From: Flavobacterium phycosphaerae
Lineage (GTDB): Bacteria > Bacteroidota > Bacteroidia > Flavobacteriales > Flavobacteriaceae
Reading direction: 5' to 3'
DNA length: 64,000 nt
Assembly (NCBI RefSeq): GCF_010119235.1
Contig: NZ_JAAATZ010000001.1
Location: forward strand, 154,501-218,500
The translations under genes were made by a program, and so were the position numbers. This document shows positions 1 through 64,000 of the stretch, piece after piece. The notes under the pieces were generated by a model. It worked only from the letters and a program-made list of their open reading frames with translations. It did no database searches and was not told where the DNA came from. Numbering within the stretch: the stretch's first letter is position 1; each line of letters opens with the position of its first letter.

Positions 1-593
1 CTACCAAAAAGTTCGGGGGTACCGGTCTTGGTCTTTCCATCTCCAACCAACTTTTGGGGTTAATGAATAGTCAACTGGAACTCAGCAGCGAAGCCGACAA
101 AGGCAGTAATTTTAGTTTCATTCTCGAAGTGAACTATTCTAATGAAATCATAAGCAACGATAATTCGGTTGATTTTTATGCCAAAACAGCTCCTAAAACA
201 AATGTTATTTCAAACGATGCTAAAGTAGTTTTTATTGTAGAAGATAATAAAATCAATATGCTTTTGGCCAAAACCTTAGTCAAACAAATCTTGCCGAATG
301 CTGAAGTAATTGAATTAGAAAATGGTAAAGAAGCGCTCGAAAAAGCACAAAACCAATTACCGGATTTGATTTTAATGGACATCCAAATGCCTATAATGAA
401 TGGGTATGAAGCTTCGGTCGAGATCAGAAAACTACCGCATTCAAAAAGAGTTCCGATTATTGCCTTAACTGCCGGAACCATAGTTGGTGAAAAAGAAAAA
501 TGCATCGAATTTGGCATGAATGATTATATTCCAAAACCTATTGACAAAGAATTTTTGGAAAATATTATTCGTGAATACATAACTACTAACTAA
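1..593 (+). CDS. Hybrid sensor histidine kinase, C-terminal part (partial)
   Basis: Cut by the left window edge. The open frame is already running at base 3, where it reads through a G-G-T-G-L-G-L-S-I-S motif, the G2 box of a HATPase_c domain. A short linker follows, then a complete receiver (REC) domain (about the last 120 residues): acidic pair at V-E-D-N, phospho-acceptor Asp in L-M-D-I-Q-M-P, conserved Thr in A-L-T-A and Lys in P-K-P. This is therefore the 3' end of a hybrid kinase whose sensor and HisKA parts lie outside the window. The first ATG inside (about base 63) is internal, not a start. ypfJ follows 12 nt downstream on the same strand, so the two may be co-transcribed. The stimulus cannot be inferred. 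Confidence 0.9.
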   Translation, partial: TKKFGGTGLGLSISNQLLGLMNSQLELSSEADKGSNFSFILEVNYSNEIISNDNSVDFYAKTAPKTNVISNDAKVVFIVEDNKINMLLAKTLVKQILPNAEVIELENGKEALEKAQNQLPDLILMDIQMPIMNGYEASVEIRKLPHSKRVPIIALTAGTIVGEKEKCIEFGMNDYIPKPIDKEFLENIIREYITTN

Positions 594-605
594 AAAATCA
601 AGCAT

Positions 606-1463
606 ATGAAATGGAAAGGTTTAGGAGAAAGTGACAATGTAGAAGATAGAAGAGGCATGTCGGGTAAGGGAAAAGCACTCGTTGGTGGTGGTGTAATCGG
701 TATTATTATTTTGTTACTCAACATCTTTGGTGGCGAAAATGCTCAAATGCTTACACCGGTATTGGAACAAATGAATCAAGGCAATACCACAGAACAAACC
801 GAAAATAGGGAACTTACCGTCGAAGAAAAAGAAATCGGCAGTTTTGCTAGTACTATGTTCAAACTCAATGAAGATACCTGGAGCCAGATTTTTATTGAAA
901 ACGGACAAGACTATGATAAGCCTAAAATGGTTTTGTTTTATGACAATGTAGAAACAGGTTGTGGAAGTGCCTCCTCAGCGTCAGGTCCGTTTTACTGTCC
1001 GGCCGACAATAAAGTGTATATGGATTTACGCTTTTTTGAAGAACTAAAATCACGCTTTGGAGCCGAAGGTGGTGATTTTGCCATTGCCTATGTCATTGCA
1101 CATGAAGTAGGACATCATATTCAAAATCTGCTGGGTACTTCGGATAAAGTACGTCAACTGCAAGCCGAGAAAAGTGAAGCCGAAGGAAATAAACTTTCTG
1201 TTTGTTTAGAGTTGCAAGCCGATTTTTATGCCGGAGTTTGGGCCAAACACAACAGCCAATATTTGGAAACCGGTGATATAGAAGAAGCCTTGAGCGCTGC
1301 CAATGCAGTAGGTGACGATGCCATTCAAAGCAAAATGCAAGGTCACGTAGTTCCTGACAGTTTTACCCATGGCACTTCGGAACAACGCATGTATTGGTTT
1401 AACCGAGGTTATAAAACAGGTGATATTTCACAAGGAGATACTTTTAAAGGATTGTTGAATTAA
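606..1463 (+). CDS. ypfJ: Neutral zinc metallopeptidase, YpfJ family
   Basis: 285 aa, the usual length of the YpfJ/KPN_02809 family of putative neutral zinc metallopeptidases. It starts M-K-W-K-G, with the family-typical short N-terminal segment rich in R and G. One membrane segment lies at about residues 25-43, placing the rest outside the cytoplasm. A zincin motif H-E-V-G-H-H lies at about residues 166-171, and a downstream [10 protein letters not shown] segment probably supplies the third zinc ligand. The family has no well-defined substrate. The stop codon overlaps that of the convergent yifB gene by 4 bases, leaving no room for a terminator. Confidence 0.93.
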
Positions 1464-2995
1464 CCCAGCCACCCTTCCCTATCCAAACTTCGATACTGGA
1501 TGGCTTCTGCAATATGATTAGAATTTACACTTTCCGATTGCTCTAAATCAGCTATAGTTCTGGCTACTTTCAAGATTCGGTCATAAGCTCTTGCCGAAAG
1601 ATTGAGTCGTTCCATCGCTGTTTTCAAAAGTTGTAATGAGGTTTCGTTCAAAGCACAGAAAGTTCTTATTTGTTTCGTGCTCATTTGGGCATTGTAGTGG
1701 ATGGCTTCAAAATTTTCAAAGCGTTGCGATTGAATTTCTCTGGCTTTGGTGACGCGTTCCCGAATCAGCACACTGCTTTCTGCCGGACGGGTTTCTGTCA
1801 GTTTTTCAAATGGCACCGGAGTTACTTCAATATGAATGTCAATCCTGTCTAACAAAGGGCCGGAAATTTTACCCAAATACCGTTGCATCTCAGCAGGCGA
1901 AGAAGTTACCGGCGCATCAGGATCATTGAAATAACCACCCGGACTCGGATTCATACTTGCCACCAACATTATAGAAGAAGGATAAGTAATAGAAAATTTT
2001 GCTCTGGAAATAGTTACTTCTCTATCTTCTAACGGCTGGCGCATGACTTCTAAAACTTCTCTTTTGAATTCGGGCAACTCGTCTAAAAACAAAACACCAT
2101 TGTGAGCTAAGGATATTTCTCCAGGTTGCGGATAACTGCCACCACCGACCAAAGCTGCCGCTGAAGCAGAATGATGCGGACTCCTGAAGGGCCTTTGATT
2201 CATCAACCCAACCTCTTTTATCTTACCGGCCACACTGTGAATTTTGGTAGTTTCTAACGCTTCTTTCATAGTCATCGGTGGCAAAATACTGGGCAATCGC
2301 TTAGCTAACATGGTTTTTCCTGAACCCGGCGGGCCAATTAAAATTATATTATGACCACCCGCTGCCGCAATTTCCATACAGCGCTTAATGCTTTCCTGTC
2401 CTTTGACATCAGCAAAATCAAATTCGGGAAAATCCAAGGTTTTATAAAATTCCTCACGGGTATCGATAACCGTAGGTTCCAAGCTACCTTTTCCTTCAAA
2501 AAAATCAATGACTTCCAAAACATTTTCTACACCGTAAACATTTAATCCCGACACGATAGCAGCCTCTTTTACGTTTTGTTTGGGCAAAAAGAATCCTTTA
2601 AATCCTTCTTCTTTGGCTTTGATTGCAATAGACAAAGCACCTTTTATAGGTTGCAAACCACCGTCCAGTGACAATTCGCCCATGATTAGATATTGGTCAA
2701 CTTCATCCGCTTTGATTTGTCCTGAAGCCGCTAAAATACCAATGGCCAATGTCAAATCATAAGCTGACCCTTCTTTGCGCAAATCGGCTGGTGCCATATT
2801 AATCGTAATTTTTTTGACCGGTAAATTATAGCCGTTATTTTTCAATGCTGCGGCTATTCGATAACTGCTTTCCTTAATAGCGTTATCAGGCAAACCGACT
2901 AAATGATAGCCAACTCCTTTATCAATATTAACTTCCACCGTCACGGTAGTGGCCTCTACGCCAAATACTGCACTTCCAAAGACTTTAACTAACAT
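1460..2995 (-). CDS. yifB: YifB family Mg chelatase-like AAA ATPase (ComM)
   Basis: 511 aa, standard family length. It has an N-terminal ChlI-like (Lon-protease-fold) domain (about residues 1-170), then an AAA+ Mg-chelatase domain with Walker A G-P-P-G-S-G-K-T at about 220, Walker [11 protein letters not shown] and the sensor segment S-M-N-P-S-P-G-G, then a C-terminal helical domain. In naturally transformable proteobacteria the homologue ComM is a hexameric helicase that promotes branch migration during DNA integration; outside them the role is less clear. It stands alone, convergent with ypfJ and divergent from the membrane protein gene at 3161. Confidence 0.95.
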
Positions 2996-3104
2996 ATACT
3001 ATTTTATTTACAAAATAAAAATAATAAAATAGTTACAAAAGCTGCATCTTCAATAGATAAAATTTGCACAGATGTAAAATAAAGCAAACTTTATGTAAAG
3101 TTTA

Positions 3105-3136
3105 TTTGTCTATTTGTAAAATATAATATACTTTTG
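3105..3136 (+). promoter_or_regulatory. Flavobacterial promoter for the 3161 membrane protein/HTH pair
   Basis: TTTG at 3105-3108 and TACTTTTG at 3129-3136, separated by 20 nt, match the Bacteroidota sigma-factor consensus (TTTG, then TAnnTTTG). The ATG follows 24 nt after the -7 box. Confidence 0.6.
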
Positions 3137-3160
3137 AATTGAATCAATCTTTTAAGAAAT

Positions 3161-3640
3161 ATGAAAACACATTTTTTATTACCAAACAAATTTAAAGTAG
3201 TAGGCTGGTTTTTATTTGTGCCTTGTTTTGTCTTTTCGATATTGGTTTCCATACTGAATATCAATTTAGACAGTTATCTTAAAGTAAAAGTTTTTGCTTT
3301 TACAGAAACCGGGATAATGGAACCCGACAGCTATTTTACTTTTACAGAAAATAGTATTGCCGATGAATTATTACTTTTTGGTTTAATAATAGGCGGAATT
3401 TTAATTGGCTTCTCCAAACTAAAAACAGAAGACGAATTCACCTCCAAAATCAGATACGAAAGCTTAGTATGGGCAACATACCTCAACTACGGATTGATTT
3501 TGCTGTTTACTATTTTCATCTATGGCATATCGTACCTGAATGTATTATTTTACAATACATTTACGCTATTGCTGTTTTTCATTATCCGCTTTCATTATCA
3601 AATTTACAAACTCAATAAAACCACTGGCGATGACGAATAA
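3161..3640 (+). CDS. Small integral membrane protein, partner of the downstream HTH regulator
   Basis: 159 aa with about four hydrophobic segments (roughly residues 12-33, 68-83, 103-123 and 125-142) and no catalytic motif I recognise. The last 11 nt overlap the start of an HTH regulator in another frame, so translation is probably coupled. Pairs of a DUF2975-like membrane protein with a tiny XRE/YozG-type regulator are common in Bacillota and Bacteroidota, and this pair has the same layout; I cannot confirm the domain assignment by eye. The function is unknown; it may be a membrane anchor or sensor acting on the regulator. Confidence 0.8.
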   Translation: MKTHFLLPNKFKVVGWFLFVPCFVFSILVSILNINLDSYLKVKVFAFTETGIMEPDSYFTFTENSIADELLLFGLIIGGILIGFSKLKTEDEFTSKIRYESLVWATYLNYGLILLFTIFIYGISYLNVLFYNTFTLLLFFIIRFHYQIYKLNKTTGDDE

Positions 3641-3830
3641 TTTGAGAGTACTGAGAGCAATTAAAAACATTTCTCAGGAGGAATTGGCCAAACAAATACA
3701 AGTAAGCCGACAAACCATCAATGCTATGGAAAAAGGAAAATATGTTCCTTCAACCGTTTTGGCATTGAAACTGGCGCGCTTTTTTGAAAAATCGGTAGAA
3801 GAAATTTTTGCTTTGGAACAAGAGGATTAA
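3630..3830 (+). CDS. Small XRE/YozG-type helix-turn-helix transcriptional regulator
   Basis: 66 aa, almost entirely one HTH_3 domain: N-N-L-R-V-L-R at the start, then the Q-E-E-L-A-K-Q-I and S-R-Q-T-I-N-A-M-E-K-G-K-Y helix-turn-helix signature, ending E-I-F-A-L-E. I chose the ATG at 3630 because it gives the canonical length of this mini-repressor class; the frame stays open further upstream but only as out-of-frame membrane-protein sequence. It overlaps the preceding gene by 11 nt. It probably autoregulates the operon from the promoter at 3105-3136. Convergent with the patatin gene, 6 nt away. Confidence 0.9.
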   Translation: MTNNLRVLRAIKNISQEELAKQIQVSRQTINAMEKGKYVPSTVLALKLARFFEKSVEEIFALEQED

Positions 3831-3836
3831 AGCGAT

Positions 3837-4739
3837 TTACTGCAAATTATCACTCATTAAGTCACTCTTGTTTTTGGCATAATCATACCCTTGCTGCCAC
3901 CATTGCTTCATTTTTTCTTTGTTAAAAATCAAGGCATTGTTGGTCAATTGGGTTGGAGTGTAATATAAATTGAGTTTTACATTTTTATTGTTGGCAGCCA
4001 ATTTTCCGATGGTGATATCATGCTTCTCCACTTGATTTAACAAGGTTTGAAACAAATCGATCATCAATGAAAACGGGTTTTTCCCGATAGATTTGGGGAT
4101 GCTTTGCATTTCGGTTTCCAAAATTACAACATCTACTTCGGTAGCACCACGGTTTATGGCTTCGCGTATAGGAACCAAACTCGAAAATCCGCCGTCACCG
4201 TACTCATTATTTTCTTTGGTCACCAAACTCATAAACGGAATGTAGTTGCAGGAAATCCAAATCCAATCACAAAATTCATCATACTCAAAGTCAATAATCG
4301 ATTTATATTCGACTTCATTTTTAGAAAGATTGGTAACGGTAACAACAATATTACAACCCGAGGCTTTAAGTTGGTTAAATTCGGCCAGAGTGAAGTTTTC
4401 TTTGATGTAACTCTTGAGTCGGTGGCTTTCGCCGAATGTTCTCTTTCCTTTTAAAAACTGCAGCAATACATTAAAGTGATTAATGGAAACCACATCGATA
4501 TCGTCTTTCTTTTTCACCACAAACGGATTGATGTCAAAAATTTTGCTCATATCCACACTGGTGTAAATGCCGTGAATTTTATCAACATTGCCCAAAGCCA
4601 AATGCGGAATCAACAAACTTCCGGTGGAACTTCCGATAAGCAAATCGTATTTATGAAATTTTTCCTGAAGCAAATACTGCGCAACGCCCCCGCCAAAAGC
4701 CCCTTTACTCCCGCCTCCTGATATAACTAAGGCTCTCAT
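3837..4739 (-). CDS. Patatin-like phospholipase family protein
   Basis: 300 aa. The N-terminus has the oxyanion-hole glycine run G-G-G-S-K-G-A-F-G-G. The nucleophile elbow G-S-S-T-G puts the catalytic Ser at 38. The Asp of the dyad is in D-G-G at about residue 180. No signal peptide is visible, so it is probably a cytosolic or membrane-associated acyl hydrolase of the short patatin group. Its ATG overlaps the stop of the M1 peptidase by 4 nt (ATGA), which implies translational coupling in one transcript. Substrate unknown. Confidence 0.92.
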   Translation of the reverse strand: MRALVISGGGSKGAFGGGVAQYLLQEKFHKYDLLIGSSTGSLLIPHLALGNVDKIHGIYTSVDMSKIFDINPFVVKKKDDIDVVSINHFNVLLQFLKGKRTFGESHRLKSYIKENFTLAEFNQLKASGCNIVVTVTNLSKNEVEYKSIIDFEYDEFCDWIWISCNYIPFMSLVTKENNEYGDGGFSSLVPIREAINRGATEVDVVILETEMQSIPKSIGKNPFSLMIDLFQTLLNQVEKHDITIGKLAANNKNVKLNLYYTPTQLTNNALIFNKEKMKQWWQQGYDYAKNKSDLMSDNLQ

Positions 4740-6820
4740 GGTTTTTCGCTTAAGAGTTTTTGCAACTGATTTTTATCGGCTTCCGGTAGTATGGGCAATA
4801 ACGATTCAAACAAACTTCGATAGCCTTCTTGCGGCAATAATTCTCGAATATTTTCGCGACCAAATTTACTGAATTGCCATTTGTAATGGGTAGTGGCATT
4901 GACCAAATTTTTCAAAACAGCAACATCCTTATCACTAATGGTTAATGCGTTAATGATGGCATTTTGGCGCACAGAGCTCTCGTATTTAGAAGATGTATAA
5001 TCTATTAATTCGTTATAATACTTGGTTTTAATCTCACTTTTATCTTCGGTAGAAAGTATGGAAAACGTGAGAAACAGTATCCTTAAACTTTTATCGTTGC
5101 CTCCAATCCAGTTTTGGGCTTTGGCCAAATAATTGCTCCTACTGTCCGGGAAATTTTTCCACAAATTCATAAATGAAATTTCCTTAGTGTCATAAGAGTT
5201 GTCGTTCAGTAAGGTTTCATATTTTGATTTGAATTCTAACGGAATTTCCTCTGTAAACTCTGCTACCGACTGGCGTACTTTGATATCATTGGTTTGCAAC
5301 GCTATATCCAGCAACTCTTTTTTATCTTCAAACGGAATGTATTTTATCTGATATAGAATCTCCGTTTTAACAGGATAAAAAGCGTTGGATTGCAGTATGG
5401 TTTTATACGTTTCTTTATTTTCTGCAAATGTTTTTTTTCGCAATTGTTGTGTTTCAAAAAGCGCTTGAATGAATTTATTCTTCTTCAATAAAGCATTAGC
5501 TTCCTCAGTTTGAAAATGATAATCCTGCAGCCACGTTTTCTTAAATGCTTGTGTATCAAAATGCGACACTTTTCTAATTTCTGCCAAAAAATCATCGGTT
5601 TCGGCATTTTGGTATTGGTACTTTTTCAAATAACTTTTTACTGCTTTCTGAAATGCTTTTGGCCCGATGGCTTCCCGAATCACATGCAAAGCCCAAGCAC
5701 CTTTTTGGTAAAACGACAGCGAACTGGCTCGCTCATGCATCACCGGAATTGTGTCTGATTTAGCCGCATTGCGCAACTGCAAAGAGGTTCTGTATAGTTG
5801 GTGGTAAAAATAATCGTCCCCAAAAACCTGTCGTTCCGCCAACAACGCATAATAAGTTGCGAATCCTTCCTGCAACCAGTGGTGTTTTCCTGAGGTTGCC
5901 GTTACCAAATCACCAAACCACTGATGAGCCAACTCATGAGCATTGACATTCACATAATTTCGGTCGTTGAATCCAACATTGTCTATTACAAAGTCTTGAG
6001 CGAAAATGGTAGAACTGGTATTTTCCATTCCGGCATAAAGGAAATCTTCTACCGGAATTTGTTTATAGATTTTCCATGGGTATTTCACGCCGATTTCCTT
6101 TTCCAAATAATCAAATATTTCTCTGGAATAGCGGTATGTGGTTTCAAACTTTCCGGTGTCTTTCGGCTGAATAAATAGCTGCAACGGAATTCCCGATTTG
6201 GAACCTACCGCTTTATTGCTGAAATCGCCAATGGCCACCGACAATAAATAGGAACTCATAGGTTTCAACATTTCGTATTTCCAGATTTTTTTGTCCTTAT
6301 CCGGCAACACGTCTTTCAAAACACCATTAGATATAACATTGTAATTTTTATCAAACGAAATATTTAAATTAAAAATCACTTTCTCATTCACATCATCAAA
6401 ACTCGGAAACCAGTGACTCGTATATTTCCCTTGCCCTTGGGTCCAAACTTGTTGATTGCTAATAGTAGCATTGCTGAAGTCGCCATTGAAATACATCGTT
6501 TGTTTTGGCTTGGCTTCATAGGTAAAGGTTAAAGTGTATTTCCCTTTTTTATACCCGTCAAACAATAGTAGTTTTTTTCCGGAGTTGCTGAACTTAGCTT
6601 CTTTGCCGTTCATTTCTACCGCGTTGAATGTCGTGTTTTGTGCATCAATTTTAATGGTATCCACAGTTTCTTTTACATCTAAAACATACCGAACCGAACC
6701 ATAGACCTTCTTCTCTATCGGGTTGATGGTAATGTTGCCATAAGCGATTTTGAAATCCACTTTTGAAGATGGTTGGGCGAAAGAAAAAATGCTGAACAGT
6801 AGTAAAAAAACTTGACGCAT
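4736..6820 (-). CDS. M1 family metallopeptidase (aminopeptidase), exported
   Basis: 694 aa. Signal peptide M-R-Q-V-F-L-L-L-F-S-I-F-S-F-A-Q. The M1 exopeptidase motif G-M-E-N-T precedes the zinc site H-E-L-A-H-Q at about residue 295, followed by W-L-Q-E-G-F-A-T-Y-Y carrying the third ligand Glu. An N-terminal beta domain precedes and a C-terminal HEAT-like helical region (roughly 450-694) follows. It should trim N-terminal residues from peptides in the periplasm. First gene of a two-gene unit with the patatin. Confidence 0.94.
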   Translation of the reverse strand: MRQVFLLLFSIFSFAQPSSKVDFKIAYGNITINPIEKKVYGSVRYVLDVKETVDTIKIDAQNTTFNAVEMNGKEAKFSNSGKKLLLFDGYKKGKYTLTFTYEAKPKQTMYFNGDFSNATISNQQVWTQGQGKYTSHWFPSFDDVNEKVIFNLNISFDKNYNVISNGVLKDVLPDKDKKIWKYEMLKPMSSYLLSVAIGDFSNKAVGSKSGIPLQLFIQPKDTGKFETTYRYSREIFDYLEKEIGVKYPWKIYKQIPVEDFLYAGMENTSSTIFAQDFVIDNVGFNDRNYVNVNAHELAHQWFGDLVTATSGKHHWLQEGFATYYALLAERQVFGDDYFYHQLYRTSLQLRNAAKSDTIPVMHERASSLSFYQKGAWALHVIREAIGPKAFQKAVKSYLKKYQYQNAETDDFLAEIRKVSHFDTQAFKKTWLQDYHFQTEEANALLKKNKFIQALFETQQLRKKTFAENKETYKTILQSNAFYPVKTEILYQIKYIPFEDKKELLDIALQTNDIKVRQSVAEFTEEIPLEFKSKYETLLNDNSYDTKEISFMNLWKNFPDSRSNYLAKAQNWIGGNDKSLRILFLTFSILSTEDKSEIKTKYYNELIDYTSSKYESSVRQNAIINALTISDKDVAVLKNLVNATTHYKWQFSKFGRENIRELLPQEGYRSLFESLLPILPEADKNQLQKLLSEKP

Positions 6821-6924
6821 TGGCTTGAATTATTTGTTACGAATATAATCATTTTCAATTTGACACATTTTCAAATTTTCAAATTAAAAAACTATCTTCG
6901 CTATGGTTATTCTAACAATCTAAA

Positions 6925-9033
6925 ATGTCTGTTACTCTTCTCCAAACTCCCATCGAATACCTCAAAGGCGTTGGTCCGCAACGTGGGGAATTGTTGCGCA
7001 AAGAAGTTGGCATTCACAAGTATGAAGATTTACTCAATTTTTATCCCAATCGGTACATCGACCGAACGGGGTATTATAAAATTAATGAGCTGAACAACAA
7101 CCCGGCTGAGGTTCAAATCATTGGCAAAATCATTAACATTAAAACTGTAGAATTCGGCAAAGGCAAAAAGCGTTTAGTAGCTTCTTTTGTTGATGAAACG
7201 GGCCAAATGGAACTCACTTGGTTTCAAGGTCACAAATGGATTCGCGACACGTTAAAACTCAATACTCATTATGTTATTTTTGGGAAAGTGACCCATTTCA
7301 ACGGGCAATACAACATGGCACATCCTGAAATGGAACTGAAAAATGAGCATGAACAAAGTCTGCGTTCCGCCATGCAACCGGTTTATCCATCGACGGAAAC
7401 CTTGACCAATCGCGGCATTTCCAACAGGGTTATCAATAAAATGATGCAGCAAATCTTTTTGGAAACGCAAGCCAAATTTACCGAAACCTTACCCGGTTAT
7501 TTGATTGATGAATTAAAGCTGATTCCGAAAAATGCGGCTTTGTTTAACATTCATTTCCCGAAGAGTGCTGATCTTTTGGCCAAAGCGCAATTTCGCTTGA
7601 AGTTTGAAGAATTGTTTTTCATTCAGCTGCAGTTGATTACCAAAAATTTGGTGCGGAAACACAAAATCAAAGGCCATCCGTTTACCGTTGTTGGCGATAA
7701 CTTTAATAATTTCTACCAAAATCACCTCCCGTTTGAGCTGACCAATGCTCAGAAAAAAGTACTCAAAGAAATCAGGAACGACATGGGCAGCAACGCCCAA
7801 ATGAATCGCTTATTGCAAGGCGATGTTGGTTCGGGGAAAACTATCGTGGCGCTGATGGCCATGCTGATTGCTTTAGACAATGGTTTTCAAAGTTGTTTGA
7901 TGGCTCCTACCGAAATTTTGGCCAACCAACATTTTAACGGGCTAACCGAATTGGCGAAAGACTTAAACATCAACATCAAAATACTTACCGGTTCAACCAA
8001 AACCGCCGACCGAAAAATCATCCACGAAGAACTTGAAAACGGAAGTTTGCACCTACTGATAGGTACACACGCTTTGCTGGAAGATAAAGTACAATTCAAC
8101 AATTTAGGCTTGGCTATTATAGACGAGCAACATCGTTTTGGTGTAGAACAACGCTCCAAACTTTGGCAAAAAAATGACATTCCGCCACACATTTTGGTAA
8201 TGACCGCCACTCCTATTCCGCGAACGTTGGCCATGAGTTTGTATGGTGATTTGGATATTTCGGTGATTGATGAATTGCCTCCGGGAAGAAAACCCATTCA
8301 AACCGTTCATCGCTACGATAGCAACCGTTTGAAGGTGTGGAAATTTATTAAAGATGAAATCGCCAAAGGCCGTCAAATTTATATTGTTTATCCCTTAATT
8401 AAAGAAAGTGAAACCATGGATTACAAAGATTTGATGGATGGTTATGAAAGTATATCCAGAGATTTTCCGTTACCGGACTACAGTATTTCCATTGTTCACG
8501 GCAAAATGAAACCCGCCGATAAAGATGCCGAAATGAAACGCTTCGCCGAAGGCAAAACCAATATCATGGTAGCCACAACGGTAATTGAAGTGGGCGTGAA
8601 TATTCCCAACGCCAGTGTAATGATTATTGAAAGTGCTGAGCGTTTTGGTTTATCACAACTTCACCAGCTGCGAGGTCGTGTCGGACGTGGTGCTGAGCAG
8701 AGTTATTGCATTTTGATGACTTCTTTTAAATTATCGAGCGACAGTAAAATTCGTTTAGAAACGATGTGCAAAACCAACGACGGTTTCGAAATCGCTGAAG
8801 TAGATTTAAAACTGCGTGGTCCCGGAGATATTATGGGCAAACAACAAAGTGGTGTTCTTAATTTACAAATAGCCGATTTGGTCAGAGATAAAGACATTTT
8901 GCTTTTGGCACGACACAAAGCCATGGATTTATTAAAAAGAGACGCTTCAATGAGTTTGCCCGAACACCAAACATTGCGAACGGTTTTTATTGAATTGACC
9001 AAAAAGAAAAACATTTGGAATTACATCAGCTAG
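6925..9033 (+). CDS. recG: ATP-dependent DNA helicase RecG
   Basis: 702 aa, normal RecG length. N-terminal wedge/OB-fold region (about 1-240), then superfamily 2 helicase motifs: Walker A G-D-V-G-S-G-K-T at about 300, D-E-Q-H motif II with R-F-G-V-E-Q-R, T-A-T-P-I-P-R-T motif III, and the C-terminal Q-L-H-Q-L-R-G-R-V-G-R-G motif VI. RecG regresses stalled replication forks and migrates branched DNA. The ATG at 6925 gives the expected S-V-T-L-L-Q-T-P-I-E-Y-L-K-G-V-G-P start. It stands alone. Confidence 0.97.
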   Translation: MSVTLLQTPIEYLKGVGPQRGELLRKEVGIHKYEDLLNFYPNRYIDRTGYYKINELNNNPAEVQIIGKIINIKTVEFGKGKKRLVASFVDETGQMELTWFQGHKWIRDTLKLNTHYVIFGKVTHFNGQYNMAHPEMELKNEHEQSLRSAMQPVYPSTETLTNRGISNRVINKMMQQIFLETQAKFTETLPGYLIDELKLIPKNAALFNIHFPKSADLLAKAQFRLKFEELFFIQLQLITKNLVRKHKIKGHPFTVVGDNFNNFYQNHLPFELTNAQKKVLKEIRNDMGSNAQMNRLLQGDVGSGKTIVALMAMLIALDNGFQSCLMAPTEILANQHFNGLTELAKDLNINIKILTGSTKTADRKIIHEELENGSLHLLIGTHALLEDKVQFNNLGLAIIDEQHRFGVEQRSKLWQKNDIPPHILVMTATPIPRTLAMSLYGDLDISVIDELPPGRKPIQTVHRYDSNRLKVWKFIKDEIAKGRQIYIVYPLIKESETMDYKDLMDGYESISRDFPLPDYSISIVHGKMKPADKDAEMKRFAEGKTNIMVATTVIEVGVNIPNASVMIIESAERFGLSQLHQLRGRVGRGAEQSYCILMTSFKLSSDSKIRLETMCKTNDGFEIAEVDLKLRGPGDIMGKQQSGVLNLQIADLVRDKDILLLARHKAMDLLKRDASMSLPEHQTLRTVFIELTKKKNIWNYIS

Positions 9034-9097
9034 GGAAATTTGTATCTACAACTGTTAAATAAAATCTAAGTCTAACGCCGTTTCCATTGGTAAGAAG

Positions 9098-9105
9098 TAG
9101 TTTTG
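9098..9105 (+). promoter_or_regulatory. Promoter -7 box of the RND efflux operon
   Basis: TAGTTTTG matches TAnnTTTG. It overlaps the upstream in-frame TTG at 9103, so that TTG cannot be the start and the ATG at 9133 is supported. I see no convincing -33 TTTG at the usual distance. Confidence 0.45.
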
Positions 9106-9132
9106 TACCAGAAACTCCACACCGCAATTTCT

Positions 9133-10191
9133 ATGAAATTAAAACACCTAATTATTACTCTGCTGGTTATAGCCCTTGGCGGCATGATTGTTTACCGCAT
9201 CACCAAAAACAAAGAAGAAAACGAAAAAGGAAACGACAAGTCAGGCAAAAAGCCGCCGGTTGCGGTTAGTGGCATGGTCGTAAAAACTCAGGATTTCTCG
9301 AATACCATTTCGTTATCCGGTTCTATTGAAGCCAATGAACAAATTGAAATTCACAGTGAAGTTTCAGGTATTGTCGAACGTATTTCTTTTTCCGAAGGCA
9401 GTCAGGTGAGTAAAGGGCAAATATTACTTAAAGTCAATGATATAGAACTTAGAGCCCAATTGGCACAAGCCAAAACCAAAGAAAGTTTAGCTTCGGAAAA
9501 CGAAAGAAGAGCCAAGTTATTATTGCAAAAAGAAGCCATCAGTCAAGAAGAATACGACATAGCCAGCGCGGATTACCGAACGGCCAAAGCACAAACCCAA
9601 TTAATTCAGGCGCAAATTGGTAAAACTTCTATCCGAGCCCCTTTTTCGGGTAAAATTGGACTAAGAACCATTTCCCCGGGGACTTATGTAACACCCGCCA
9701 CTTTGATTGCCAATTTAGTCAATACCAATCCGCTAAAAATCACCTTTTCGATTCCGGAAAAATACGCTTCGGAGATTGTAAAAGGTTCTCAAATTACCTT
9801 TACAGTTCCGAATATGACCGAAAAATTCAATGCCAAAATTTATGCTTTGGAACCGGGTATTGAATTAGCCACCAGAACTTTAAAAATAAGAGCTTTAACC
9901 GAAAATGGTAATGGCAAATTATTGCCTGGGACGTTCGCTACTATTGAGCTTCCTTTGCGTAATATCAAAGACGCCATCATTATTCCGACCGAAGCTATTG
10001 TTCCGGTGCAAGATGGTAAAAAAGTATTCATTGCCAACAACGGCAAAGCCAAAGAAATAAAAGTAGAAACATTGGCACGAACCGATAAAGACGTAGTCAT
10101 CACTTCCGGATTAAAAGCCGGAGATACTTTGCTGACTTCGGGGATGATGTCATTAAAAGATGAAGCCGATATCAAAGTAAAAATCAAGTAA
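9133..10191 (+). CDS. RND efflux periplasmic adaptor subunit (membrane fusion protein)
   Basis: 352 aa from the ATG at 9133; the frame is open 10 codons further but only to a TTG inside the promoter box. N-terminal membrane anchor (about residues 5-22), biotinyl-lipoyl-like hairpin around I-E-I-H-S-E-V-S-G-I-V, an alpha-helical hairpin rich in Ala/Gln/Lys, then I-R-A-P-F-S-G-K-I-G-L-R and the beta-barrel and membrane-proximal domains. It joins the inner-membrane pump to the TolC channel. First gene of a three-gene operon (17 nt to the pump gene). Substrate not predictable; drugs, bile-like detergents or dyes are usual for this HAE-1 group. Confidence 0.95.
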   Translation: MKLKHLIITLLVIALGGMIVYRITKNKEENEKGNDKSGKKPPVAVSGMVVKTQDFSNTISLSGSIEANEQIEIHSEVSGIVERISFSEGSQVSKGQILLKVNDIELRAQLAQAKTKESLASENERRAKLLLQKEAISQEEYDIASADYRTAKAQTQLIQAQIGKTSIRAPFSGKIGLRTISPGTYVTPATLIANLVNTNPLKITFSIPEKYASEIVKGSQITFTVPNMTEKFNAKIYALEPGIELATRTLKIRALTENGNGKLLPGTFATIELPLRNIKDAIIIPTEAIVPVQDGKKVFIANNGKAKEIKVETLARTDKDVVITSGLKAGDTLLTSGMMSLKDEADIKVKIK

Positions 10192-10208
10192 ACTTCAATA
10201 ACTAAATT

Positions 10209-13200
10209 ATGAGTTTATCTACCTTAAGCATCAAACGGCCGGTTTTTACGATTGTCATTAATCTGACCATTATTCTTTTCGGAATTATAGGCTACAGCTA
10301 TTTGGGGGTGCGTGAGTTTCCTTCGATTGACCCGGCTCAGATTTCGGTACGAACCAATTATACCGGTGCCAATGCTGATATTATTGAGTCCCAAATTACC
10401 GAACCTTTAGAAAAAGCCATCAACTCCATTGACGGCATCAGAAACATCACTTCTTCCAGTAATCAGGGTTCGAGCAATATTACCATCGAATTCAAACTCG
10501 AAAAAAACTTAGAAGAAGCCGCCAATGATGTAAGAGATAAAGTGTCGCAAGCCGTTAGAAGTTTGCCTCAGGATATTGATGCGCCACCCGTGGTATCAAA
10601 AGCTGATGCCGATTCTGACCCGATTATAACCATGACCGTTCAAAGCGACACTAAGAATGCTTTAGACTTAAGTGATTATGCCGAGAACGTTATTGCCGAA
10701 CGGTTACAAACCATACCGGGTGTCAGCAGCGTTCAGATTTGGGGACAAAAACGCTACTCCATGCGCATTTGGATTGACCCCGTGAAGTTGTCTTCCTATG
10801 GCGTTACCGTTTCAGATGTGCGCACTGCATTAGAAAAACAAAACGTAGAATTGCCTTCCGGAAAACTAACCGGTGCTAACACAGAGCTTACGGTGAAAAC
10901 CATGGGGAATCTTTCTAAAGCAGAGGAATTCAACAACATTATTATCATAGCCAACGGTGACAAGGTAGTTCGATTGAGCGATATTGGTCACGCCATATTA
11001 GACGCCGAGAATCTGGAAACCCAGCTAAAAGCCAACGGACAGCCGATGGTCGGACTCGCCATTATTCCGCAACCGGGAACTAATTATTTGGATATTGCGG
11101 ACCAATTTTACAAACAATTTGATTCGTTTAAAAAAGATTTACCCAAAGACATTAAACTCAATGTTGCTTTAGACAATACGCTTTTCATCAAAAAATCAGT
11201 AGTCGAAGTAGCGGAAACCTTATTGATTTCCATTTTTTTGGTTATCCTGATTATCTATTTGTTTTTCAGGGATTGGGCTATTGCTTTCCGTCCGCTGATT
11301 GATATACCGGTATCCTTGATTGCTACTTTTTTCATTATGTATTTATGCGGATTCTCCGTAAATGTACTAACACTGCTAGCGATTGTTTTAGCCACAGGAT
11401 TAGTTGTGGATGACGGAATTGTAGTTACCGAAAATATCTTCAAGAAAGTAGAGCAAGGCATGACACCCATTGAAGCGGCGATTAAAGGTTCTAACGAGAT
11501 TTTCTTTGCTGTAATTTCCATTTCCATAACACTTGCTGCGGTATTTTTACCGATTATCTTTTTAGAAGGTTTTGTTGGAAGACTTTTTAGAGAATTTGGA
11601 GTCGTCATTGGTGCTGCCGTATTGATTTCAGCTTTTGTTTCACTGACACTTACCCCAATGTTAAATGCCTATTTAATGAAAGGAGGCGAACAAAAGAAAA
11701 CCAAGTTTTACACTTTTACCGAACCTTATTTTGAAGGTTTAAACAAAGGCTACGCCACCGCTTTGGAAAACTTTATGCAAAAGAAATGGCTAAGCTTTCC
11801 TATCGTTATCGTTTGTATCGGACTGATTGTTTTGTTTTTCAAAATTATCCCCAAAGAAACGGCTCCTTATGATGACAGAAGTTTGATTATTGTAGGAGTT
11901 ACCACACCTGAAGGCTCAACGTATGATTACACCGATCGCTTCATGCAGGATTTGTCAAAGTTAATTGATGATTCTATTCCGGAGAAAAAAATTGCTTTGG
12001 TGATTACCGCTCCCGGTTTTGCTTCAGCTTCGGTAAACAGTGGTAGAGTACGCTTGGCTTTGAAAAATCCGGAAGACCGTGAAAAGTCGCAAAAAGAAGT
12101 GGCTGAGGCTTTCACCAAATGGACGAAAAAATATTCCCAAGCCAAAGTAACCGTTTCAGAACAACCTACTATTGCTGTAAACAAAAGAGGTGGCTTGCCA
12201 ATTCAGTATATCATTCAGGCTCCTAATTTTGAAAAACTACGCGAAAAGATTCCGGAGTTTATGGATTTAGCCAATCAGAATGAAACCTTTTCCAATGTAG
12301 ATGTCAACTTGAAATTCAACAAACCTGAAATTAATGTGACTATCGACAGAGAAAAAGCGGAGAGTTTAGGCGTATCGGTTTTAGATGTGGCACAAACCCT
12401 GCAACTCTCTTTGAGCGGACAACGTTTTGGGTATTTCATGCGCAACGGAAAACAATACCAAGTCATTGGGCAATTTGACAAAAAAGACCGCGACGAGCCT
12501 CTGGACTTAACGTCCATGTTTGTTAAAAACAACAAAGGCGAATTAATTCAGTTAGACAACGTCGTGAAAGTAGACGAACAAAGCAATCCGCCGCAGTTGT
12601 ATCATAACAATCGGTATATGTCGGCAACCGTTTCTGCCGGATTAGCGACGGGCAAAAGCATCAGTGACGGTATTGACGCCATGGATGAAATCAAAGCGAA
12701 AGTCTTAGATTCCACTTTTACCACCGATTTGGGCGGAGAGTCCCGTGATTTTGTGGAGAGCAGTTCTAATACCATGTTTGCCTTTGGGTTGGCTTTACTA
12801 TTAATTTATCTAATCTTATCGGCACAATTTGAAAGTTTTATTGATCCGTTTATTATTATCTTAACGGTACCAATGGCTGTAGCGGGAGCCTTATTTTCGT
12901 TATGGTTGTTTGGTCAAACGTGGAATATCTTCAGTCAGATAGGAACCGTAATGTTAATTGGTTTGGTGACCAAGAACGGAATTCTTATAGTTGAATTTGC
13001 CAACCAACTCCGAGAACAAGGTTTATCTAAATATGATGCTATTATTCAGGCTTCGGAAGCCCGACTTCGCCCTATATTAATGACGAGTTTAGCCATTGCT
13101 TTAGGAGCACTGCCTATCGCTTTATCTTTAGGAGCTGCTGCTACCAGTCGAATCGGAATGGGAGTTGTAATTGTGGGTGGTACTATTTTCTCTTTGGTAT

Positions 13201-13295
13201 TGACTTTATTTGTGATTCCGTCTTTCTATTTGATGTGGTCAAAACAAAAGAAACACCGCCCGGAATTTGACAATATAGAAGCATTAGAAAAATAA
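10209..13295 (+). CDS. RND efflux pump, inner-membrane permease (HAE-1/AcrB-like)
   Basis: 1028 aa, full length for an AcrB/MexB-type trimeric proton-driven exporter. First membrane helix right after the R-P-V-F-T segment at the N-terminus, a large periplasmic loop, a block of helices around residues 335-540, a second loop, and a final helix block from about 855. The proton-relay Asp pair is seen in V-V-D-D-G-I-V-V-T-E-N-I at about residues 401-402, equivalent to AcrB D407/D408. It lies between its adaptor and its TolC partner; its stop directly abuts the next coding region. Confidence 0.96.
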   Translation: MSLSTLSIKRPVFTIVINLTIILFGIIGYSYLGVREFPSIDPAQISVRTNYTGANADIIESQITEPLEKAINSIDGIRNITSSSNQGSSNITIEFKLEKNLEEAANDVRDKVSQAVRSLPQDIDAPPVVSKADADSDPIITMTVQSDTKNALDLSDYAENVIAERLQTIPGVSSVQIWGQKRYSMRIWIDPVKLSSYGVTVSDVRTALEKQNVELPSGKLTGANTELTVKTMGNLSKAEEFNNIIIIANGDKVVRLSDIGHAILDAENLETQLKANGQPMVGLAIIPQPGTNYLDIADQFYKQFDSFKKDLPKDIKLNVALDNTLFIKKSVVEVAETLLISIFLVILIIYLFFRDWAIAFRPLIDIPVSLIATFFIMYLCGFSVNVLTLLAIVLATGLVVDDGIVVTENIFKKVEQGMTPIEAAIKGSNEIFFAVISISITLAAVFLPIIFLEGFVGRLFREFGVVIGAAVLISAFVSLTLTPMLNAYLMKGGEQKKTKFYTFTEPYFEGLNKGYATALENFMQKKWLSFPIVIVCIGLIVLFFKIIPKETAPYDDRSLIIVGVTTPEGSTYDYTDRFMQDLSKLIDDSIPEKKIALVITAPGFASASVNSGRVRLALKNPEDREKSQKEVAEAFTKWTKKYSQAKVTVSEQPTIAVNKRGGLPIQYIIQAPNFEKLREKIPEFMDLANQNETFSNVDVNLKFNKPEINVTIDREKAESLGVSVLDVAQTLQLSLSGQRFGYFMRNGKQYQVIGQFDKKDRDEPLDLTSMFVKNNKGELIQLDNVVKVDEQSNPPQLYHNNRYMSATVSAGLATGKSISDGIDAMDEIKAKVLDSTFTTDLGGESRDFVESSSNTMFAFGLALLLIYLILSAQFESFIDPFIIILTVPMAVAGALFSLWLFGQTWNIFSQIGTVMLIGLVTKNGILIVEFANQLREQGLSKYDAIIQASEARLRPILMTSLAIALGALPIALSLGAAATSRIGMGVVIVGGTIFSLVLTLFVIPSFYLMWSKQKKHRPEFDNIEALEK

Positions 13296-13301
13296 TTGAC
13301 T

Positions 13302-14609
13302 ATGAAAATGAAATCACTATATCTTGTCATCCTATTGTTGGTCATTGTGCCCAAAACCAAGGCTCAACAAGTACTAACACTTGAAGAGGCAGTGAAAATT
13401 GCTTTGGAAAATAATTTTGACATTCGCATAGCGTCGAACAATCAAAAAATGGATGAAGCCAATGCCACCGCGGGTAATGCCGGAATGTTACCCAAACTCA
13501 CCGCCAATATTGCTGACAACAACAGCATTCAAAACAGTTCACAAACCCGTCAGGATGGTACTAAAACCGAATTGAATAACGCCAAAAACAATAGCCTTAC
13601 TTATGGCGTAAGCTTAGACTGGACGGTATTTGACGGCTTTAAAATGTTTGCCAAAAAAAGTCAGTTAGAGGAGTTAAAAAAACTAGGCGATGCCAAAACC
13701 AAATTGACCATCATTACCAAAATAAGTGATGTCAACACTACTTATTTTGATTTAGTACAACAACAGCAACAGTTAGCGGCTTTAGACAGTTCAATCGTAA
13801 TTTCTAACCAACGGTTGACCGTGGCACAAAACCGGTTCAGCATTGGCAAGGCCTCTAAATTGGAAGTTTTGAATGCTCAGGTAGATTTGAATACCGACCA
13901 AACCGCACTTTTAAAACAAAAGGAATTGTTGGGCAATACTAAAATTCTTTTGAATCAATTGTTAGCGCGAGATGTCAAAACCGATTTCAAAGTGGCAGAG
14001 GTTATTGTGGTAGATAAAGGATTGTTATTACCAACTTTAACCGATTTAGCTACCAAACAAAATCCGGAACTCGAAGCTCAAATTATCAATAAAAAAGTAG
14101 CCGAACTACAATTGAAGCAAGTCAAAGCCAACCGCTACCCTACGGTAAAAGTGAATACCGGATATAATTTTTCAGAAAGTCAATCCAGTTTGGGATTCAC
14201 TTCTTCCTCTTATTCCCGTGGATTGAATTATGGTTTCAGTGCCAGCCTGAATCTTTTTGACGGCTTTGCCCAAAAACGTACCGAGAAGATTGCCCAACTT
14301 GAACTGGAAAACTCCAAAATTGCCATCGAGCAACAAACGGCGACTTTGAACGGGCAATTGGAAAGCAGTTACCAAACCTATTTAACCAACTTGGAACTGG
14401 TACAATTAGAAGAAAAAAACGAAGGCATTGCCAAGCAGAATCTGGATATCACTTTGGAGAAATTCCGAATCGGAACCATTACGCCAATTGAATTCAGAAC
14501 GGCACAACTCAATTATATTACTGCTAAAGTGCGTTATACCAATGCGCAGTTTCAGGCCAAACTTTCTGAAATCAGTCTAAAAGAATTGGCCGGGAATTTG
14601 AGTTTTTAA
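13302..14609 (+). CDS. TolC family outer-membrane efflux channel
   Basis: 435 aa from the ATG at 13302. A TTG two codons upstream directly follows the pump's stop, but the ATG gives a clean signal peptide (K-M-K-S-L-Y-L-V-I-L-L-L ending near T-K-A-Q). Two long alpha-helical OEP repeats follow, with the typical T-L-E-E-A-V-K-I-A-L-E-N-N start and D-W-T-V-F-D-G-F / S-L-N-L-F-D-G-F strand motifs. It forms the trimeric outer-membrane duct of the efflux system. Third and last gene of the operon. Confidence 0.95.
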   Translation: MKMKSLYLVILLLVIVPKTKAQQVLTLEEAVKIALENNFDIRIASNNQKMDEANATAGNAGMLPKLTANIADNNSIQNSSQTRQDGTKTELNNAKNNSLTYGVSLDWTVFDGFKMFAKKSQLEELKKLGDAKTKLTIITKISDVNTTYFDLVQQQQQLAALDSSIVISNQRLTVAQNRFSIGKASKLEVLNAQVDLNTDQTALLKQKELLGNTKILLNQLLARDVKTDFKVAEVIVVDKGLLLPTLTDLATKQNPELEAQIINKKVAELQLKQVKANRYPTVKVNTGYNFSESQSSLGFTSSSYSRGLNYGFSASLNLFDGFAQKRTEKIAQLELENSKIAIEQQTATLNGQLESSYQTYLTNLELVQLEEKNEGIAKQNLDITLEKFRIGTITPIEFRTAQLNYITAKVRYTNAQFQAKLSEISLKELAGNLSF

Positions 14610-14611
14610 TG

Positions 14612-14619
14612 TATTTTTG
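14612..14619 (+). promoter_or_regulatory. Possible promoter -7 box for the bestrophin gene
   Basis: TATTTTTG just after the tolC-family stop and 20 nt before the ATG at 14640. No -33 element at the right spacing, so read-through from the efflux operon is also possible. Confidence 0.35.
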
Positions 14620-14639
14620 ACGCTATCTAATTCTGAAAA

Positions 14640-15503
14640 ATGATTTCCTATAATACCAAAGACTGGTTTACTTTTATTTTTCGTTTTCACAAAGCCGATA
14701 CGTTTCGTACGCTTTTCCCAATCATGATTGCCATTGGCTTTTATGCTGCGCTTATTGGTTATTTGGAAGTGGAATTTTGGAAAGTAGCTGAAAACAGTTA
14801 TATTAAAAACATCACCATCATGCATGGAATGTTGGGTTTTGTCATTTCGTTATTATTAGTATTCAGAACCAACACCGCTTATGATCGTTGGTGGGAAGGC
14901 AGACGACAATGGGGAAGCTTAGTTAACAACAGTCGCAACTTAGCTATTAAATTGGCCGTGATTTTGGAAGATGAGAAAGACAGAAGTTTTTTCAGAAAAC
15001 TCATTCCTCATTATGCTGTCATACTACACAAACATTTGAACAACTCCGAAATCAGTCAGCAGTTGTTTGACGATGTTGATTTAGCAATTGACCACCACAA
15101 ACACAAACCAAATCAGGTAGCCAAAAAAATGTTTGCGCGAATAAATGAGTTGTATCTTGAAAAGAAAATTTCGGGCGACCAATTAATAATTCTGAATGCC
15201 GAAATCCAATCGCTGACCGAAATATGCGGGGCTTGTGAGCGCATCAAAAACACGCCTATTCCCTACTCTTACAGTGCTTTTATCAAAAAGTTCATTTTCT
15301 TTTATGTTATGACATTGCCTTTTGGGTATTCCTTTAGTTTGGGTTATTATGTAGCGCCGGTAGTGGTGTTTATCTTTTATGTATTGGCTTCTTTAGAACT
15401 AATTGCCGAAGAAATTGAAGATCCTTTTGGTGGTGATGCTAATGATTTGCCTACAGCCAAAATAGCTTCCAACATCAAGAAGCATGTGGAAGAACTCTTA
15501 TAA
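14640..15503 (+). CDS. Bestrophin family ion channel protein
   Basis: 287 aa, the usual size of bacterial bestrophin/UPF0187 proteins. Segments near the N-terminus (about 25-45 and 58-78) and at about 218-255 are hydrophobic. The signature F-R-T-N-T-A-Y-D-R-W-W-E-G-R-R-Q-W-G is clear at about residues 78-95. Characterised bacterial homologues form pentameric cation-selective channels in the inner membrane. It lies 30 nt after the efflux operon; there is no evident functional link. Confidence 0.94.
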   Translation: MISYNTKDWFTFIFRFHKADTFRTLFPIMIAIGFYAALIGYLEVEFWKVAENSYIKNITIMHGMLGFVISLLLVFRTNTAYDRWWEGRRQWGSLVNNSRNLAIKLAVILEDEKDRSFFRKLIPHYAVILHKHLNNSEISQQLFDDVDLAIDHHKHKPNQVAKKMFARINELYLEKKISGDQLIILNAEIQSLTEICGACERIKNTPIPYSYSAFIKKFIFFYVMTLPFGYSFSLGYYVAPVVVFIFYVLASLELIAEEIEDPFGGDANDLPTAKIASNIKKHVEELL

Positions 15504-15586
15504 GTATACTTAATTAGCAATTATTTGAAACCCTTTTTGAAATAGTGTAGTTTTATGTGCTACTTTAGTAGTTCGATTGTTTTTTT

Positions 15587-16513
15587 ATGGCCTCCAAAAT
15601 TTTATTAAACAAACCGGCACTTACTCACGAAAAGTCACTCAAGACTTTGGTAGAAAACCGTACCATTTTTTCCTTAGACCATTGCGAGCTGAACATTTTT
15701 GAAACCTATCAGAAATCAGACCTCGTGCCGTTGAAGTTTAACGACTTGGTGGTAACAAGCATGCTACGCGGAAAAAAAATCATGCATCTTTTTGAAGAAC
15801 CGCAGTTTGAATACTTACCCGGTGAAACCGTAATTGTGCCATCGAATGTAGAAATGAAAATTGATTTTCCGGAAGCTACCAAAGAAAACCCAACACAATG
15901 TATTGCCTTAGCCATAGACCATAAAATTATTACGGATACGTTAGATTTTTTGAATGAAAAATACCCAAAAGAAGGCAAAAGCAACTTGTGGAAATTAGAC
16001 CACGAGAATTACTTTTTTTACAACAATGTAGAATTGGCAGGCACCATCAACAAACTCATCAAAGAGTGTATGGGCGACTCCATCACCAAGGATGCCATTG
16101 CCGATTTGACTTTGCAAGAATTAATCATCCGTATCATTCAAACGCAAAGTGCCAAACGCTTTGAAAACGAAAAATACATTGACAACAATAGTCCTATATC
16201 ACCTACGCTGGAATACATCAAAAAGAACATCCGCGAGACTATAAGTTTAAAAGACTTGAGCGATAAAGCCTGTATGAGTACCACTTCGTTTTACCGCTAT
16301 TTTAAAAGAGAATTGGGCATGAGTCCTATTGAATACATCTTAAACGAAAAGATAAAATACGCCAAAAAACTACTCAGCAATCCGAACATACATGTCAATG
16401 AAGTGTCGTATGCCAGTGGATTTGAAGACTGCAATTATTTCATCCGACTGTTCAAAAAGTACGAAGGCGTTACACCCAAACAATACCAGTTGATGAACTT
16501 CAGTTCGCACTAA
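15587..16513 (+). CDS. AraC family transcriptional regulator, probable activator of the aldehyde dehydrogenase operon
   Basis: 308 aa. The N-terminal half resembles the AraC_N (PF06719-type) ligand domain; the C-terminal 100 residues hold two HTH motifs, with I-S-L-K-D-L-S-D-K-A-C-M-S-T-T-S-F-Y-R-Y-F-K and the hallmark G-F-E-D-C-N-Y-F-I-R-L-F-K-K-Y-E-G-V-T-P. It ends 4 nt into the convergent DUF779 gene, and the aldehyde dehydrogenase gene lies just beyond. This AraC/DUF779/ALDH grouping recurs in bacteria, and a 10-bp direct repeat with 21-bp spacing in front of the dehydrogenase (18528-18558) is a plausible target. The effector is probably an aldehyde or alcohol, by inference. Confidence 0.93.
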   Translation: MASKILLNKPALTHEKSLKTLVENRTIFSLDHCELNIFETYQKSDLVPLKFNDLVVTSMLRGKKIMHLFEEPQFEYLPGETVIVPSNVEMKIDFPEATKENPTQCIALAIDHKIITDTLDFLNEKYPKEGKSNLWKLDHENYFFYNNVELAGTINKLIKECMGDSITKDAIADLTLQELIIRIIQTQSAKRFENEKYIDNNSPISPTLEYIKKNIRETISLKDLSDKACMSTTSFYRYFKRELGMSPIEYILNEKIKYAKKLLSNPNIHVNEVSYASGFEDCNYFIRLFKKYEGVTPKQYQLMNFSSH

Positions 16514-16887
16514 TCGTAGCGATTGTAATTTACCGGTTCGAGTTGTTCTAACTCTTCAGGGGTAAACAAGCGGTAATTAATGATAAACGTTTTGCCATAA
16601 GGGGTTTCCAAAGAAAATCCTCCTGCACCTATACCCTCCATCACATCTAAAGTGAAATGAGCCATCTTCCAGTATTCGAATAAATCTTTATCGAGCCAAA
16701 AATCAAATCCGGCTACCTGACCAATGCACACATCATCGGTTCTCAGAAAGAAACCACCCTTTTCAAAGCACTGAGGCTGGGTTCCTTCGCAACAACCGCC
16801 TGCTTGATAAAACATCAAATCACCAAATTTTTCTTTGAGCATTTGTACTACAGCCAAAGCATTATCCGTTACTGCCAATCGTTTCAT
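16510..16887 (-). CDS. DUF779 domain-containing protein
   Basis: 125 aa from the ATG at 16887; the frame extends eight codons to a TTG, but the ATG gives the family start M-K-R-L-A-V-T-D-N-A. A Cys-containing segment G-G-C-C-E-G-T-Q-P-Q-C-F and the downstream D-F-W-L-D-K-D-L-F-E-Y-W-K fit DUF779. The family is repeatedly found next to acetaldehyde-type dehydrogenases, as here (85 nt downstream of the ALDH stop, same strand), and is presumed to assist aldehyde oxidation. Its biochemical role is unknown to me. Convergent with, and overlapping by 4 nt, the AraC gene. Confidence 0.92.
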   Translation of the reverse strand: MKRLAVTDNALAVVQMLKEKFGDLMFYQAGGCCEGTQPQCFEKGGFFLRTDDVCIGQVAGFDFWLDKDLFEYWKMAHFTLDVMEGIGAGGFSLETPYGKTFIINYRLFTPEELEQLEPVNYNRYD

Positions 16888-16971
16888 ATTGTTTGTTTTA
16901 AGAATAAACAAACCGCAAATTGACCTGTGAAAGCCAATCTGCGGTGTATACTAACCAATTGTTTCACACAA

Positions 16972-18477
16972 TTAAAAGAACCCTAATTTATTTTTGTTAT
17001 ACGAAATCAACATGTTTTTAGTCTGGCGGTAATGCGCCAACATCATTTTGTGATTTTCTCTACCGATACCGGATTGTTTATACCCTCCAAACGGTGCTCC
17101 CGCAGGATAAGCATGATAGCTGTTTACCCATACTCTACCCGCATGAATGGCTCTTGGTACCTGATACAATTCGTGGGCATCTCGTGTCCAAACACCGGCC
17201 CCTAAACCATATAAAGTATCATTGGCAATTTCGATGGCTTCCTCGGTAGTTTTGAAAGTAGTCACGGCCAATACCGGTCCGAAGATTTCTTCCTGGAAGA
17301 TTCTCATCTTGTTCGTTCCTTTGAAAACGGTTGGTTTAATATAGTAACCGTTGTCCAAGTCACCGCCTAGTTTATTTTCATCGCCACCAATTAACAACTC
17401 TGCTCCTTCTTCTTTTCCTAAATTGATGTACGACATAATTTTGTCTTTCTGTACTTTCGAAGCCTGTGCTCCCATCATTACGGTTGGGTCGAGCGGGTCT
17501 CCGGTTTTTACCGCAGCCACACGTTCGATTACTCTTGCAATAAATTTATCATAGATATCTTCATGCACTAATAAACGCGACGGACAAGTACAAACTTCCC
17601 CTTGATTCAAACAGTACAATACGGCTCCTTCAATGGCTTTGTCTAAAAACTCATCATCGGCATCCATCACTGAAGGGAAGAAAATATTCGGTGATTTTCC
17701 GCCTAACTCTAAAGTTACCGGAACGATATTCTCGGTAGCGTATTGCATTACCATTCTTCCCGTAGCGGTCGAACCGGTGAAAGCTGCTTTAGCTACTTTT
17801 GGATTGGTCACCAAAGCTCTCCCTAATTCAGAACCGAAACCATTGACTACATTTATCACACCGGCCGGAATAATATCACCTATCAATTCCATTAAAATCA
17901 TGATGGAAATCGGGGTATTCTCTGCCGGTTTTAGGACTACGCAATTTCCTGCGGCCAAAGCCGGTGCCAATTTCCAAACAGCCATTAGTAATGGGAAGTT
18001 CCATGGAATGATTTGGGCAATCACCCCGATAGGTTCGTGAACAATTAATGAAACCGTAGTCTCATCCAACTCGCTTACCGACCCTTCTTCGGCACGGATT
18101 ACTCCGGCAAAATAACGAAAGTGATCAATAGCCAAAGGCAAATCGGCAGCCAAGGTTTCCCGAACGGCTTTACCGTTATCTATGGTTTCTGCAGCAGCCA
18201 AATAGGCTAAATTATCTTCCATAACCTGCGCTATTTTGATTAGCATATTGCTTCTGTCGGTTACCGAAACTTTGCCCCAAGTTTTGAAAGCTTCATGGGC
18301 TGCATCAACTGCTAAAGTTAAATCTTCTTTGTTGGAATGGGCCGCTTTGGTAAACACTTTTCCGTCTACCGGAGAAACCACATCAAAGTATTGCCCGGAG
18401 GCCGGCGGTACAAACTTTCCGCCTATATAATTATCATACTTATCTTTGAATGTGGGTCTTTGAATTAAATTACTCAT
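16972..18477 (-). CDS. NAD(P)-dependent aldehyde dehydrogenase (AldB/ExaC type)
   Basis: 501 aa, class-typical length. Conserved I-P-W-N-F-P-L-L-M-A-V-W-K at the nucleotide site, general-base Glu in L-E-L-G-G-K-S-P-N-I at about 262, and catalytic Cys in N-Q-G-E-V-C-T-C-P-S-R at about 297. It oxidises aliphatic aldehydes such as acetaldehyde to the acid; the AldB/ExaC subgroup is inferred from the DUF779 partner and overall look. It is the first gene of the unit with DUF779, preceded by a TACATTTG -7 box and candidate AraC operators. Confidence 0.94.
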   Translation of the reverse strand: MSNLIQRPTFKDKYDNYIGGKFVPPASGQYFDVVSPVDGKVFTKAAHSNKEDLTLAVDAAHEAFKTWGKVSVTDRSNMLIKIAQVMEDNLAYLAAAETIDNGKAVRETLAADLPLAIDHFRYFAGVIRAEEGSVSELDETTVSLIVHEPIGVIAQIIPWNFPLLMAVWKLAPALAAGNCVVLKPAENTPISIMILMELIGDIIPAGVINVVNGFGSELGRALVTNPKVAKAAFTGSTATGRMVMQYATENIVPVTLELGGKSPNIFFPSVMDADDEFLDKAIEGAVLYCLNQGEVCTCPSRLLVHEDIYDKFIARVIERVAAVKTGDPLDPTVMMGAQASKVQKDKIMSYINLGKEEGAELLIGGDENKLGGDLDNGYYIKPTVFKGTNKMRIFQEEIFGPVLAVTTFKTTEEAIEIANDTLYGLGAGVWTRDAHELYQVPRAIHAGRVWVNSYHAYPAGAPFGGYKQSGIGRENHKMMLAHYRQTKNMLISYNKNKLGFF

Positions 18478-18499
18478 AATTATCTTTTTTTGATTTTAT

Positions 18500-18507
18500 C
18501 AAATGTA
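18500..18507 (-). promoter_or_regulatory. Promoter -7 box of the aldehyde dehydrogenase operon
   Basis: Read on the minus strand this is TACATTTG, a perfect TAnnTTTG match, 22 nt before the ATG. The direct repeat at 18528-18558 would cover the -33 region, the position expected for an activator that contacts polymerase. Confidence 0.55.
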
Positions 18508-18527
18508 ATTTCAATCCTAAACCCGGA

Positions 18528-18558
18528 ATAGCACAATTCGGGCAATTTATAGCACAAT
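18528..18558 (-). promoter_or_regulatory. Candidate AraC-type operator (two direct 10-bp half-sites)
   Basis: The 10-mer ATAGCACAAT occurs at 18528-18537 and again at 18549-18558, exactly 21 bp apart start to start, i.e. two helical turns. Direct half-sites at this spacing are the classic AraC-family arrangement. They lie just upstream of the ALDH -7 box, and the only AraC regulator nearby is at 15587. A weaker related heptamer (TGTGCTA) sits at 15556-15562, upstream of the regulator itself. Confidence 0.5.
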
Positions 18559-18702
18559 AGTAGTAATATGAAAATTTTAACGGTGCTTAATTAAGGTTAC
18601 TCAAAAAATAGCGGTAAAAAATCAGCAATCCTGCAATCGAAAAATGAGTTATGACCTTCCTTTTTGGGACAAAATAATTTTTAATCTAAAAACTGTAATC
18701 CC

Positions 18703-18710
18703 TATATTTG
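18703..18710 (+). promoter_or_regulatory. Promoter -7 box of pheT
   Basis: TATATTTG, 19 nt before the pheT ATG at 18730. No clear TTTG at the usual -33 distance. Confidence 0.5.
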
Positions 18711-18729
18711 CAGCCTTAAAGAACGATAC

Positions 18730-21153
18730 ATGAGAATCTCTTACAATTGGTTAAAACAATTCATTAAAATAGATTTAAAATCAGAGGAAACTTCGGCCAT
18801 TCTTACCGATTTAGGACTGGAAGTGGAAGTGGTGGAAAAATACCAATCCGTGCGCGGCGGATTAGAAGGTGTGGTTGTAGGTCACGTATTGACTTGCGAA
18901 AAACATCCGGATGCAGACCGTTTAAAAGTAACTACCGTTGATTTGGGCGAAGGCGCTCCGGTGCAAATAGTTTGCGGGGCTGCCAATGTAGCCGCCGGAC
19001 AAAAAGTACCCGTTGCCACTATCGGAACTAAACTGTTTGATAAAGAAGGGGTAGAATTTGAAATCAAGAAAGGAAAAATCCGCGGACAGGAAAGCCACGG
19101 AATGATTTGCGCCGAAGATGAGTTAGGACTTGGTACCAGCCACGAAGGCATTATGGTATTGGATGAAAAATTGAAACCGGGTACGCCTTGTGCCAAAGTT
19201 TTCAACATAGAAAATGACGAAATTTTTGAAATTGGACTAACACCTAACCGTGCCGATGCCATGTCGCATTATGGTGTAGCGCGTGATTTGCGTGCCAGTT
19301 TGTTGCAAAAAAACAGCAACATCGAGTTGATTACGCCTTCGGTAAGTACGTTCCGAATTGACAAAAGAACCTTGAAGATTGATGTAGATGTTAAAGACAA
19401 CAAGCTTGCTCCAAGATATTGCGGTGTTACCCTTTCCGGACTTACGGTAAAGCCTTCACCGGACTGGTTGCAAAACCGATTGAAAGCCATAGGACTTACG
19501 CCAAAAAATAATATTGTTGACGTTACCAATTATATCTTACACGATTTAGGACAACCGCTACATGCTTTTGATGCGGCTAAAATCACCGGGAAAATTACTG
19601 TAAAAACAGTACCTGCCGGAACCAAGTTCACTACCCTTGACGATGTAGAAAGAACCTTGCACGAAGAAGACTTGATGATTTGTGACGAAAAAGGACCGTT
19701 GTGTATGGCCGGTGTTTTTGGAGGTAAAGGCTCAGGAGTTACTGAAACTACCAATTCTATTTTCTTGGAAAGCGCCTATTTCAACCCGATTGCTGTTCGT
19801 AAAACGGCTAAACGTCATGCGTTGAATACCGATGCGTCGTTCCGTTTTGAAAGAGGTATTGATCCTAACATTACTGAGTTTGCGCTGAAGCGTGCGGCTC
19901 TTTTAATTAAAGAAGTAGCCGGTGGCGAAATCACTTCAGACATCATTGATATTTATCCGAAAGCTATCGAAGATTTCCGTGTATTCCTGAACTTTGATAA
20001 AACCACCAAACTTATCGGACAAGAATTACCAAAAGAAACCATCAAGAAAATATTGGCTTCTTTAGACATTAAAGTAACTACGGTTTCTGATGCCGGTTTG
20101 GGATTAATTATTCCGTCTTACCGTGTAGACGTGCAACGCGAAGTGGATGTGATTGAGGAAATCCTGCGAGTATACGGATATAACAATATCAATTTTACCA
20201 AAAAACTGAATGCTACGGTAGCCAACTCGGCTCGTACCGAAGATTATAAAATACAAAACATCATTGCGGCTCAGTTGAATGCCAACGGTTTTCACGAAAT
20301 GATGGCCAATTCGCTGACCACACCCGATTATGTGAAGTTATCCGAACAGTTGAAAGAAGAATACAATGTAATGATGCTGAATCCGCTGAGCAATGACTTA
20401 TCGGCTATGCGTCAGTCGTTGTTGTTCTCCGGTTTAGAGGCTGTGTCTTATAACATCAACCGCAGAAACGGGGATTTGAAGTTATTTGAATTCGGGAAAA
20501 CGTATCACAAATTGCCTTCGGGTTATGATGAGCCTAAGCATTTGACTTTATTCGTTTCGGGAAACAGAAGTGAAGAAAGCTGGACATTGGCACAAAAACC
20601 AACCGATTTCTTTTTATTTAAAGGGTATGTAAGCAGTATATTAGAGCGTTTGGGCGTATGCAAAACCCAAAACAAACCGGTAACTTCGGATGTATTTGCC
20701 GAAGGATTGGCTATTGCCTGCGGAAATGATACTTTGGTAGAATTTGGAACCGTGAAAAAATCGATCCTGAAACACTTTGACATCAAGCAGGAAGTGTTTT
20801 ATGCTGATTTTAACTGGAACCTGATTTTGAAATTATTATCCACCAAAATCAAATTTACCGACATTCCTAAATACCCGGAAGTGAGAAGAGATTTAGCGCT
20901 TTTGGTAGATGAAGCGGTGGCATTTGATGCTATTTACAGCATTGCCCGCCAAACGGAAAAATCGCTTTTAAAAGAAGTGAGTTTGTTTGACGTGTACCAA
21001 GGTAAAAACCTGCCGGAAGGTAAGAAGTCGTATGCCGTGAGTTTCACGCTGCAAGACACCACTAAAACCCTGACCGATGAGCAGATTGACAAAATCATGA
21101 GCAAGTTGCAAAAGAATATGGAAAGTGAATTGGGTGCCAGTTTGAGATCATAA
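18730..21153 (+). CDS. pheT: Phenylalanine--tRNA ligase, beta subunit
   Basis: 807 aa, full length. N-terminal M-R-I-S-Y-N-W-L-K-Q-F, then the tRNA-binding EMAP/OB domain (about 40-150), B3/B4 domain (about 210-380) with the editing region, B5 domain (about 400-475), the class II core-like domain, and a C-terminal FDX-ACB anticodon-binding domain (about 712-805). It pairs with PheS in an alpha2-beta2 enzyme; pheS is not in the window, so the two subunit genes are unlinked here. Confidence 0.97.
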   Translation: MRISYNWLKQFIKIDLKSEETSAILTDLGLEVEVVEKYQSVRGGLEGVVVGHVLTCEKHPDADRLKVTTVDLGEGAPVQIVCGAANVAAGQKVPVATIGTKLFDKEGVEFEIKKGKIRGQESHGMICAEDELGLGTSHEGIMVLDEKLKPGTPCAKVFNIENDEIFEIGLTPNRADAMSHYGVARDLRASLLQKNSNIELITPSVSTFRIDKRTLKIDVDVKDNKLAPRYCGVTLSGLTVKPSPDWLQNRLKAIGLTPKNNIVDVTNYILHDLGQPLHAFDAAKITGKITVKTVPAGTKFTTLDDVERTLHEEDLMICDEKGPLCMAGVFGGKGSGVTETTNSIFLESAYFNPIAVRKTAKRHALNTDASFRFERGIDPNITEFALKRAALLIKEVAGGEITSDIIDIYPKAIEDFRVFLNFDKTTKLIGQELPKETIKKILASLDIKVTTVSDAGLGLIIPSYRVDVQREVDVIEEILRVYGYNNINFTKKLNATVANSARTEDYKIQNIIAAQLNANGFHEMMANSLTTPDYVKLSEQLKEEYNVMMLNPLSNDLSAMRQSLLFSGLEAVSYNINRRNGDLKLFEFGKTYHKLPSGYDEPKHLTLFVSGNRSEESWTLAQKPTDFFLFKGYVSSILERLGVCKTQNKPVTSDVFAEGLAIACGNDTLVEFGTVKKSILKHFDIKQEVFYADFNWNLILKLLSTKIKFTDIPKYPEVRRDLALLVDEAVAFDAIYSIARQTEKSLLKEVSLFDVYQGKNLPEGKKSYAVSFTLQDTTKTLTDEQIDKIMSKLQKNMESELGASLRS

Positions 21154-21177
21154 AAATAATCATAGTATATCAAAAGT

Positions 21178-21204
21178 CCTCTGCCGCCGCAGGGGATTTT
21201 TTTT
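21178..21204 (+). terminator. Rho-independent terminator of pheT
   Basis: Stem cctctgc/gcagggg (one G-U pair) with loop cgcc, followed by a run of eight T after a single A. Confidence 0.75.
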
Positions 21205-21301
21205 AACATTTCTGTTTCAAAAGTGTAAAAAAGGAAAACTTTGCAACAAAAAGTGTTGCAAAAAATGTTTTTTGAGGTAAGTTGAAACAGAAATGTTAAA
21301 A
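21201..21301. repeat. 100-bp inverted-repeat element (perfect 20-bp arms) with an inner hairpin
   Basis: Left arm 21201-21220 and right arm 21282-21301 are perfect reverse complements over 20 bp. Between them lies a second perfect hairpin: a 9-bp stem (21240-21248 with 21254-21262) and a 5-nt loop. The left arm begins inside the T-run of the pheT terminator. There is no coding sequence. The size and shape would suit a MITE-like element or a folded RNA; only one copy is in the window. Confidence 0.6.
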
Positions 21302-21415
21302 TTTGAGTGTTTCAAATCGATATTAGAATAGTTTTCTCGCTAATGATAACAGGAAAATTGAAAAAGAAATTTATTTATCTTTACATCTAATCGCAATCAA
21401 GAACCGACAGACGAA

Positions 21416-21811
21416 ATGAAAAGTAAAATTTTTAATTCTCTTTTGATTATCAGCTCGCTTTTGGGCTATTTAGAGTGGGGTAAAAATAGCCATTCGTTTC
21501 TTTTTCAAGCCGAAGGTGAAATCCTTTCCAAATTATTTACGGCTCCACTAACAACACTCCATCCCTTTACAGTATTGCCACTGTTGAGTCAGATAATTTT
21601 ATTAATAACATTATTTCAAAAGACACCCGGCAAAACTCTTACCTACATAAGCATAGTGGGCTTAGGTTTGTTATTAGTATTTATGTTGGTCATTGGCCTA
21701 TTGAGTTTAAACTATAAAATAATTATTTCCACCATTCCCTTTTTGACCGTATCGGTTTTAGCTATTAAACATTACAGCAAAAAGAATGATGAAGAACCAA
21801 AAACTGTTTAG
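21416..21811 (+). CDS. Hypothetical integral membrane protein
   Basis: 131 aa with about four hydrophobic stretches (residues 5-20, 45-65, 75-98 and 100-118) and a charged C-terminus (K-K-N-D-E-E-P-K). No known motif. It lies between the inverted-repeat element and the VOC gene, on the same strand as the latter with a 70-nt gap. I cannot assign a function. Confidence 0.75.
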   Translation: MKSKIFNSLLIISSLLGYLEWGKNSHSFLFQAEGEILSKLFTAPLTTLHPFTVLPLLSQIILLITLFQKTPGKTLTYISIVGLGLLLVFMLVIGLLSLNYKIIISTIPFLTVSVLAIKHYSKKNDEEPKTV

Positions 21812-21881
21812 TAATTTTTATTCCCTGTTGGTACAACAACAGTTACCCTAAGAAATAAAAAACAACTTAAAAATAAAAAGT

Positions 21882-22319
21882 ATGGCACTTATCAATCCAC
21901 ATATTAATTTTAATGGCAATGCCGAAGAAGCGTTCAATTTTTACAAATCTGTATTTGGTGGAGAGTTCTTAAAAATCATGCGGTTCAAAGACTTGGCCAG
22001 TGATGAATTCCCTATAGCCGAAAATGAAGCTAATAAAATAATGCACATTGCTTTATCCATTGGTCCAAACATTTTAATGGCTAATGATGTTCCTGAAAGT
22101 ATGGGTCGAACCAACGAAAATGAAAACCGAAGCAAAATCTCAATCAGTACAGAAAGCAAAGAAGAAGCCGACAAATTATTTAACGGTCTTTCTGCAGGCG
22201 GACAAGTTGAAATGCCTATAGCTGTCAGTCCATGGGGTTCTTACTTTGGCATGTTTAGAGACAAATACGGCATTGAATGGATGGTAGATTTTGACCCCAA
22301 TTATAAAGGTCAAATTTAG
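21882..22319 (+). CDS. VOC family protein (PhnB-like glyoxalase fold)
   Basis: 145 aa. The opening P-H-I-N-F-N-G-N-A-E-E-A-F-N-F-Y-K-S-V-F-G-G is typical of PhnB/YdcF-like vicinal-oxygen-chelate proteins; the C-terminal W-G-S-Y-F-G-M-F-R-D-K-Y-G-I-E-W-M closes the fold. These are small dimeric proteins of mostly unknown substrate, and here I cannot tell enzyme from binding protein. A strong terminator follows at 22384. Confidence 0.9.
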   Translation: MALINPHINFNGNAEEAFNFYKSVFGGEFLKIMRFKDLASDEFPIAENEANKIMHIALSIGPNILMANDVPESMGRTNENENRSKISISTESKEEADKLFNGLSAGGQVEMPIAVSPWGSYFGMFRDKYGIEWMVDFDPNYKGQI

Positions 22320-22383
22320 CAAAGGCCAAACCGCAGTTTATAATTATTCCTAACTTTACTCAAAACTCAACAACAAATAAAAA

Positions 22384-22407
22384 AGCCCCGAATTATCGGG
22401 GCTTTCT
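22384..22407. terminator. Bidirectional terminator between the VOC and fasciclin genes
   Basis: Stem agccccga/tcggggct with an A-run on one side and Ts on the other, placed between convergent genes so it can serve both. Confidence 0.75.
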
Positions 22408-22442
22408 AGTACAAAATGTATTTCGAAGTACAGTAAGTATCG

Positions 22443-23009
22443 TTATGATTTTGGTGTTACTACGGCATCAATTACATGAATCACCCCGTTAGATTGGTTA
22501 ACATCCGCAATGGTTACTTTGGCGCTTTTTCCGTTTTCATCTGTTATGTACAGGGCTTTGCCTTTCATCCAAGCGGTAAGGGTGCCACCACTTACAGTGT
22601 TAAGCGTAGCTTTCCCATTTCCCTTTTTTATAGCTGCCGCAATATCCGAAGCGTTCATTTTGCCGGCTACTACATGGTAGGTCAAAATAGTTTGCAGTGT
22701 TTTTTTGTTTTCGGGTTTTAGTAAAGTTTCTACTGTTCCCTTTGGCAATTTATCAAAAGCGGCATTCGTAGGAGCAAAAACGGTGAAAGGCCCTTTTCCT
22801 TGCAGGGTACCTACTAAGTCAGCAGCTTTTACAGCGGCTACTAAAGTGGTATGGTCTTTAGAATTTACCGCGTTTTCAATAATGTTTTTAGAAGGGTACA
22901 TTGGGGCTCCTCCTACCTTTACAGTTTTTTCTTTTTGGGCAAAAGTGGCAGTTCCTACAAACAGAGTCAGGGCAAGACAGGCAGTTCTTAAAAAATTTCC
23001 GGTTTTCAT
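22443..23009 (-). CDS. Fasciclin domain-containing secreted protein
   Basis: 188 aa. Signal peptide ending near T-A-T-F-A-Q, then one FAS1 domain (about 40-186) with the H1 motif F-T-V-F-A-P-T-N-A-A-F-D-K-L-P-K-G-T and the H2-region N-G-V-I-H-V-I-D-A-V at the C-terminus. FAS1 domains mediate adhesion or ligand binding; bacterial single-domain forms are exported with unknown partners. It is transcribed alone, ending at the terminator at 22384-22407. Confidence 0.95.
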   Translation of the reverse strand: MKTGNFLRTACLALTLFVGTATFAQKEKTVKVGGAPMYPSKNIIENAVNSKDHTTLVAAVKAADLVGTLQGKGPFTVFAPTNAAFDKLPKGTVETLLKPENKKTLQTILTYHVVAGKMNASDIAAAIKKGNGKATLNTVSGGTLTAWMKGKALYITDENGKSAKVTIADVNQSNGVIHVIDAVVTPKS

Positions 23010-23105
23010 AATGATGTGTTTTAAAAGTTATATTGCCATTTACGCCAACCCTTGCTGTTTGGTTTTGGGAAAGTTTCTTTTTTTGAAAAAAATTATGGAA
23101 ACCTT

Positions 23106-23190
23106 ATAGCCCTAGCCCGGATGGGAACGGCATCCTTTTGTGCCGGTGTTCGGCACAAAAGATATAGTGGACAGCCGGAAACAGCTCCTA
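23106..23190 (+). ncRNA. Flavo-1-like structured RNA / conserved intergenic element (candidate)
   Basis: Starts ATAGCCCTAGCCCGGATGGG and ends AGCCGGAAACAGCTCCT around a perfect 11-bp hairpin (cttttgtgccg 23135-23145, loop 23146-23150, cggcacaaaag 23151-23161). The framing segments resemble, from memory, the Flavo-1 RNA motif known in flavobacterial intergenic regions; I could not run the covariance model. It lies between the fasciclin gene and the terminator of the lipoprotein gene. Confidence 0.5.
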
Positions 23191-23193
23191 ACA

Positions 23194-23222
23194 AAAAACC
23201 ACCAACTTTCGTTAGTGGTTTA
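23194..23222 (-). terminator. Terminator of the lipocalin-like lipoprotein gene
   Basis: On the minus strand, aaccactaac and gttggtggtt pair around loop gaaa with one mismatch, followed by a T-run. Nearly the same hairpin ends typA at 27405. Confidence 0.65.
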
Positions 23223-23244
23223 GCATTGCAATTAACCTTTTTAT

Positions 23245-23721
23245 TTATTTTGAAAATGTCATTACGGTTTTTTTGCCGTTTTGCTCACTGGATACCACCA
23301 GTTTATTGGCTGTTAATTCATCAACCGCAACCGTTTCGGACTTTTTGGATTTATTGTCGGTCATGGTGATTTTGTTGTCCTCAAAAGTGTAAGTTGCCGG
23401 AGTTTCCTTTACCATTGAGTTTTTGAAAGTCATGGTACCGTCATCATTAAAAGTATAAACCGTTTCGGCAATCATTTTTTTCTTCATGTCTTCCAGCGCC
23501 TGCTCTTTTCCTTTTGGAGCTACCATATCTAAATCGATAGCCGATAGTTTCCAAACCCCTACTACTGAGGCAGTCGATTCAGGAGCTACTTCTTTTTCAG
23601 GAGCTACTTGTGTAGTGTCAGCAGTGGTTACACTATTTTCAGCTTTGTTTGTTTTGTCGGCACATGAAGCAAAAAGCATTGCTGTTACTGCCATTGTCAT
23701 AAAAATTGATTTTTTTCTCAT
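23245..23721 (-). CDS. Lipocalin-like lipoprotein
   Basis: 158 aa. Signal peptide with a lipobox L-F-A-S-C, so lipid-anchored at Cys20. A low-complexity T/E/V/A linker (about 25-50) precedes a lipocalin-like beta-barrel region starting V-V-G-V-W-K-L and running through T-F-N-D-D-G-T-M-T-F, the pattern of Bacteroidota Lipocalin_4/5-like domains. Ligand unknown. It lies 38 nt downstream of the secreted protein gene at 23760, same strand, possibly co-transcribed. Confidence 0.85.
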   Translation of the reverse strand: MRKKSIFMTMAVTAMLFASCADKTNKAENSVTTADTTQVAPEKEVAPESTASVVGVWKLSAIDLDMVAPKGKEQALEDMKKKMIAETVYTFNDDGTMTFKNSMVKETPATYTFEDNKITMTDNKSKKSETVAVDELTANKLVVSSEQNGKKTVMTFSK

Positions 23722-23759
23722 AATTAAAATTGTTTTCTAAGTTTATAAAAATTACCAGC

Positions 23760-24434
23760 CTAGTACTTTCTTGAGTAGTTTTTTTCCTTTGCCCTTTTTC
23801 TCTTCTTCTTCCGCTGCTTTTTAGCCTCCTCGGCTTTTTTGTCGTCTTCGGCTTTTTTAGCATCGCTGGCTATTTTTTCCTCGGCTTTTTTCTTTTGTCC
23901 TTCGTTAAATAAATAGGTATTATCTATCGTAAACATTTGAGGTTTGATTAGAAATACGGTATCACCATATTTTTCATAGCCGATTTTGTCACGATAACTT
24001 AATGATATTGAAATTTTAACCATTCTTGATTTATCTCTATATTTAACCATATTTTCAAGTTTGTCGGTGAGTGAAACGGCACCTCTACTGTCATAAGAAG
24101 AAAAGTCAGTTCTTGGGTTTTTATCCGTTGTAATATTGTAAAAAGTATTAGTATCTTCTAAAAAGAATTTAATAGCATTTGACCCATCTTTGGTTATTAC
24201 ATAATCACCGCAAGATTTTCCCTCCTCATCCAATAGTTGAACGAATAAATATAATCTGCCTAAACCATAATAGTCGAGACTTTTGAATTTATCAAAAGCA
24301 ACTTCTATTTTGTTAATTTCTTCGATTTTTGTGATTGTTGTTTCTGAAACTAATTTGTCGTTGATTTTAAGTTTAATTTGCGCATGCAACTGACTGGCAA
24401 AAAGAGCCACAAAAAGCAGTATTGACTTTCTCAT
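23760..24434 (-). CDS. Secreted hypothetical protein with Lys/Glu-rich C-terminus, probably frameshifted near the end
   Basis: 224 aa as read. Signal peptide ending near S-Q-L-H-A-Q; the body (about 20-175) matches no family I know; a charged K/A/E/D coiled tail begins at about 180. The last 20 or so residues look wrong: adding one base in the T5 run at 23818-23822 (A5 in the gene) gives A-A-E-E-E-E-K-K-G-K-G-K-K-L-L-K-K-V-L-G-W and a stop at 23752-23754 (227 aa), a far more natural ending. It follows the LytTR regulator (24566), as the secreted protein at 57700 follows the other LytTR gene, so it may be a target of the pair. Confidence 0.75.
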   Translation of the reverse strand: MRKSILLFVALFASQLHAQIKLKINDKLVSETTITKIEEINKIEVAFDKFKSLDYYGLGRLYLFVQLLDEEGKSCGDYVITKDGSNAIKFFLEDTNTFYNITTDKNPRTDFSSYDSRGAVSLTDKLENMVKYRDKSRMVKISISLSYRDKIGYEKYGDTVFLIKPQMFTIDNTYLFNEGQKKKAEEKIASDAKKAEDDKKAEEAKKQRKKKRKRAKEKNYSRKY

Positions 24435-24565
24435 TTTTATCTATTTAAAAATTTATAGAATCAAAAGTATAGATTAAAAAATGCTGAAAATAGGCAAATG
24501 AAAGTTCGATAGTCATGCCTGAAAGTTTGCTGACTATGGTAGAAAATTCGTTTTAAGCAATAGGC

Positions 24566-25314
24566 CTAAAGCGTATCAATGAGCGCTAAAAATTCTTCTT
24601 TTTTTCGGGTGGATAACGGGATAGTACTTTTATTTTTCATCACAATGGTATTGCCACCATCTGATTTAATAAAGTGATCAAAATAGCCCATATTGATTAA
24701 ATGCGACTGGTGTGCTCTGAAAAACTGAAACGGTTTAAGCAGGGTTTCATATTCTTTTAAGGTAGTAGAAACGACCAATTTTGGGGCATTGATAAAATAA
24801 AAAGTGGTATAATTTTTCTCGGATTCGCAGTTTACAATATCCTGAATATTGACCGAATATATTTTTCAGCCGTTTTTAAAACCAGTTTTTGGAGGTTTTT
24901 AGGACGTTCTAAATTGGAAAACAAGGTGTTCAGTTTGAGCTCCATTACATCTTTGGTAAGTGCTTCTTCCGCTTTTCTGACGGCCTCAACCAAATCATCA
25001 GGATCTAAAGGTTTCAGTAAATAATCGATTGCGCTGAAGCGGAAAGCCCGAATAGCAAAGTCTTCGAAACCGGTTATAAAAATCACTTTGAAAGTAATTG
25101 GTTTTAGTTTTTGAAGCAAGTCAAAACCGGTACCGTCAGCCATTTCCACATCCAGAAATACAATATCAGGGATTATTTGTTTGATTAAATTCACGCCGCT
25201 TTCTACGCTGTCAGCCTGACCAATAATAGCAATATTAGGACAATTCAATTTTATAATCTCGACATTTTTTATGCGAATAGCATCGATATCATCAATAACA
25301 ACAGCTCGTAACAT
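24566..25314 (-). pseudogene. LytTR family response regulator, broken by a one-base deletion
   Basis: The N-terminal receiver domain (from M-L-R-A-V-V-I-D-D at 25314; phospho-Asp in F-L-D-V-E-M-A) runs to L-K-T-A-E-K and then goes out of frame at the T5 run 24862-24866. One more A in the gene restores I-Y-S-V-N-I-Q-D and continues into the intact LytTR DNA-binding domain (F-F-R-A-H-Q-S-H-L-I-N-M), ending at 24566. Repaired, it would be about 249 aa and closely similar throughout to the intact regulator at 58979. The kinase gene ends 7 nt upstream. Either a pseudogene or a sequencing deletion; the good conservation on both sides favours the latter. Confidence 0.85.
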
Positions 25315-25321
25315 AGGCGGT

Positions 25322-27319
25322 TTAATTTTCGTAAATATAAGGTATCTCAAAAAATACTTTGGCGCCAATTATATTTTTTTGGTCGTCAAGCCGGTTTTCG
25401 GTTTGCACTTCAAAATCGGTTTTCTTTGAAATATTGACCAATCGTTCTTTGGTGATTTTCATAGCCAATGATTTATGATTGACCGTTTCTTCATGACTAA
25501 AACCCACTCCGCTATCCGTGATTTCAAAAAGCAGTTTTTCGTTCTCAAATTTGAAACTGATGTTGATTTGTCCCTTCTCTATGGTATTTTTCAATCCGTG
25601 CTTGATGGCATTTTCGATGAATGGCTGTGTCAGCATGGGTGGCAGCAAAATACTTTCGGAATCCAGTGTTTCATCCACTTCAATATCAAAATCAAACTTA
25701 TTATTATACAACAATTGCTGAATGACCAAATAATTATCAATCATGGTCAGTTCTTCGCTTAGCGAAATATAGTTTTCATTAGAATTTTCGAGAATTTGAC
25801 GGGTTAATTTTGAAAACTTAGTCAAATAATTGACCGCTTCTTTGTCTTGTTTGTTAAAAATAAGACTCTGAATATTATCGATAGAATTAAAAATAAAATG
25901 AGGATTCATTTGGCTTAACAGTAGCTTTTGATTGAGTTCATTTTTTTCAAAATTGGCAATAGCTTGTTTTTGCTTGTTGCTTTTGTTCAAGAAATAACCA
26001 ATAGCAAAAAACAAAAATAACACGAAGGACAGACCGATAAGCAAATTGTTTTTGAAGGCATTTTTCTTTTGATTGGCTAATTTAACCGCATTTAGTTTTC
26101 GTTCTTGTTGTAACTTAAGCTGACTTTGCTTGGTTTCGTATTCGTACTGCAATTGCTTTTTGCTAAGTGTGTTATCGTTCTCTTCCTTTTTAATGCTATC
26201 TTTTATCATAGCATAGGATTCGCCGATTTCAATGGCTTTGGCGAATTGTTTTTGCTGTTTGTATAAACGATATAAGTTTTCTAAAGCTTGTTTTTGAAAT
26301 TCGAGATGATTGATTTTTTGAGCAAAAGTCAAACCGTTTTTCAGGTTAATTTCGGCTTCCACATTCTTTTTTTGTTTACCCAAAACACTTCCGATAGCTA
26401 TAAAAGATTTAGCATTGTTTTCGGGTAAACTGCTATTGAGCAAACTCTTTCTGTATTCGGCTAATGCCGAGTCAAGGTTGTTATTGCATTTTTCTGCATT
26501 TTGTCCCAAATTAAAATAGATTTCAGATAAAACGTCTTTGTCATTCAGTTGTAAGGCCAACGCCAAACCTCTGTTTAAATAATTGGCCGACGAATCACAA
26601 TGGTTCAATTCCTGCTGGCACTTGGCAATACTGATGAACAGCAAAACCTTCTGAACATTGTCTTGAAAACTCAGCTCTTCTGTCTTGTAATAGATGTTGT
26701 AGGCTTTGATATAATATTGTAATGCTTCATTGTACTTCTTTTGCTCGTTATACAAATTGGCTATGCTTTGCAGCGCGTAGGAAATGGAACTTTTATGCTT
26801 TTCTTTTTCAAAAATATGTAAGGCTTCAAAATAGTTATTGATGGATTGCTTGGTGTTTCCAATCTTATTATACATCACTCCAAGGCTCATCAGCACATAA
26901 GCTCTTCCGCCGATATATTTGTCGGACACAAAATACTTTGGATTGAAATATTCTAAACTTTTGTGAAGGTTTTTAATGGTAACCAGGTAATCGGTTTGCA
27001 TAGTCTGGTAAGCCTTATTTACATAATAAACCGCTAAGGCGTCATAGGCTTTTTCCTTAATCGCTTCGTTGCTTTTTTTATCATTTATGGAGTGAAGCGC
27101 TGTGGCTTTCATCTTTTCGTTATAGTACTCGTATTCTTTTGAAGTGTTGGAAATATTAATCAAAAGAAGACTGAACGCCCTTATCTTGGATGTATCATTG
27201 GCGCGGCTATTGATAACCTGCTTCAACGAATCGATGTTACTATTTTGAGCAGTACAAACCGTTATCCCCAAAAACATAAAAACGAGAAGTAGTTGGCTAA
27301 TGGCTGTAAATTTGAACAT
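25322..27319 (-). CDS. TPR-containing LytS-type sensor histidine kinase
   Basis: 665 aa. Signal peptide (ending near V-C-T-A-Q), periplasmic tetratricopeptide-like repeats (about 90-370, e.g. A-L-Q-Y-Y-I-K-A-Y-N-I-Y), a coiled region, one membrane helix (about 425-445), then a His_kinase domain with the histidine in Q-M-N-P-H-F-I-F-N-S-I-D-N-I-Q and a C-terminal HATPase_c with G-V-G-F. It phosphorylates the LytTR regulator directly downstream. A paralogue with the same layout and the same last residues (E-I-P-Y-I-Y-E-N) is at 59743. Signal unknown. Confidence 0.93.
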   Translation of the reverse strand: MFKFTAISQLLLVFMFLGITVCTAQNSNIDSLKQVINSRANDTSKIRAFSLLLINISNTSKEYEYYNEKMKATALHSINDKKSNEAIKEKAYDALAVYYVNKAYQTMQTDYLVTIKNLHKSLEYFNPKYFVSDKYIGGRAYVLMSLGVMYNKIGNTKQSINNYFEALHIFEKEKHKSSISYALQSIANLYNEQKKYNEALQYYIKAYNIYYKTEELSFQDNVQKVLLFISIAKCQQELNHCDSSANYLNRGLALALQLNDKDVLSEIYFNLGQNAEKCNNNLDSALAEYRKSLLNSSLPENNAKSFIAIGSVLGKQKKNVEAEINLKNGLTFAQKINHLEFQKQALENLYRLYKQQKQFAKAIEIGESYAMIKDSIKKEENDNTLSKKQLQYEYETKQSQLKLQQERKLNAVKLANQKKNAFKNNLLIGLSFVLFLFFAIGYFLNKSNKQKQAIANFEKNELNQKLLLSQMNPHFIFNSIDNIQSLIFNKQDKEAVNYLTKFSKLTRQILENSNENYISLSEELTMIDNYLVIQQLLYNNKFDFDIEVDETLDSESILLPPMLTQPFIENAIKHGLKNTIEKGQINISFKFENEKLLFEITDSGVGFSHEETVNHKSLAMKITKERLVNISKKTDFEVQTENRLDDQKNIIGAKVFFEIPYIYEN

Positions 27320-27357
27320 ATGATTTTATTTGAAAAGTAAAAGGATTCGTAGCTAAA

Positions 27358-27365
27358 CAAATGTA
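27358..27365 (-). promoter_or_regulatory. Promoter -7 box of the first LytS kinase gene
   Basis: TACATTTG on the minus strand, 38 nt upstream of the ATG. No -33 TTTG seen. Confidence 0.4.
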
Positions 27366-27404
27366 CGTTTTTTGAAATTAGTTTTGGTTGTCCGAAATTT
27401 TTAG

Positions 27405-27436
27405 GCAAAAAAACCACCAACTTTCGTTGATGGTTT
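27405..27436 (-). terminator. Terminator of typA
   Basis: On the minus strand aaccatcaac/gttggtggtt (one mismatch) with loop gaaa and a T7 run, 24 nt past the stop. Confidence 0.7.
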
Positions 27437-27459
27437 TCTATATATTTTGAAAACTAAAA

Positions 27460-29256
27460 TTACATTTTAAAACGTTTTCTGTCGTTTTCGTTTAAGTATA
27501 TTTTACGCAAACGCAACGATTTTGGTGTTACTTCTACATACTCATCTTTTTGAATGTATTCTAAGGCTTCTTCCAAAGAGAATTTGATGGCCGGAATAAT
27601 TCTGGCTTTATCATCGGCTCCCGAAGAACGTACGTTTGATAGTTTTTTAGTTTTGGTAACATTCACCGTCATATCATCGCTACGGGTATTTTCACCAATA
27701 ACCTGACCTTCATAAATATCTTCGTTAGGATCAACAAAGAATCTTCCTCTGTCTTGTAATTTATCAATAGAGTAAGGAATCGCTTTTCCGTTCTCCATAG
27801 AGATTAACGAACCGTTGTTTCTTCCCGGAATTTCACCTTTGAATGGCTCGTATCCAATGAAACGGTGTGCCATAATAGCTTCACCGGCAGTGGCAGTCAA
27901 CAATTGATTTCTCAACCCGATGATTCCTCGTGACGGGATGTTGAATTTTACAATCATACGCTCGCCTTTTCCTTCCATAGATAGCATTTCTCCTTTACGA
28001 ACCGAAACAAACTCTACCGCTCTACCAGATAAATGCTCTGGTAAGTCAATAGTCAATTCTTCGATTGGTTCGCATTTCACACCATCCACTTCTTTGATGA
28101 TTACCTGTGGTTGCCCAATCTGCAATTCATAACCTTCTCTTCTCATGGTTTCAATTAAAACCGATAAGTGTAATACCCCACGGCCAAATACCATGAATTT
28201 ATCGGCTGAATCAGTATCACCCACTTTTAAAGCTAAGTTTTTCTCAAGCTCTTTGGCCAAACGATCTTTAATGTGACGTGAAGTCACAAACTTTCCTTCT
28301 TTACCAAAGAACGGTGAATCGTTAATCGTAAACAACATACTCATGGTTGGTTCATCGATAGCGATGGTTTGTAACGCTTCAGGATTTTCGAAATCGGCAA
28401 TAGTATCTCCAATTTCAAAACCTTCAATTCCTACGATAGCACAAATATCTCCGGCTACAACCTCAGCTACTTTTTTACGACCCAAACCTTCAAACGTGTG
28501 TAGTTCTTTGATTCTGGATTTGATTATTTTCCCGTCTCTTTTTACTAAAGAAATCGGCATTCCTTCTTTTAAAACACCTCTTTCTAAACGGCCAATCGCG
28601 ATACGACCGGTGAAAGAAGAGAAATCTAAAGAAGTAATCAACATTTGTGGTGTTCCTTCGGATACTTTTGGAGCCGGTACATTGGCTACTACCATATCTA
28701 ACAAAGGCTCTATGTTTGACGTTTGGTTTTCCCAGTGGTCAGACATCCAGTTATTTTTAGCTGAACCGTATACCGTTGGGAAATCCAACTGCCATTCTTC
28801 AGCGCCTAATTCAAACATTAAGTCGAAAACTTTTTCGTGTACTTCTTCCGGAGTACAGTTTTCTTTGTCTACTTTATTAATTACCACACAAGGCTTTAAT
28901 CCTAAATCGATGGCTTTTTGCAACACGAAACGCGTTTGTGGCATTGGCCCTTCAAAAGCATCTACTAAAAGACAAACACCGTCAGCCATATTCAATACTC
29001 GTTCTACTTCACCACCAAAATCGGCGTGACCGGGAGTATCAATAATGTTGATTTTGGTTCCTTTATAAACCACCGAAACGTTTTTGGATGTGATGGTAAT
29101 TCCTCTCTCACGCTCCAGGTCGTTGTTGTCAAGAATTAAATCACCGGTATTTTCGTTTTCACGAAATAATTGACAGTGATACATAATTTTGTCAACCAAA
29201 GTCGTTTTTCCGTGGTCAACGTGGGCAATAATTGCAATGTTTCTAATAGATTCCAT
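27460..29256 (-). CDS. typA: Ribosome-associated GTPase TypA/BipA
   Basis: 598 aa from the ATG at 29256. The frame runs ten codons further to a TTG, but that would read through the promoter box at 29276-29283. Translational GTPase motifs: G1 A-H-V-D-H-G-K-T-T-L, G2 region R-G-I-T-I, G3 D-T-P-G-H-A-D-F, G4 N-K-V-D; then the EF-Tu-like domain II, domain III/V and the BipA-specific C-terminal domain ending N-D-R-K-R-F-K-M. It supports 50S assembly and stress adaptation. Single gene. Confidence 0.97.
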   Translation of the reverse strand: MESIRNIAIIAHVDHGKTTLVDKIMYHCQLFRENENTGDLILDNNDLERERGITITSKNVSVVYKGTKINIIDTPGHADFGGEVERVLNMADGVCLLVDAFEGPMPQTRFVLQKAIDLGLKPCVVINKVDKENCTPEEVHEKVFDLMFELGAEEWQLDFPTVYGSAKNNWMSDHWENQTSNIEPLLDMVVANVPAPKVSEGTPQMLITSLDFSSFTGRIAIGRLERGVLKEGMPISLVKRDGKIIKSRIKELHTFEGLGRKKVAEVVAGDICAIVGIEGFEIGDTIADFENPEALQTIAIDEPTMSMLFTINDSPFFGKEGKFVTSRHIKDRLAKELEKNLALKVGDTDSADKFMVFGRGVLHLSVLIETMRREGYELQIGQPQVIIKEVDGVKCEPIEELTIDLPEHLSGRAVEFVSVRKGEMLSMEGKGERMIVKFNIPSRGIIGLRNQLLTATAGEAIMAHRFIGYEPFKGEIPGRNNGSLISMENGKAIPYSIDKLQDRGRFFVDPNEDIYEGQVIGENTRSDDMTVNVTKTKKLSNVRSSGADDKARIIPAIKFSLEEALEYIQKDEYVEVTPKSLRLRKIYLNENDRKRFKM

Positions 29257-29275
29257 GTGTGCTTTTTTGTGGGTG

Positions 29276-29283
29276 CAAAGGTA
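29276..29283 (-). promoter_or_regulatory. Promoter -7 box of typA
   Basis: TACCTTTG on the minus strand, 19 nt before the ATG at 29256; this decides the start. Confidence 0.55.
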
Positions 29284-29394
29284 CACTTTATTTTCAGATA
29301 AAAAACCAATAACAAATTAGTTTACACTTTATTAAAATTGGGACAAAAGTTTATAAAATCCTTGATAAGTTTTTAGGCAAATTTTAAAACTTAT

Positions 29395-31140
29395 ATGAAA
29401 ATCTATATATTTGGAGTAATGAAAAATAATTCCAATAAAACAACGCTTACCTACGTCCTAATATTACTGTTTGTGACTGTTATTGGTCATAAAATTGTTG
29501 CCAATCTTTCTTCTGACCATATCCCTGATACCATTTTAAGATACAGTTACTTAAAAGATCTTGTTTTAATTCTGTTTTCCGGTTTTGTTTTTAAATACAT
29601 TTTATACCGAAACGACAAAAAAAATGAATCTATTTTTGAGAAGCTTCAGGAAACCAATAACGAAATCATAGAGTCAAACGAACGATATGATATAGTTGCC
29701 AAAGCCACGAGCGATACCATTTGGGATTGGAAAATTGAACAAGATAGTTTTATTTGGAACAAAGGAATTCAAGGTGTTTTCGGATATAAAAAAGAAGATG
29801 TCGGCAAAACATCCAAATGGTGGTTTGACCGAATTCATCCGGAAGACAGCCTAAAGATGTCTGTGAAATTATATTCCTTTTTGGAGCAAAAAACTGAAAA
29901 ATGGCAGGATGAATACCGTTTTCAATGTGCTGACGGCACCTATAAATATGTATTCGATAGAGGATTTTTAGTAAAAGACAAAGACGGAAAGCCTATTCGT
30001 ATGATTGGAGCCATTCAGGATGTCACTAAAGAAAAAGAGGAAGAACAACGCCTTCGATTGTTGGAAACGGTAATTACGCAAACCAAAGATGCGGTCATGA
30101 TTACTGACATTGACACTTCGGAAAATGTGATTCCGAATATCATCTTCGTCAACTCGGCTTTCACTGATATGACAGGGTATCCGGCAGAAGAAGTTATTGG
30201 AAAATCACCCGTGATGTTTTTCGGTCAGAAATCAGACATTTTGGAATTTGACAAATTAAAAACCGCCATTCAAGAGTATAAAGAATGTTTTGTTGAAACG
30301 ATTAGCTACAAGAAAAACAAAGAGGAATTTTGGATAAATTTTTCCATGATACCGGTAACCAACAAGGATGGCGAACATTCCCACTGGATTTCAATCCAAA
30401 GAGATATTACCGAAGAAAAAGAAAAAGAGAAAGAAAGAGAACAACTGATTAGAGAATTAACCCAAAACAATAAAGACTTAAAACAATTCTCCTACATCAC
30501 ATCGCACAACCTGAGAGCACCGTTATCTAATTTAACCGGATTACTGAATTTGGTAGACGACATGACGATAACCGATCCTGAGTTGAAAGAGATAATTAAC
30601 GGTTTTTCCAAATCGACACATTTACTGAATGAAACCATAAATGATTTGGTGAAAGTGGTAATCATTAAAGACAATCCATCTATTGAAAAAGAGAAAGTCT
30701 TAATTAAGGAGATTTTTGAAAACGTTTTCAATCAATTGAGTTTTTTAATTGGTCTTCACAAGCCCATCCTTAAGATTGATTTAGAAGAAGTGACTATTTT
30801 AAATATAAATAAGTCCTACTTAGAAAGTATTTTTCTAAATTTACTCACCAACTCCATAAAATACCGCTCAGAGAACAAACAACTGAGAGTTACTATTTCC
30901 TCAAAAATTATAGACGACAACCTTGTATTAACGTTTAAGGATAATGGAATTGGCATTGATTTACAAAGAAACAAAGACAAGATATTTGGTTTGTACCAAC
31001 GTTTTCACAACCATCCTGACAGTAAAGGACTAGGCTTGTATCTTGTAAAATCACAAGTAGAAGCTATGGGTGGCACCATAACGGTAGAAAGCGAAATCGG
31101 GAAAGGAACCACTTTTACTATAATTTTTAAAAACAGTTAA
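29395..31140 (+). CDS. PAS domain sensor histidine kinase
   Basis: 581 aa; an alternative ATG at 29419 (M-K-N-N-S-N-K) would trim eight residues. Two membrane helices near the N-terminus (about 17-37 and 52-71), then a PAS_3-type domain (about 100-215, I-W-D-W-K and D-E-Y-R-F), a second PAS plus PAC (about 225-340, F-V-N-S-A-F-T-D-M-T-G-Y), a charged coiled coil, a HisKA-like segment with the histidine in I-T-S-H-N-L-R-A-P at about 368, and HATPase_c (N-S-I-K-Y, G-L-G-L-Y-L). Its partner is the single-domain receiver 3 nt downstream. Such PAS/REC pairs resemble cyanobacterial phytochrome-type relay pairs but have no chromophore domain. Confidence 0.92.
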   Translation: MKIYIFGVMKNNSNKTTLTYVLILLFVTVIGHKIVANLSSDHIPDTILRYSYLKDLVLILFSGFVFKYILYRNDKKNESIFEKLQETNNEIIESNERYDIVAKATSDTIWDWKIEQDSFIWNKGIQGVFGYKKEDVGKTSKWWFDRIHPEDSLKMSVKLYSFLEQKTEKWQDEYRFQCADGTYKYVFDRGFLVKDKDGKPIRMIGAIQDVTKEKEEEQRLRLLETVITQTKDAVMITDIDTSENVIPNIIFVNSAFTDMTGYPAEEVIGKSPVMFFGQKSDILEFDKLKTAIQEYKECFVETISYKKNKEEFWINFSMIPVTNKDGEHSHWISIQRDITEEKEKEKEREQLIRELTQNNKDLKQFSYITSHNLRAPLSNLTGLLNLVDDMTITDPELKEIINGFSKSTHLLNETINDLVKVVIIKDNPSIEKEKVLIKEIFENVFNQLSFLIGLHKPILKIDLEEVTILNINKSYLESIFLNLLTNSIKYRSENKQLRVTISSKIIDDNLVLTFKDNGIGIDLQRNKDKIFGLYQRFHNHPDSKGLGLYLVKSQVEAMGGTITVESEIGKGTTFTIIFKNS

Positions 31141-31143
31141 TAA

Positions 31144-31551
31144 ATGCTAGATAAAATCTTTTGTGTAGACGACGACCCAATAACGCTCATGCTTTGTAAA
31201 AAAGTAATTGAGAGAGTCGAATTTGCCAAAGAAATACTCACCGCACAAAACGGTGAAGAAGCTATTCAATACTTTCATGACTTGGCCCAAAACCCAAATG
31301 ATGCTAGTGCATCGTATCCTAAATTAACCTTTTTAGATTTGAACATGCCTGTAATGAATGGCTGGGAATTTTTGGAAGTTTATTTGCAAAAAGGCTATCA
31401 AAACCTTTTCCCGGATGCCAAATTCATTGTGCTTTCCTCGACGATAGATCCAGACGATGTGAATCAGGCCAAGAAATACCCTATCGTGGTTGATTTCTTA
31501 TCAAAGCCGATAACTAAGGAAATGCTGGAAGATTTGAAAACCCGATTTTAA
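31144..31551 (+). CDS. Single-domain response regulator
   Basis: 135 aa, one receiver domain without an output domain. Acidic pocket C-V-D-D-D-P near the N-terminus, phospho-Asp in F-L-D-L-N-M-P-V-M-N-G-W at about 69, Ser-Ser at about 100 and Lys in S-K-P-I at about 122. Starts 3 nt after the PAS kinase, so it is the cognate receiver. With no effector domain, it must act by protein contact or as a phosphorelay intermediate. A terminator follows at 31571. Confidence 0.92.
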   Translation: MLDKIFCVDDDPITLMLCKKVIERVEFAKEILTAQNGEEAIQYFHDLAQNPNDASASYPKLTFLDLNMPVMNGWEFLEVYLQKGYQNLFPDAKFIVLSSTIDPDDVNQAKKYPIVVDFLSKPITKEMLEDLKTRF

Positions 31552-31570
31552 TCAGAACTTTACATAAAAT

Positions 31571-31600
31571 AAAAAAGCACTCAAAACTGAGTGCTTTTTT
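31571..31600. terminator. Bidirectional terminator between the response regulator and rpsT
   Basis: Stem aaaagcactca/tgagtgctttt with loop aaac and flanking A and T runs, between convergent genes. Confidence 0.75.
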
Positions 31601-31625
31601 TATATCTTAAAATAATCTGTTTAGA

Positions 31626-31877
31626 TTATAACTTCGAAACGTGTTTCGTTAGTTTAGATTTTAAGTTAGCTGCTTTATTATCATGAATGATATTTTTCTT
31701 AGCTAATTTGTCAATCATAGAAATAACTGTAGATAATTTTGAAGACGCTTCAGATTTATCTGTAGCCATTCTCAATGCTTTGATAGCGTTACGAGTGGTT
31801 TTGTGTTGATATCTGTTCAACACTCTTTTCTTTTCGTTGCTTCTGATTCTTTTTAAAGCTGACTTATGATTTGCCAT
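31626..31877 (-). CDS. rpsT: 30S ribosomal protein S20
   Basis: 83 aa, basic and helical: M-A-N-H-K-S-A-L-K-R-I-R at the start, then K-R-V-L-N-R-Y-Q-H-K-T-T-R and the C-terminal K-K-N-I-I-H-D-N-K-A-A-N-L-K-S-K-L. It binds 16S rRNA early in 30S assembly. Single gene; the leader (31878-32028) shows no obvious promoter match to the consensus. Confidence 0.97.
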   Translation of the reverse strand: MANHKSALKRIRSNEKKRVLNRYQHKTTRNAIKALRMATDKSEASSKLSTVISMIDKLAKKNIIHDNKAANLKSKLTKHVSKL

Positions 31878-32028
31878 TTTCTTGTAATTTAATTGTAATT
31901 AATAATAAACTATTTAGTTAAAAAAGAAAAACCTCCCACAATTATAAAATCACTTTGGTTTTAACTAATAAAACAAAAACGAGAGACACTTCACTTTTGC
32001 TTTATAAAACTAATTTACAACTAATTTG

Positions 32029-32100
32029 TAGCCCGTAGGGGAATCGAACCCCTCTTACCAGGATGAAAACCTGGCGTCCTAACCGATAGACGAACGGGCC
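32029..32100 (-). tRNA. tRNA-Glu (anticodon TTC), copy 2
   Basis: 72-nt cloverleaf on the minus strand. Anticodon stem ccagg/cctgg with loop TTTTCAT gives anticodon TTC; T-arm aggggTTCGATTcccct. Acceptor pair 1-72 is a G-U. No encoded CCA. Identical to the copy at 32123. Confidence 0.96.
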
Positions 32101-32122
32101 AATTTTAAGCCTGATAATTTAG

Positions 32123-32194
32123 TAGCCCGTAGGGGAATCGAACCCCTCTTACCAGGATGAAAACCTGGCGTCCTAACCGATAGACGAACGGGCC
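32123..32194 (-). tRNA. tRNA-Glu (anticodon TTC), copy 1
   Basis: Identical in all 72 nt to the copy at 32029, 22 nt apart, same strand. This is the promoter-proximal copy; a TATTTTTG box lies 23 nt upstream at 32218-32225. Confidence 0.96.
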
Positions 32195-32217
32195 ATCTTT
32201 GCTTAAAATTGCGGTTG

Positions 32218-32247
32218 CAAAAATACAACTATTTTTCAATCACACAA
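32218..32247 (-). promoter_or_regulatory. Promoter of the tRNA-Glu pair
   Basis: Minus strand: TTG (32247-32245), 19 nt, then TATTTTTG (32225-32218), fitting the flavobacterial consensus. Confidence 0.5.
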
Positions 32248-32276
32248 GGCTGCAACTATTTTTTTTCTGATTTTTG

Positions 32277-33755
32277 TTAGTAAGCCTTTGCAAACAGCAC
32301 TCTGCCAGTAGATTTACCTCCTGAAAAAACGCATTTTCCTTCTTCAGCTTTTTGATCTAAAGGAATACAACGAATGGTGGCTTTGGTCAAATCTTTGATT
32401 TTTTCTTCCGTTTCCGGAGTTCCGTCCCAATGGGCAGATACAAAACCGGTCTTATTTTCCAACACCTCTTTAAATTCTTCAAACGAATTGACTTCGGTTA
32501 TGTGTGTATTTCTGAATTCCAAGGCACGATTGAATAAATCTTTCTGAATTTGCGCTAATAAGTCAGCAATATAGTTGACTGCTCCGTCATTCGAAACAAC
32601 TTCTTTAGTCAATGTATCGCGGCGGGCAATTTCAAATGTTCCGTTTTCCAAATCTTTTGGTCCAATAGCCATTCTAACCGGAACCCCTTTCAATTCCCAT
32701 TCGGCAAACTTAAATCCTGGTTTCTGAGTAGTTCGGTTATCAAATTTAACTGAAATTCCAATCTTTTTAAATTGAGTCACCAATTCATTTGCAACCACTG
32801 AAATTTTATCCAATTCTTCATCCGTTTTAAAGATGGGTACAATGACTACTTGAATAGGCGCTAAATTGGGAGGCAACACCAACCCATTATCATCGGAGTG
32901 TGTCATCACCAAGGCTCCCATCAAACGAGTTGAAACACCCCATGAGGTTCCCCAAACATATTCTTGTTTCCCTTCCTGATTGGCAAATTTAACATCAAAA
33001 GCCTCAGCAAAATTTTGACCAAGAAAATGTGATGTACCTGCCTGTAGTGCCTTTCCATCCTGCATTAAAGCCTCAATGCAATAAGTTTCTTCAGCACCGG
33101 CAAAACGTTCCGTTTCTGTTTTTAATCCTTTGATTACAGGGATGGCCATGAAATTTTCGGCAAAATCAGCATACACATGCATCATTTTTTCTGATTCTTC
33201 AATGGCTTCTGCCTTTGTGGCATGAGCAGTATGTCCTTCCTGCCATAAAAATTCAGCCGTACGCAAAAACAAACGAGTTCTCATTTCCCAACGCACTACA
33301 TTGGCCCATTGGTTAATTAACAAAGGTAAATCTCTATAAGACTGTACCCAGTTTTTATAAGTCGACCATATGATAGCCTCTGAAGTTGGACGAACAATAA
33401 GTTCTTCTTCTAATTTAGCATTCGGATCGACCATCAGTTTCCCAGGACGGGATTCATCATTTTTTAGTCGGTAATGAGTAACTACTGCGCATTCTTTCGC
33501 AAAGCCTTCAGCGTTTTTTTCTTCCGCTTCAAACATGCTTTTGGGCACAAAAAGAGGGAAATAGGCATTACTGTGTCCGGTTTCTTTGAACATTCTGTCT
33601 AATTCTGCTTGCATTTTTTCCCAAATAGCGTAGCCGTATGGCTTGATAACCATACAACCTCTAACCCCTGAGTTTTCGGCTAAATCAGCCTTAACCACCA
33701 GCTCATTATACCATTTGGAATAGTCTTCCGTTCTCTTTGTTAAGTTTTTACTCAT
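32277..33755 (-). CDS. proS: Proline--tRNA ligase, type 3 (archaeal/eukaryote-like)
   Basis: 492 aa, the short form without the bacterial editing insert. Start [16 protein letters not shown]; class II motif 2 [17 protein letters not shown] and motif 3 [12 protein letters not shown]; anticodon-binding domain (about 290-390), then the type-3-specific C-terminal domain ending V-L-F-A-K-A-Y. It charges tRNA-Pro. A TAGTTTTG box lies upstream (33816-33809). Confidence 0.97.
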
Positions 33756-33808
33756 AATGAATAGTTTGGCATAAAAATTGTTTAACTTTTTTTAACTAAA
33801 TAGTTCGG

Positions 33809-33816
33809 CAAAACTA
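33809..33816 (-). promoter_or_regulatory. Promoter -7 box of proS
   Basis: TAGTTTTG on the minus strand. It nearly abuts the divergent box at 33819, so polymerase binding at the two promoters may compete. Confidence 0.45.
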
Positions 33817-33818
33817 AC

Positions 33819-33826
33819 TATTTTTG
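33819..33826 (+). promoter_or_regulatory. Promoter -7 box of the aromatic-rich lipoprotein gene
   Basis: TATTTTTG, 30 nt before the ATG at 33857, divergent from the proS box 2 nt away. Confidence 0.45.
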
Positions 33827-33856
33827 TATAGTCCAACAATATAAAATGCTATAGAT

Positions 33857-34836
33857 ATGAAAACTTATTATTTATCCGGCAAAAGAGCATCCATTTATTC
33901 CCTATTTGGATTTTTGGCTCTTGCCATTACTTCTTGTGGCTCTTACCAAAACAGTTCTTATTATGACGGAGATGGTGTTTACGGAAATTCTGAAAACAAT
34001 AACAAGCAAGCCGCTTCAAACGAAAAAAGCCAAAGCAATAAATATCAAGAATATTTCAGCGATTTAAATAAAGATGCTGAAGTATTCACAAATGTTGACA
34101 ACTATAGCACTGTAACCAATGACTCTGTAAAAAAAGTTGAAAGTTATAACGACAATAATTCTGGCTGGGGGAGCAACCCACAATCAATAACCGTAAATGT
34201 TTATGACAACAATTGGGGTTGGAGTTATTGGAACAACTATTGGTACGGCAGTTATTGGGGCTGGAACAGTTGGTATGGGCCATCTTTTGGATGGGGTTGG
34301 AACAGCTGGTACGGACCAAGTTGGAGTTTAGGTTTTGGATGGAATAGCTGGTATAGTCCTTGGTACGGAGGATATTACGGATATGGATACAACAATTGGT
34401 GTGGTAATTATTATAATCATTATTACTATTCCTATGCCGGCGGAAGAAGAGGTACTGCCTACTATGGTGCAAGAAATGGAAATGGAAGAAGCTATGCCAA
34501 TAACACACGTGGTTACAGAGGAAATTCTTTAATATCAAACGGTACCAGAAGCCAAAACTTTGGCAGCAGAAACCAAAACTTCAATAACACTCGTTCTAAT
34601 ACAACTAATAACACCGTTAGAAATAATTCTTTCAGTTCGCCACGAACAAACACCAATCAAAATTATAACAACACTACTACCCAACAAGAGGTAACGTGAG
34701 ATCAACAGAATCGACCCCTACTCGCTCTTACACCCCAAGCAGCAATTATGGTGGAGGAAGATCAACCTACGGAGGTAGCAGCGGTGGAGGTGGAGGATTT
34801 AGTGGTGGAAGATCATCATCCGGCGGAAGAAGATAA
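33857..34836 (+). CDS. Aromatic- and Gly-rich low-complexity lipoprotein, frameshifted near its C-terminus
   Basis: Signal peptide with lipobox A-I-T-S-C (Cys at about 27). After an Asn/Ser-rich stretch, residues of about 115-200 are an extreme W/Y/G/N/S repeat region (repeats like W-G-W-N-S-W-Y-G-P). As read it stops at 34699 (280 aa), but one extra base near 34675-34690 (a CCC run) continues into R-G-N-V-R-S-T-E-S-T-P-T-R-S and a Gly/Ser/Arg tail ending G-G-R-R at 34836 (326 aa). The tail is in keeping with the rest, so the true gene probably ends at 34836. No known domain; I infer an outer-membrane-anchored sticky or structural protein. A hairpin terminator follows. Confidence 0.75.
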
Positions 34837-34857
34837 TATCATACTATTTTAAAACAC

Positions 34858-34893
34858 ACCTATGTCTTTGTTTACAATTGCATAGGTTTTTTT
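34858..34893 (+). terminator. Terminator after the aromatic-rich lipoprotein gene
   Basis: acctatg (34858-34864) pairs with cataggt (34881-34887), followed by T7. Confidence 0.6.
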
Positions 34894-34913
34894 TGAACAA
34901 AAATTAATTTGCA

Positions 34914-36473
34914 ATGAAAAAAAACATACTATTATTATTGACCGGGCTTAGTTTTTTAACGACACAAGCTCAAGAAGCCACTCAGCAAGATGCTCTAAGA
35001 TTTGCCGTTGAAAACATTACAGGAACCGCCCGATTCCGCTCTATGGGTGGAGCCTTTGGAGCATTAGGAGGCGATTTATCCGCTTTAAATCAAAACCCCG
35101 CCGGCTCTACTTTTTTTAACAACAATTATGCTACAGCAACATTAACAAGCTATAATGTTAAAAACAGTTCAAGTTATTTCGGAACCAAAACAAAAGAGAA
35201 TGACAATTCATTCGATTTAAATCAGGCTGGAGTTGTTTTCGTTTTTACTGATAACAATTCGAAAACCGATTGGAAAAAATTCACAATTGCAGTGAATTAT
35301 GAAAACAATAACAACTTCAATAACAGCATTTTTTCGGCAGGAATTAACCCCTACAATTCTATCAGCCAATATTTTGTAAACCAAGCAAATGCTTCAGGAG
35401 GAATTCCTTTAGAATTATTAAAAACTTTACCTAATGAAACCTATGCCGATTTATACAATTACTTGGGAGGTTTGCCGGATGGTGATTACCCTAATATAAA
35501 TGGCTTTCAGGCACAACAAGCTTTCTTTGGTTATCAAGGGTATGCTATCAATCCGGTTAGTGATACACCCGGAAACACTCTTTATACTTCCAATGTTCCT
35601 ACTTCCAATAATTATTATCAGGACTATTATGAGAACACAACCGGTTACAGTGGCAAAGGGACTATTAATTTTGCCACAGTTTATAAAAACATCTTATCGT
35701 TAGGAGTTAATTTAAATTTTCATTTTACTGATTTGACAAGAATTACTTCAGTCTATGAAGATTATAATATTAACGATTTAACAAAACTACAATCGCTTCA
35801 ATTTGATACCGAAACCCACACATTTGGTCAAGGATTTTCATTCAATCTTGGCGCCATAGTCAAAGCTACTAAAAGTTTGCGTTTGGGATTATCCTATGAA
35901 TCACCAACTTGGTACCGACTAGAAGACGAACAAAGACAAGTAATTTGCGCTGATTGTTATTCGCAAAACAATGCAGTTGTTGTAGATCCAAACACCATCA
36001 TGATTTATCCGGCCTATAAAATTCAAACACCCTACAAATGGACCGGAAGTGCTGCTTATATTTTTGGCAAAAAAGGGTTGTTGAGCGTTGATGTTTCAAC
36101 CAAAGATTACAGCACAACCCGATTCAAACCTAAATATGATTCAACCTATAAAATATTAAACGACCAAATGAAAAACAACCTTGATAAAGCTATTGAAGTT
36201 CGTATTGGTGGTGAGTATAAAATCAAACAACTAAGTTTACGAGGTGGATATCATTTTGATGAAAGTCCGTATAAAGTTGATGCCACTTTTGGTGACCTAA
36301 CTGGATATTCTACGGGGATTGGTTATAACTTCGGAGAAAGCCGATTGGATTTGGCTTACTCTTACGAACACAGAAAAATGAATCAAGCGTTAATTTCTTC
36401 CGGCATGATTGATCCGGCAAGAATAAGTCAATACAATAACAACGTAACCTTGAGTTATTCCGTTAATTTTTAA
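34914..36473 (+). CDS. OmpP1/FadL-like outer-membrane transport protein
   Basis: 519 aa. Signal peptide ending T-T-Q-A-Q. The start of the mature protein, with A-L-R-F-A-V-E-N and the R-S-M-G-G-A-F-G-A-L-G-G-D segment followed by L-N-Q-N-P-A-G, is characteristic of the Bacteroidota FadL-like group often annotated as hemin receptor. The C-terminal half is made of alternating beta-strands (Y-S-T-G-I-G-Y-N-F-G, L-D-L-A-Y-S-Y-E-H) and ends S-Y-S-V-N-F, a beta-barrel signature. Probably passage of hydrophobic compounds across the outer membrane. A terminator follows at 36495. Confidence 0.88.
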   Translation: MKKNILLLLTGLSFLTTQAQEATQQDALRFAVENITGTARFRSMGGAFGALGGDLSALNQNPAGSTFFNNNYATATLTSYNVKNSSSYFGTKTKENDNSFDLNQAGVVFVFTDNNSKTDWKKFTIAVNYENNNNFNNSIFSAGINPYNSISQYFVNQANASGGIPLELLKTLPNETYADLYNYLGGLPDGDYPNINGFQAQQAFFGYQGYAINPVSDTPGNTLYTSNVPTSNNYYQDYYENTTGYSGKGTINFATVYKNILSLGVNLNFHFTDLTRITSVYEDYNINDLTKLQSLQFDTETHTFGQGFSFNLGAIVKATKSLRLGLSYESPTWYRLEDEQRQVICADCYSQNNAVVVDPNTIMIYPAYKIQTPYKWTGSAAYIFGKKGLLSVDVSTKDYSTTRFKPKYDSTYKILNDQMKNNLDKAIEVRIGGEYKIKQLSLRGGYHFDESPYKVDATFGDLTGYSTGIGYNFGESRLDLAYSYEHRKMNQALISSGMIDPARISQYNNNVTLSYSVNF

Positions 36474-36494
36474 CAGAATACATCAGAAACAATT

Positions 36495-36525
36495 AAAACC
36501 ACTTTATACAAAGTGGTTTTTTTAT
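36495..36525 (+). terminator. Terminator of the FadL-like gene
   Basis: Stem aaaaccacttt/aaagtggtttt with a 4-nt loop and a T-rich tail. Confidence 0.75.
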
Positions 36526-36565
36526 TTTAACAGTCATGCAACCAATTTAATTTGAAATAAAAGCG

Positions 36566-36573
36566 TAATTTTG
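36566..36573 (+). promoter_or_regulatory. Promoter -7 box of rimO
   Basis: TAATTTTG, 18 nt before the ATG at 36592. It overlaps the upstream in-frame TTG at 36571, excluding it as start. Confidence 0.5.
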
Positions 36574-36591
36574 CACTCCAATTTTAAATCT

Positions 36592-37893
36592 ATGAGAACT
36601 AAGTCTTTAAAGAAAAATAAAATCAATGTCATCACGCTGGGATGCTCCAAAAACACTTACGACAGTGAAGTTTTGATGGGACAATTAAAGGCCAGCGGCA
36701 AAGACGTAGTACACGAACAGGAAGGAAACATAGTGGTTATCAACACTTGCGGTTTTATTGACAATGCCAAAGCTGAGTCGGTAAATACCATCTTGGAGTA
36801 TGCTGATAAAAAAGACAAAGGTCTGGTAGATAAAGTATTTGTGACCGGCTGTCTTTCCGAAAGATACCGTCCCGATTTAGAAAAAGAAATTCCCAATGTA
36901 GATCAATATTTCGGGACAACCGAATTACCATTGTTATTAAAAGCTCTTGGTGCCGATTATAAACATGAACTACTTGGCGAACGTTTGACTACTACTCCAA
37001 AAAACTATGCTTATCTAAAAATTGCCGAAGGCTGTGATCGTCCGTGCAGTTTTTGTGCTATTCCCATAATGCGTGGCAAGCACGTTTCCCAATCGATTGA
37101 AAAGTTGGTAAAAGAAGCTGAAGGATTAGCTAAAAACGGTGTAAAGGAACTAATTCTTATCGCTCAGGATTTGACTTATTATGGCTTGGATTTATACAAA
37201 AAAAGAAATCTGGCTGAACTGCTTGAAAACTTAGTAAAAGTAGAAGGCATTGAATGGATTCGATTGCATTACGCCTTCCCTACCGGTTTTCCGATGGATG
37301 TGTTGGAATTGATGAAACGCGAACCAAAAATTTGTAATTATATCGATATTCCGTTGCAACACATTTCAGACAACATTCTGAAATCAATGCGAAGAGGAAC
37401 GACCAAAGAAAAAACAACCAAACTATTACAAGATTTTCGTGCTGCCGTTCCGGGAATGACCATCAGAACCACTTTGATTGTTGGTTATCCGGGCGAAACT
37501 CAGGAAGATTTTGAAACCATGCGAGATTGGGTTCAGGAAATGAAATTTGAACGTTTAGGCTGTTTTACATATTCACATGAAGAAAACACTCACGCCTATT
37601 TATTGGAAGACGATGTTCCGGAAGAGGTAAAACAAGCTCGTGCTGCAGAAATCATGGATTTACAATCGCAAATTTCTTGGGATTTGAATCAAGAGAAAAT
37701 CGGACAAACCTTCAAATGCATCATCGACAGAAAAGAAGGCCAACATTTTATTGGAAGAACCGAATTTGACAGTCCGGATGTAGACAATGAAGTATTGATT
37801 GATGCTGCTAAATTCTATGTGAAAACAGGAGATTTTGTCAACGTAAAAATTATTGACGCTACCGAATTTGACCTTTACGGCGAACCAGTATAA
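36592..37893 (+). CDS. rimO: Ribosomal protein S12 methylthiotransferase RimO
   Basis: 433 aa from the ATG at 36592. N-terminal UPF0004 domain with Cys ligands in L-G-C-S-K-N, N-T-C-G-F and V-T-G-C-L-S for the auxiliary [4Fe-4S] cluster; central radical SAM domain with C-D-R-P-C-S-F-C (C-x3-C-x2-C) at about 155; C-terminal TRAM domain. It adds a methylthio group to the conserved Asp of ribosomal protein S12. Single gene ending at a strong bidirectional terminator. Confidence 0.96.
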   Translation: MRTKSLKKNKINVITLGCSKNTYDSEVLMGQLKASGKDVVHEQEGNIVVINTCGFIDNAKAESVNTILEYADKKDKGLVDKVFVTGCLSERYRPDLEKEIPNVDQYFGTTELPLLLKALGADYKHELLGERLTTTPKNYAYLKIAEGCDRPCSFCAIPIMRGKHVSQSIEKLVKEAEGLAKNGVKELILIAQDLTYYGLDLYKKRNLAELLENLVKVEGIEWIRLHYAFPTGFPMDVLELMKREPKICNYIDIPLQHISDNILKSMRRGTTKEKTTKLLQDFRAAVPGMTIRTTLIVGYPGETQEDFETMRDWVQEMKFERLGCFTYSHEENTHAYLLEDDVPEEVKQARAAEIMDLQSQISWDLNQEKIGQTFKCIIDRKEGQHFIGRTEFDSPDVDNEVLIDAAKFYVKTGDFVNVKIIDATEFDLYGEPV

Positions 37894-37925
37894 AAAAAGC
37901 TCCAATTGAATTGGAGCTTTTTTTT
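37892..37925. terminator. Bidirectional terminator between rimO and the porin gene
   Basis: Near-perfect palindrome agctccaatt-g-aattggagct (37899-37919) with A-run and T-run flanks, between convergent genes. Confidence 0.8.
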
Positions 37926-37928
37926 ATC

Positions 37929-38807
37929 TTAATAACTGAAACTAATTCCTGCTACTAGAAAATTTTTCCCGAATGTTTCTGTATTGTTCTTCGCTCCGTT
38001 GTGAATATAATTTAAAGATAATGGCATAGTGATTCCATTGCCCAAATCAAATTCCTTAGTGGCTTTGAGTCCCATATTCACAAAAGAAGCTTCATCATAA
38101 TCGGCATACGAATAGTACTCCGCTTTATTATTTAAAACCGCACCAATTACCGGCGCTAATTCAATTGAATTAAGGACTTTAGAAGCAGATTTTTCAAATA
38201 AAGTAAAAGTATAACCGAGCTCTAGATAAGTAGTGAAATTTTGTTTCGGATTTTCGCCATCAGCATCATAACGGTAATCATTTCCTGCAACTAAAGTACT
38301 AATCGTAGCATTAAAAGGAAATTTATAGCCTTCCGAAAAATCGAAGTACAACATAGCGTCTACGGTTTTGGTTCCGTCTTTGCCATAATTGAAGAAACCA
38401 TTATCAACTCCCTCTACTTTACTCACAGAGGGCCAATAATAATCCCAAAGTTGAAACTGTAAAAAATCATTAAGTTGGTAAGTGGCATAAAAATCGATTT
38501 CCTGATATCCTTTGTAAGCTGTTTCTCCATCCGGATAAAAATAATCTCCTTTGAAATTGGTTGTCGCCCAAAAACCTAACGAAAATTTAGGCGTTACAGC
38601 ATATTCAATCGTTGGTTGAACTGCTACATAATCACCACCCCAGCATTGTCCACGCCAAAGATAGCGACTGACAATATCAACATTTAAATCGAGTTTTTTT
38701 TCGTTTGCTATGCTTACCGTATCTTTTTCAGACTCGTTTTCCTGTGAAAAACCGATAGCTGAAACTATCATAAAAAGTAATACTAATAGCCTTTTATTAT
38801 GCTTCAT
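37929..38807 (-). CDS. Putative outer-membrane beta-barrel protein (TorF-like porin)
   Basis: 292 aa. Signal peptide ending A-I-G-F-S-Q, a short acidic linker, then a barrel starting L-N-V-D-I-V-S-R-Y-L-W-R-G-Q, with alternating aromatic strands and a terminal G-I-S-F-S-Y. The R-Y-x-W-R-G opening is shared by small Bacteroidota porin-like proteins annotated TorF-family. Its start overlaps the end of the hybrid kinase by 11 nt, so both are translated from one message; the porin may be functionally linked to that sensor. Confidence 0.82.
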   Translation of the reverse strand: MKHNKRLLVLLFMIVSAIGFSQENESEKDTVSIANEKKLDLNVDIVSRYLWRGQCWGGDYVAVQPTIEYAVTPKFSLGFWATTNFKGDYFYPDGETAYKGYQEIDFYATYQLNDFLQFQLWDYYWPSVSKVEGVDNGFFNYGKDGTKTVDAMLYFDFSEGYKFPFNATISTLVAGNDYRYDADGENPKQNFTTYLELGYTFTLFEKSASKVLNSIELAPVIGAVLNNKAEYYSYADYDEASFVNMGLKATKEFDLGNGITMPLSLNYIHNGAKNNTETFGKNFLVAGISFSY

Positions 38808-40905
38808 TTTCGTTTTTTTTACGCAAATATTTATCTACTAATTCAAATAAACGCTCTCTATTTAAAGGCTTTGTGATGTAATCGGTAAAACCGGCTTCTT
38901 CAATTTTAAGTTTGTCATCCGATGAAGAATAGGCCGTTTGAGCAATTATAGGCAAGGTAGGACGAATTGGTCTTATTTGTTCTAAAGCTTCGAAACCATT
39001 CATCAATGGCATTTTGATATCCATTAGCACCAAATCTATATTGGGATTATTGATGCAAATATCAACCGCTTCCTGCCCATTGATAGCTCGCAAAATTTTG
39101 AAATTTTTGTTCTGCATCATTTTTTGGAACAATAGGAAATTGATATTATCATCTTCGGCAATCAGGATAACTTCTTCTTCTGATTTGATTAACTCAATGT
39201 TGTTGATTGGTTTTACCACTATATGCTCTACTTTGGCATACTTCAACGGAATAGAGAAATAAAACGTAGAGCCTACACCAACTTTTGATTCCAGACTTAT
39301 TGTTCCTCCTAACAATTCGACATAAGCTTTTGAAATGGCTAAGCCCAATCCAAGACCTCCCACTTTGATAGAAATATCACTATCTACACGTTTAAATCGA
39401 TCGAAGATATTTTTGTGATTGTCTTCATCAATACCCAGTCCGGTATCTCTGACAGTGAAATTGATGAGGTCTCTTTTTTCGTCAATTTCGTAACCAAAAG
39501 TAACTTCTCCTTCATCGGTAAACTTGATGGCATTCGTCAATAAGTTAATAATAACCTGCTTCAATTTGATATCATCGGTTAGTATATTGAACTCAGCAGG
39601 AGTTTTACTTTTAATCAATTTAAAATCGATTGCCTTATTTTTAATCGTAATTTTTACGGTTTCATAAAGCTCATTGACGCAAGATTCTAAATTAACTACT
39701 GCAAAATTCGGCACAATCTGATTCGAATCAATTTTTGACATTTCAATCAAATCATCAATAATGGAAACCAGATTTTTTCCGCTTTTTTCGATAACGTTCA
39801 AATACTCCAGTTTTTCTGTTTCATTGATATCGGTATTGATAATGAGTTCCGTAAATCCATTGATAGCATTCATTGGGGTTCGAATCTCGTGTGATAAATT
39901 GGCCAAAAAGGATGACTTCAACCTATCGCTTTCCTCCGCTTTGATTTTAGCCTTTATCAACTCTATTTTTTGATTGCTGTTTTCTTCGAATAAATTACCA
40001 ATATAACTAAACTCCCCTGTGGTTTTCTTTAACTCACGTATGGCTTTTTTATTACCGGTTTCCAGCACTCTTCGTATTAAGTCTAAGGGATAATACACTA
40101 ATCTTCGGGTGTAAATCAAATTAACCAAAAGGTTTACAAAGAACGCCACTATGATAACATAGAGTAAGTTGGTAGTGTTTTCAAAATAGACTGCAAAATT
40201 TCTTTTAAAAGAAAGCTCTGCCACCAGTTGATTGTTGTAATCTTTCAGGGGACTTAACGATCTTATTTTGTTTTTTTCTTCGTTTAAATCTGCGTAATTG
40301 TCAAGAATTTCAATAGAAGAACTAGTTAATTTTTCTAAATTTTTGATGAATTTTTGATCTAATAATCTAACCACAAAGAAGTAGCCTGAAGCCTTTGTTT
40401 TATTTTTTAATGGATCATCTGAAGGGTGAATTGCGGCTCCGGTGACTTCAACAATTCCTTCCGGAATTTTCATATAGAATTTGTTGATGCCCACTTTGTT
40501 CAACAAGTCCATTTCAGCTTTAGGAATGAAGTCTACCGATTTTATTTTGGGTGTTTCCGTTCTGATTATAAATTTTTTATTCACATCGTATACACCCAGA
40601 TAGTCAGCCTCATAAATATTCAATTCATTACCTATCGATTCATTATACCATTTTACATTTCTATCTTTGATAAAGTTTACAAATTCATCCCAATTCGTAT
40701 CATTATTAATGGCTACCAATATAGGTTTTGCATTAACCTCCAACAACTTACTCACCTCATTATCAAAATGTTCAACAGAATTAGCATAGACTTGTTTTTC
40801 TGCTTTTTTGGTATAATAAAACAATGCAAAATAGAGTATTATAAAGAATATACTCGAGGAGATTATCAACCAAAGTATCTTAGGAAATGTCTTTTTTAAT
40901 GTCAT
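38797..40905 (-). CDS. Hybrid sensor histidine kinase/response regulator with CHASE4-like sensor
   Basis: 702 aa. Membrane helix at about 12-30, an extracytoplasmic CHASE4-like domain (about 35-240: E-H-F-D-N-E-V-S near its start and I-N-N-D-T-N-W-D-E-F), a second helix at about 245-265, HisKA with the histidine in N-L-S-H-E-I-R-T-P at about 338, HATPase_c (N-A-I-K-F, G-L-G-L-G-L-A-I-S), and a C-terminal receiver with phospho-Asp in L-V-L-M-D-I-K-M-P at about 627. There is no separate output regulator nearby; the neighbouring porin overlaps its stop. Confidence 0.93.
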   Translation of the reverse strand: MTLKKTFPKILWLIISSSIFFIILYFALFYYTKKAEKQVYANSVEHFDNEVSKLLEVNAKPILVAINNDTNWDEFVNFIKDRNVKWYNESIGNELNIYEADYLGVYDVNKKFIIRTETPKIKSVDFIPKAEMDLLNKVGINKFYMKIPEGIVEVTGAAIHPSDDPLKNKTKASGYFFVVRLLDQKFIKNLEKLTSSSIEILDNYADLNEEKNKIRSLSPLKDYNNQLVAELSFKRNFAVYFENTTNLLYVIIVAFFVNLLVNLIYTRRLVYYPLDLIRRVLETGNKKAIRELKKTTGEFSYIGNLFEENSNQKIELIKAKIKAEESDRLKSSFLANLSHEIRTPMNAINGFTELIINTDINETEKLEYLNVIEKSGKNLVSIIDDLIEMSKIDSNQIVPNFAVVNLESCVNELYETVKITIKNKAIDFKLIKSKTPAEFNILTDDIKLKQVIINLLTNAIKFTDEGEVTFGYEIDEKRDLINFTVRDTGLGIDEDNHKNIFDRFKRVDSDISIKVGGLGLGLAISKAYVELLGGTISLESKVGVGSTFYFSIPLKYAKVEHIVVKPINNIELIKSEEEVILIAEDDNINFLLFQKMMQNKNFKILRAINGQEAVDICINNPNIDLVLMDIKMPLMNGFEALEQIRPIRPTLPIIAQTAYSSSDDKLKIEEAGFTDYITKPLNRERLFELVDKYLRKKNENEA

Positions 40906-41088
40906 TTTTTCAGTATTCTGAATTTGATTACAATCTTTAAAAATAATCTAAATAAATATGCTGTGATCGAGAATATGCAAAAGAAATTAACAAGTTATCA
41001 AGGTTTTTGATCTAAATCTCTTCGTATTTCAATTTAAGGATTAAGGCATTTTTAATATTATTTAAGGGCGGATAGCAGATAAAAAAGC

Positions 41089-41096
41089 TACATTTG
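41089..41096 (+). promoter_or_regulatory. Promoter -7 box of apbE
   Basis: TACATTTG, 25 nt before the ATG at 41122. Confidence 0.5.
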
Positions 41097-41121
41097 TTTG
41101 ACCAATTTGAGCTCTTATTTT

Positions 41122-42117
41122 ATGAAAAAAATTATCATTATTGGCTTTCTTTTTTGTGTAGCATTGAGTTATGCACAAGAACCCGTTAAATTAGAAGGCT
41201 ATGCCCAAGGCACTACTTATCATATTACTTATTTTGATAAAAAAAACAGAAATTGGCAAACCCAAATCGATACGCTTTTAAGACAATTTGACTTGTCGGT
41301 TTCTACCTATATTCCCAATTCAATTATATCAAAAATAAACACTAATAAACCTAATGTAAAGGTCGATAAATATTTTATTACTTGTTTTAAAAAAGCCAAA
41401 GAAGTTTGGAAAAACACTCACGGTGCTTTCGACCCAACAGTGTATCCATTAGTCAACGCTTGGGGCTTCGGGCCGGGGAAAAAACAAAAAATAGAACAAT
41501 CCAAAATCGACAGTATGCTTCAATTTGTAGGCTTTGATTTGATTGCCTTAAAAGGAAAAAGAATCATTAAAAAAGATCCACGAGTAGCACTTGATTTTAA
41601 CGCTTTTGCCCAAGGCTATTCAGTAGATGTAGTCTCCGATTTTTTGAAATCAAAAGGAATTCGAAACTTTATTGTTGAAATTGGCGGTGAAGTTTATGCT
41701 CATGGTAAAAAACCGAATGGCGAAAACTGGAAAGTTGGCATTGAACAACCTTATGACAATAAAGAAAGTGAAAACCCTTATAACATTATTGCCAATCTTG
41801 AAAATTTGGCATTAGCTACTTCGGGAAATTACCGCCGATTTATTATAGAAAACGGAGTAAAATATGCTCACCACCTTGATCCGAAAACCGGTTATCCTAC
41901 CAAAAACAATTTACTCAGTGCTTCTATATTTTCAAAACAATGTATTGCCTCTGATGCAAATGCTACCGGGGTTTTGGTTATGGGATTGGATAAAGCGAAA
42001 GTATTTTTACAACAGCATCCGGAATTACAAGCTTATCTGATTTATTCAGATGAAAAAGGGAATTTCAAGACCTACAGCACTGATGGACTGTCTGCCATTT
42101 TAGAAAAAACAAAATAA
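41122..42117 (+). CDS. apbE: FAD:protein FMN transferase ApbE
   Basis: 331 aa from the ATG at 41122; the open frame begins at 41098, only 2 nt after the -7 box. Signal peptide ending A-L-S-Y-A-Q, so exported to the periplasm. ApbE features: Q-G-T-T-Y-H-I-T-Y start, S-T-Y-I-P-N-S-I-I-S-K-I-N, F-D-P-T-V-Y-P-L-V-N-A-W-G-F-G, D-F-N-A-F-A-Q-G-Y-S-V-D, and A-T-S-G-N-Y-R-R-F with H-H-L-D-P-K-T-G-Y-P. The enzyme attaches FMN through a phosphoester bond to Ser/Thr of exported redox proteins. It converges on an operon whose last gene encodes a DUF2271 protein with a matching acceptor motif. It could also serve Na+-NQR (NqrB/NqrC) encoded elsewhere. Confidence 0.95.
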   Translation: MKKIIIIGFLFCVALSYAQEPVKLEGYAQGTTYHITYFDKKNRNWQTQIDTLLRQFDLSVSTYIPNSIISKINTNKPNVKVDKYFITCFKKAKEVWKNTHGAFDPTVYPLVNAWGFGPGKKQKIEQSKIDSMLQFVGFDLIALKGKRIIKKDPRVALDFNAFAQGYSVDVVSDFLKSKGIRNFIVEIGGEVYAHGKKPNGENWKVGIEQPYDNKESENPYNIIANLENLALATSGNYRRFIIENGVKYAHHLDPKTGYPTKNNLLSASIFSKQCIASDANATGVLVMGLDKAKVFLQQHPELQAYLIYSDEKGNFKTYSTDGLSAILEKTK

Positions 42118-42118
42118 A

Positions 42119-42150
42119 AAAAGCACCTATTTTTGAATTTAGGTGCTTTT
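42119..42150. terminator. Bidirectional terminator between apbE and the DUF2271 operon
   Basis: Stem aaagcaccta/taggtgcttt with A- and T-runs at the two sides. Confidence 0.75.
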
Positions 42151-42171
42151 ACAGTTTAGTAAAAAATTGGG

Positions 42172-43029
42172 TTATTTACTAACTATGACTTCATAATTGG
42201 AAACGCCATTATCGTTTTGCAAACTAATGATATAATTACCCGCTGTCACATTAGATAAATCAACACTAAGCGTAGTATTGACAACCGATTGTTTCATTTC
42301 CTGTTGGTAAACTATTTTGCCCAACAAATCATATACCTTGATACTTTTCACTTCGTTTTTTGCATCAATATTAAAAATGCCTTTTGAAGGAACCGGGTAG
42401 ATAACAACTACCGGATTTTCTGTTAAATTTTGCTCTACCGACAAAGCCGTTGGTAACCAATGTAAGGTAACCGAATTAATGTAAGTATCTCCGGTTGGAG
42501 TAAGTGTTTGCTCGTTAGGACCCTTGGTAAAAGTAAAGCCAATTAACTCGTTGTGAATATTATTGGCACCATCATTCCAGGAACTTTCTACCCAAATTTT
42601 ATAGGTTCCATCTACAACGGTAGTTCCATTGGTAGCTCCTACTACATTTTTTCCGTCCCAGGTAATCGTTTTGGCACCAAAAGCAGTTGGGCTTGTGGAA
42701 GTAGTTCTTGTGGCTCCGGTAGAAGCATCAGTAGTATTACAAGTAGATCCTGTAGCTACTGTGGTGCTTGAACATCCTGATTTGCTGGCCCAAGTAGGCA
42801 AATGGTCATCTGTTGATGTAGAAGTGTAACGGCATTTTGTTTTAATAAATGTTCCGGTACCATTTTCAATCCAAACGGCGTAAACATTCTTAACTCCTTG
42901 ATTTAAGGAAGGGCTCGTAGGCTGTGGTTGAGTATAGGTAAATGTTAATGTCCCTGCAGTTTGTGCATTCATATTGGCACCAAAGCATAACATAACAACT
43001 AAACCTAAATTCAGTAGTACTCTTTTCAT
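42172..43029 (-). CDS. DUF2271 domain protein with type A T9SS sorting domain; candidate ApbE substrate
   Basis: 285 aa. Signal peptide ending N-M-N-A-Q. Residues of about 25-170 fit DUF2271: V-Y-A-V-W-I-E-N-G-T-G-T-F-I-K-T, the D-A-S-T-G-A-T-R box at 101-108, K-T-I-T-W-D-G-K-N and D-G-T-Y-K-I-W-V-E-S. The C-terminal 75 residues are a type A secretion-sorting domain (V-V-I-Y-P-V-P-S-K-G-I-F, I-K-V-Y-D-L-L-G-K, and T-A-G-N-Y-I-I-S-L), so export across the outer membrane by T9SS is predicted. The T-G-A-T box resembles the S/T-G-A-T flavinylation motif of NqrC/RnfG, making Thr107 a candidate FMN attachment site. Last gene of a five-gene operon. DUF2271 genes are often found with apbE; here apbE is the convergent neighbour. 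Confidence 0.85.
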   Translation of the reverse strand: MKRVLLNLGLVVMLCFGANMNAQTAGTLTFTYTQPQPTSPSLNQGVKNVYAVWIENGTGTFIKTKCRYTSTSTDDHLPTWASKSGCSSTTVATGSTCNTTDASTGATRTTSTSPTAFGAKTITWDGKNVVGATNGTTVVDGTYKIWVESSWNDGANNIHNELIGFTFTKGPNEQTLTPTGDTYINSVTLHWLPTALSVEQNLTENPVVVIYPVPSKGIFNIDAKNEVKSIKVYDLLGKIVYQQEMKQSVVNTTLSVDLSNVTAGNYIISLQNDNGVSNYEVIVSK

Positions 43030-43075
43030 TTTAATTGTGGTATTTATATTATTTGATTAGGTTGTTTACAGAAAA

Positions 43076-43609
43076 CTATTTGTTTTCCATGGGTAATTTT
43101 AAAGTAATTTTGGCGGTTTCCGCCAAGGTCTTTTTGGCCAGTGCAGGAACTGCTATCTTGTAGTCTGCTAACTTAATATTGAATCCTCCCGAAATAATCA
43201 GCTTATTGCCATCAGCAGCCAAGGTCATTTTGGTTTTAATTTTATTGGTAACTCCGTGAATGGTTAAGTCACCTTCAACATCATAATTTCCTGATTTACC
43301 ATCATAGCTCAACACTTTTCCTTTGAAACTGGCTTTTGGCAGCTTATCGCTTTCCATATAATTTTCATTGAAATGTTCTTCCATCAATGGCAATTTGAAT
43401 TTGAACGATTTGACCATAGCTTGTACCACTAAATCACCGGTAGTTTTATCAAAAATACTGGAAACTGTACTATTGGTTGCATAAACTAAATCGGTTGCAC
43501 CGGGAACGGTAGCGTCAAATTTTATTTCTCCTGAACGGGTTAGCATTTTTTGTGAAAAAACCATTCCACTCATTAAAAATGCTACTGCGATGATTATTAC
43601 TTTTTTCAT
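43076..43609 (-). CDS. YceI family periplasmic protein
   Basis: 177 aa. Signal peptide ending G-M-V-F-S-Q. The YceI lipocalin-like fold (about 20-175) is recognisable from G-E-I-K-F-D-A-T-V-P, the F-K-L-P-L-M-E-E-H-F-N-E-N-Y-M segment, K-A-S-F-K-G-K-V and the G-D-L-T-I-H-G-V-T-N-K-I central motif. Characterised members bind polyisoprenoid-type lipids such as quinone-like molecules. Its place between a haem lipoprotein and the DUF2271 gene suggests handling of a lipid redox partner, by inference. Confidence 0.93.
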   Translation of the reverse strand: MKKVIIIAVAFLMSGMVFSQKMLTRSGEIKFDATVPGATDLVYATNSTVSSIFDKTTGDLVVQAMVKSFKFKLPLMEEHFNENYMESDKLPKASFKGKVLSYDGKSGNYDVEGDLTIHGVTNKIKTKMTLAADGNKLIISGGFNIKLADYKIAVPALAKKTLAETAKITLKLPMENK

Positions 43610-43614
43610 AATTT

Positions 43615-43956
43615 TTATTCTTCTATTAAACCTTGGGCAATCCAGGCATTAAACATATCAATTTGTACTTGTGGTAATTTTCCGCTTTGCGGCATCAATG
43701 CACAGGAGTTTCCATCAAGACGACATGAAATTGACTCAGCGTAATCAACAACCTCTTGGTAAGTTTCTAATGGCGAACTCGATTCGGTACCATTTGTACT
43801 GTGGCAGGATACACATTGTGCACTCATTAAAGGTTTTATATTGGCTTTGTAGGTAGGATTTTCAACATACCCAAAAACATCGGCATAAGTATCGGATTCA
43901 CAAGACATAACAAATGAACCTAAGGCGATTAACAAAATAAATTTTACTGTTTTCAT
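43615..43956 (-). CDS. c-type cytochrome lipoprotein (single haem)
   Basis: 113 aa from the ATG at 43956; a longer reading would overlap the upstream gene and lacks a signal peptide at its start. Signal peptide with lipobox S-F-V-M-S-C (Cys at about 19). One haem-binding motif C-V-S-C-H at about 50-54, with a probable axial Met in A-L-M-P-Q-S-G-K-L-P. Two further Cys at about 76 and 83 may form a disulfide. It is a membrane-anchored electron carrier facing the periplasm or outside. Starts 4 nt after the DUF5777 stop, ends 5 nt before YceI. Confidence 0.9.
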   Translation of the reverse strand: MKTVKFILLIALGSFVMSCESDTYADVFGYVENPTYKANIKPLMSAQCVSCHSTNGTESSSPLETYQEVVDYAESISCRLDGNSCALMPQSGKLPQVQIDMFNAWIAQGLIEE

Positions 43957-43960
43957 AGTC

Positions 43961-44827
43961 TTAAAAAACTCTATATAAATTAAATCCAAAATAAACACTT
44001 CCGCCATTCCATTTTCCGGTAGCATTGGTAAAATAGGCAATATCATTCATTGGTTGTGCATTGGAGAAAACCAACTGAAATACGTGACCTCCGGTATCAA
44101 TATCAAAACCTGCTGTTAACGGATTGTGATAGTATTCATGCTCTTCCGGGTTTACACGAGCTGCATATTCTAAATTGAAACTAATGCGTTTTGATATTTT
44201 ACATCTACCACCCATACCTACTACAAATTGGTCTTTTTTATCTGTCCCGGGTTGTAAATCATAAAGGTTTTTGTGAATGTACACCGGAACAACTTCGAGT
44301 GAAATTGCATCAGAAAATTTTCTTGAAATCAACAATTGGGTTGAATAAGCTAAACGATTAGATTGTTTGAAATTAGGGTATAAAGCTTTATCGAACTTAG
44401 AACCGTTAACATCTAAAGTATTGTAGCCAACTATAGTAACCGGAAAACCATCTTCCATTTGATTGGCCAATCGGTATTTTAAACCGGCTTCAAAAGTTTT
44501 ATTATAAGTGTGACGAGCTAAACTGATGTTTAACCAATTGGTCACTCCATAAATCCCACCAATTTTAGTTAATGCGTTATCGAAACCGAAGAAATTATTA
44601 ATTCCTTCTTTTAAATCACCAAAGCGGTGAGACACTAAAAAATACCATTCGTTTTTGTTGGTCATTTTAGTTGACTGCATGCTACAAACTTGCAATCCTT
44701 TGAAAGCTGATGCGGTAATTTCTTTTTGTTTTGGCACCGAATCGAGTTCACTCATCAAATCTTGTGCACTTGCTGTGTGAAAAGCAATGAGCAAGAGCGC
44801 TGAACCCGCCATTTTACTTAATTTCAT
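43961..44827 (-). CDS. DUF5777 family beta-barrel outer-membrane protein
   Basis: 288 aa. Signal peptide ending H-T-A-S-A-Q; then A-F-K-G-L-Q-V-C-S-M-Q-S-T-K and H-R-F-G-D-L-K-E-G-I-N-N-F-F-G-F-D, typical of DUF5777. The rest alternates strands and ends S-V-Y-F-G-F-N-L-Y-R-V-F, an outer-membrane barrel end. In Bacteroidota, DUF5777 genes commonly sit with YceI and haem protein genes, as here (7 nt after the OB-fold gene, 4 nt before the cytochrome). It may be the outer-membrane conduit of the pathway; this is inferred. Confidence 0.88.
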   Translation of the reverse strand: MKLSKMAGSALLLIAFHTASAQDLMSELDSVPKQKEITASAFKGLQVCSMQSTKMTNKNEWYFLVSHRFGDLKEGINNFFGFDNALTKIGGIYGVTNWLNISLARHTYNKTFEAGLKYRLANQMEDGFPVTIVGYNTLDVNGSKFDKALYPNFKQSNRLAYSTQLLISRKFSDAISLEVVPVYIHKNLYDLQPGTDKKDQFVVGMGGRCKISKRISFNLEYAARVNPEEHEYYHNPLTAGFDIDTGGHVFQLVFSNAQPMNDIAYFTNATGKWNGGSVYFGFNLYRVF

Positions 44828-44834
44828 TTTGATT

Positions 44835-45233
44835 TTATTTATTGGTTGATATGTTACATTGATCTAGCCTCAGTTCTCCTAAAAGATCGTCAAAGCCAAC
44901 TACGCGACCTTTGACTGTTGCTTTTTGATTCACTTTGACAATGGTATTGGCTGTAGTAAAACTGCAATTTACTGTATTATCTAATATTACTTCAGTACCT
45001 TTTACCGAAGTTACCGTACCGGAAACCGCTATCGGTTTTTCTAAATATTTTTTATTAGAAGCCTCAACATTAGAAGTAAACTCGGCAACTATAGCGGCAG
45101 AAGTTACAGTAAAGGCAGTATCTTCAGCTTGTATGTCGCGTTTACCCCCGTGATACACATAATAGCGAACGGCAAAAAAACCAACGGCTAACACGACAAT
45201 TACAAAAATTAAAAACTTTATTTTTCTGCTCAT
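44835..45233 (-). CDS. Membrane-anchored OB-fold (tRNA_anti-like) protein
   Basis: 132 aa. One N-terminal membrane anchor (about 5-23), then an OUT-facing domain with K-P-I-A-V-S-G-T-V-T-S-V and K-V-N-Q-K-A-T-V-K-G-R-V-V-G-F-D-D-L-L-G-E-L, a pattern of the tRNA_anti-like OB fold (PF12869 type) common in Bacteroidota extracytoplasmic proteins. Two Cys (V-N-C-S and D-Q-C-N) could pair. First gene of the five-gene operon; precise role unknown. Confidence 0.82.
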   Translation of the reverse strand: MSRKIKFLIFVIVVLAVGFFAVRYYVYHGGKRDIQAEDTAFTVTSAAIVAEFTSNVEASNKKYLEKPIAVSGTVTSVKGTEVILDNTVNCSFTTANTIVKVNQKATVKGRVVGFDDLLGELRLDQCNISTNK

Positions 45234-45346
45234 AGGATACGTTCTTTAATGATGTTTATCGGCTAAAATACTATTTCAAATTCAATGTTGTGAAACAATA
45301 CTGTTAGTAAATCAATCTATATTGGCTTAAACATATAGTGTTAAAA

Positions 45347-45363
45347 AAACCCTACTCGAGTTT
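45347..45363 (-). terminator. Weak terminator of the radical SAM gene
   Basis: On the minus strand, aaactc/gggttt pair (one G-U) around a 5-nt loop, followed by a T-run. Confidence 0.4.
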
Positions 45364-45400
45364 TCTTAAGATTTCTTAAGCAAGATTATTTTTTAAAAAA

Positions 45401-47602
45401 CTACACAGTCAGCAAACCAAAATCGCGCAAAGTGACCATAGGCTTTGAATACCAAAACAATTCAAAATCATCAAACTGCGTTTCAAAATCGGCTTTAAGT
45501 TGGGCAAAAGTCTGGCCTTTTTGATTTGTTACCGATAGGGTATCTAAAATTGCTGCCAACCACTCGCCTTTCTCTTTTTCTACTGCGATTTCAATTTTTC
45601 CGGTATTGCTGTGAAAACTTAATTGCATCATTTCCCAGGAATGCCCTTTCTTGTATTTACTAAATATTTCGGTTTTTGGTTTTCCGCCCAGCCAAATAAT
45701 CTTGGCCGAAGGTTTTGTGGACAACAATTGTTCTTTCTCTAATGACGTAATTATAAAGTCAGCGGGAATGGTTGTTTTGGGGATTTTGAAATCAAACCAA
45801 TCCTGCAACTCATACTCGAAACCAATGCCATGCATGTAATTGAACAACGACTTCTTCAATCCGAAACTGAACTTATCGTGGTTAATACCTGTTTTGTCTT
45901 TAAACTGAATATCGTTATTGGCAAATGAAATTTCATTTAGCTCGGGAATTACTCCGAATGCTTCCGGAAACAAGCCTACCGGACTATGCGCTGTCATGGC
46001 AAACTGATGCCAAAAACCGGATTGGATTACACCCAATTCGAATAATTGGCGCACCATTTCTAAACTGTCTACCGTTTCCTTAATGGTTTGGGTTGGATAG
46101 CCATACATCAAATAGGCGTGTACCATGATACCACTTTCGGTGAAATTGCTGGTAACTTGAGCGACTTGTTCAACGGTTACGCCTTTTTTAATTAGCGCTA
46201 ACAATCGATCGGAAGCTACTTCTAACCCTCCTGAAACGGCTATACAGCCTGATGCTTTCAGTAATACACATAAATCGCTAGTAAAGCTTTTTTCGAAGCG
46301 AATGTTTGTCCACCAAGTTACGGCTAGGTTGCGACGGAGAATTTCCAACGCCAGTTCACGCATCAATGCCGGTGGGGCAGCTTCGTCTACAAAATGAAAA
46401 CCATTTTCGCCAGTTTGTGCTATTAGTTCTTCCATTCGATCTACTAGCAATTTTGCGGCTATTGGTTCGTATACTTTGATGTAATCGAGAGAAATGTCGC
46501 AGAATGTGCACTTTCCCCAATAGCAACCGTGTGCCATCGTTAGTTTGTTCCAACGGCCATCGCTCCACAAACTATGCATAGGGTTGGCGATTTCGATAAC
46601 TGATATGTATTTATCCAACAGCAAATCGGAATAATCAGGCGTGCCAACTTGAGATTGTTTGTAGTCGGGTTGGGTACTGTTGTTTTTATAAACTACTTCA
46701 TTGTTTTCGAGTAAAAAAGTTCTTTTGAGAGGCACTTCGACAAGCTCAGTGTGACAAACTGCTTCTAAAAGTAATTCAATTGGCAGTTCGCCATCGTCTA
46801 GTGTGATGAAATCAAAGAATTCGAATACTCTTTTATCTTTTAAATCACGGAGTTCCGTATTGGGAAAACCTCCTCCCATCGCTATTTTTGTGTTGGGATA
46901 GTGTTTTTTTATGAATTGGGCGATACGAAAAGCACTGTATAAGTTTCCGGGAAAGGGAACAGAAATGCAGACCAGTTTTGGTTGCACTTTGTTGAGTTTT
47001 TCTTCGAGGATTTTTAGTGTAATGGTATCGATATAAGTGGTTTCTTTTTGCAGATAGGCGTACATTTCGTCAAAAGAATTGGCGCTTCTTCCTAAGCGTT
47101 CGGCATAGCGGCTGAAGCCGAAATTTTCATCTATGCATTCAATAATAAAATCGGATAAATCTTCGAGGTAAAGTGTGGCTAAATGTTTGGCTTTATCCTG
47201 CATTCCCATAGAGCCGAATGCCCATTCCATATCATCTAACTGTTCGAAGCGGGCCGCTTGCGGGAGAAAATTACCGCTACAAATTTGACGAGCTAAAGTT
47301 TGATTTTTGCCTTGCAGAAATTTGATTACCGCTGCAATGGTTTTAATATATTCCTCTCGAAGCGAATAAATACGTTGCAGGTTTTGAGATGTTTCTAAGG
47401 TTCTTGAAGGAACCTTTGTGGCTTGGTTAAATATATTTTGCATCCCTTGCTTTGAAAAGAGCTCCAAAATTACTTCAATACCTAAATCCATTTGAAAAGC
47501 GGATTTGTTTTTGGTATTTAAAAAACCTTTCAAATAAGCCGTTGCGGGGTAAGGCGTATTGAGTTGGGTAAAAGGCGGCGTAAGGAGCAGGAGGTCTTTC
47601 AT
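45401..47602 (-). CDS. B12-binding-type radical SAM protein with C-x4-C-x2-C cluster motif
   Basis: 733 aa. The N-terminal third includes a cobalamin-binding-like region (V-C-I-S-V-P-F-P-G-N-L-Y-S-A, then I-A-M-G-G-G-F-P-N); the radical SAM core begins at M-A-H-G-C-Y-W-G-K-C-T-F-C (about 357). Cysteine spacing there is four then two residues, not the canonical three then two. Later core elements include V-S-G-G-L-E-V-A-S and Y-G-Y-P-T-Q. The C-terminus (about 590-733) is unassigned. Around residues 287-294 (C-H-T-E-L-V-E-V) it contains a widespread flavobacterial DNA repeat inserted in frame. Reaction unknown. It stands alone with a weak hairpin terminator. Confidence 0.88.
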   Translation of the reverse strand: MKDLLLLTPPFTQLNTPYPATAYLKGFLNTKNKSAFQMDLGIEVILELFSKQGMQNIFNQATKVPSRTLETSQNLQRIYSLREEYIKTIAAVIKFLQGKNQTLARQICSGNFLPQAARFEQLDDMEWAFGSMGMQDKAKHLATLYLEDLSDFIIECIDENFGFSRYAERLGRSANSFDEMYAYLQKETTYIDTITLKILEEKLNKVQPKLVCISVPFPGNLYSAFRIAQFIKKHYPNTKIAMGGGFPNTELRDLKDKRVFEFFDFITLDDGELPIELLLEAVCHTELVEVPLKRTFLLENNEVVYKNNSTQPDYKQSQVGTPDYSDLLLDKYISVIEIANPMHSLWSDGRWNKLTMAHGCYWGKCTFCDISLDYIKVYEPIAAKLLVDRMEELIAQTGENGFHFVDEAAPPALMRELALEILRRNLAVTWWTNIRFEKSFTSDLCVLLKASGCIAVSGGLEVASDRLLALIKKGVTVEQVAQVTSNFTESGIMVHAYLMYGYPTQTIKETVDSLEMVRQLFELGVIQSGFWHQFAMTAHSPVGLFPEAFGVIPELNEISFANNDIQFKDKTGINHDKFSFGLKKSLFNYMHGIGFEYELQDWFDFKIPKTTIPADFIITSLEKEQLLSTKPSAKIIWLGGKPKTEIFSKYKKGHSWEMMQLSFHSNTGKIEIAVEKEKGEWLAAILDTLSVTNQKGQTFAQLKADFETQFDDFELFWYSKPMVTLRDFGLLTV
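46733..46754. repeat. Short dispersed flavobacterial repeat inside the radical SAM gene
   Basis: CACTTCGACAAGCTCAGTGTG, a semi-palindromic sequence (CACTgagc...AAGTG ends on the other strand) that I recognise as very frequent in Flavobacteriaceae genomes, mostly between genes. Here it lies within a coding frame without interrupting it. Confidence 0.55.
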
Positions 47603-47657
47603 TTACTTTTATTGACAAACAAAATTACTCCATATTTTTAATGATGTCATGTATTTG

Positions 47658-47807
47658 TTAAATTTTCTCGGTAGAGAGGGTATTTATTTTGTCCATAATT
47701 TCAGTGGCAGCTTCAGTTTTATTGGTATAGTCAGCTGTGTAATCATTATTAACCAGACAAGAAAATGATTCAGCGATGCTTTTAATCTGAAGATACCTGC
47801 GAAGTAT
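47658..47807 (-). pseudogene. Coding-like remnant without start codon
   Basis: In the 382-bp gap between the radical SAM gene and the T9SS gene the minus strand holds a 49-codon open frame reading like real protein (I-A-E-S-F-S-C-L-V-N-N-D-Y-T-A-D-Y-T, then A-A-T-E-I-M-D-K-I-N-T-L) and ending at a stop at 47658-47660. A stop at 47808-47810 precedes it and there is no usable start. I take it as a gene fragment; family unknown. The rest of the gap holds the promoter at 47930-47959 and otherwise AT-rich sequence with nothing else I can name. Confidence 0.4.
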
Positions 47808-47929
47808 TTATTTAAAATTAATACTGATTCAAATTAAAAAATGTCTTGATAAAAAAGTTAGAATTACTGAGTTATTAACTTTATTGTAATTGGCTTTAAA
47901 AAAAAGACTTACATTTTTTTAATGTGTAC

Positions 47930-47959
47930 TTTGCCAATACAAGAACTTTCTTATATTTG
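47930..47959 (+). promoter_or_regulatory. Promoter of the SprB-repeat T9SS gene
   Basis: TTTG (47930-47933), 18 nt, TATATTTG (47952-47959), 25 nt before the GTG start at 47985. Full match to the flavobacterial consensus. Confidence 0.65.
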
Positions 47960-47984
47960 TTATCCCTCTTGAAATGTAAGCCTA

Positions 47985-50900
47985 GTGAAATCAATTATTT
48001 ATGTGTTTTGTTTGTTGTCATTTATCACTGTTTTTGGACAAAGTAAGTCGCAAAAACCAACACTTGTTTATGATAACACCAAAAAAATCGAAGACCGAAA
48101 TGGTCATTTGATAACCGATTCTATTCAGCGAAAAGTCTTTTTTGAGAACCAACAAAAGCAATTGGAGTTGCTTAGAAAAAACAGTGCTAAGTCGACTATG
48201 GCCTTACCAGCGGTTCCTATGTGTACTAATGGGAGTTTTGAAGAATTTGAAACCGTTTCAGCCAATACGGTTTTAAAAAATTATGAATACACTACCGGAG
48301 AACCTTTAAATCCGATGCAGTGTAAATCGGTTTCGGAATATGCCAATTTGAGAATTAAACAGTACAATCCTTCGGATTATGGATTAATGGCCTCCACAGT
48401 ACCTTCGAATTTTATTGACGAATATATTGGTAACATTAATGCATTTGATCAATATACGCTGAAAATTAATTACAAAGATTCTTCTCCTACGATGGGATTG
48501 ATTCAGACGAAGCGTTATAAAACTGACAATGAAACCATTTTTAAATTTAATTATAAAGCCGTTTTACAGAGTATTACTGAAAACGATCATGACAATGAAC
48601 AACCTTATTTTAAGGCTCGAATTATTAATAATGCAGGTGCTGTGGTTAGTGAATTTTGTTTGATTGGAAACCCGGCCGACTGTATTTTTACACAAGCCCC
48701 TACTTTGGAGGCCGGGAGCATCATTCTTTATACGCCTAATTGGCAATCAGGCCTTTTAGATATTTCGAGCATACCTAACAATCAGGAATTTACGGTTGAA
48801 TTTATGGCTGCCCGTTGTGGTTTAAACGGTCATTTTGGGTATGCTTATATTGATGATATTTGTTTGTTGCATTCGAATGAAAGTTTACAAGGAAGTATTG
48901 AATTAGACCCGTTGTACAAAATTTGTCCTACCCTACCGATTTCTGTTTGCGGTAGTTTTAGCTTGCCTAACTCGGGGGGAATTACGGCTACGATTACCAC
49001 TATTGATTTAAAAGTTTATGATGCTACTAATGCTGTTGTTTATACAACACAAACTCCGGCATCACTTAATTTGACGACTAAACGATTTTGTTTTGATTTG
49101 ACTGCGGCTAATTTACCCAATGTTCTTACCGGGAGTTATAATGTGAGTGCTACTATCAATTTTGGTATTGTACAGACCGATTGTCTTGGAACCAGCTTTG
49201 CCTCGGCTACGGATGATGATGCCAATCCGGGTTGGGACATTTGGTTTTTAAATTGTGTCAGCTGTAATCTTGATTTACAATCTACCAGTCTTACTGCTTG
49301 TGACACTAATCATGACGGGAAGGAATTTTTTAACCTTAGCAGCGTGGAAAGTATCATTACTACTCCGCAACCGGGATTGGTTTTTAGTTATTACACTACA
49401 TTGGCTAATGCTACCAATGATACAAATGCCATTGCCACTTTTGCTAATTACGAAAGTCCGACGACCACCATTTTTGTCCGCGCAACCTTAAGTCCGACTT
49501 GTTATAAAATAATTGCCATTAAGCTGATTGTTCGAAATCCAACGGCTTCTATAAGCGGGATCTTGAATGTTTGCAGTGGCAGTACTGTTTTGACGGCAAC
49601 CGCCGGGACAAGTTATTTGTGGGCCAACAGTTTAGGAACTTCGCAGAGTGTTACAGTTACCGCTACGGGAACCTATTCGGTTACTGTAACCGATAACAAT
49701 GGTTGTGTAGCTAATGGAACTGTTACTATTTTGAGTAATAATGTGGCGCCTTTACCTTCTATAGTGCTTACCCAACCTACTTGTTCTACCAGTACGGGCT
49801 CTATTCAGGTTACTTCACCTGCATCGGAATATAGTTATGATGGGGGTACTACTTGGGTTACCAACTCAACGATGAGCAATCTACCGTATGGTACCTATTT
49901 GGTCAAAGTGAAAACGGCTGCCGGTTGTATTTCGTATAGTTCGAGTGTAAACATTATTGCCTTTTTATCTTCGTTTCCTAATTTTTCGGCTGTTGACCCT
50001 ACGTTTTGCGGAGGATTAGGTAGTATAACCATAACGTCTCCAGCCGCTTTTTACAGTTTTGATGATGGCGTTACTTGGACTACTGATAATACGGCTACAG
50101 GATTACCCTCTGGGATTTATTTAATTCGAACGAAAGATGCGGCAGGCTGTATTTCTAATTTTAACAGTGTTACTTTGAGCAGTGAATTTTTAGATCCACC
50201 ACTGTATATTAAAGACAATCCCTTTTGTGGTAATCCCGGCAGTATTATCATTACAACACCGGCTGCTGAATACAGTTTTGATGGAGGGACTACCTGGCAA
50301 ACTTCAAATACATTGAGTAATTTAAGCAGTGGCAGTTATATTATTAAAATAAAAGACAGCCAAGGGTGTACATCGCCAAATGTTTATGTTTATTTAAACA
50401 ATTTAGAAAATAGTTATCCGCAGTATGCCTTAGACGATGCCGGTTGCGGTACTTATGCCACCATTACTATACTTACACCGGGTGATTTTTATAGTTTTGA
50501 CGGTGGAACTACATGGAGTACCAATCCTGTGCTGACCAATTTAAACGGTCCTGCATCTTTCAGTATAATGGTAAGAAAAGGAGCTGCCTGCAAATCGTAT
50601 TCGGCCAGTGTGTATGTAAACACTAAATTTTTACCAATTCCTTCTGTTACTGATTATGCGACCACTTTGTGTGACAGTTTGAATGACGGTTCGGAAAATG
50701 TAGATTTAACGCTTTACAATGCTAATCTTATTGCCAACTCAACCTCATACAATTACAGTTACTACACTAGTTTAACCGCGGCTCAAACCGGGAATTCTTC
50801 GGGGTTAATTACCAATTTTACTGCCTGTAATTTGAGTAACAGTAATAACAAGGTTTTTGTTCGAATCACTTCGACCGACAGTTGTTCGGCGGTGGCTGTA

Positions 50901-51611
50901 TTACAATTTACTTTTATTGATTCGCCAAGAATTTATATGGAAGACCGCTATCCATTGTGTGAGTTTAAATTTGCTATTATTGATGCCGGAGTTGGTTTTG
51001 ACAGTTACCATTGGTCTTCCGGTCAAACGGTACATGCGGTATCCGTTATTCATGACGGCAACTATTCGGTTACTGTTACCGAGAATCACCCCGCCGGTTT
51101 GGTTTGTAGTTCAAAAAAAGACATCACTGTATTTTTATCGAACCCGGCAACAATCACAAAAATAGAAGAATTTGACTGGACCGAAGTGGACAACAGCATC
51201 ATTATAACGGTTACCGGTTTGGGGATATATGAATATTCAATAGACGGTGGTCATTATCAAGATTCGAATAAATTTGAGCATTTAAAACCCGGCATTTATA
51301 AAGTATTTGTAAGAGATAAGTATGGTTGTGGTGTGGTTGATGATGAAGCTTTGCTATTGAATTATCCAAAATTCTTCACCCCAAACAATGATGGTGTCAA
51401 CGACAATTGGAGGATACGTTTTTCACAATTTGAACCGGAAATTGACATAAAAATATTTGACCGCTACGGGAAGTTGCTCATAATAATGGACAGTGATGAA
51501 GCCTGGGACGGTACGTATAACGGGCACTTAATGCCATCGGATGATTATTGGTTTTATGTTACCCGAAGCGATGGAAAAATTCACAAGGGACACTTTGCCA
51601 TGAAGCGATAA
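47985..51611 (+). CDS. Large surface protein with SprB-type repeats and type B T9SS/gliding C-terminal domain
   Basis: 1208 aa with a GTG start, supported by a signal peptide directly after it (ending V-F-G-Q) and the promoter upstream. An N-terminal beta domain (about 75-300) is followed by mixed beta domains, then four SprB-like repeats of about 70 residues (about 598-880), each with a Y-S-F-D-G-G-T-T-W-like core and a closing x-G-x-Y-x-x-K-x-K-D-x-x-G-C. The C-terminus (about 1128-1208: K-F-F-T-P-N-N-D-G-V-N-D-N-W, then I-F-D-R-Y-G-K-L, W-D-G-T-Y-N-G) is the gliding-motility-associated CHU_C / type B sorting domain. It is expected on the cell surface as an adhesin or motility-related protein. 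Confidence 0.93.
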   Translation: MKSIIYVFCLLSFITVFGQSKSQKPTLVYDNTKKIEDRNGHLITDSIQRKVFFENQQKQLELLRKNSAKSTMALPAVPMCTNGSFEEFETVSANTVLKNYEYTTGEPLNPMQCKSVSEYANLRIKQYNPSDYGLMASTVPSNFIDEYIGNINAFDQYTLKINYKDSSPTMGLIQTKRYKTDNETIFKFNYKAVLQSITENDHDNEQPYFKARIINNAGAVVSEFCLIGNPADCIFTQAPTLEAGSIILYTPNWQSGLLDISSIPNNQEFTVEFMAARCGLNGHFGYAYIDDICLLHSNESLQGSIELDPLYKICPTLPISVCGSFSLPNSGGITATITTIDLKVYDATNAVVYTTQTPASLNLTTKRFCFDLTAANLPNVLTGSYNVSATINFGIVQTDCLGTSFASATDDDANPGWDIWFLNCVSCNLDLQSTSLTACDTNHDGKEFFNLSSVESIITTPQPGLVFSYYTTLANATNDTNAIATFANYESPTTTIFVRATLSPTCYKIIAIKLIVRNPTASISGILNVCSGSTVLTATAGTSYLWANSLGTSQSVTVTATGTYSVTVTDNNGCVANGTVTILSNNVAPLPSIVLTQPTCSTSTGSIQVTSPASEYSYDGGTTWVTNSTMSNLPYGTYLVKVKTAAGCISYSSSVNIIAFLSSFPNFSAVDPTFCGGLGSITITSPAAFYSFDDGVTWTTDNTATGLPSGIYLIRTKDAAGCISNFNSVTLSSEFLDPPLYIKDNPFCGNPGSIIITTPAAEYSFDGGTTWQTSNTLSNLSSGSYIIKIKDSQGCTSPNVYVYLNNLENSYPQYALDDAGCGTYATITILTPGDFYSFDGGTTWSTNPVLTNLNGPASFSIMVRKGAACKSYSASVYVNTKFLPIPSVTDYATTLCDSLNDGSENVDLTLYNANLIANSTSYNYSYYTSLTAAQTGNSSGLITNFTACNLSNSNNKVFVRITSTDSCSAVAVLQFTFIDSPRIYMEDRYPLCEFKFAIIDAGVGFDSYHWSSGQTVHAVSVIHDGNYSVTVTENHPAGLVCSSKKDITVFLSNPATITKIEEFDWTEVDNSIIITVTGLGIYEYSIDGGHYQDSNKFEHLKPGIYKVFVRDKYGCGVVDDEALLLNYPKFFTPNNDGVNDNWRIRFSQFEPEIDIKIFDRYGKLLIIMDSDEAWDGTYNGHLMPSDDYWFYVTRSDGKIHKGHFAMKR

Positions 51612-51616
51612 TGGGA

Positions 51617-52329
51617 TTATTTCCCTTCTTTTTTTCTTTCGGCAATAAAATCGTTTAGTTTTTTACCATACATTGACTTGGCAACTTTTGGTGACATTCG
51701 TTTTTGGATGGTGTCTAAATATTTTAGGTTGATGTCGTAAATCTCGGCTAAAGTCACATAGGGAGCCACTTCATAATCACCATGATTTACTGCGAAATTA
51801 GTTGTGTACAGGTATTTTCTTTTTTGAATGTTTTTTTGTTCCTCATCAATCTTAACGACTTCCTCAGTCTTTTTGTCTTTGAAGGCTTGGAATTTTTTTT
51901 CAATCAAATCCAAATCTTGATCAACGTATCTTGAGACCACTTTTTTGTATTCATCATATAGTTCCTGATTTTTAGACCCGGTAATTTTGACATCAGCGGT
52001 AAAGAAATCAAGTGAAGTTTCGATATTCATCTTTCCTTTTTCGGCAAAAAAAGCAATATTATTGTCTAAGGAATTGGTTACTCCTCTATCTAAAAACAAG
52101 TATAACATTTCGGGCGACTGCAAATCGAATTCGCTGGTAAAATGAGAATCACCATTAATTTTGATGGTATCAATTGCAACCAAAACCGTGTCTTTCATTC
52201 TTTGAATGTATAAAGTGCCGTTTTTTAATCCTTTGATATTTCCGTTTAAAACAAAATTTTTATCTGATTTTTTTCAGCACAAGAAATTAAAAGAAGTAGG
52301 GAAAAGCAAGCAATAACAGATTTGTACAT
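51617..52329 (-). pseudogene. DUF4369 lipoprotein, N-terminal frame broken by a one-base deletion
   Basis: From the ATG at 52329 a lipoprotein signal peptide (L-L-L-L-I-S-C-A-E-K) is read, then the frame is lost at the T7 run 52268-52274 (A7 in the gene). With eight A it reads A-E-K-K-S-D-K-N-F-V-L-N-G-N-I-K-G-L and joins the long open frame ending at 51617, 237 aa in all. F-V-L-N-G-N-I-K-G-L-K-N-G-T-L-Y-I fits the DUF4369 domain found at the N-terminus of thioredoxin-like lipoproteins in Bacteroidota; here there is no C-x-x-C thioredoxin domain, only a K/E-rich C-terminus. The in-frame ATG at 52198 would give 193 aa without signal. Convergent with the T9SS gene, 5 nt apart. Confidence 0.8.
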
Positions 52330-52390
52330 GGTTTTAAATTTTACAGAGTTTCATTTTACTTAAAGGTCTCGGGTGGCAATATTACTAAAA

Positions 52391-52425
52391 AAAATCCTCA
52401 ATCAGCTGAACCGATTGAGGATTTA
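52391..52425 (-). terminator. Terminator of the M61 peptidase gene
   Basis: Perfect 12-bp stem aaatcctcaatc (52392-52403) / gattgaggattt (52413-52424) with a 9-nt loop and T-run on the minus strand. Confidence 0.75.
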
Positions 52426-52443
52426 AATTAGTTGTTTTGCAGA

Positions 52444-54303
52444 TTATCCTTTTAACCAAGCCACATTTAGTTTTGCTTTAGCCGTATCGCTCATGTTGTA
52501 TCCTTCTTCTTCCTGCATCGCTAATTTTACTTTACCATTGATGGTTTGCTCTTTACCGTCTCTTTTTATTTTGACACTGATAGGATCATCAATTTCCCAA
52601 TTTTGACTTTCCATTATCATATCATAAATGGTGTCTAGATTGTATGGCTTGTCATTGATTGCTACAATGATATCCCCACCTTTTAAACCTAAAGTATTCA
52701 TAAACTCATTGAGTCCCGAACCCGGAATTACCACAATTTCCTTGGTATCGGGATTGATGGTGATATAAGGCGTTGACGGATCTTTTAAAAACGGATTCAT
52801 CGGAACCATGATTTTTGTTTTATTGACACCCATTTTGGCAAAGTAAACATCATACGGAATTGGTGTTTTACCAGCCACATATGTATTTAAAAACTCGCCT
52901 ACTTCGGGATAAGTCAGAGCCGTTATTTTGGCAAAAAGTTCCTCATCATTAAATGGTTTGCTTGGGCCGTATTCTTTAGATAATTTTTTCATTAAGTCTA
53001 AAATCCCTCTTTCACCATTACTTTTTTCACGGATGATAATATCAATGCACATACCTATTAATGCTCCTTTTTCGTACACATTCAAGTATTGGTCTTTATA
53101 GGGTTGTACCAAAACATTAGCGCTCATTTCAGTGAAGGGCATGGTATCATTCATTTCGGAGGCATTTTTGATTTTGCCTACCATTCTTTGGTAAAATTCA
53201 TCGGCATCAATTAATCCTTGGTTTACTTGAAATAAATTGGCAAAATATTCGGTTACTCCTTCGTACATCCATAAATGTTTTGACATCTTAGGATCGTTGT
53301 AATCAAAATACTGAATTTCTTTAGAATGGATGCTTAGGGGGGTTACAGTGTGAAAAAACTCATGAGACACTACATCTTTTATTTGTTCACCAAGACCGTC
53401 AGCCTGCATTAATTCAGGGAAACAAACTGTTGTGGACGTATGGTGTTCTAAAGCTCCAAACCCTTTGGCATCTGACTTCTGCATGTCCGATAGGTATAAC
53501 AGCACTGTATATCTTTTATTGGTATTGATGGAACCTAAAAAGGCTTTTTGGGCACGCATCGTTTTTTCTAAATAAGGCAATAATGATTTGGCTGTATGGG
53601 TACCGTTAGGCGAATATACACTGAAAAGAATTTCCATGCCGTCAACCGTAAACGTTTCATAATCAGGTTTGGCATACATGATAGGATTGTCAACTAAATC
53701 AAAATAACGGGCCGCTATGAAGTGGTCTACTGTATCACTTTTGTTGGTATCTACCATTGAAGTGGCTCCGAAAAGTGACGCCGGATGTTTAATCGTTACA
53801 TCATACGTAATCTCTTTTTTATCGTCAAAATAACCAATAAAACAATGGTTGTTTAGCATAAAGTTTTTACCGTCTTCTATATTACTTCCTGCCGGTGAGA
53901 AGATATCTTCTTTACCAAACCCACTTCCTTTTTCCGAATCATAGGTATCGTTTACCCAATAAGTTATTTTAGCTAACGTTTTAGCATTCGTGATTTTCCA
54001 GGAATTGTCGTCTGTTTTTGTGGTAGTTAATTCTTTTCCGGTTTTATCAAACGCCTTCAAATCATCTACTAGTTTTCCGTAATTATCGTAGGAATAGGTT
54101 CCGGGAACTGTTTTGGGAATATGAAAAACAATATCGTTGGTCATTAATTTGGGTGGAGTTAGGGTCACCATAAGTTTATCATCTTTTACCTGACTTAAAT
54201 CGATGACAACTTTTACTGCTTCAGCCGGAGCCTTTTTTTGTGCTGTTGCCTTAAAGTTGAAAACTGATAAAACAATAAGAGCACTTAGGATTAATTTTTT
54301 CAT
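52444..54303 (-). CDS. M61 family metallopeptidase with PDZ domain
   Basis: 619 aa from the ATG at 54303 (the frame runs seven codons further to a TTG, ahead of the signal peptide). Signal peptide ending F-K-A-T-A-Q. N-terminal M61 beta domain, zinc motif H-E-F-F-H at about 311, third ligand Glu in Y-E-G-V-T-E-Y-F-A, and a PDZ domain near the C-terminus (L-G-L-K-G-G-D-I-I-V-A-I-N). M61 enzymes are glycyl-type aminopeptidases; this one is exported. A TACATTTG box is 31 nt upstream. Confidence 0.94.
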   Translation of the reverse strand: MKKLILSALIVLSVFNFKATAQKKAPAEAVKVVIDLSQVKDDKLMVTLTPPKLMTNDIVFHIPKTVPGTYSYDNYGKLVDDLKAFDKTGKELTTTKTDDNSWKITNAKTLAKITYWVNDTYDSEKGSGFGKEDIFSPAGSNIEDGKNFMLNNHCFIGYFDDKKEITYDVTIKHPASLFGATSMVDTNKSDTVDHFIAARYFDLVDNPIMYAKPDYETFTVDGMEILFSVYSPNGTHTAKSLLPYLEKTMRAQKAFLGSINTNKRYTVLLYLSDMQKSDAKGFGALEHHTSTTVCFPELMQADGLGEQIKDVVSHEFFHTVTPLSIHSKEIQYFDYNDPKMSKHLWMYEGVTEYFANLFQVNQGLIDADEFYQRMVGKIKNASEMNDTMPFTEMSANVLVQPYKDQYLNVYEKGALIGMCIDIIIREKSNGERGILDLMKKLSKEYGPSKPFNDEELFAKITALTYPEVGEFLNTYVAGKTPIPYDVYFAKMGVNKTKIMVPMNPFLKDPSTPYITINPDTKEIVVIPGSGLNEFMNTLGLKGGDIIVAINDKPYNLDTIYDMIMESQNWEIDDPISVKIKRDGKEQTINGKVKLAMQEEEGYNMSDTAKAKLNVAWLKG

Positions 54304-54334
54304 TTCTAAAAAATTTATTTTCAAAATATGTCAG

Positions 54335-54342
54335 CAAATGTA
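54335..54342 (-). promoter_or_regulatory. Promoter -7 box of the M61 peptidase gene
   Basis: TACATTTG on the minus strand, 31 nt before the ATG. Confidence 0.5.
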
Positions 54343-54430
54343 ACTAATAGTTACAATCGAATTTAACATTTTGGAATTGATTAACTAAAATGGCGAAAAT
54401 AAAAAACTCTTGCAGAGCAAGAGTTCGTAG

Positions 54431-54706
54431 TTAATCAAATTTATTTTTGATGTAATATTTACTATCCAAGTCATCATCAAAATCGTCAATGATGGGTTTT
54501 GGTTTTGGTTTACTGCCGGTGGCTTTCTTTTTCCAAAGCTCAAAATTATCTTTGGATAACCGTTTGCGCATAAATTCGGTTACTTCATTTTCTGTCAGTC
54601 CAAATTCTTCTTTTATTACTTCAAAAGGTTTTCGTTCCTCTTGCGCCATACTGACAACGCGTTCTAACTGTTCGTTGTCTAATTCTGCTAACTTACTTTT
54701 TTTCAT
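54431..54706 (-). CDS. DUF2805 / TIGR03643 family small protein
   Basis: 91 aa. The family pattern is plain: L-D-N-E-Q-L-E-R-V-V-S-M-A-Q-E-E-R-K-P-F-E, an HTH-like G-L-T-E-N-E-V-T-E-F-M-R-K, then F-E-L-W-K-K-K. Acidic C-terminus. Function unknown, possibly nucleic-acid binding. Single gene between M61 and the sterol desaturase. Confidence 0.9.
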   Translation of the reverse strand: MKKSKLAELDNEQLERVVSMAQEERKPFEVIKEEFGLTENEVTEFMRKRLSKDNFELWKKKATGSKPKPKPIIDDFDDDLDSKYYIKNKFD

Positions 54707-54812
54707 TGCTGTAAAAGCATTATTTTTTTAAATAGTTTTTAACTGATTGATTGGTAATTCAATATTAATAAAAAAATAATTAGTTCACAAACGACCCTCT
54801 CTTTTTTTAATC

Positions 54813-55637
54813 TTAAGAATTGGGCGAGCGGTATTTTTGGAACGGAATTGACAATAAATTCCATAAACGACTGTTTTCTTCAGGCTTCATGTGTGTATCC
54901 ACTCCGTAAATTAGTTTATCTCTATCCAACGTTTTAAAAGTGCCGAACAACCTATCCCAAACCGAAAAGATATTCCCGTAATTGCTGTCCGTATAAGGCA
55001 AAACATAATGATGATGTACTTTATGCATATCAGGAGAAACAATGAAATAGCTTAAAAAACGGTCTGCTTCTTTGGGCAAAACTATGTTGGCATGATTAAA
55101 CTGCGTAGCCACAACGGATAGTGTTTGATACAAAAAAACCATCCACATGGGGCTTCCGACAATTAAAATACCGAGCGTAGTAAAAATAAATCGCAACACA
55201 CTTTCTCCGGGATGGTGGCGGTTGGCTGATGTGGTGTCGATATAAGTATCGGTGTGGTGAATCAAATGAAAGCGCCAGAGGAACCGAACTTTGTGTTCAA
55301 TTAAATGAACAAGATAGGCGCCAATTAAATCTAACAGCAACAATCCAACTAGCATCATAAACCACGGATTGAAAGTAGGCAACCAATTCAGGATTCCGAA
55401 ATGGTGGTCGGTGGTCCAAGTAGCTGTATTTAATAAAATCAGTGCCAAACAAAAATTGACAAGCATGGTGGTAATGGTAAAAAAGATATTGATTCCCGCG
55501 TGTTTCCACTTGTTGTAGCCGAATTTAAAAAAAGGTACTGCGGTTTCAATCAACCAGAAAAAGGTTATGCCTCCTGCCAAAATGAGTGCTCTGTGCGAAG
55601 ATGGAATCGATGAAAAATAATGGATTATTTCATTCAT
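54813..55637 (-). CDS. Sterol desaturase / fatty acid hydroxylase family membrane protein
   Basis: 274 aa, four or more membrane segments and the histidine boxes of the di-iron hydroxylase superfamily: H-L-I-E-H at about 110, H-L-I-H-H-T at about 124, N-R-H-H-P, and H-K-V-H-H-H at about 205. A membrane oxygenase acting on lipid; the substrate cannot be told from sequence. Preceded by a TATATTTG box with a very short predicted leader. Confidence 0.93.
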   Translation of the reverse strand: MNEIIHYFSSIPSSHRALILAGGITFFWLIETAVPFFKFGYNKWKHAGINIFFTITTMLVNFCLALILLNTATWTTDHHFGILNWLPTFNPWFMMLVGLLLLDLIGAYLVHLIEHKVRFLWRFHLIHHTDTYIDTTSANRHHPGESVLRFIFTTLGILIVGSPMWMVFLYQTLSVVATQFNHANIVLPKEADRFLSYFIVSPDMHKVHHHYVLPYTDSNYGNIFSVWDRLFGTFKTLDRDKLIYGVDTHMKPEENSRLWNLLSIPFQKYRSPNS

Positions 55638-55651
55638 GATTTTGTTTTTAT

Positions 55652-55659
55652 CAAATATA
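55652..55659 (-). promoter_or_regulatory. Promoter -7 box of the sterol desaturase gene
   Basis: TATATTTG on the minus strand, 14 nt before the ATG, so the mRNA leader would be under 10 nt. Confidence 0.5.
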
Positions 55660-55686
55660 ACAAAATAACGGTTTGCCTTTTATCAA

Positions 55687-55719
55687 AAATAAAACCCCAA
55701 ACTCACAGGGAATTTGGGG
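55687..55719 (-). terminator. Terminator of the small T9SS operon
   Basis: ccccaaa/tttgggg stem with an 11-nt loop, followed on the minus strand by T-rich sequence. The same segment overlaps the region upstream of the sterol desaturase promoter. Confidence 0.65.
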
Positions 55720-55744
55720 CTTTATATAATTTAAAAAAATGCTA

Positions 55745-56281
55745 TTACTCTTTAATCACTTTTAAGGTTTTAACCTGATTGTCGGTCGTAACTTTTACAA
55801 TGTAAGTTCCTGAGCTTAAATTTGACATATCAATGTTGCCTTCGGTGGCATTCAAAATTTCTGTTTTCACTTCTTGCCCTACTATCGTGTAAATGGATAC
55901 GGCTGAAATAGATTTATCAAAAGAAACATTCAATATATTTTTTACCGGATTAGGATAAACCACTAAGTTTTTCAAATCAAAATCAGCGTTTCCTAAACTG
56001 GTTTGTACACTGATTACATTTCTGAAAACCGGTCCCCAAACACCGGTATTGTCTTTTATACGGATATTTAAAACATGTAATCCTACTGCAGGTAATGCGA
56101 TTCCTGTTTTGGTTAACTGTTCAAAAGCACTGTTAAAGTTACCATCTGTTGCTGAAATGGGAGTAGCCAGTCCATATCCCGGATCGGTATCCCAAAAATA
56201 TTCGGCCTGTACTACTGAGGATTGTGCTGAAGCGGCGACTATCATTAAAAATGCCGCTATACTATATATAAATTTCTTCAT
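55745..56281 (-). CDS. Small secreted protein with type A T9SS sorting domain
   Basis: 178 aa. Signal peptide ending A-A-S-A-Q; residues of about 20-95 contain A-E-Y-F-W-D-T-D-P-G-Y-G and H-V-L-N-I-R-I-K-D-N-T-G-V-W-G, a beta module often repeated in larger flavobacterial surface proteins; the last 75 residues are a type A sorting domain (L-V-V-Y-P-N-P-V-K-N-I-L-N, then L-S-S-G-T-Y-I-V-K-V). It lies 17 nt after the beta-helix gene, so it is in the same operon. Confidence 0.9.
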   Translation of the reverse strand: MKKFIYSIAAFLMIVAASAQSSVVQAEYFWDTDPGYGLATPISATDGNFNSAFEQLTKTGIALPAVGLHVLNIRIKDNTGVWGPVFRNVISVQTSLGNADFDLKNLVVYPNPVKNILNVSFDKSISAVSIYTIVGQEVKTEILNATEGNIDMSNLSSGTYIVKVTTDNQVKTLKVIKE

Positions 56282-56298
56282 CTTTAGTTTATTTAAAA

Positions 56299-57477
56299 TT
56301 ATTTAGAATAACCTGAACCGTTGATGCTCAAGGTACTGGTGCTTAAAATAGCTCTTGGCGTAACTAAGTAGTTCACTTGTGGCATACCACCGCCGTCAGC
56401 CGGCCAGTAGTTTTCCCAAGAATTAGAACCTCCATAATGACCTGCGTCATTTCGGGTTAAGTCTAAATCAGTATAGATGAGCGCAGGATTTCCTGCATTT
56501 ACATTCATACCGGTTATGGTATAGTATGTATTATCGAAATTCATGTTTACGTTACCGGTATTATTGTTTTGTGTAGTCACGCCTTCTGAAACATACGTAT
56601 TAGTAAAGACATTATAAGATGCCGTTACATTGACAAAACCATTACTTTGGATGCAAGAAGGGGTTTGAGCAACCACAAACGAGACCGCATTGTTCATGAT
56701 AGCCAGGGTTCCAGTATTTCCTTCATTTACGCTGATATAAATGGGAGCTACATCGCCACCATTGGGTTGATAAACGGTATTGTTTATCATTTCATTAGTA
56801 CTGCCATTTTTAATGGCATATGTATAAAGACCCGATGTAAAATTATTGTACATCTTAAAATTATAACTCGATTGCTGATTGGTAATTGAAAAATCGGCTG
56901 AATTTCCTATAATTTCAATATCATCTGTTGCAAAAACACTATCCGCACTAGTATTGTATGCCGTGATGGATTGCGTTCTGTTACCGGTAATTCTTCCATG
57001 TGAGAAGTATACAAACCCGCTAACGGTACATCCTGACATATTTGTTGTAGTGTTGGCCTGTGCAGTATCCACATTATTCAAATAGCAGTTGTATAGGTTT
57101 ACCGTAGTTCTTCCTCCTGTAGTTGCAGTACCAACAACAACATTATAAATCGTAAAATTTCCTGAGCTTAGGTTATTAAACGTAACCACTCTGCCTGCTG
57201 ATGGCGTAATATTAATGGTACCTTTAATAAAATACTTATTATAAATGTTTTCGGAGACAAAAGTCAGCGATTTGTTGATGGTAAGGTTTTCTACAAAAGC
57301 AGACCCGTCAGTTTTGGGTTGAATAATAATTCGGTCCCCATTCGCTGCCGCCGTAATGGCTGCACTTACAGTAGGATAAGCACCACCCGCACCTAAATTC
57401 CTAACATGCAAGTCAGCTGCATATGCCATGGAGGTAATAAAACCTGCCAATGCCATAAGAAGTAATTGTTTTTTCAT
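56299..57477 (-). CDS. Secreted right-handed beta-helix-like protein
   Basis: 392 aa from the ATG at 57477 (upstream codons lack a signal peptide at their start). Signal peptide ending M-A-Y-A-A. Begins L-H-V-R-N-L-G-A-G-G-A-Y-P-T-V-S-A-A-I, the opening of pectate-lyase-like / parallel beta-helix proteins; short N- and T-rich strands follow. No sorting domain is visible at its C-terminus (ends N-G-S-G-Y-S-K), unlike its operon partner. I see no catalytic residues I could name; carbohydrate binding is a guess. Confidence 0.83.
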   Translation of the reverse strand: MKKQLLLMALAGFITSMAYAADLHVRNLGAGGAYPTVSAAITAAANGDRIIIQPKTDGSAFVENLTINKSLTFVSENIYNKYFIKGTINITPSAGRVVTFNNLSSGNFTIYNVVVGTATTGGRTTVNLYNCYLNNVDTAQANTTTNMSGCTVSGFVYFSHGRITGNRTQSITAYNTSADSVFATDDIEIIGNSADFSITNQQSSYNFKMYNNFTSGLYTYAIKNGSTNEMINNTVYQPNGGDVAPIYISVNEGNTGTLAIMNNAVSFVVAQTPSCIQSNGFVNVTASYNVFTNTYVSEGVTTQNNNTGNVNMNFDNTYYTITGMNVNAGNPALIYTDLDLTRNDAGHYGGSNSWENYWPADGGGMPQVNYLVTPRAILSTSTLSINGSGYSK

Positions 57478-57653
57478 TTTTAAATTATTAGATTGAAGTT
57501 TATTTTGAGAGCGCAAAGCAACAGCTTTTTTTTTGTTTCAAATAATTTTTAACTGTTAAATTTAGACTGAAATTCATAATAGCATGCAGACTGATTTTTT
57601 AGAAGAAACTCAGAGGAATACCCGCCATGTTTACCCAATTAGTAACAGTATAA

Positions 57654-57690
57654 TATAGCCTGACAGGACAATTGAAATCCCGCAGGCTAT
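57654..57690. repeat. Inverted repeat downstream of the 57700 gene
   Basis: atagcctg (57655-57662) and caggctat (57683-57690) form an 8-bp stem. The T-run lies on the plus-strand side, so it is not a clear terminator for the minus-strand gene. The rest of 57517-57699 is non-coding and AT-rich. Confidence 0.4.
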
Positions 57691-57699
57691 TTCATTTTT

Positions 57700-58824
57700 T
57701 TACTTTTCCAGTTTCAACCAAACATAGTCGTTCCATCCTTCAATCAAACGGGTTGGGTCAGTGTTTTTAGTTCTGTCTTGTTCCGGAATTAGTACAATTT
57801 TCTTGTCTTTTACAGTAAAATTGTAAATTCTCGGTTTCTTCTCACTGTCTAAAGTCACTTCTATTTTATAAGCACCATCCGTTAGGCTACCAAATTTAAT
57901 CTCATTCCCATTAGCTTTATCCGTACTTTTCATAGCACACGAAAACTCTCTCCACTCCGCTCTTTCCACCTGAGCATCATTAGGCGTATTGCCATAATGT
58001 TGGGCAAAAGGTTTATTGTCTTTATACATTTTTAAACTCCATTTAACCGATTTAATCGTTTTTCTGGCGTTTGACGGATTAGGCATGAACTCTTCATGAT
58101 TCAAATAAAATCCAAAGATTAGGTTTCCGGATTCGGCATGATTTAAATAAGCATAATTATTCCATGGCCCACGTGTTAAATACATTTCGCTGGTTTCGGC
58201 ATACGAATCATTGTTAGTCAGCTTGTAAATTTCGAAATCAAAAGAATAAAACATTTTATCTCCGGCATAAAAATCCAAACGGTACATGCCCGTTCCATTC
58301 TTTTTAGCATCGATATCCGTATCCCCTACCCATTCTCCGTCACGCTTATATCTGCTGGTTGGGTTGTTATACTTTGTTTTCTTACCATCATCAAAGACTT
58401 GATTTCCTGAATATTCAAAATAAGTAAGGTATTGACCGTCTTTATACACCTTGATTTTCAAATAGTTTTCTTGGTCATAAATCGGATCTACCGTCGTTCC
58501 GTTTATCGTTTTGTTTGGGATAAAAGTGGCCGTATAGCTTTCTAAGTGAGTCAAACCTCCTATACCAATATTGGTTCCGTATAGCAAAGAGCTGAAAGTT
58601 ACAGCAGGAGTTTGCTTGAAGGTATTCCAATCTAATTTTAATCCACTCGAAGCACCACCGCCTGCTTTCTTTTTAGTGTTTTTTAGTACTTCTTCCCCTG
58701 TTTTGACTGTGTTGCTGGCGCTATTAACATCACTTGCCGCTTTTTTAAGTTTACCCAATAATTGAGCATTGGAGTTGGTTAAAGAGAAGAATAACAACCC
58801 GATAATCAGTAGCTTTTTTTTCAT
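57700..58824 (-). CDS. Secreted hypothetical protein downstream of the second LytTR regulator
   Basis: 374 aa. Signal peptide ending S-N-A-Q, then a basic stretch L-L-G-K-L-K-K-A-A-S-D-V-N-S with Lys/Gly-rich linker to about 65, then an all-beta body with no family I recognise (K-L-D-W-N-T-F, G-E-W-V-G-D-T-D-I, W-S-L-K-M-Y-K-D-N). It follows the LytTR gene on the same strand. The Lys-rich L-x-K-x-x-K-K block resembles the repaired C-terminus of the protein at 23760, which sits at the same place relative to the other LytTR gene. Confidence 0.78.
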   Translation of the reverse strand: MKKKLLIIGLLFFSLTNSNAQLLGKLKKAASDVNSASNTVKTGEEVLKNTKKKAGGGASSGLKLDWNTFKQTPAVTFSSLLYGTNIGIGGLTHLESYTATFIPNKTINGTTVDPIYDQENYLKIKVYKDGQYLTYFEYSGNQVFDDGKKTKYNNPTSRYKRDGEWVGDTDIDAKKNGTGMYRLDFYAGDKMFYSFDFEIYKLTNNDSYAETSEMYLTRGPWNNYAYLNHAESGNLIFGFYLNHEEFMPNPSNARKTIKSVKWSLKMYKDNKPFAQHYGNTPNDAQVERAEWREFSCAMKSTDKANGNEIKFGSLTDGAYKIEVTLDSEKKPRIYNFTVKDKKIVLIPEQDRTKNTDPTRLIEGWNDYVWLKLEK

Positions 58825-58835
58825 TTGTTTTGATT

Positions 58836-58978
58836 TTAATTGTTTTTGTTTTTAACGTTTTTGTGAAATAACAATGCAATGATAAACCAAAGAAAAATGC
58901 GAATTTTAGCCAATGTATATGCGGTTCCTTTTGGAATATATTCGTAGAAATCTAAAGGATATTCGTTTTTGAGTAATC
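58836..58978 (-). other. Unexplained open frame without a start codon
   Basis: Right after the LytTR stop a minus-strand frame reads L-L-K-N-E-Y-P-L-D-F-Y-E-Y-I-P-K-G-T and then a hydrophobic segment L-A-K-I-R-I-F-L-W-F-I-I-A-L-L-F, ending at 58836, 11 nt before the next gene's ATG. The composition looks like a small membrane protein, but no ATG, GTG or TTG is available in this frame, so it may be chance, a remnant or a damaged gene. Confidence 0.25.
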
Positions 58979-59734
58979 TTATGCCTGAAGGTTTTCCAGC
59001 AGAATCAGAAAATCTTCTTTTTTGCGGACAGAAAGCGGAATAGTCGTTTTGTTTTTCATGACTATGGTATTGCCTCCATCCGTTTTAATAAAATGATCAA
59101 AATATGCCATATTGATTAAATGGGATTGATGCGGCCTGAAAAAATTGTAGGGCGTTAGTAGCGCTTCATACTCTTTAAGGTTAGTAGACACAATTAACTT
59201 GGGCGCATTAATAAAATTGAAGGTAGTATAATTTTTATCCGACTCACAATTGACCACGTCCTGAATATTGACCGAGTAAATTTTGTCTGCCGTTTTAAGA
59301 ACCAATTTTTGAAGATTTTTGGGTCTTTCCAGATTGGCAAATAAATTATTCAATTTCATGTCAAACACTTCTTTACTCAGGGATTCTTCCGCTTTTTTAA
59401 CGGCTTCCACCAGATGATTTGCGTTTAACGGTTTTAATAAATAATCAATGGCCGAAAATCGGAAAGCCTTAATGGCAAAATCTTCATATCCTGTAATAAA
59501 AATCACTTTGAAAGTAAAAGGAGTCAGGTTTTGGAGTAACTCAAAGCCCGTTCCATCTGGCATTTCCACGTCAAGAAAAACAATATCCGGAGTCAATTGC
59601 TTTATAATTTTTACTCCCGATTCTACCGAATCTGCCTGTCCAATAATAGCAATATTGGGGCAGTTTGCCTTGATAATGGTAATATTTCTTTTTCTGATAT
59701 TTTCAATATCGTCAATGACAATCGCTCGTAACAT
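58979..59734 (-). CDS. LytTR family response regulator
   Basis: 251 aa. Receiver domain (1-120) with acidic pair I-D-D, phospho-Asp55 in F-L-D-V-E-M-P and Lys in L-K-P; LytTR DNA-binding domain (about 148-250) with C-E-S-D-K-N-Y-T and F-F-R-P-H-Q-S-H-L-I-N-M-A-Y. Starts 8 nt after the LytS kinase gene; phosphorylated by it. Intact paralogue of the broken regulator at 24566. Confidence 0.95.
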   Translation of the reverse strand: MLRAIVIDDIENIRKRNITIIKANCPNIAIIGQADSVESGVKIIKQLTPDIVFLDVEMPDGTGFELLQNLTPFTFKVIFITGYEDFAIKAFRFSAIDYLLKPLNANHLVEAVKKAEESLSKEVFDMKLNNLFANLERPKNLQKLVLKTADKIYSVNIQDVVNCESDKNYTTFNFINAPKLIVSTNLKEYEALLTPYNFFRPHQSHLINMAYFDHFIKTDGGNTIVMKNKTTIPLSVRKKEDFLILLENLQA

Positions 59735-59742
59735 AGTAATGC

Positions 59743-61713
59743 TTAGTTTTCGTAAATATAAGGTATTTCAAAAACAACTTTGGCTCCAACAACATTGGTG
59801 TCTTTATCCAATATATTAGCGGTTTGAACCACAAAATCCTGATTTTTGGTATAGTTAATCAGACGTTCTTTGGTAATGGTCATGGCCAATGATTTGTGAT
59901 TAGTTGTCTTTGCAGTAGTATCAAATCCTTTACCATTATCAGAAACTTCAAAAAACAATTTGGCTTCTTTCAAGAAAAAATGAATAGCCACCAAGCCGTT
60001 TTCGGTTGTATTACTCAAGCCGTGTTTTATAGCATTTTCTATGAAAGGCTGCGTCAGCATCGGCGGTAAAAATATAGTCTCAGGGTCAATCGTATCTTCA
60101 ACGGTAATGGTAAAGTCGAATTTGTTGTTGTATAAAAGCTGTTGGATGAAAAGGTAGTTCTTAATCATTTCAACTTCTTCAGAAAGTAAAATGTAATTCT
60201 CATTGGAATTTTCGAGTATTTGTCGGGTCAGTATCGAAAATTTGGTTAGATAATCAGCCGCTTCCTCCTCCTTCTTGTCATAAATCAAAGCCTGAATATT
60301 TTCTATAGAGTTGAAGATAAAATGAGGGTTCATTTGCGTAATCAACAGCTTTTGCTTTATCTGGTTTTTCTCCAAAGCATTGATGGCTTGTCTTTGTTTG
60401 TTGTTTCGATAATAAAAATAACCTCCGAGCAATACCAGTAAAAGTATTCCTGAAAGCCCAATCAACAAATTGTTTTTGGCAGCGGTTTTCTTTTCTGCAT
60501 CTAGCTTTAGAGCTGAAATTTTCTTTTCCTGTGCTATCTTGCCTTTAAGTTCCTTTTTTTCAAAATTATACTTCAGCTGTTGCTCCTTAAGGGAATTGCG
60601 AGATTCATCATTACTGATCGAGTCACTCATTAAATAATAATTGTTCAAGCTCTTCAAGGCTTTTTCAAACTGCTTTGTTTTGGTATACAGTCGGTTTAAG
60701 AAGTCCATGGCGTACATCTGTGTGTCCAAATCTTGATGTTCCTTCCCAATAGCATTTGCTTTTTTCAGGAATTCTTCTGCTTCTTTAAACTTTTTTTGCT
60801 CAATGCAAAATTCTCCAATAGTGATATAAAGGTTGGCTTTCCATATCTCGGGTTGGTCTAATTTCAGTACTTCTTGGATTTCTTGATTGGCCAAATCATA
60901 TTGTTTTCGCTTGAAATGAATCCTTGCTATTTTTTCCAGTAGCGGACTCATTACCGGTGTATAATTTATTTTTTTTGCTTCGGCAAGTCCATTATTGAAA
61001 TAGGATAAAGCGATATCATCCTTTCCTTTCAAAAGGTAATAATGTCCTATATTTTGATACAGTGCCGCTAATGCAATGCTATCATCCATAGTAGGCTCCT
61101 TAACCGTTGAATAATACGCCAGCGCTTTTTTATACAAGCCAAGACTCACCTCATATTTTTGTTGATCGTTATAAACGTTGGCCATAATGGTTTGTGCATA
61201 GGCAACACCACTTTTATCATTATCTTTTTCGTAAATTTTCAATCCTTTATAATAAAACTCTAATGCTTCGGGAGTCCTTCCTAAATTTCTTAATAGGGTC
61301 CCGGCTCCCATCAAGGCATCTGCCAGTTTTCTGTTGTTTTTTATTTGTGTAAATATTGGAATTGATTTGTTTACCATCTCAAGTGCAGTCGAAGGATTAT
61401 CACTTTCAAGCACTATGGCTTTATTAAGATAATAATCACCTCTGGCCAAGAGCCAAAATTGTTTTTGCTTTGACGTAAGGTTAGGCTTTGCCAGGTTTCT
61501 GTCCGAAAGTATTTTGGTCTGCTCTACGTAATAATCATAGTCCTTTTCATGGGGAGAAATTAAGTGAAAAAGGTGGGTGATTACAGTATACTTCTCTTTA
61601 TCGTTACATGTTTTATAGGCCGCTTTGAGAGAATCAGCATAGGTTTGTGCGTAGGAAGATGAGAAAATAAAAAAGAAAATTAATAAGGAAGCAATTCGGG
61701 AAATTTTAAACAT
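59743..61713 (-). CDS. TPR-containing LytS-type sensor histidine kinase
   Basis: 656 aa. Signal peptide ending S-S-Y-A-Q, periplasmic TPR-like repeats (about 90-360, e.g. A-L-E-F-Y-Y-K-G-L-K-I-Y-E), a Lys/Glu coiled region, membrane helix at about 418-437, His_kinase domain with the His at about 461 in Q-M-N-P-H-F-I-F-N-S-I, and HATPase_c (N-A-I-K-H-G-L, G-K-G-F). Closely parallel to the kinase at 25322 over its full length, including the final E-I-P-Y-I-Y-E-N. Signal unknown. Confidence 0.93.
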   Translation of the reverse strand: MFKISRIASLLIFFFIFSSSYAQTYADSLKAAYKTCNDKEKYTVITHLFHLISPHEKDYDYYVEQTKILSDRNLAKPNLTSKQKQFWLLARGDYYLNKAIVLESDNPSTALEMVNKSIPIFTQIKNNRKLADALMGAGTLLRNLGRTPEALEFYYKGLKIYEKDNDKSGVAYAQTIMANVYNDQQKYEVSLGLYKKALAYYSTVKEPTMDDSIALAALYQNIGHYYLLKGKDDIALSYFNNGLAEAKKINYTPVMSPLLEKIARIHFKRKQYDLANQEIQEVLKLDQPEIWKANLYITIGEFCIEQKKFKEAEEFLKKANAIGKEHQDLDTQMYAMDFLNRLYTKTKQFEKALKSLNNYYLMSDSISNDESRNSLKEQQLKYNFEKKELKGKIAQEKKISALKLDAEKKTAAKNNLLIGLSGILLLVLLGGYFYYRNNKQRQAINALEKNQIKQKLLITQMNPHFIFNSIENIQALIYDKKEEEAADYLTKFSILTRQILENSNENYILLSEEVEMIKNYLFIQQLLYNNKFDFTITVEDTIDPETIFLPPMLTQPFIENAIKHGLSNTTENGLVAIHFFLKEAKLFFEVSDNGKGFDTTAKTTNHKSLAMTITKERLINYTKNQDFVVQTANILDKDTNVVGAKVVFEIPYIYEN

Positions 61714-61825
61714 AGTAGGATTTTGATAATAGTATAACGGAGGCTAAAATAAGGAAATAAAAAATAACATTTTTGAAAACGAAAATTCCAAACTTAACTT
61801 GAATTTACTTTTTTTGCATCCTAAA

Positions 61826-62428
61826 CTATTTTATAATTCTGAATGTAAGATTGATACGAGGGCCAATATCTTTAGCTGTTTTCGGAATTTGGTGTTTCCA
61901 GAAATGCTGGGTTGCTCCTTTCATAATAAGCAAACTGCCATGCTCAAGTGTGATTTTTAATTTTTGATCTTTCATCGAATTGTGTTGCAAATGGAAAGAC
62001 CGTTCGGCACCAAAACTCACCGAAGCGATTACCGGATTTCGGCCCAATTCCTTTTCGTTGTCAGCATGCCAACCATTGCTGTCTTTACCATCGCGGTACT
62101 GATTGAGTAAAACGGTGGTGAAATTTTCAGGACAAACCTCTTCAATTTCATTTTTGATAAACATTAGTAACGGATTCCACGCATGCGGTTGCATAACAAT
62201 ATTGGAATAACCATAGGGCTTGCCTTCGTTGCCAAAAAGTGCCGTTAATCGGGGTTGTGGATGGGTTTTACCAAAAACCGTTATCAAATCCTGTTGCCAC
62301 GGAATTTCAGTTTTTAGTTTTGTAAAAAGTTCATTGGCCCTCTCATAATCAAAGAAACCTGGATAGTATTCTATCTCGGCATCCGGGAGCGAAAAGACAA
62401 TTTTTTCTTTTGGAAAAAGGGAGTTCAT
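61826..62428 (-). CDS. alkB: Alpha-ketoglutarate-dependent dioxygenase AlkB family
   Basis: 200 aa. Fe(II) ligands in W-H-A-D-N-E (H-x-D) and a distal His in F-W-K-H-Q-I-P-K-T; the 2-oxoglutarate-binding R-I-N-L-T-F-R at the C-terminus. Fold-typical Y-R-D-G-K-D-S-N-G-W and S-V-S-F-G-A-E-R-S-F. It reverses 1-methyladenine and 3-methylcytosine damage in DNA or RNA, in the short ALKBH2/3-like form. Its promoter box at 62433 implies an almost leaderless mRNA. Confidence 0.93.
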   Translation of the reverse strand: MNSLFPKEKIVFSLPDAEIEYYPGFFDYERANELFTKLKTEIPWQQDLITVFGKTHPQPRLTALFGNEGKPYGYSNIVMQPHAWNPLLMFIKNEIEEVCPENFTTVLLNQYRDGKDSNGWHADNEKELGRNPVIASVSFGAERSFHLQHNSMKDQKLKITLEHGSLLIMKGATQHFWKHQIPKTAKDIGPRINLTFRIIK

Positions 62429-62432
62429 CGCA

Positions 62433-62440
62433 CAAAAATA
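62433..62440 (-). promoter_or_regulatory. Promoter -7 box of alkB
   Basis: TATTTTTG on the minus strand only 4 nt before the ATG, placing +1 at or next to the start codon. Confidence 0.45.
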
Positions 62441-62500
62441 AAGAGAAAAAAATGAATGATTTCACTCTTTTCTCTTCAAATAAATTGGATTATTATTGGA

Positions 62501-63208
62501 CTACAAGTCGTCTTTTTTATCTAACAATAACTTATAAATAAATCCGGCAACAATAGCTCCGGCGATAGGTGCTACCCAAAACAACCATAATTGCGATAAC
62601 GGTTCGCCTTGCGTAAACAATGCTTGTGAAGTAGAACGGGCTGGATTTACCGAAGTATTCGTAATTGGAATACTCACCAAATGAATTAGAGTCAATCCCA
62701 AACCAATGGCCACACCGGCAAATTTTCCGTTAGCCCATTTATCTGTTGCTCCAATGATGATTAATAAAAAGAACAGTGTCAACACAAACTCAGCCGCAAA
62801 AGCAGCAGACATCGAATAACCATCTGGCGAAAAAGCGCCATACCCATTAGTAGCAAAAGCACCGGCTTTAGTATTATCAATGGCAAAACCTTCCTTTCCG
62901 GAAAGAATAAAAAGTAAAGTGCCGGCAGCTGCAATACCTCCCAAACATTGTGCAATAACATAAGGTACTAAATCCTTAGCCGAAAATCTTCCGCTAGCCC
63001 ATAGCCCAAAAGAAACCGCCGGATTAAAATGTCCGCCAGAGATGTGACCCACAGCGTAGGCCATCGTTAAAACCGTTAATCCAAAAGCTAAAGCCACTCC
63101 GGCAAATCCGATTCCTAAGTTAGGAATTCCGGCTGCAAACAAAGCACTACCACAGCCGCCGAAGACCAGCCAGTAAGTGCCAAAAAATTCTGCGAATAGT
63201 TTTCTCAT
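62501..63208 (-). CDS. aqpZ: Aquaporin Z
   Basis: 235 aa, six membrane helices plus two half-helices carrying the NPA motifs: G-H-F-N-P-A-V-S at about 64 and S-V-N-P-A-R-S at about 188, with the selectivity-filter Arg after the second. N-terminal [17 protein letters not shown] is the usual AqpZ start. Water channel of the inner membrane. Single gene; the 200-bp region upstream (63209-63416) shows no consensus promoter. Confidence 0.96.
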
Positions 63209-63379
63209 ACGTTTAGTTTTTAATCATGTAAAGTCATGATGGTTAGTATACTAAAGTTAGGGAAATTTGAAAGGGGGTATTTTTAAGAGAAACAAACTTA
63301 TTAACAGTCAGTTACCTATTCTGAATTCAGAAAAAACCAGCAGCACTGCCAGCAAACTGCTTCCATTATTAACAAAAAC

Positions 63380-63411
63380 AAAAAACCACCACTTTTCAGT
63401 GATGGTTTTCG
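63380..63411 (-). terminator. Terminator of tRNA-Thr
   Basis: Stem aaccatcact/agtggtggtt (one mismatch) with a 4-nt loop and T-run on the minus strand, just past the tRNA. Confidence 0.6.
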
Positions 63412-63416
63412 TATTG

Positions 63417-63490
63417 AGCCGGCGGAGGGACTCGAACCCACGACCTGCTGATTACAAATCAGCTGCTCTAGCCAACTGAGCTACGCTGGC
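63417..63490 (-). tRNA. tRNA-Thr (anticodon TGT)
   Basis: 74-nt cloverleaf on the minus strand; anticodon stem gctga/tcagc with loop TTTGTAA gives TGT. T-arm GTGGGttcgagtCCCTC. The acceptor stem has an A4-C69 mismatch (GCCAGCG against CGCCGGC). No encoded CCA. Confidence 0.93.
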
Positions 63491-63505
63491 GTCTCAATGT
63501 GAGTG

Positions 63506-63513
63506 CAAATATA
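63506..63513 (-). promoter_or_regulatory. Promoter -7 box of tRNA-Thr
   Basis: TATATTTG on the minus strand, 15 nt before the tRNA 5' end. Confidence 0.5.
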
Positions 63514-63567
63514 ATAGTGAAAATGAATTCTCCAAAATATTTTACACTTTTTTATTGTTTTTTTTGA

Positions 63568-63834
63568 CTACAAAGCGTTGATTTTGTCAACCAATTGATT
63601 TGCAGTTTGTTCTAATTCGGTATTGATTTGTTTGAAATGCGCTTTTTTGTTTTCAACATTTTTCGCATTTACTTTAGTAATTAAAGCATCAAAAGACGCA
63701 ATCGCTTCATCAATGATAGCGTTTGTTTTGTCAGATGGCTTTCCTGAAGAAGTCATTTCATAAATATAAACTGCTTCAATAATATCACCCAATACAAAGT
63801 TGATGTCTTTTTTCAAATTCTTAATACTTCCCAT
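63568..63834 (-). CDS. Conserved small hypothetical protein
   Basis: 88 aa, acidic-basic mixed and probably all-helical (M-G-S-I-K-N-L-K-K-D-I-N-F-V-L-G-D-I-I, then N-A-K-N-V-E-N-K-K-A-H-F and a terminal L-V-D-K-I-N-A-L). No signal peptide or known motif. Codon use and promoter (TAATTTTG at 63900-63893) support a real gene. Function unknown. Confidence 0.8.
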   Translation of the reverse strand: MGSIKNLKKDINFVLGDIIEAVYIYEMTSSGKPSDKTNAIIDEAIASFDALITKVNAKNVENKKAHFKQINTELEQTANQLVDKINAL

Positions 63835-63892
63835 TTTCTTGTAAATTTTAAATTTAATTTCATTCCGCTCGGCCTCTCAGCCTCGGGTGGCG

Positions 63893-63900
63893 CAAAATTA
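63893..63900 (-). promoter_or_regulatory. Promoter -7 box of the small hypothetical gene
   Basis: TAATTTTG on the minus strand, 58 nt before the ATG at 63834. Confidence 0.45.
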
Positions 63901-63922
63901 CACTAAATCTTTAGAATACAAA

Positions 63923-64000
63923 CTACGAAATATAAATTTCTAGAATGGAAGCACTGCCAGTTATTTGAAAATCAGTTAAAGAAGCCGGAATCAAAACCGT
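63923..64000 (-). CDS. C-terminal end of a gene cut by the window edge, possibly mannose-6-phosphate isomerase
   Basis: 25 codons plus stop: T-V-L-I-P-A-S-L-T-D-F-Q-I-T-G-S-A-S-I-L-E-I and Y-I-S. The V-L-I-P-A-S ... L-E-I-Y-I pattern is how the cupin-like tail of class I mannose-6-phosphate isomerases (ManA) ends in Bacteroidota. With so little sequence this is a guess at family level; that it is coding is more certain. Confidence 0.5.
   Translation of the reverse strand, partial: TVLIPASLTDFQITGSASILEIYIS

Follow-up and report, generated by a model that had tools for sequence, protein, structure and literature searches.

Background

Extracytosolic flavinylation is already known, and several described systems share parts with the locus considered here. 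ApbE accompanies NqrC/RnfG in Nqr and Rnf systems, and within this same genus it occurs with an envelope flavoprotein in clusters of the Flavobacteriaceae that we take, from the starts of their sequences, to be of a thioredoxin-like/ApbE/DUF3570 type. Conduits of the MtrCAB type place a barrel and a multihaem cytochrome at the outer membrane. Meheust 2021 (PMC8238504) describes PepSY-like/DUF2271/DUF4198/ApbE clusters, in which ApbE is found with a DUF2271-type protein bearing [S/T]GA[S/T], and work by others shows this motif of DUF2271 to be the site flavinylated by ApbE. A YceI lipocalin lies next to a cytochrome in the BcnA/LcoA system (PMC9113575), and in Cbp2D/Cbp2E of Cellvibrio (PMC8981238, PMC12542752) a YceI-like domain and a one-haem c-type cytochrome occur together in extracytoplasmic proteins. 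Our literature search yielded no published description of the gene combination reported below, which is recurrent in related bacteria, and no paper on a flavinylated protein exported by the type IX system (T9SS). The products of this gene set probably attach a flavin cofactor to a protein that is exported to the cell surface and connected there with carriers of the haem and quinone types.

The locus and its comparison with described systems

The window is the whole stretch of 64,000 nucleotides of Flavobacterium phycosphaerae DNA that was analysed, and its positions are used throughout. ORF and Pfam scans place apbE on the plus strand, convergent with five minus-strand genes that are separated by intergenic gaps of 7, 4, 5 and 46 nt, and all six genes lie as the earlier note had described them. 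apbE (41122..42117, plus strand) encodes an FAD:protein FMN transferase (PF02424, 276 bits, cut-off 25.6, E 4e-82) with an N-terminal signal peptide, judged by eye. On the minus strand are an OB-fold (tRNA_anti-like) protein with an N-terminal hydrophobic segment or membrane anchor (44835..45233; PF12869, 43.6 bits, E 2.9e-11), a DUF5777 outer-membrane beta-barrel (43961..44827; PF19089, 270.6 bits against a cut-off of 23.1, E 1.3e-80), a single-haem c-type cytochrome lipoprotein (43615..43956; read from the sequence by its CVSCH motif and FVMSC lipobox), a YceI lipocalin-like protein with a signal peptide (43076..43609; PF04264, 57.6 bits, E 2.4e-15) and a secreted DUF2271-like protein with a T9SS type A sorting domain (42172..43029), a predicted flavinylation substrate. 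The starts that the earlier note gave for the cytochrome (43956) and apbE (41122), used here, suit signal peptides better, by eye, than those of the mechanical ORF list (44046 and 41098, the latter a TTG). Between apbE and the operon, a hairpin (42119..42150, both strands) folds with -17 kcal/mol on the plus strand (z -3.66) and -13 kcal/mol on the minus strand (z -3.90), and is a probable two-way terminator; it is absent from the list given by a consensus terminator scan.

The locus differs from each of the described systems. Nqr and Rnf have an ApbE of a neighbouring lineage in our tree, whereas FMN_bind and NqrB/RnfD are both without a match here; the thioredoxin-like clusters have an ApbE on a different branch, and DUF3570 is not found in this genome. 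As in MtrCAB, a barrel and a cytochrome are proposed to act together at the outer membrane, but the multihaem cytochrome is not in this operon, whose proteins hold one CxxCH by eye; the modelled barrel has 12 strands, and a flavoprotein is the proposed terminal unit. In contrast to the PepSY-like/DUF2271 clusters (PMC8238504), there is no PepSY_TM match in the genome, the DUF2271 relative is distant and carries a T9SS tail, its neighbours are DUF5777, YceI and a c-type lipoprotein, and its ApbE falls on a different branch. The pairing of YceI with a cytochrome is shared with BcnA/LcoA, but the nine proteins scanned here include no b561, and have instead a c-type lipoprotein, a barrel and a predicted exported flavoprotein. 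The two domains shared with Cbp2D/Cbp2E are here encoded by separate genes, with no carbohydrate-binding module and with a predicted flavinylated partner.

The predicted flavinylation substrate and its ApbE

We call the product of the gene nearest apbE "DUF2271-like" because it falls under the gathering cut-off of DUF2271 (PF10029; 21.5 versus 27.3 bits); its relatives reach E 8.8e-11 against that family. A profile built from no more than ten close relatives gave a weak comparison (E 0.041, probability 1.3), and in structure searches the tail dominated the matches over the body. In alignment, the motif DASTGAT (residues 101-107; 42709..42729, minus strand) stands in register with DAKTGAS of canonical DUF2271, which puts TGAT (residues 104-107) at the canonical [S/T]GA[S/T] site and makes Thr107 the predicted FMN acceptor. 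Counted at the aligned site (a regular expression over the first 200 residues is looser), [ST]GA[ST] is present in 37 of the 42 rows of alignment A4, which holds the DUF2271-like sequences of the named-locus set and leaves out five of 46 (four long, one partial). Among sequences of the genus set it is present at that site in 22 of 33, with Thr or Ser at the acceptor position in all 33; it is missing in the other 11, nine of which still have apbE adjacent. L166 is an example of a relative that lacks the GA motif beside its apbE. One genus-set sequence (L160) has no motif at the aligned site, yet carries TGAT four residues before it. The T9SS C-terminal sorting domain (PF18962, Por_Secre_tail; residues 210-279, 42193..42402, minus strand, 48.7 bits) is present in all 42 rows of A4, and the genome has a SprA_N match, the two features looked for in a type A cargo of T9SS.

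The genome, which is 99.8% complete, holds a single apbE match. It has no FMN_bind and no NqrB/RnfD match, so that a role of apbE as an Nqr accessory is ruled out for this genome, as is the possibility, raised by the earlier note, that apbE always travels with nqr genes; an FMN_bind protein is found in only one of the 29 genus genomes that carry a DUF2271-like protein. PepSY_TM, DUF3570 and PF10029 are also without matches. Since there is one apbE and no other known substrate family, the DUF2271-like protein is the only recognised ApbE substrate of the genome. Nine motif blocks of ApbE show few changes across 24 homologues of the neighbouring-locus set, and the ApbEs of these loci form a lineage of their own, 25 of 27 lying within one supported clade of the tree.

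Conservation of the gene grouping

Two samples, with 13 loci in common, were used to follow the grouping among relatives. Within the genus set (31 loci in 28 other genomes of the genus), apbE adjoins the DUF2271-like gene at 24 loci and the DUF5777/cytochrome/YceI module lies beside that gene at 21; in the named-locus set the adjacency with apbE holds at 26 of 42 loci. The order OB-fold, DUF5777, cytochrome, YceI, DUF2271-like, with a convergent apbE, is matched in Kaistella (L208), but there apbE is in line with the rest. Other orders are cytochrome, YceI, DUF5777, DUF2271-like (L211), DUF2271-like, cytochrome, YceI, DUF5777 (L214) and one with the DUF2271-like gene in front of the OB-fold gene (L196); in F. 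aquatile and one MAG (L196, L202) apbE is not next door. Further from the apbE/DUF2271-like pair, the outer gene order differs among relatives. The grouping is thus kept beyond this genome, in other species and in several gene orders, contrary to the outcome that the earlier note had named as refuting, and because the same order recurs in further species with other outer neighbours, the grouping is not chance. The motif, the single apbE, the lack of another recognised substrate and the conserved adjacency together support, at the level of sequence, the prediction that the DUF2271-like protein is an ApbE-type flavinylation substrate.

The DUF5777 module across the Bacteroidota

None of the papers in the open library that we searched mentions DUF5777, and a PDB sequence search with its alignment returned nothing up to E 1. 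The structure model of the window protein, of moderate confidence (pLDDT 72.0), has 12 strands and draws Foldseek matches to OmpG, FapF and NanC; two histidines are near-invariant, His67 in 78 of 79 sequences and His248 in 77 of 79. The one-haem lipoprotein, with its CxxCH haem attachment motif at 43801..43815 (minus strand), scores above cut-off for no cytochrome family, the best Pfam match being PccH (23.8 versus 24.4 bits), and its 76 homologues in the phylum set carry CX2CH in 50 cases and CX4CH in 26. From the lipobox cysteine on it reads CESDTY, with two acidic residues in +2..+6, which falls short of a clean SDDFE-type signal for surface export. The OB-fold protein has two conserved cysteines (Cys90 in 25 of 27 sequences, Cys126 in 23 of 27). 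A Pfam scan of the operon proteins recognised no inner-membrane electron donor. With its 12 predicted strands the barrel is narrow, and a one-haem lipoprotein cannot span a membrane unaided.

DUF5777 was matched in 62 of the 148 Bacteroidota genomes of a phylum sample. With the window included, the DUF5777 directon contains a cytochrome homologue at 62 of 79 loci and YceI at 58 of 79, and DUF5777, the cytochrome and YceI, less often with the OB-fold protein, constitute a module found across the Bacteroidota. At the 78 other loci, a count that leaves out four weak matches (E 7e-6 to 2.9e-4), neither apbE nor a DUF2271-like gene was found within up to 6 kb (0 of 78; seven of these stretches are shortened by contig ends), which rules out DUF5777 as a marker of flavinylation. 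Because the module lives without apbE and the DUF2271-like protein in this sample, the flavoprotein is one possible partner and not a defining part. The electron route to an outside flavoprotein that the earlier note had sketched therefore keeps the flavinylation of the DUF2271-like protein and the grouping, but loses the flavoprotein as its defining component.

Proposed function and alternatives

The best reading, which we hold to be rather probable, is that a DUF5777/cytochrome/YceI module, whose partners can be exchanged, serves a flavoprotein at the cell surface. Periplasmic ApbE would place FMN on Thr107 of the DUF2271-like protein, which the type IX system would then export, folded and flavin-loaded, to the cell surface. 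The barrel, the one-haem lipoprotein, YceI and the OB-fold protein would make up a conserved outer-envelope electron-transfer module. In it YceI would carry quinone or some other isoprenoid, the lipoprotein would relay single electrons, and the barrel would be the place in the outer membrane where the exported redox protein may receive or give up electrons; as a first guess, they would flow outward to an extracellular acceptor. Against this reading weigh the relatives without the motif at the aligned site or without a neighbouring apbE, the 78 other DUF5777 loci with neither apbE nor a DUF2271-like gene close by, the 58 of them with no extra redox partner recognised, the lack of a recognised inner-membrane donor among the operon proteins, the narrow barrel and single haem, and the imperfect export signal of the lipoprotein.

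Alternatively, the surface FMN protein might serve iron uptake by reducing ferric iron, a role that has been proposed for PepSY-DUF2271-ApbE clusters; published work links PepSY/DUF2271 clusters to iron. An ECF sigma/FecR/TonB-type receptor trio, or its part within the examined stretch, lies beside seven of the 42 named loci (by full Pfam check at L196 and L208, for the receptor only at L198, and by length and sequence start at the other four) and also beside the DUF5777 operons L038 and L096. This trio, however, is a general regulator in the Bacteroidota, not specific to iron, and none surrounds the window operon (ORFs 36000-50000, nine proteins there Pfam-scanned); we regard a function in iron handling as unlikely.

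Less likely still is an envelope antioxidant of the kind proposed for BcnA/LcoA, in which quinone-loaded YceI would quench lipid radicals and be recycled by the cytochrome and flavoprotein. Ankyrin proteins, which would suit peroxide defence, adjoin some DUF5777 operons (L038 as scanned, L095 by cluster), and published work has YceI lipocalins binding ubiquinone-8 and ties BcnA to lipid-peroxyl detoxification, but the operon proteins have no cytochrome b561 match and membrane repair has no need of a T9SS-exported partner. We give the same small chance to two neighbouring units, apbE with its flavoprotein and the DUF5777 module, that share a site and no joint function: the pair is seen without the module at six loci (L153, L154, L156-L159) and the module without the pair at 78 of 78 other loci of the phylum sample, yet several gene orders bring the two together, and at one locus (L208) the six genes all lie in line. 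Electron supply to an extracellular enzyme of the kind suggested for Cbp2D/Cbp2E, for example in the oxidative attack on polysaccharides, is very improbable. In its favour, those secreted proteins pair YceI and one-haem cytochrome domains as well; against it, they carry carbohydrate-binding modules, while the proteins scanned here have none and none of the nine is a polysaccharide enzyme.

If the surface-flavoprotein reading is true, T9SS is able to export cofactor-loaded flavoproteins, the Bacteroidota own an outer-membrane redox route unlike multihaem conduits, and DUF5777, with its matches in 62 of the 148 sampled genomes, gains a first testable role. We would also suggest, tentatively, that DUF5777, the one-haem lipoprotein and YceI could be a widespread outer-membrane electron-transfer platform of the Bacteroidota without a multihaem wire, in which His67 and His248 could hold a cofactor and T9SS-exported heads (covalent FMN, DOMON-like haem or blue copper) could be exchanged. 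That the flavoprotein may be one such head is suggested by the other exported redox proteins, DOMON-like or cupredoxin, that the module adjoins in some relatives. Other redox proteins stand in the directon at 20 of the 78 other DUF5777 loci, with no extra redox partner recognised at 58, and the alternatives seen at some loci are DOMON-like-T9SS, cupredoxin-T9SS, Rieske and NrfD proteins. T9SS tails number 10 in 175 within DUF5777 directons against 7 in 491 outside them (p 0.004, from loci that are not independent).

Conservation of the grouping

In the window, a protein with a type IX secretion (T9SS) tail (42172-43029, minus strand) is encoded convergently with apbE (41122-42117, plus strand) and in line with a minus-strand module of OB-fold (OB), DUF5777, one-haem lipoprotein (cytochrome) and YceI genes; window ORFs and a Pfam scan reproduce exactly the six gene positions and intergenic gaps that an earlier note had read from the sequence. 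Because the window protein alone scores under the Pfam cut-off for DUF2271 (21.5 bits, cut-off 27.3), we call it DUF2271-like. The full order OB-DUF5777-cytochrome-YceI-DUF2271 with convergent apbE is found in 15 of 31 loci from 28 other genomes of the genus, the module (or at least cytochrome and YceI at contig ends) in 21, and apbE directly beside the DUF2271-like gene in 24, while the outer neighbours of the grouping vary from locus to locus. Two short peptide patterns were also scanned across GTDB; of 42 named loci taken from that scan, 13 of them records common to the genus set, 26 have apbE as direct neighbour and 16 have the module or cytochrome plus YceI. Of 25 convergent pairs, 20 leave 46-66 nt between the DUF2271-like gene and apbE. 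The six-gene set of Kaistella gelatinilytica, apbE included, runs in a single line; two other loci (L211, L214) carry cytochrome-YceI-DUF5777 before or after the DUF2271-like gene, and in F. aquatile this gene stands in front of OB, with no apbE found nearby.

The DUF2271-like protein occurs in 29 of 299 genus genomes, the window genome among them. An apbE is present in 28 of these 29, as against 237 of 299 overall, the sole exception (G313) being a fragmented assembly, and FMN_bind is present in one (G269), as against 31 of 299. Of the 27 ApbEs from DUF2271-like loci in a 44-member tree, 25 fall in one clade (support 99/90), and the whole 27 cluster with six ApbEs of presumed Nqr type, apart from those of presumed PepSY and DUF3570 type; the types were named from sequence starts. 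For L182 and L188, both among the six, the fetched stretches show no Nqr genes. The window genome, 99.8% complete, has one apbE and no match to FMN_bind, NqrB/RnfD, DUF3570 or PepSY_TM, nor to PF10029 at E<=0.001, so that the alternative of an apbE tied to nqr genes does not apply here. The DUF2271-like protein would then be the only recognised ApbE substrate of this genome, with unrecognised substrate types possible.

The putative flavinylation motif

The pairing of ApbE with DUF2271 is already described in two papers (PMC8238504, PMC11334425). In the former, Meheust et al. report that a DUF2271 protein's own ApbE flavinylates it at [S/T]GA[S/T] and that flavinylation is lost on replacement of the threonine. 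Residues 101-107 of the window protein read DASTGAT. When a profile of 42 aligned DUF2271-like proteins was compared with eight canonical Flavobacteriaceae-type DUF2271 proteins (E 9.9e-6, probability 82), DASTGAT fell over the canonical DAKTGAS; a profile from only ten close relatives gave a weak match (E 0.041, probability 1.3) in which the motif still aligns. Among the 42 rows, window included, PF10029 is matched in 33 at E<=0.01 (best 8.8e-11), the T9SS tail is present in all, and [ST]GA[ST] is missing in five.

Within the genus set, window included, the aligned motif is present in 22 of 33 sequences and missing in 11, and apbE is still adjacent in nine of the 11, the ApbE motif blocks compared being largely intact at loci lacking the substrate motif. 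One such protein (L160) has no motif at the aligned site, but TGAT four residues upstream. Since the acceptor position is Thr in 31 of the 33 and Ser in the other two, the motif-less lineages may either use a variant site or have a changed system.

Two apbE frames, L169:3-1673 and L170:4997-6685, encode 556-562 aa and have, by eye, an N-terminal TPR-like stretch; the neighbouring DUF2271-like proteins lack the motif. The DUF2271-like domain also begins long repeat proteins of 520-1255 aa in L204, L206, L211 and L214, of which the long protein of L206 lacks the motif in that domain and the other three keep it; those of L211 and L214 (1063 and 874 residues) have a T9SS-like tail by eye. This raises the question of whether they are long surface flavoproteins.

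The DUF5777 module across Bacteroidota

DUF5777 was matched in 62 of 148 sampled Bacteroidota genomes, giving 78 loci besides the window after four weak matches were left out. The association sought by the earlier note held in part: the grouping recurs across the genus and in Kaistella, but neither apbE nor a DUF2271-like protein was found in the fetched stretches of the 78 other DUF5777 loci. Counting the window, the DUF5777 directon includes the cytochrome in 62 of 79 loci, YceI in 58 and OB in 15. The haem motif of 76 cytochrome homologues is CX2CH in 50 and CX4CH in 26, and two histidines of the DUF5777 outer-membrane barrel, His67 (78 of 79 loci) and His248 (77 of 79), are near-invariant and may bind a cofactor or a metal.

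Of the 78 directons, 20 hold an additional redox protein: DOMON-like with a T9SS tail (L038, L092, L095, L098; the DOMON match is 24.2 bits, under its 32.7 cut-off), cupredoxin (L086 and L089 with a T9SS tail, L044 without), Rieske (L058, L072, L083, L097, L100), EB_dh (L049, L052, L054, L062, L066) or Fe-S/NrfD proteins (L049, L054, L055, L057, L063). Partners in L095, L086, L089, L044, L100, L072, L066 and L063 were Pfam-scanned, and the others assigned by sequence cluster. No further partner of these types was found in the other 58 directons. Many of the 30 scanned neighbours are unrelated genes, among them regulators, transporters, a SecY and a lyase, so directon edges are loose. T9SS tails are more frequent among genes in DUF5777 directons (10 of 175) than among the others of the same stretches (7 of 491), although the genomes are related.

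The five loci with Fe-S and NrfD-type proteins form a second type of DUF5777 cluster, with cytochromes and, in L049 and L054, the EB_dh-like protein; it resembles a respiratory complex that includes a DUF5777 barrel. The directons of L068, L070 and L071 contain Temptin_C proteins that carry a T9SS tail, one scanned and the others assigned by cluster.

A candidate electron route

The earlier note proposed an electron route from the envelope to an extracellular flavoprotein. In the working that we consider most likely, ApbE would load FMN onto the DUF2271-like protein in the periplasm, T9SS would export the flavinylated protein, and at the outer membrane electrons would pass between this protein and the module, each electron step being our inference. 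YceI is given a carrier role because YceI lipocalins are reported to bind ubiquinone-8 and related isoprenoids. Electrons could flow inward, or outward with reduction of quinones, iron or a surface enzyme.

We found no mention of DUF5777 in the mostly open-access literature searched, and in the one paper there that brings up both flavinylation and type IX secretion, the former word occurs only in a reference to Meheust. Further searches of this literature, which covers few subscription journals, returned no title or passage describing this gene set; the supplement to Meheust et al. may include it without a name.

Surroundings of the locus

Between apbE and the operon, 42119-42150 folds as a hairpin that could serve as terminator for both transcripts; it is absent from the consensus terminator scan list. 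The nearest named relative is F. silvisoli, judged on ApbE (87%) and on the DUF2271-like protein (92% across 170 residues). After apbE, on the minus strand, lie a CHASE4 hybrid histidine kinase (38797-40905) and a TorF-like porin (37929-38807), and the corresponding place in L191 and L193 is occupied by genes of 702 and 292 aa. A Flavo-1 RNA lies at 23110-23185 (plus strand, 76.5 bits). In F. alvei (L200:3479-5128, minus strand) and one MAG (L202), the operon is divergent from two additional genes for cytochrome-like lipoproteins. Upstream of the window operon is a B12-binding radical SAM gene (45401-47602, minus strand), which has the same place in several relatives (cluster d2).
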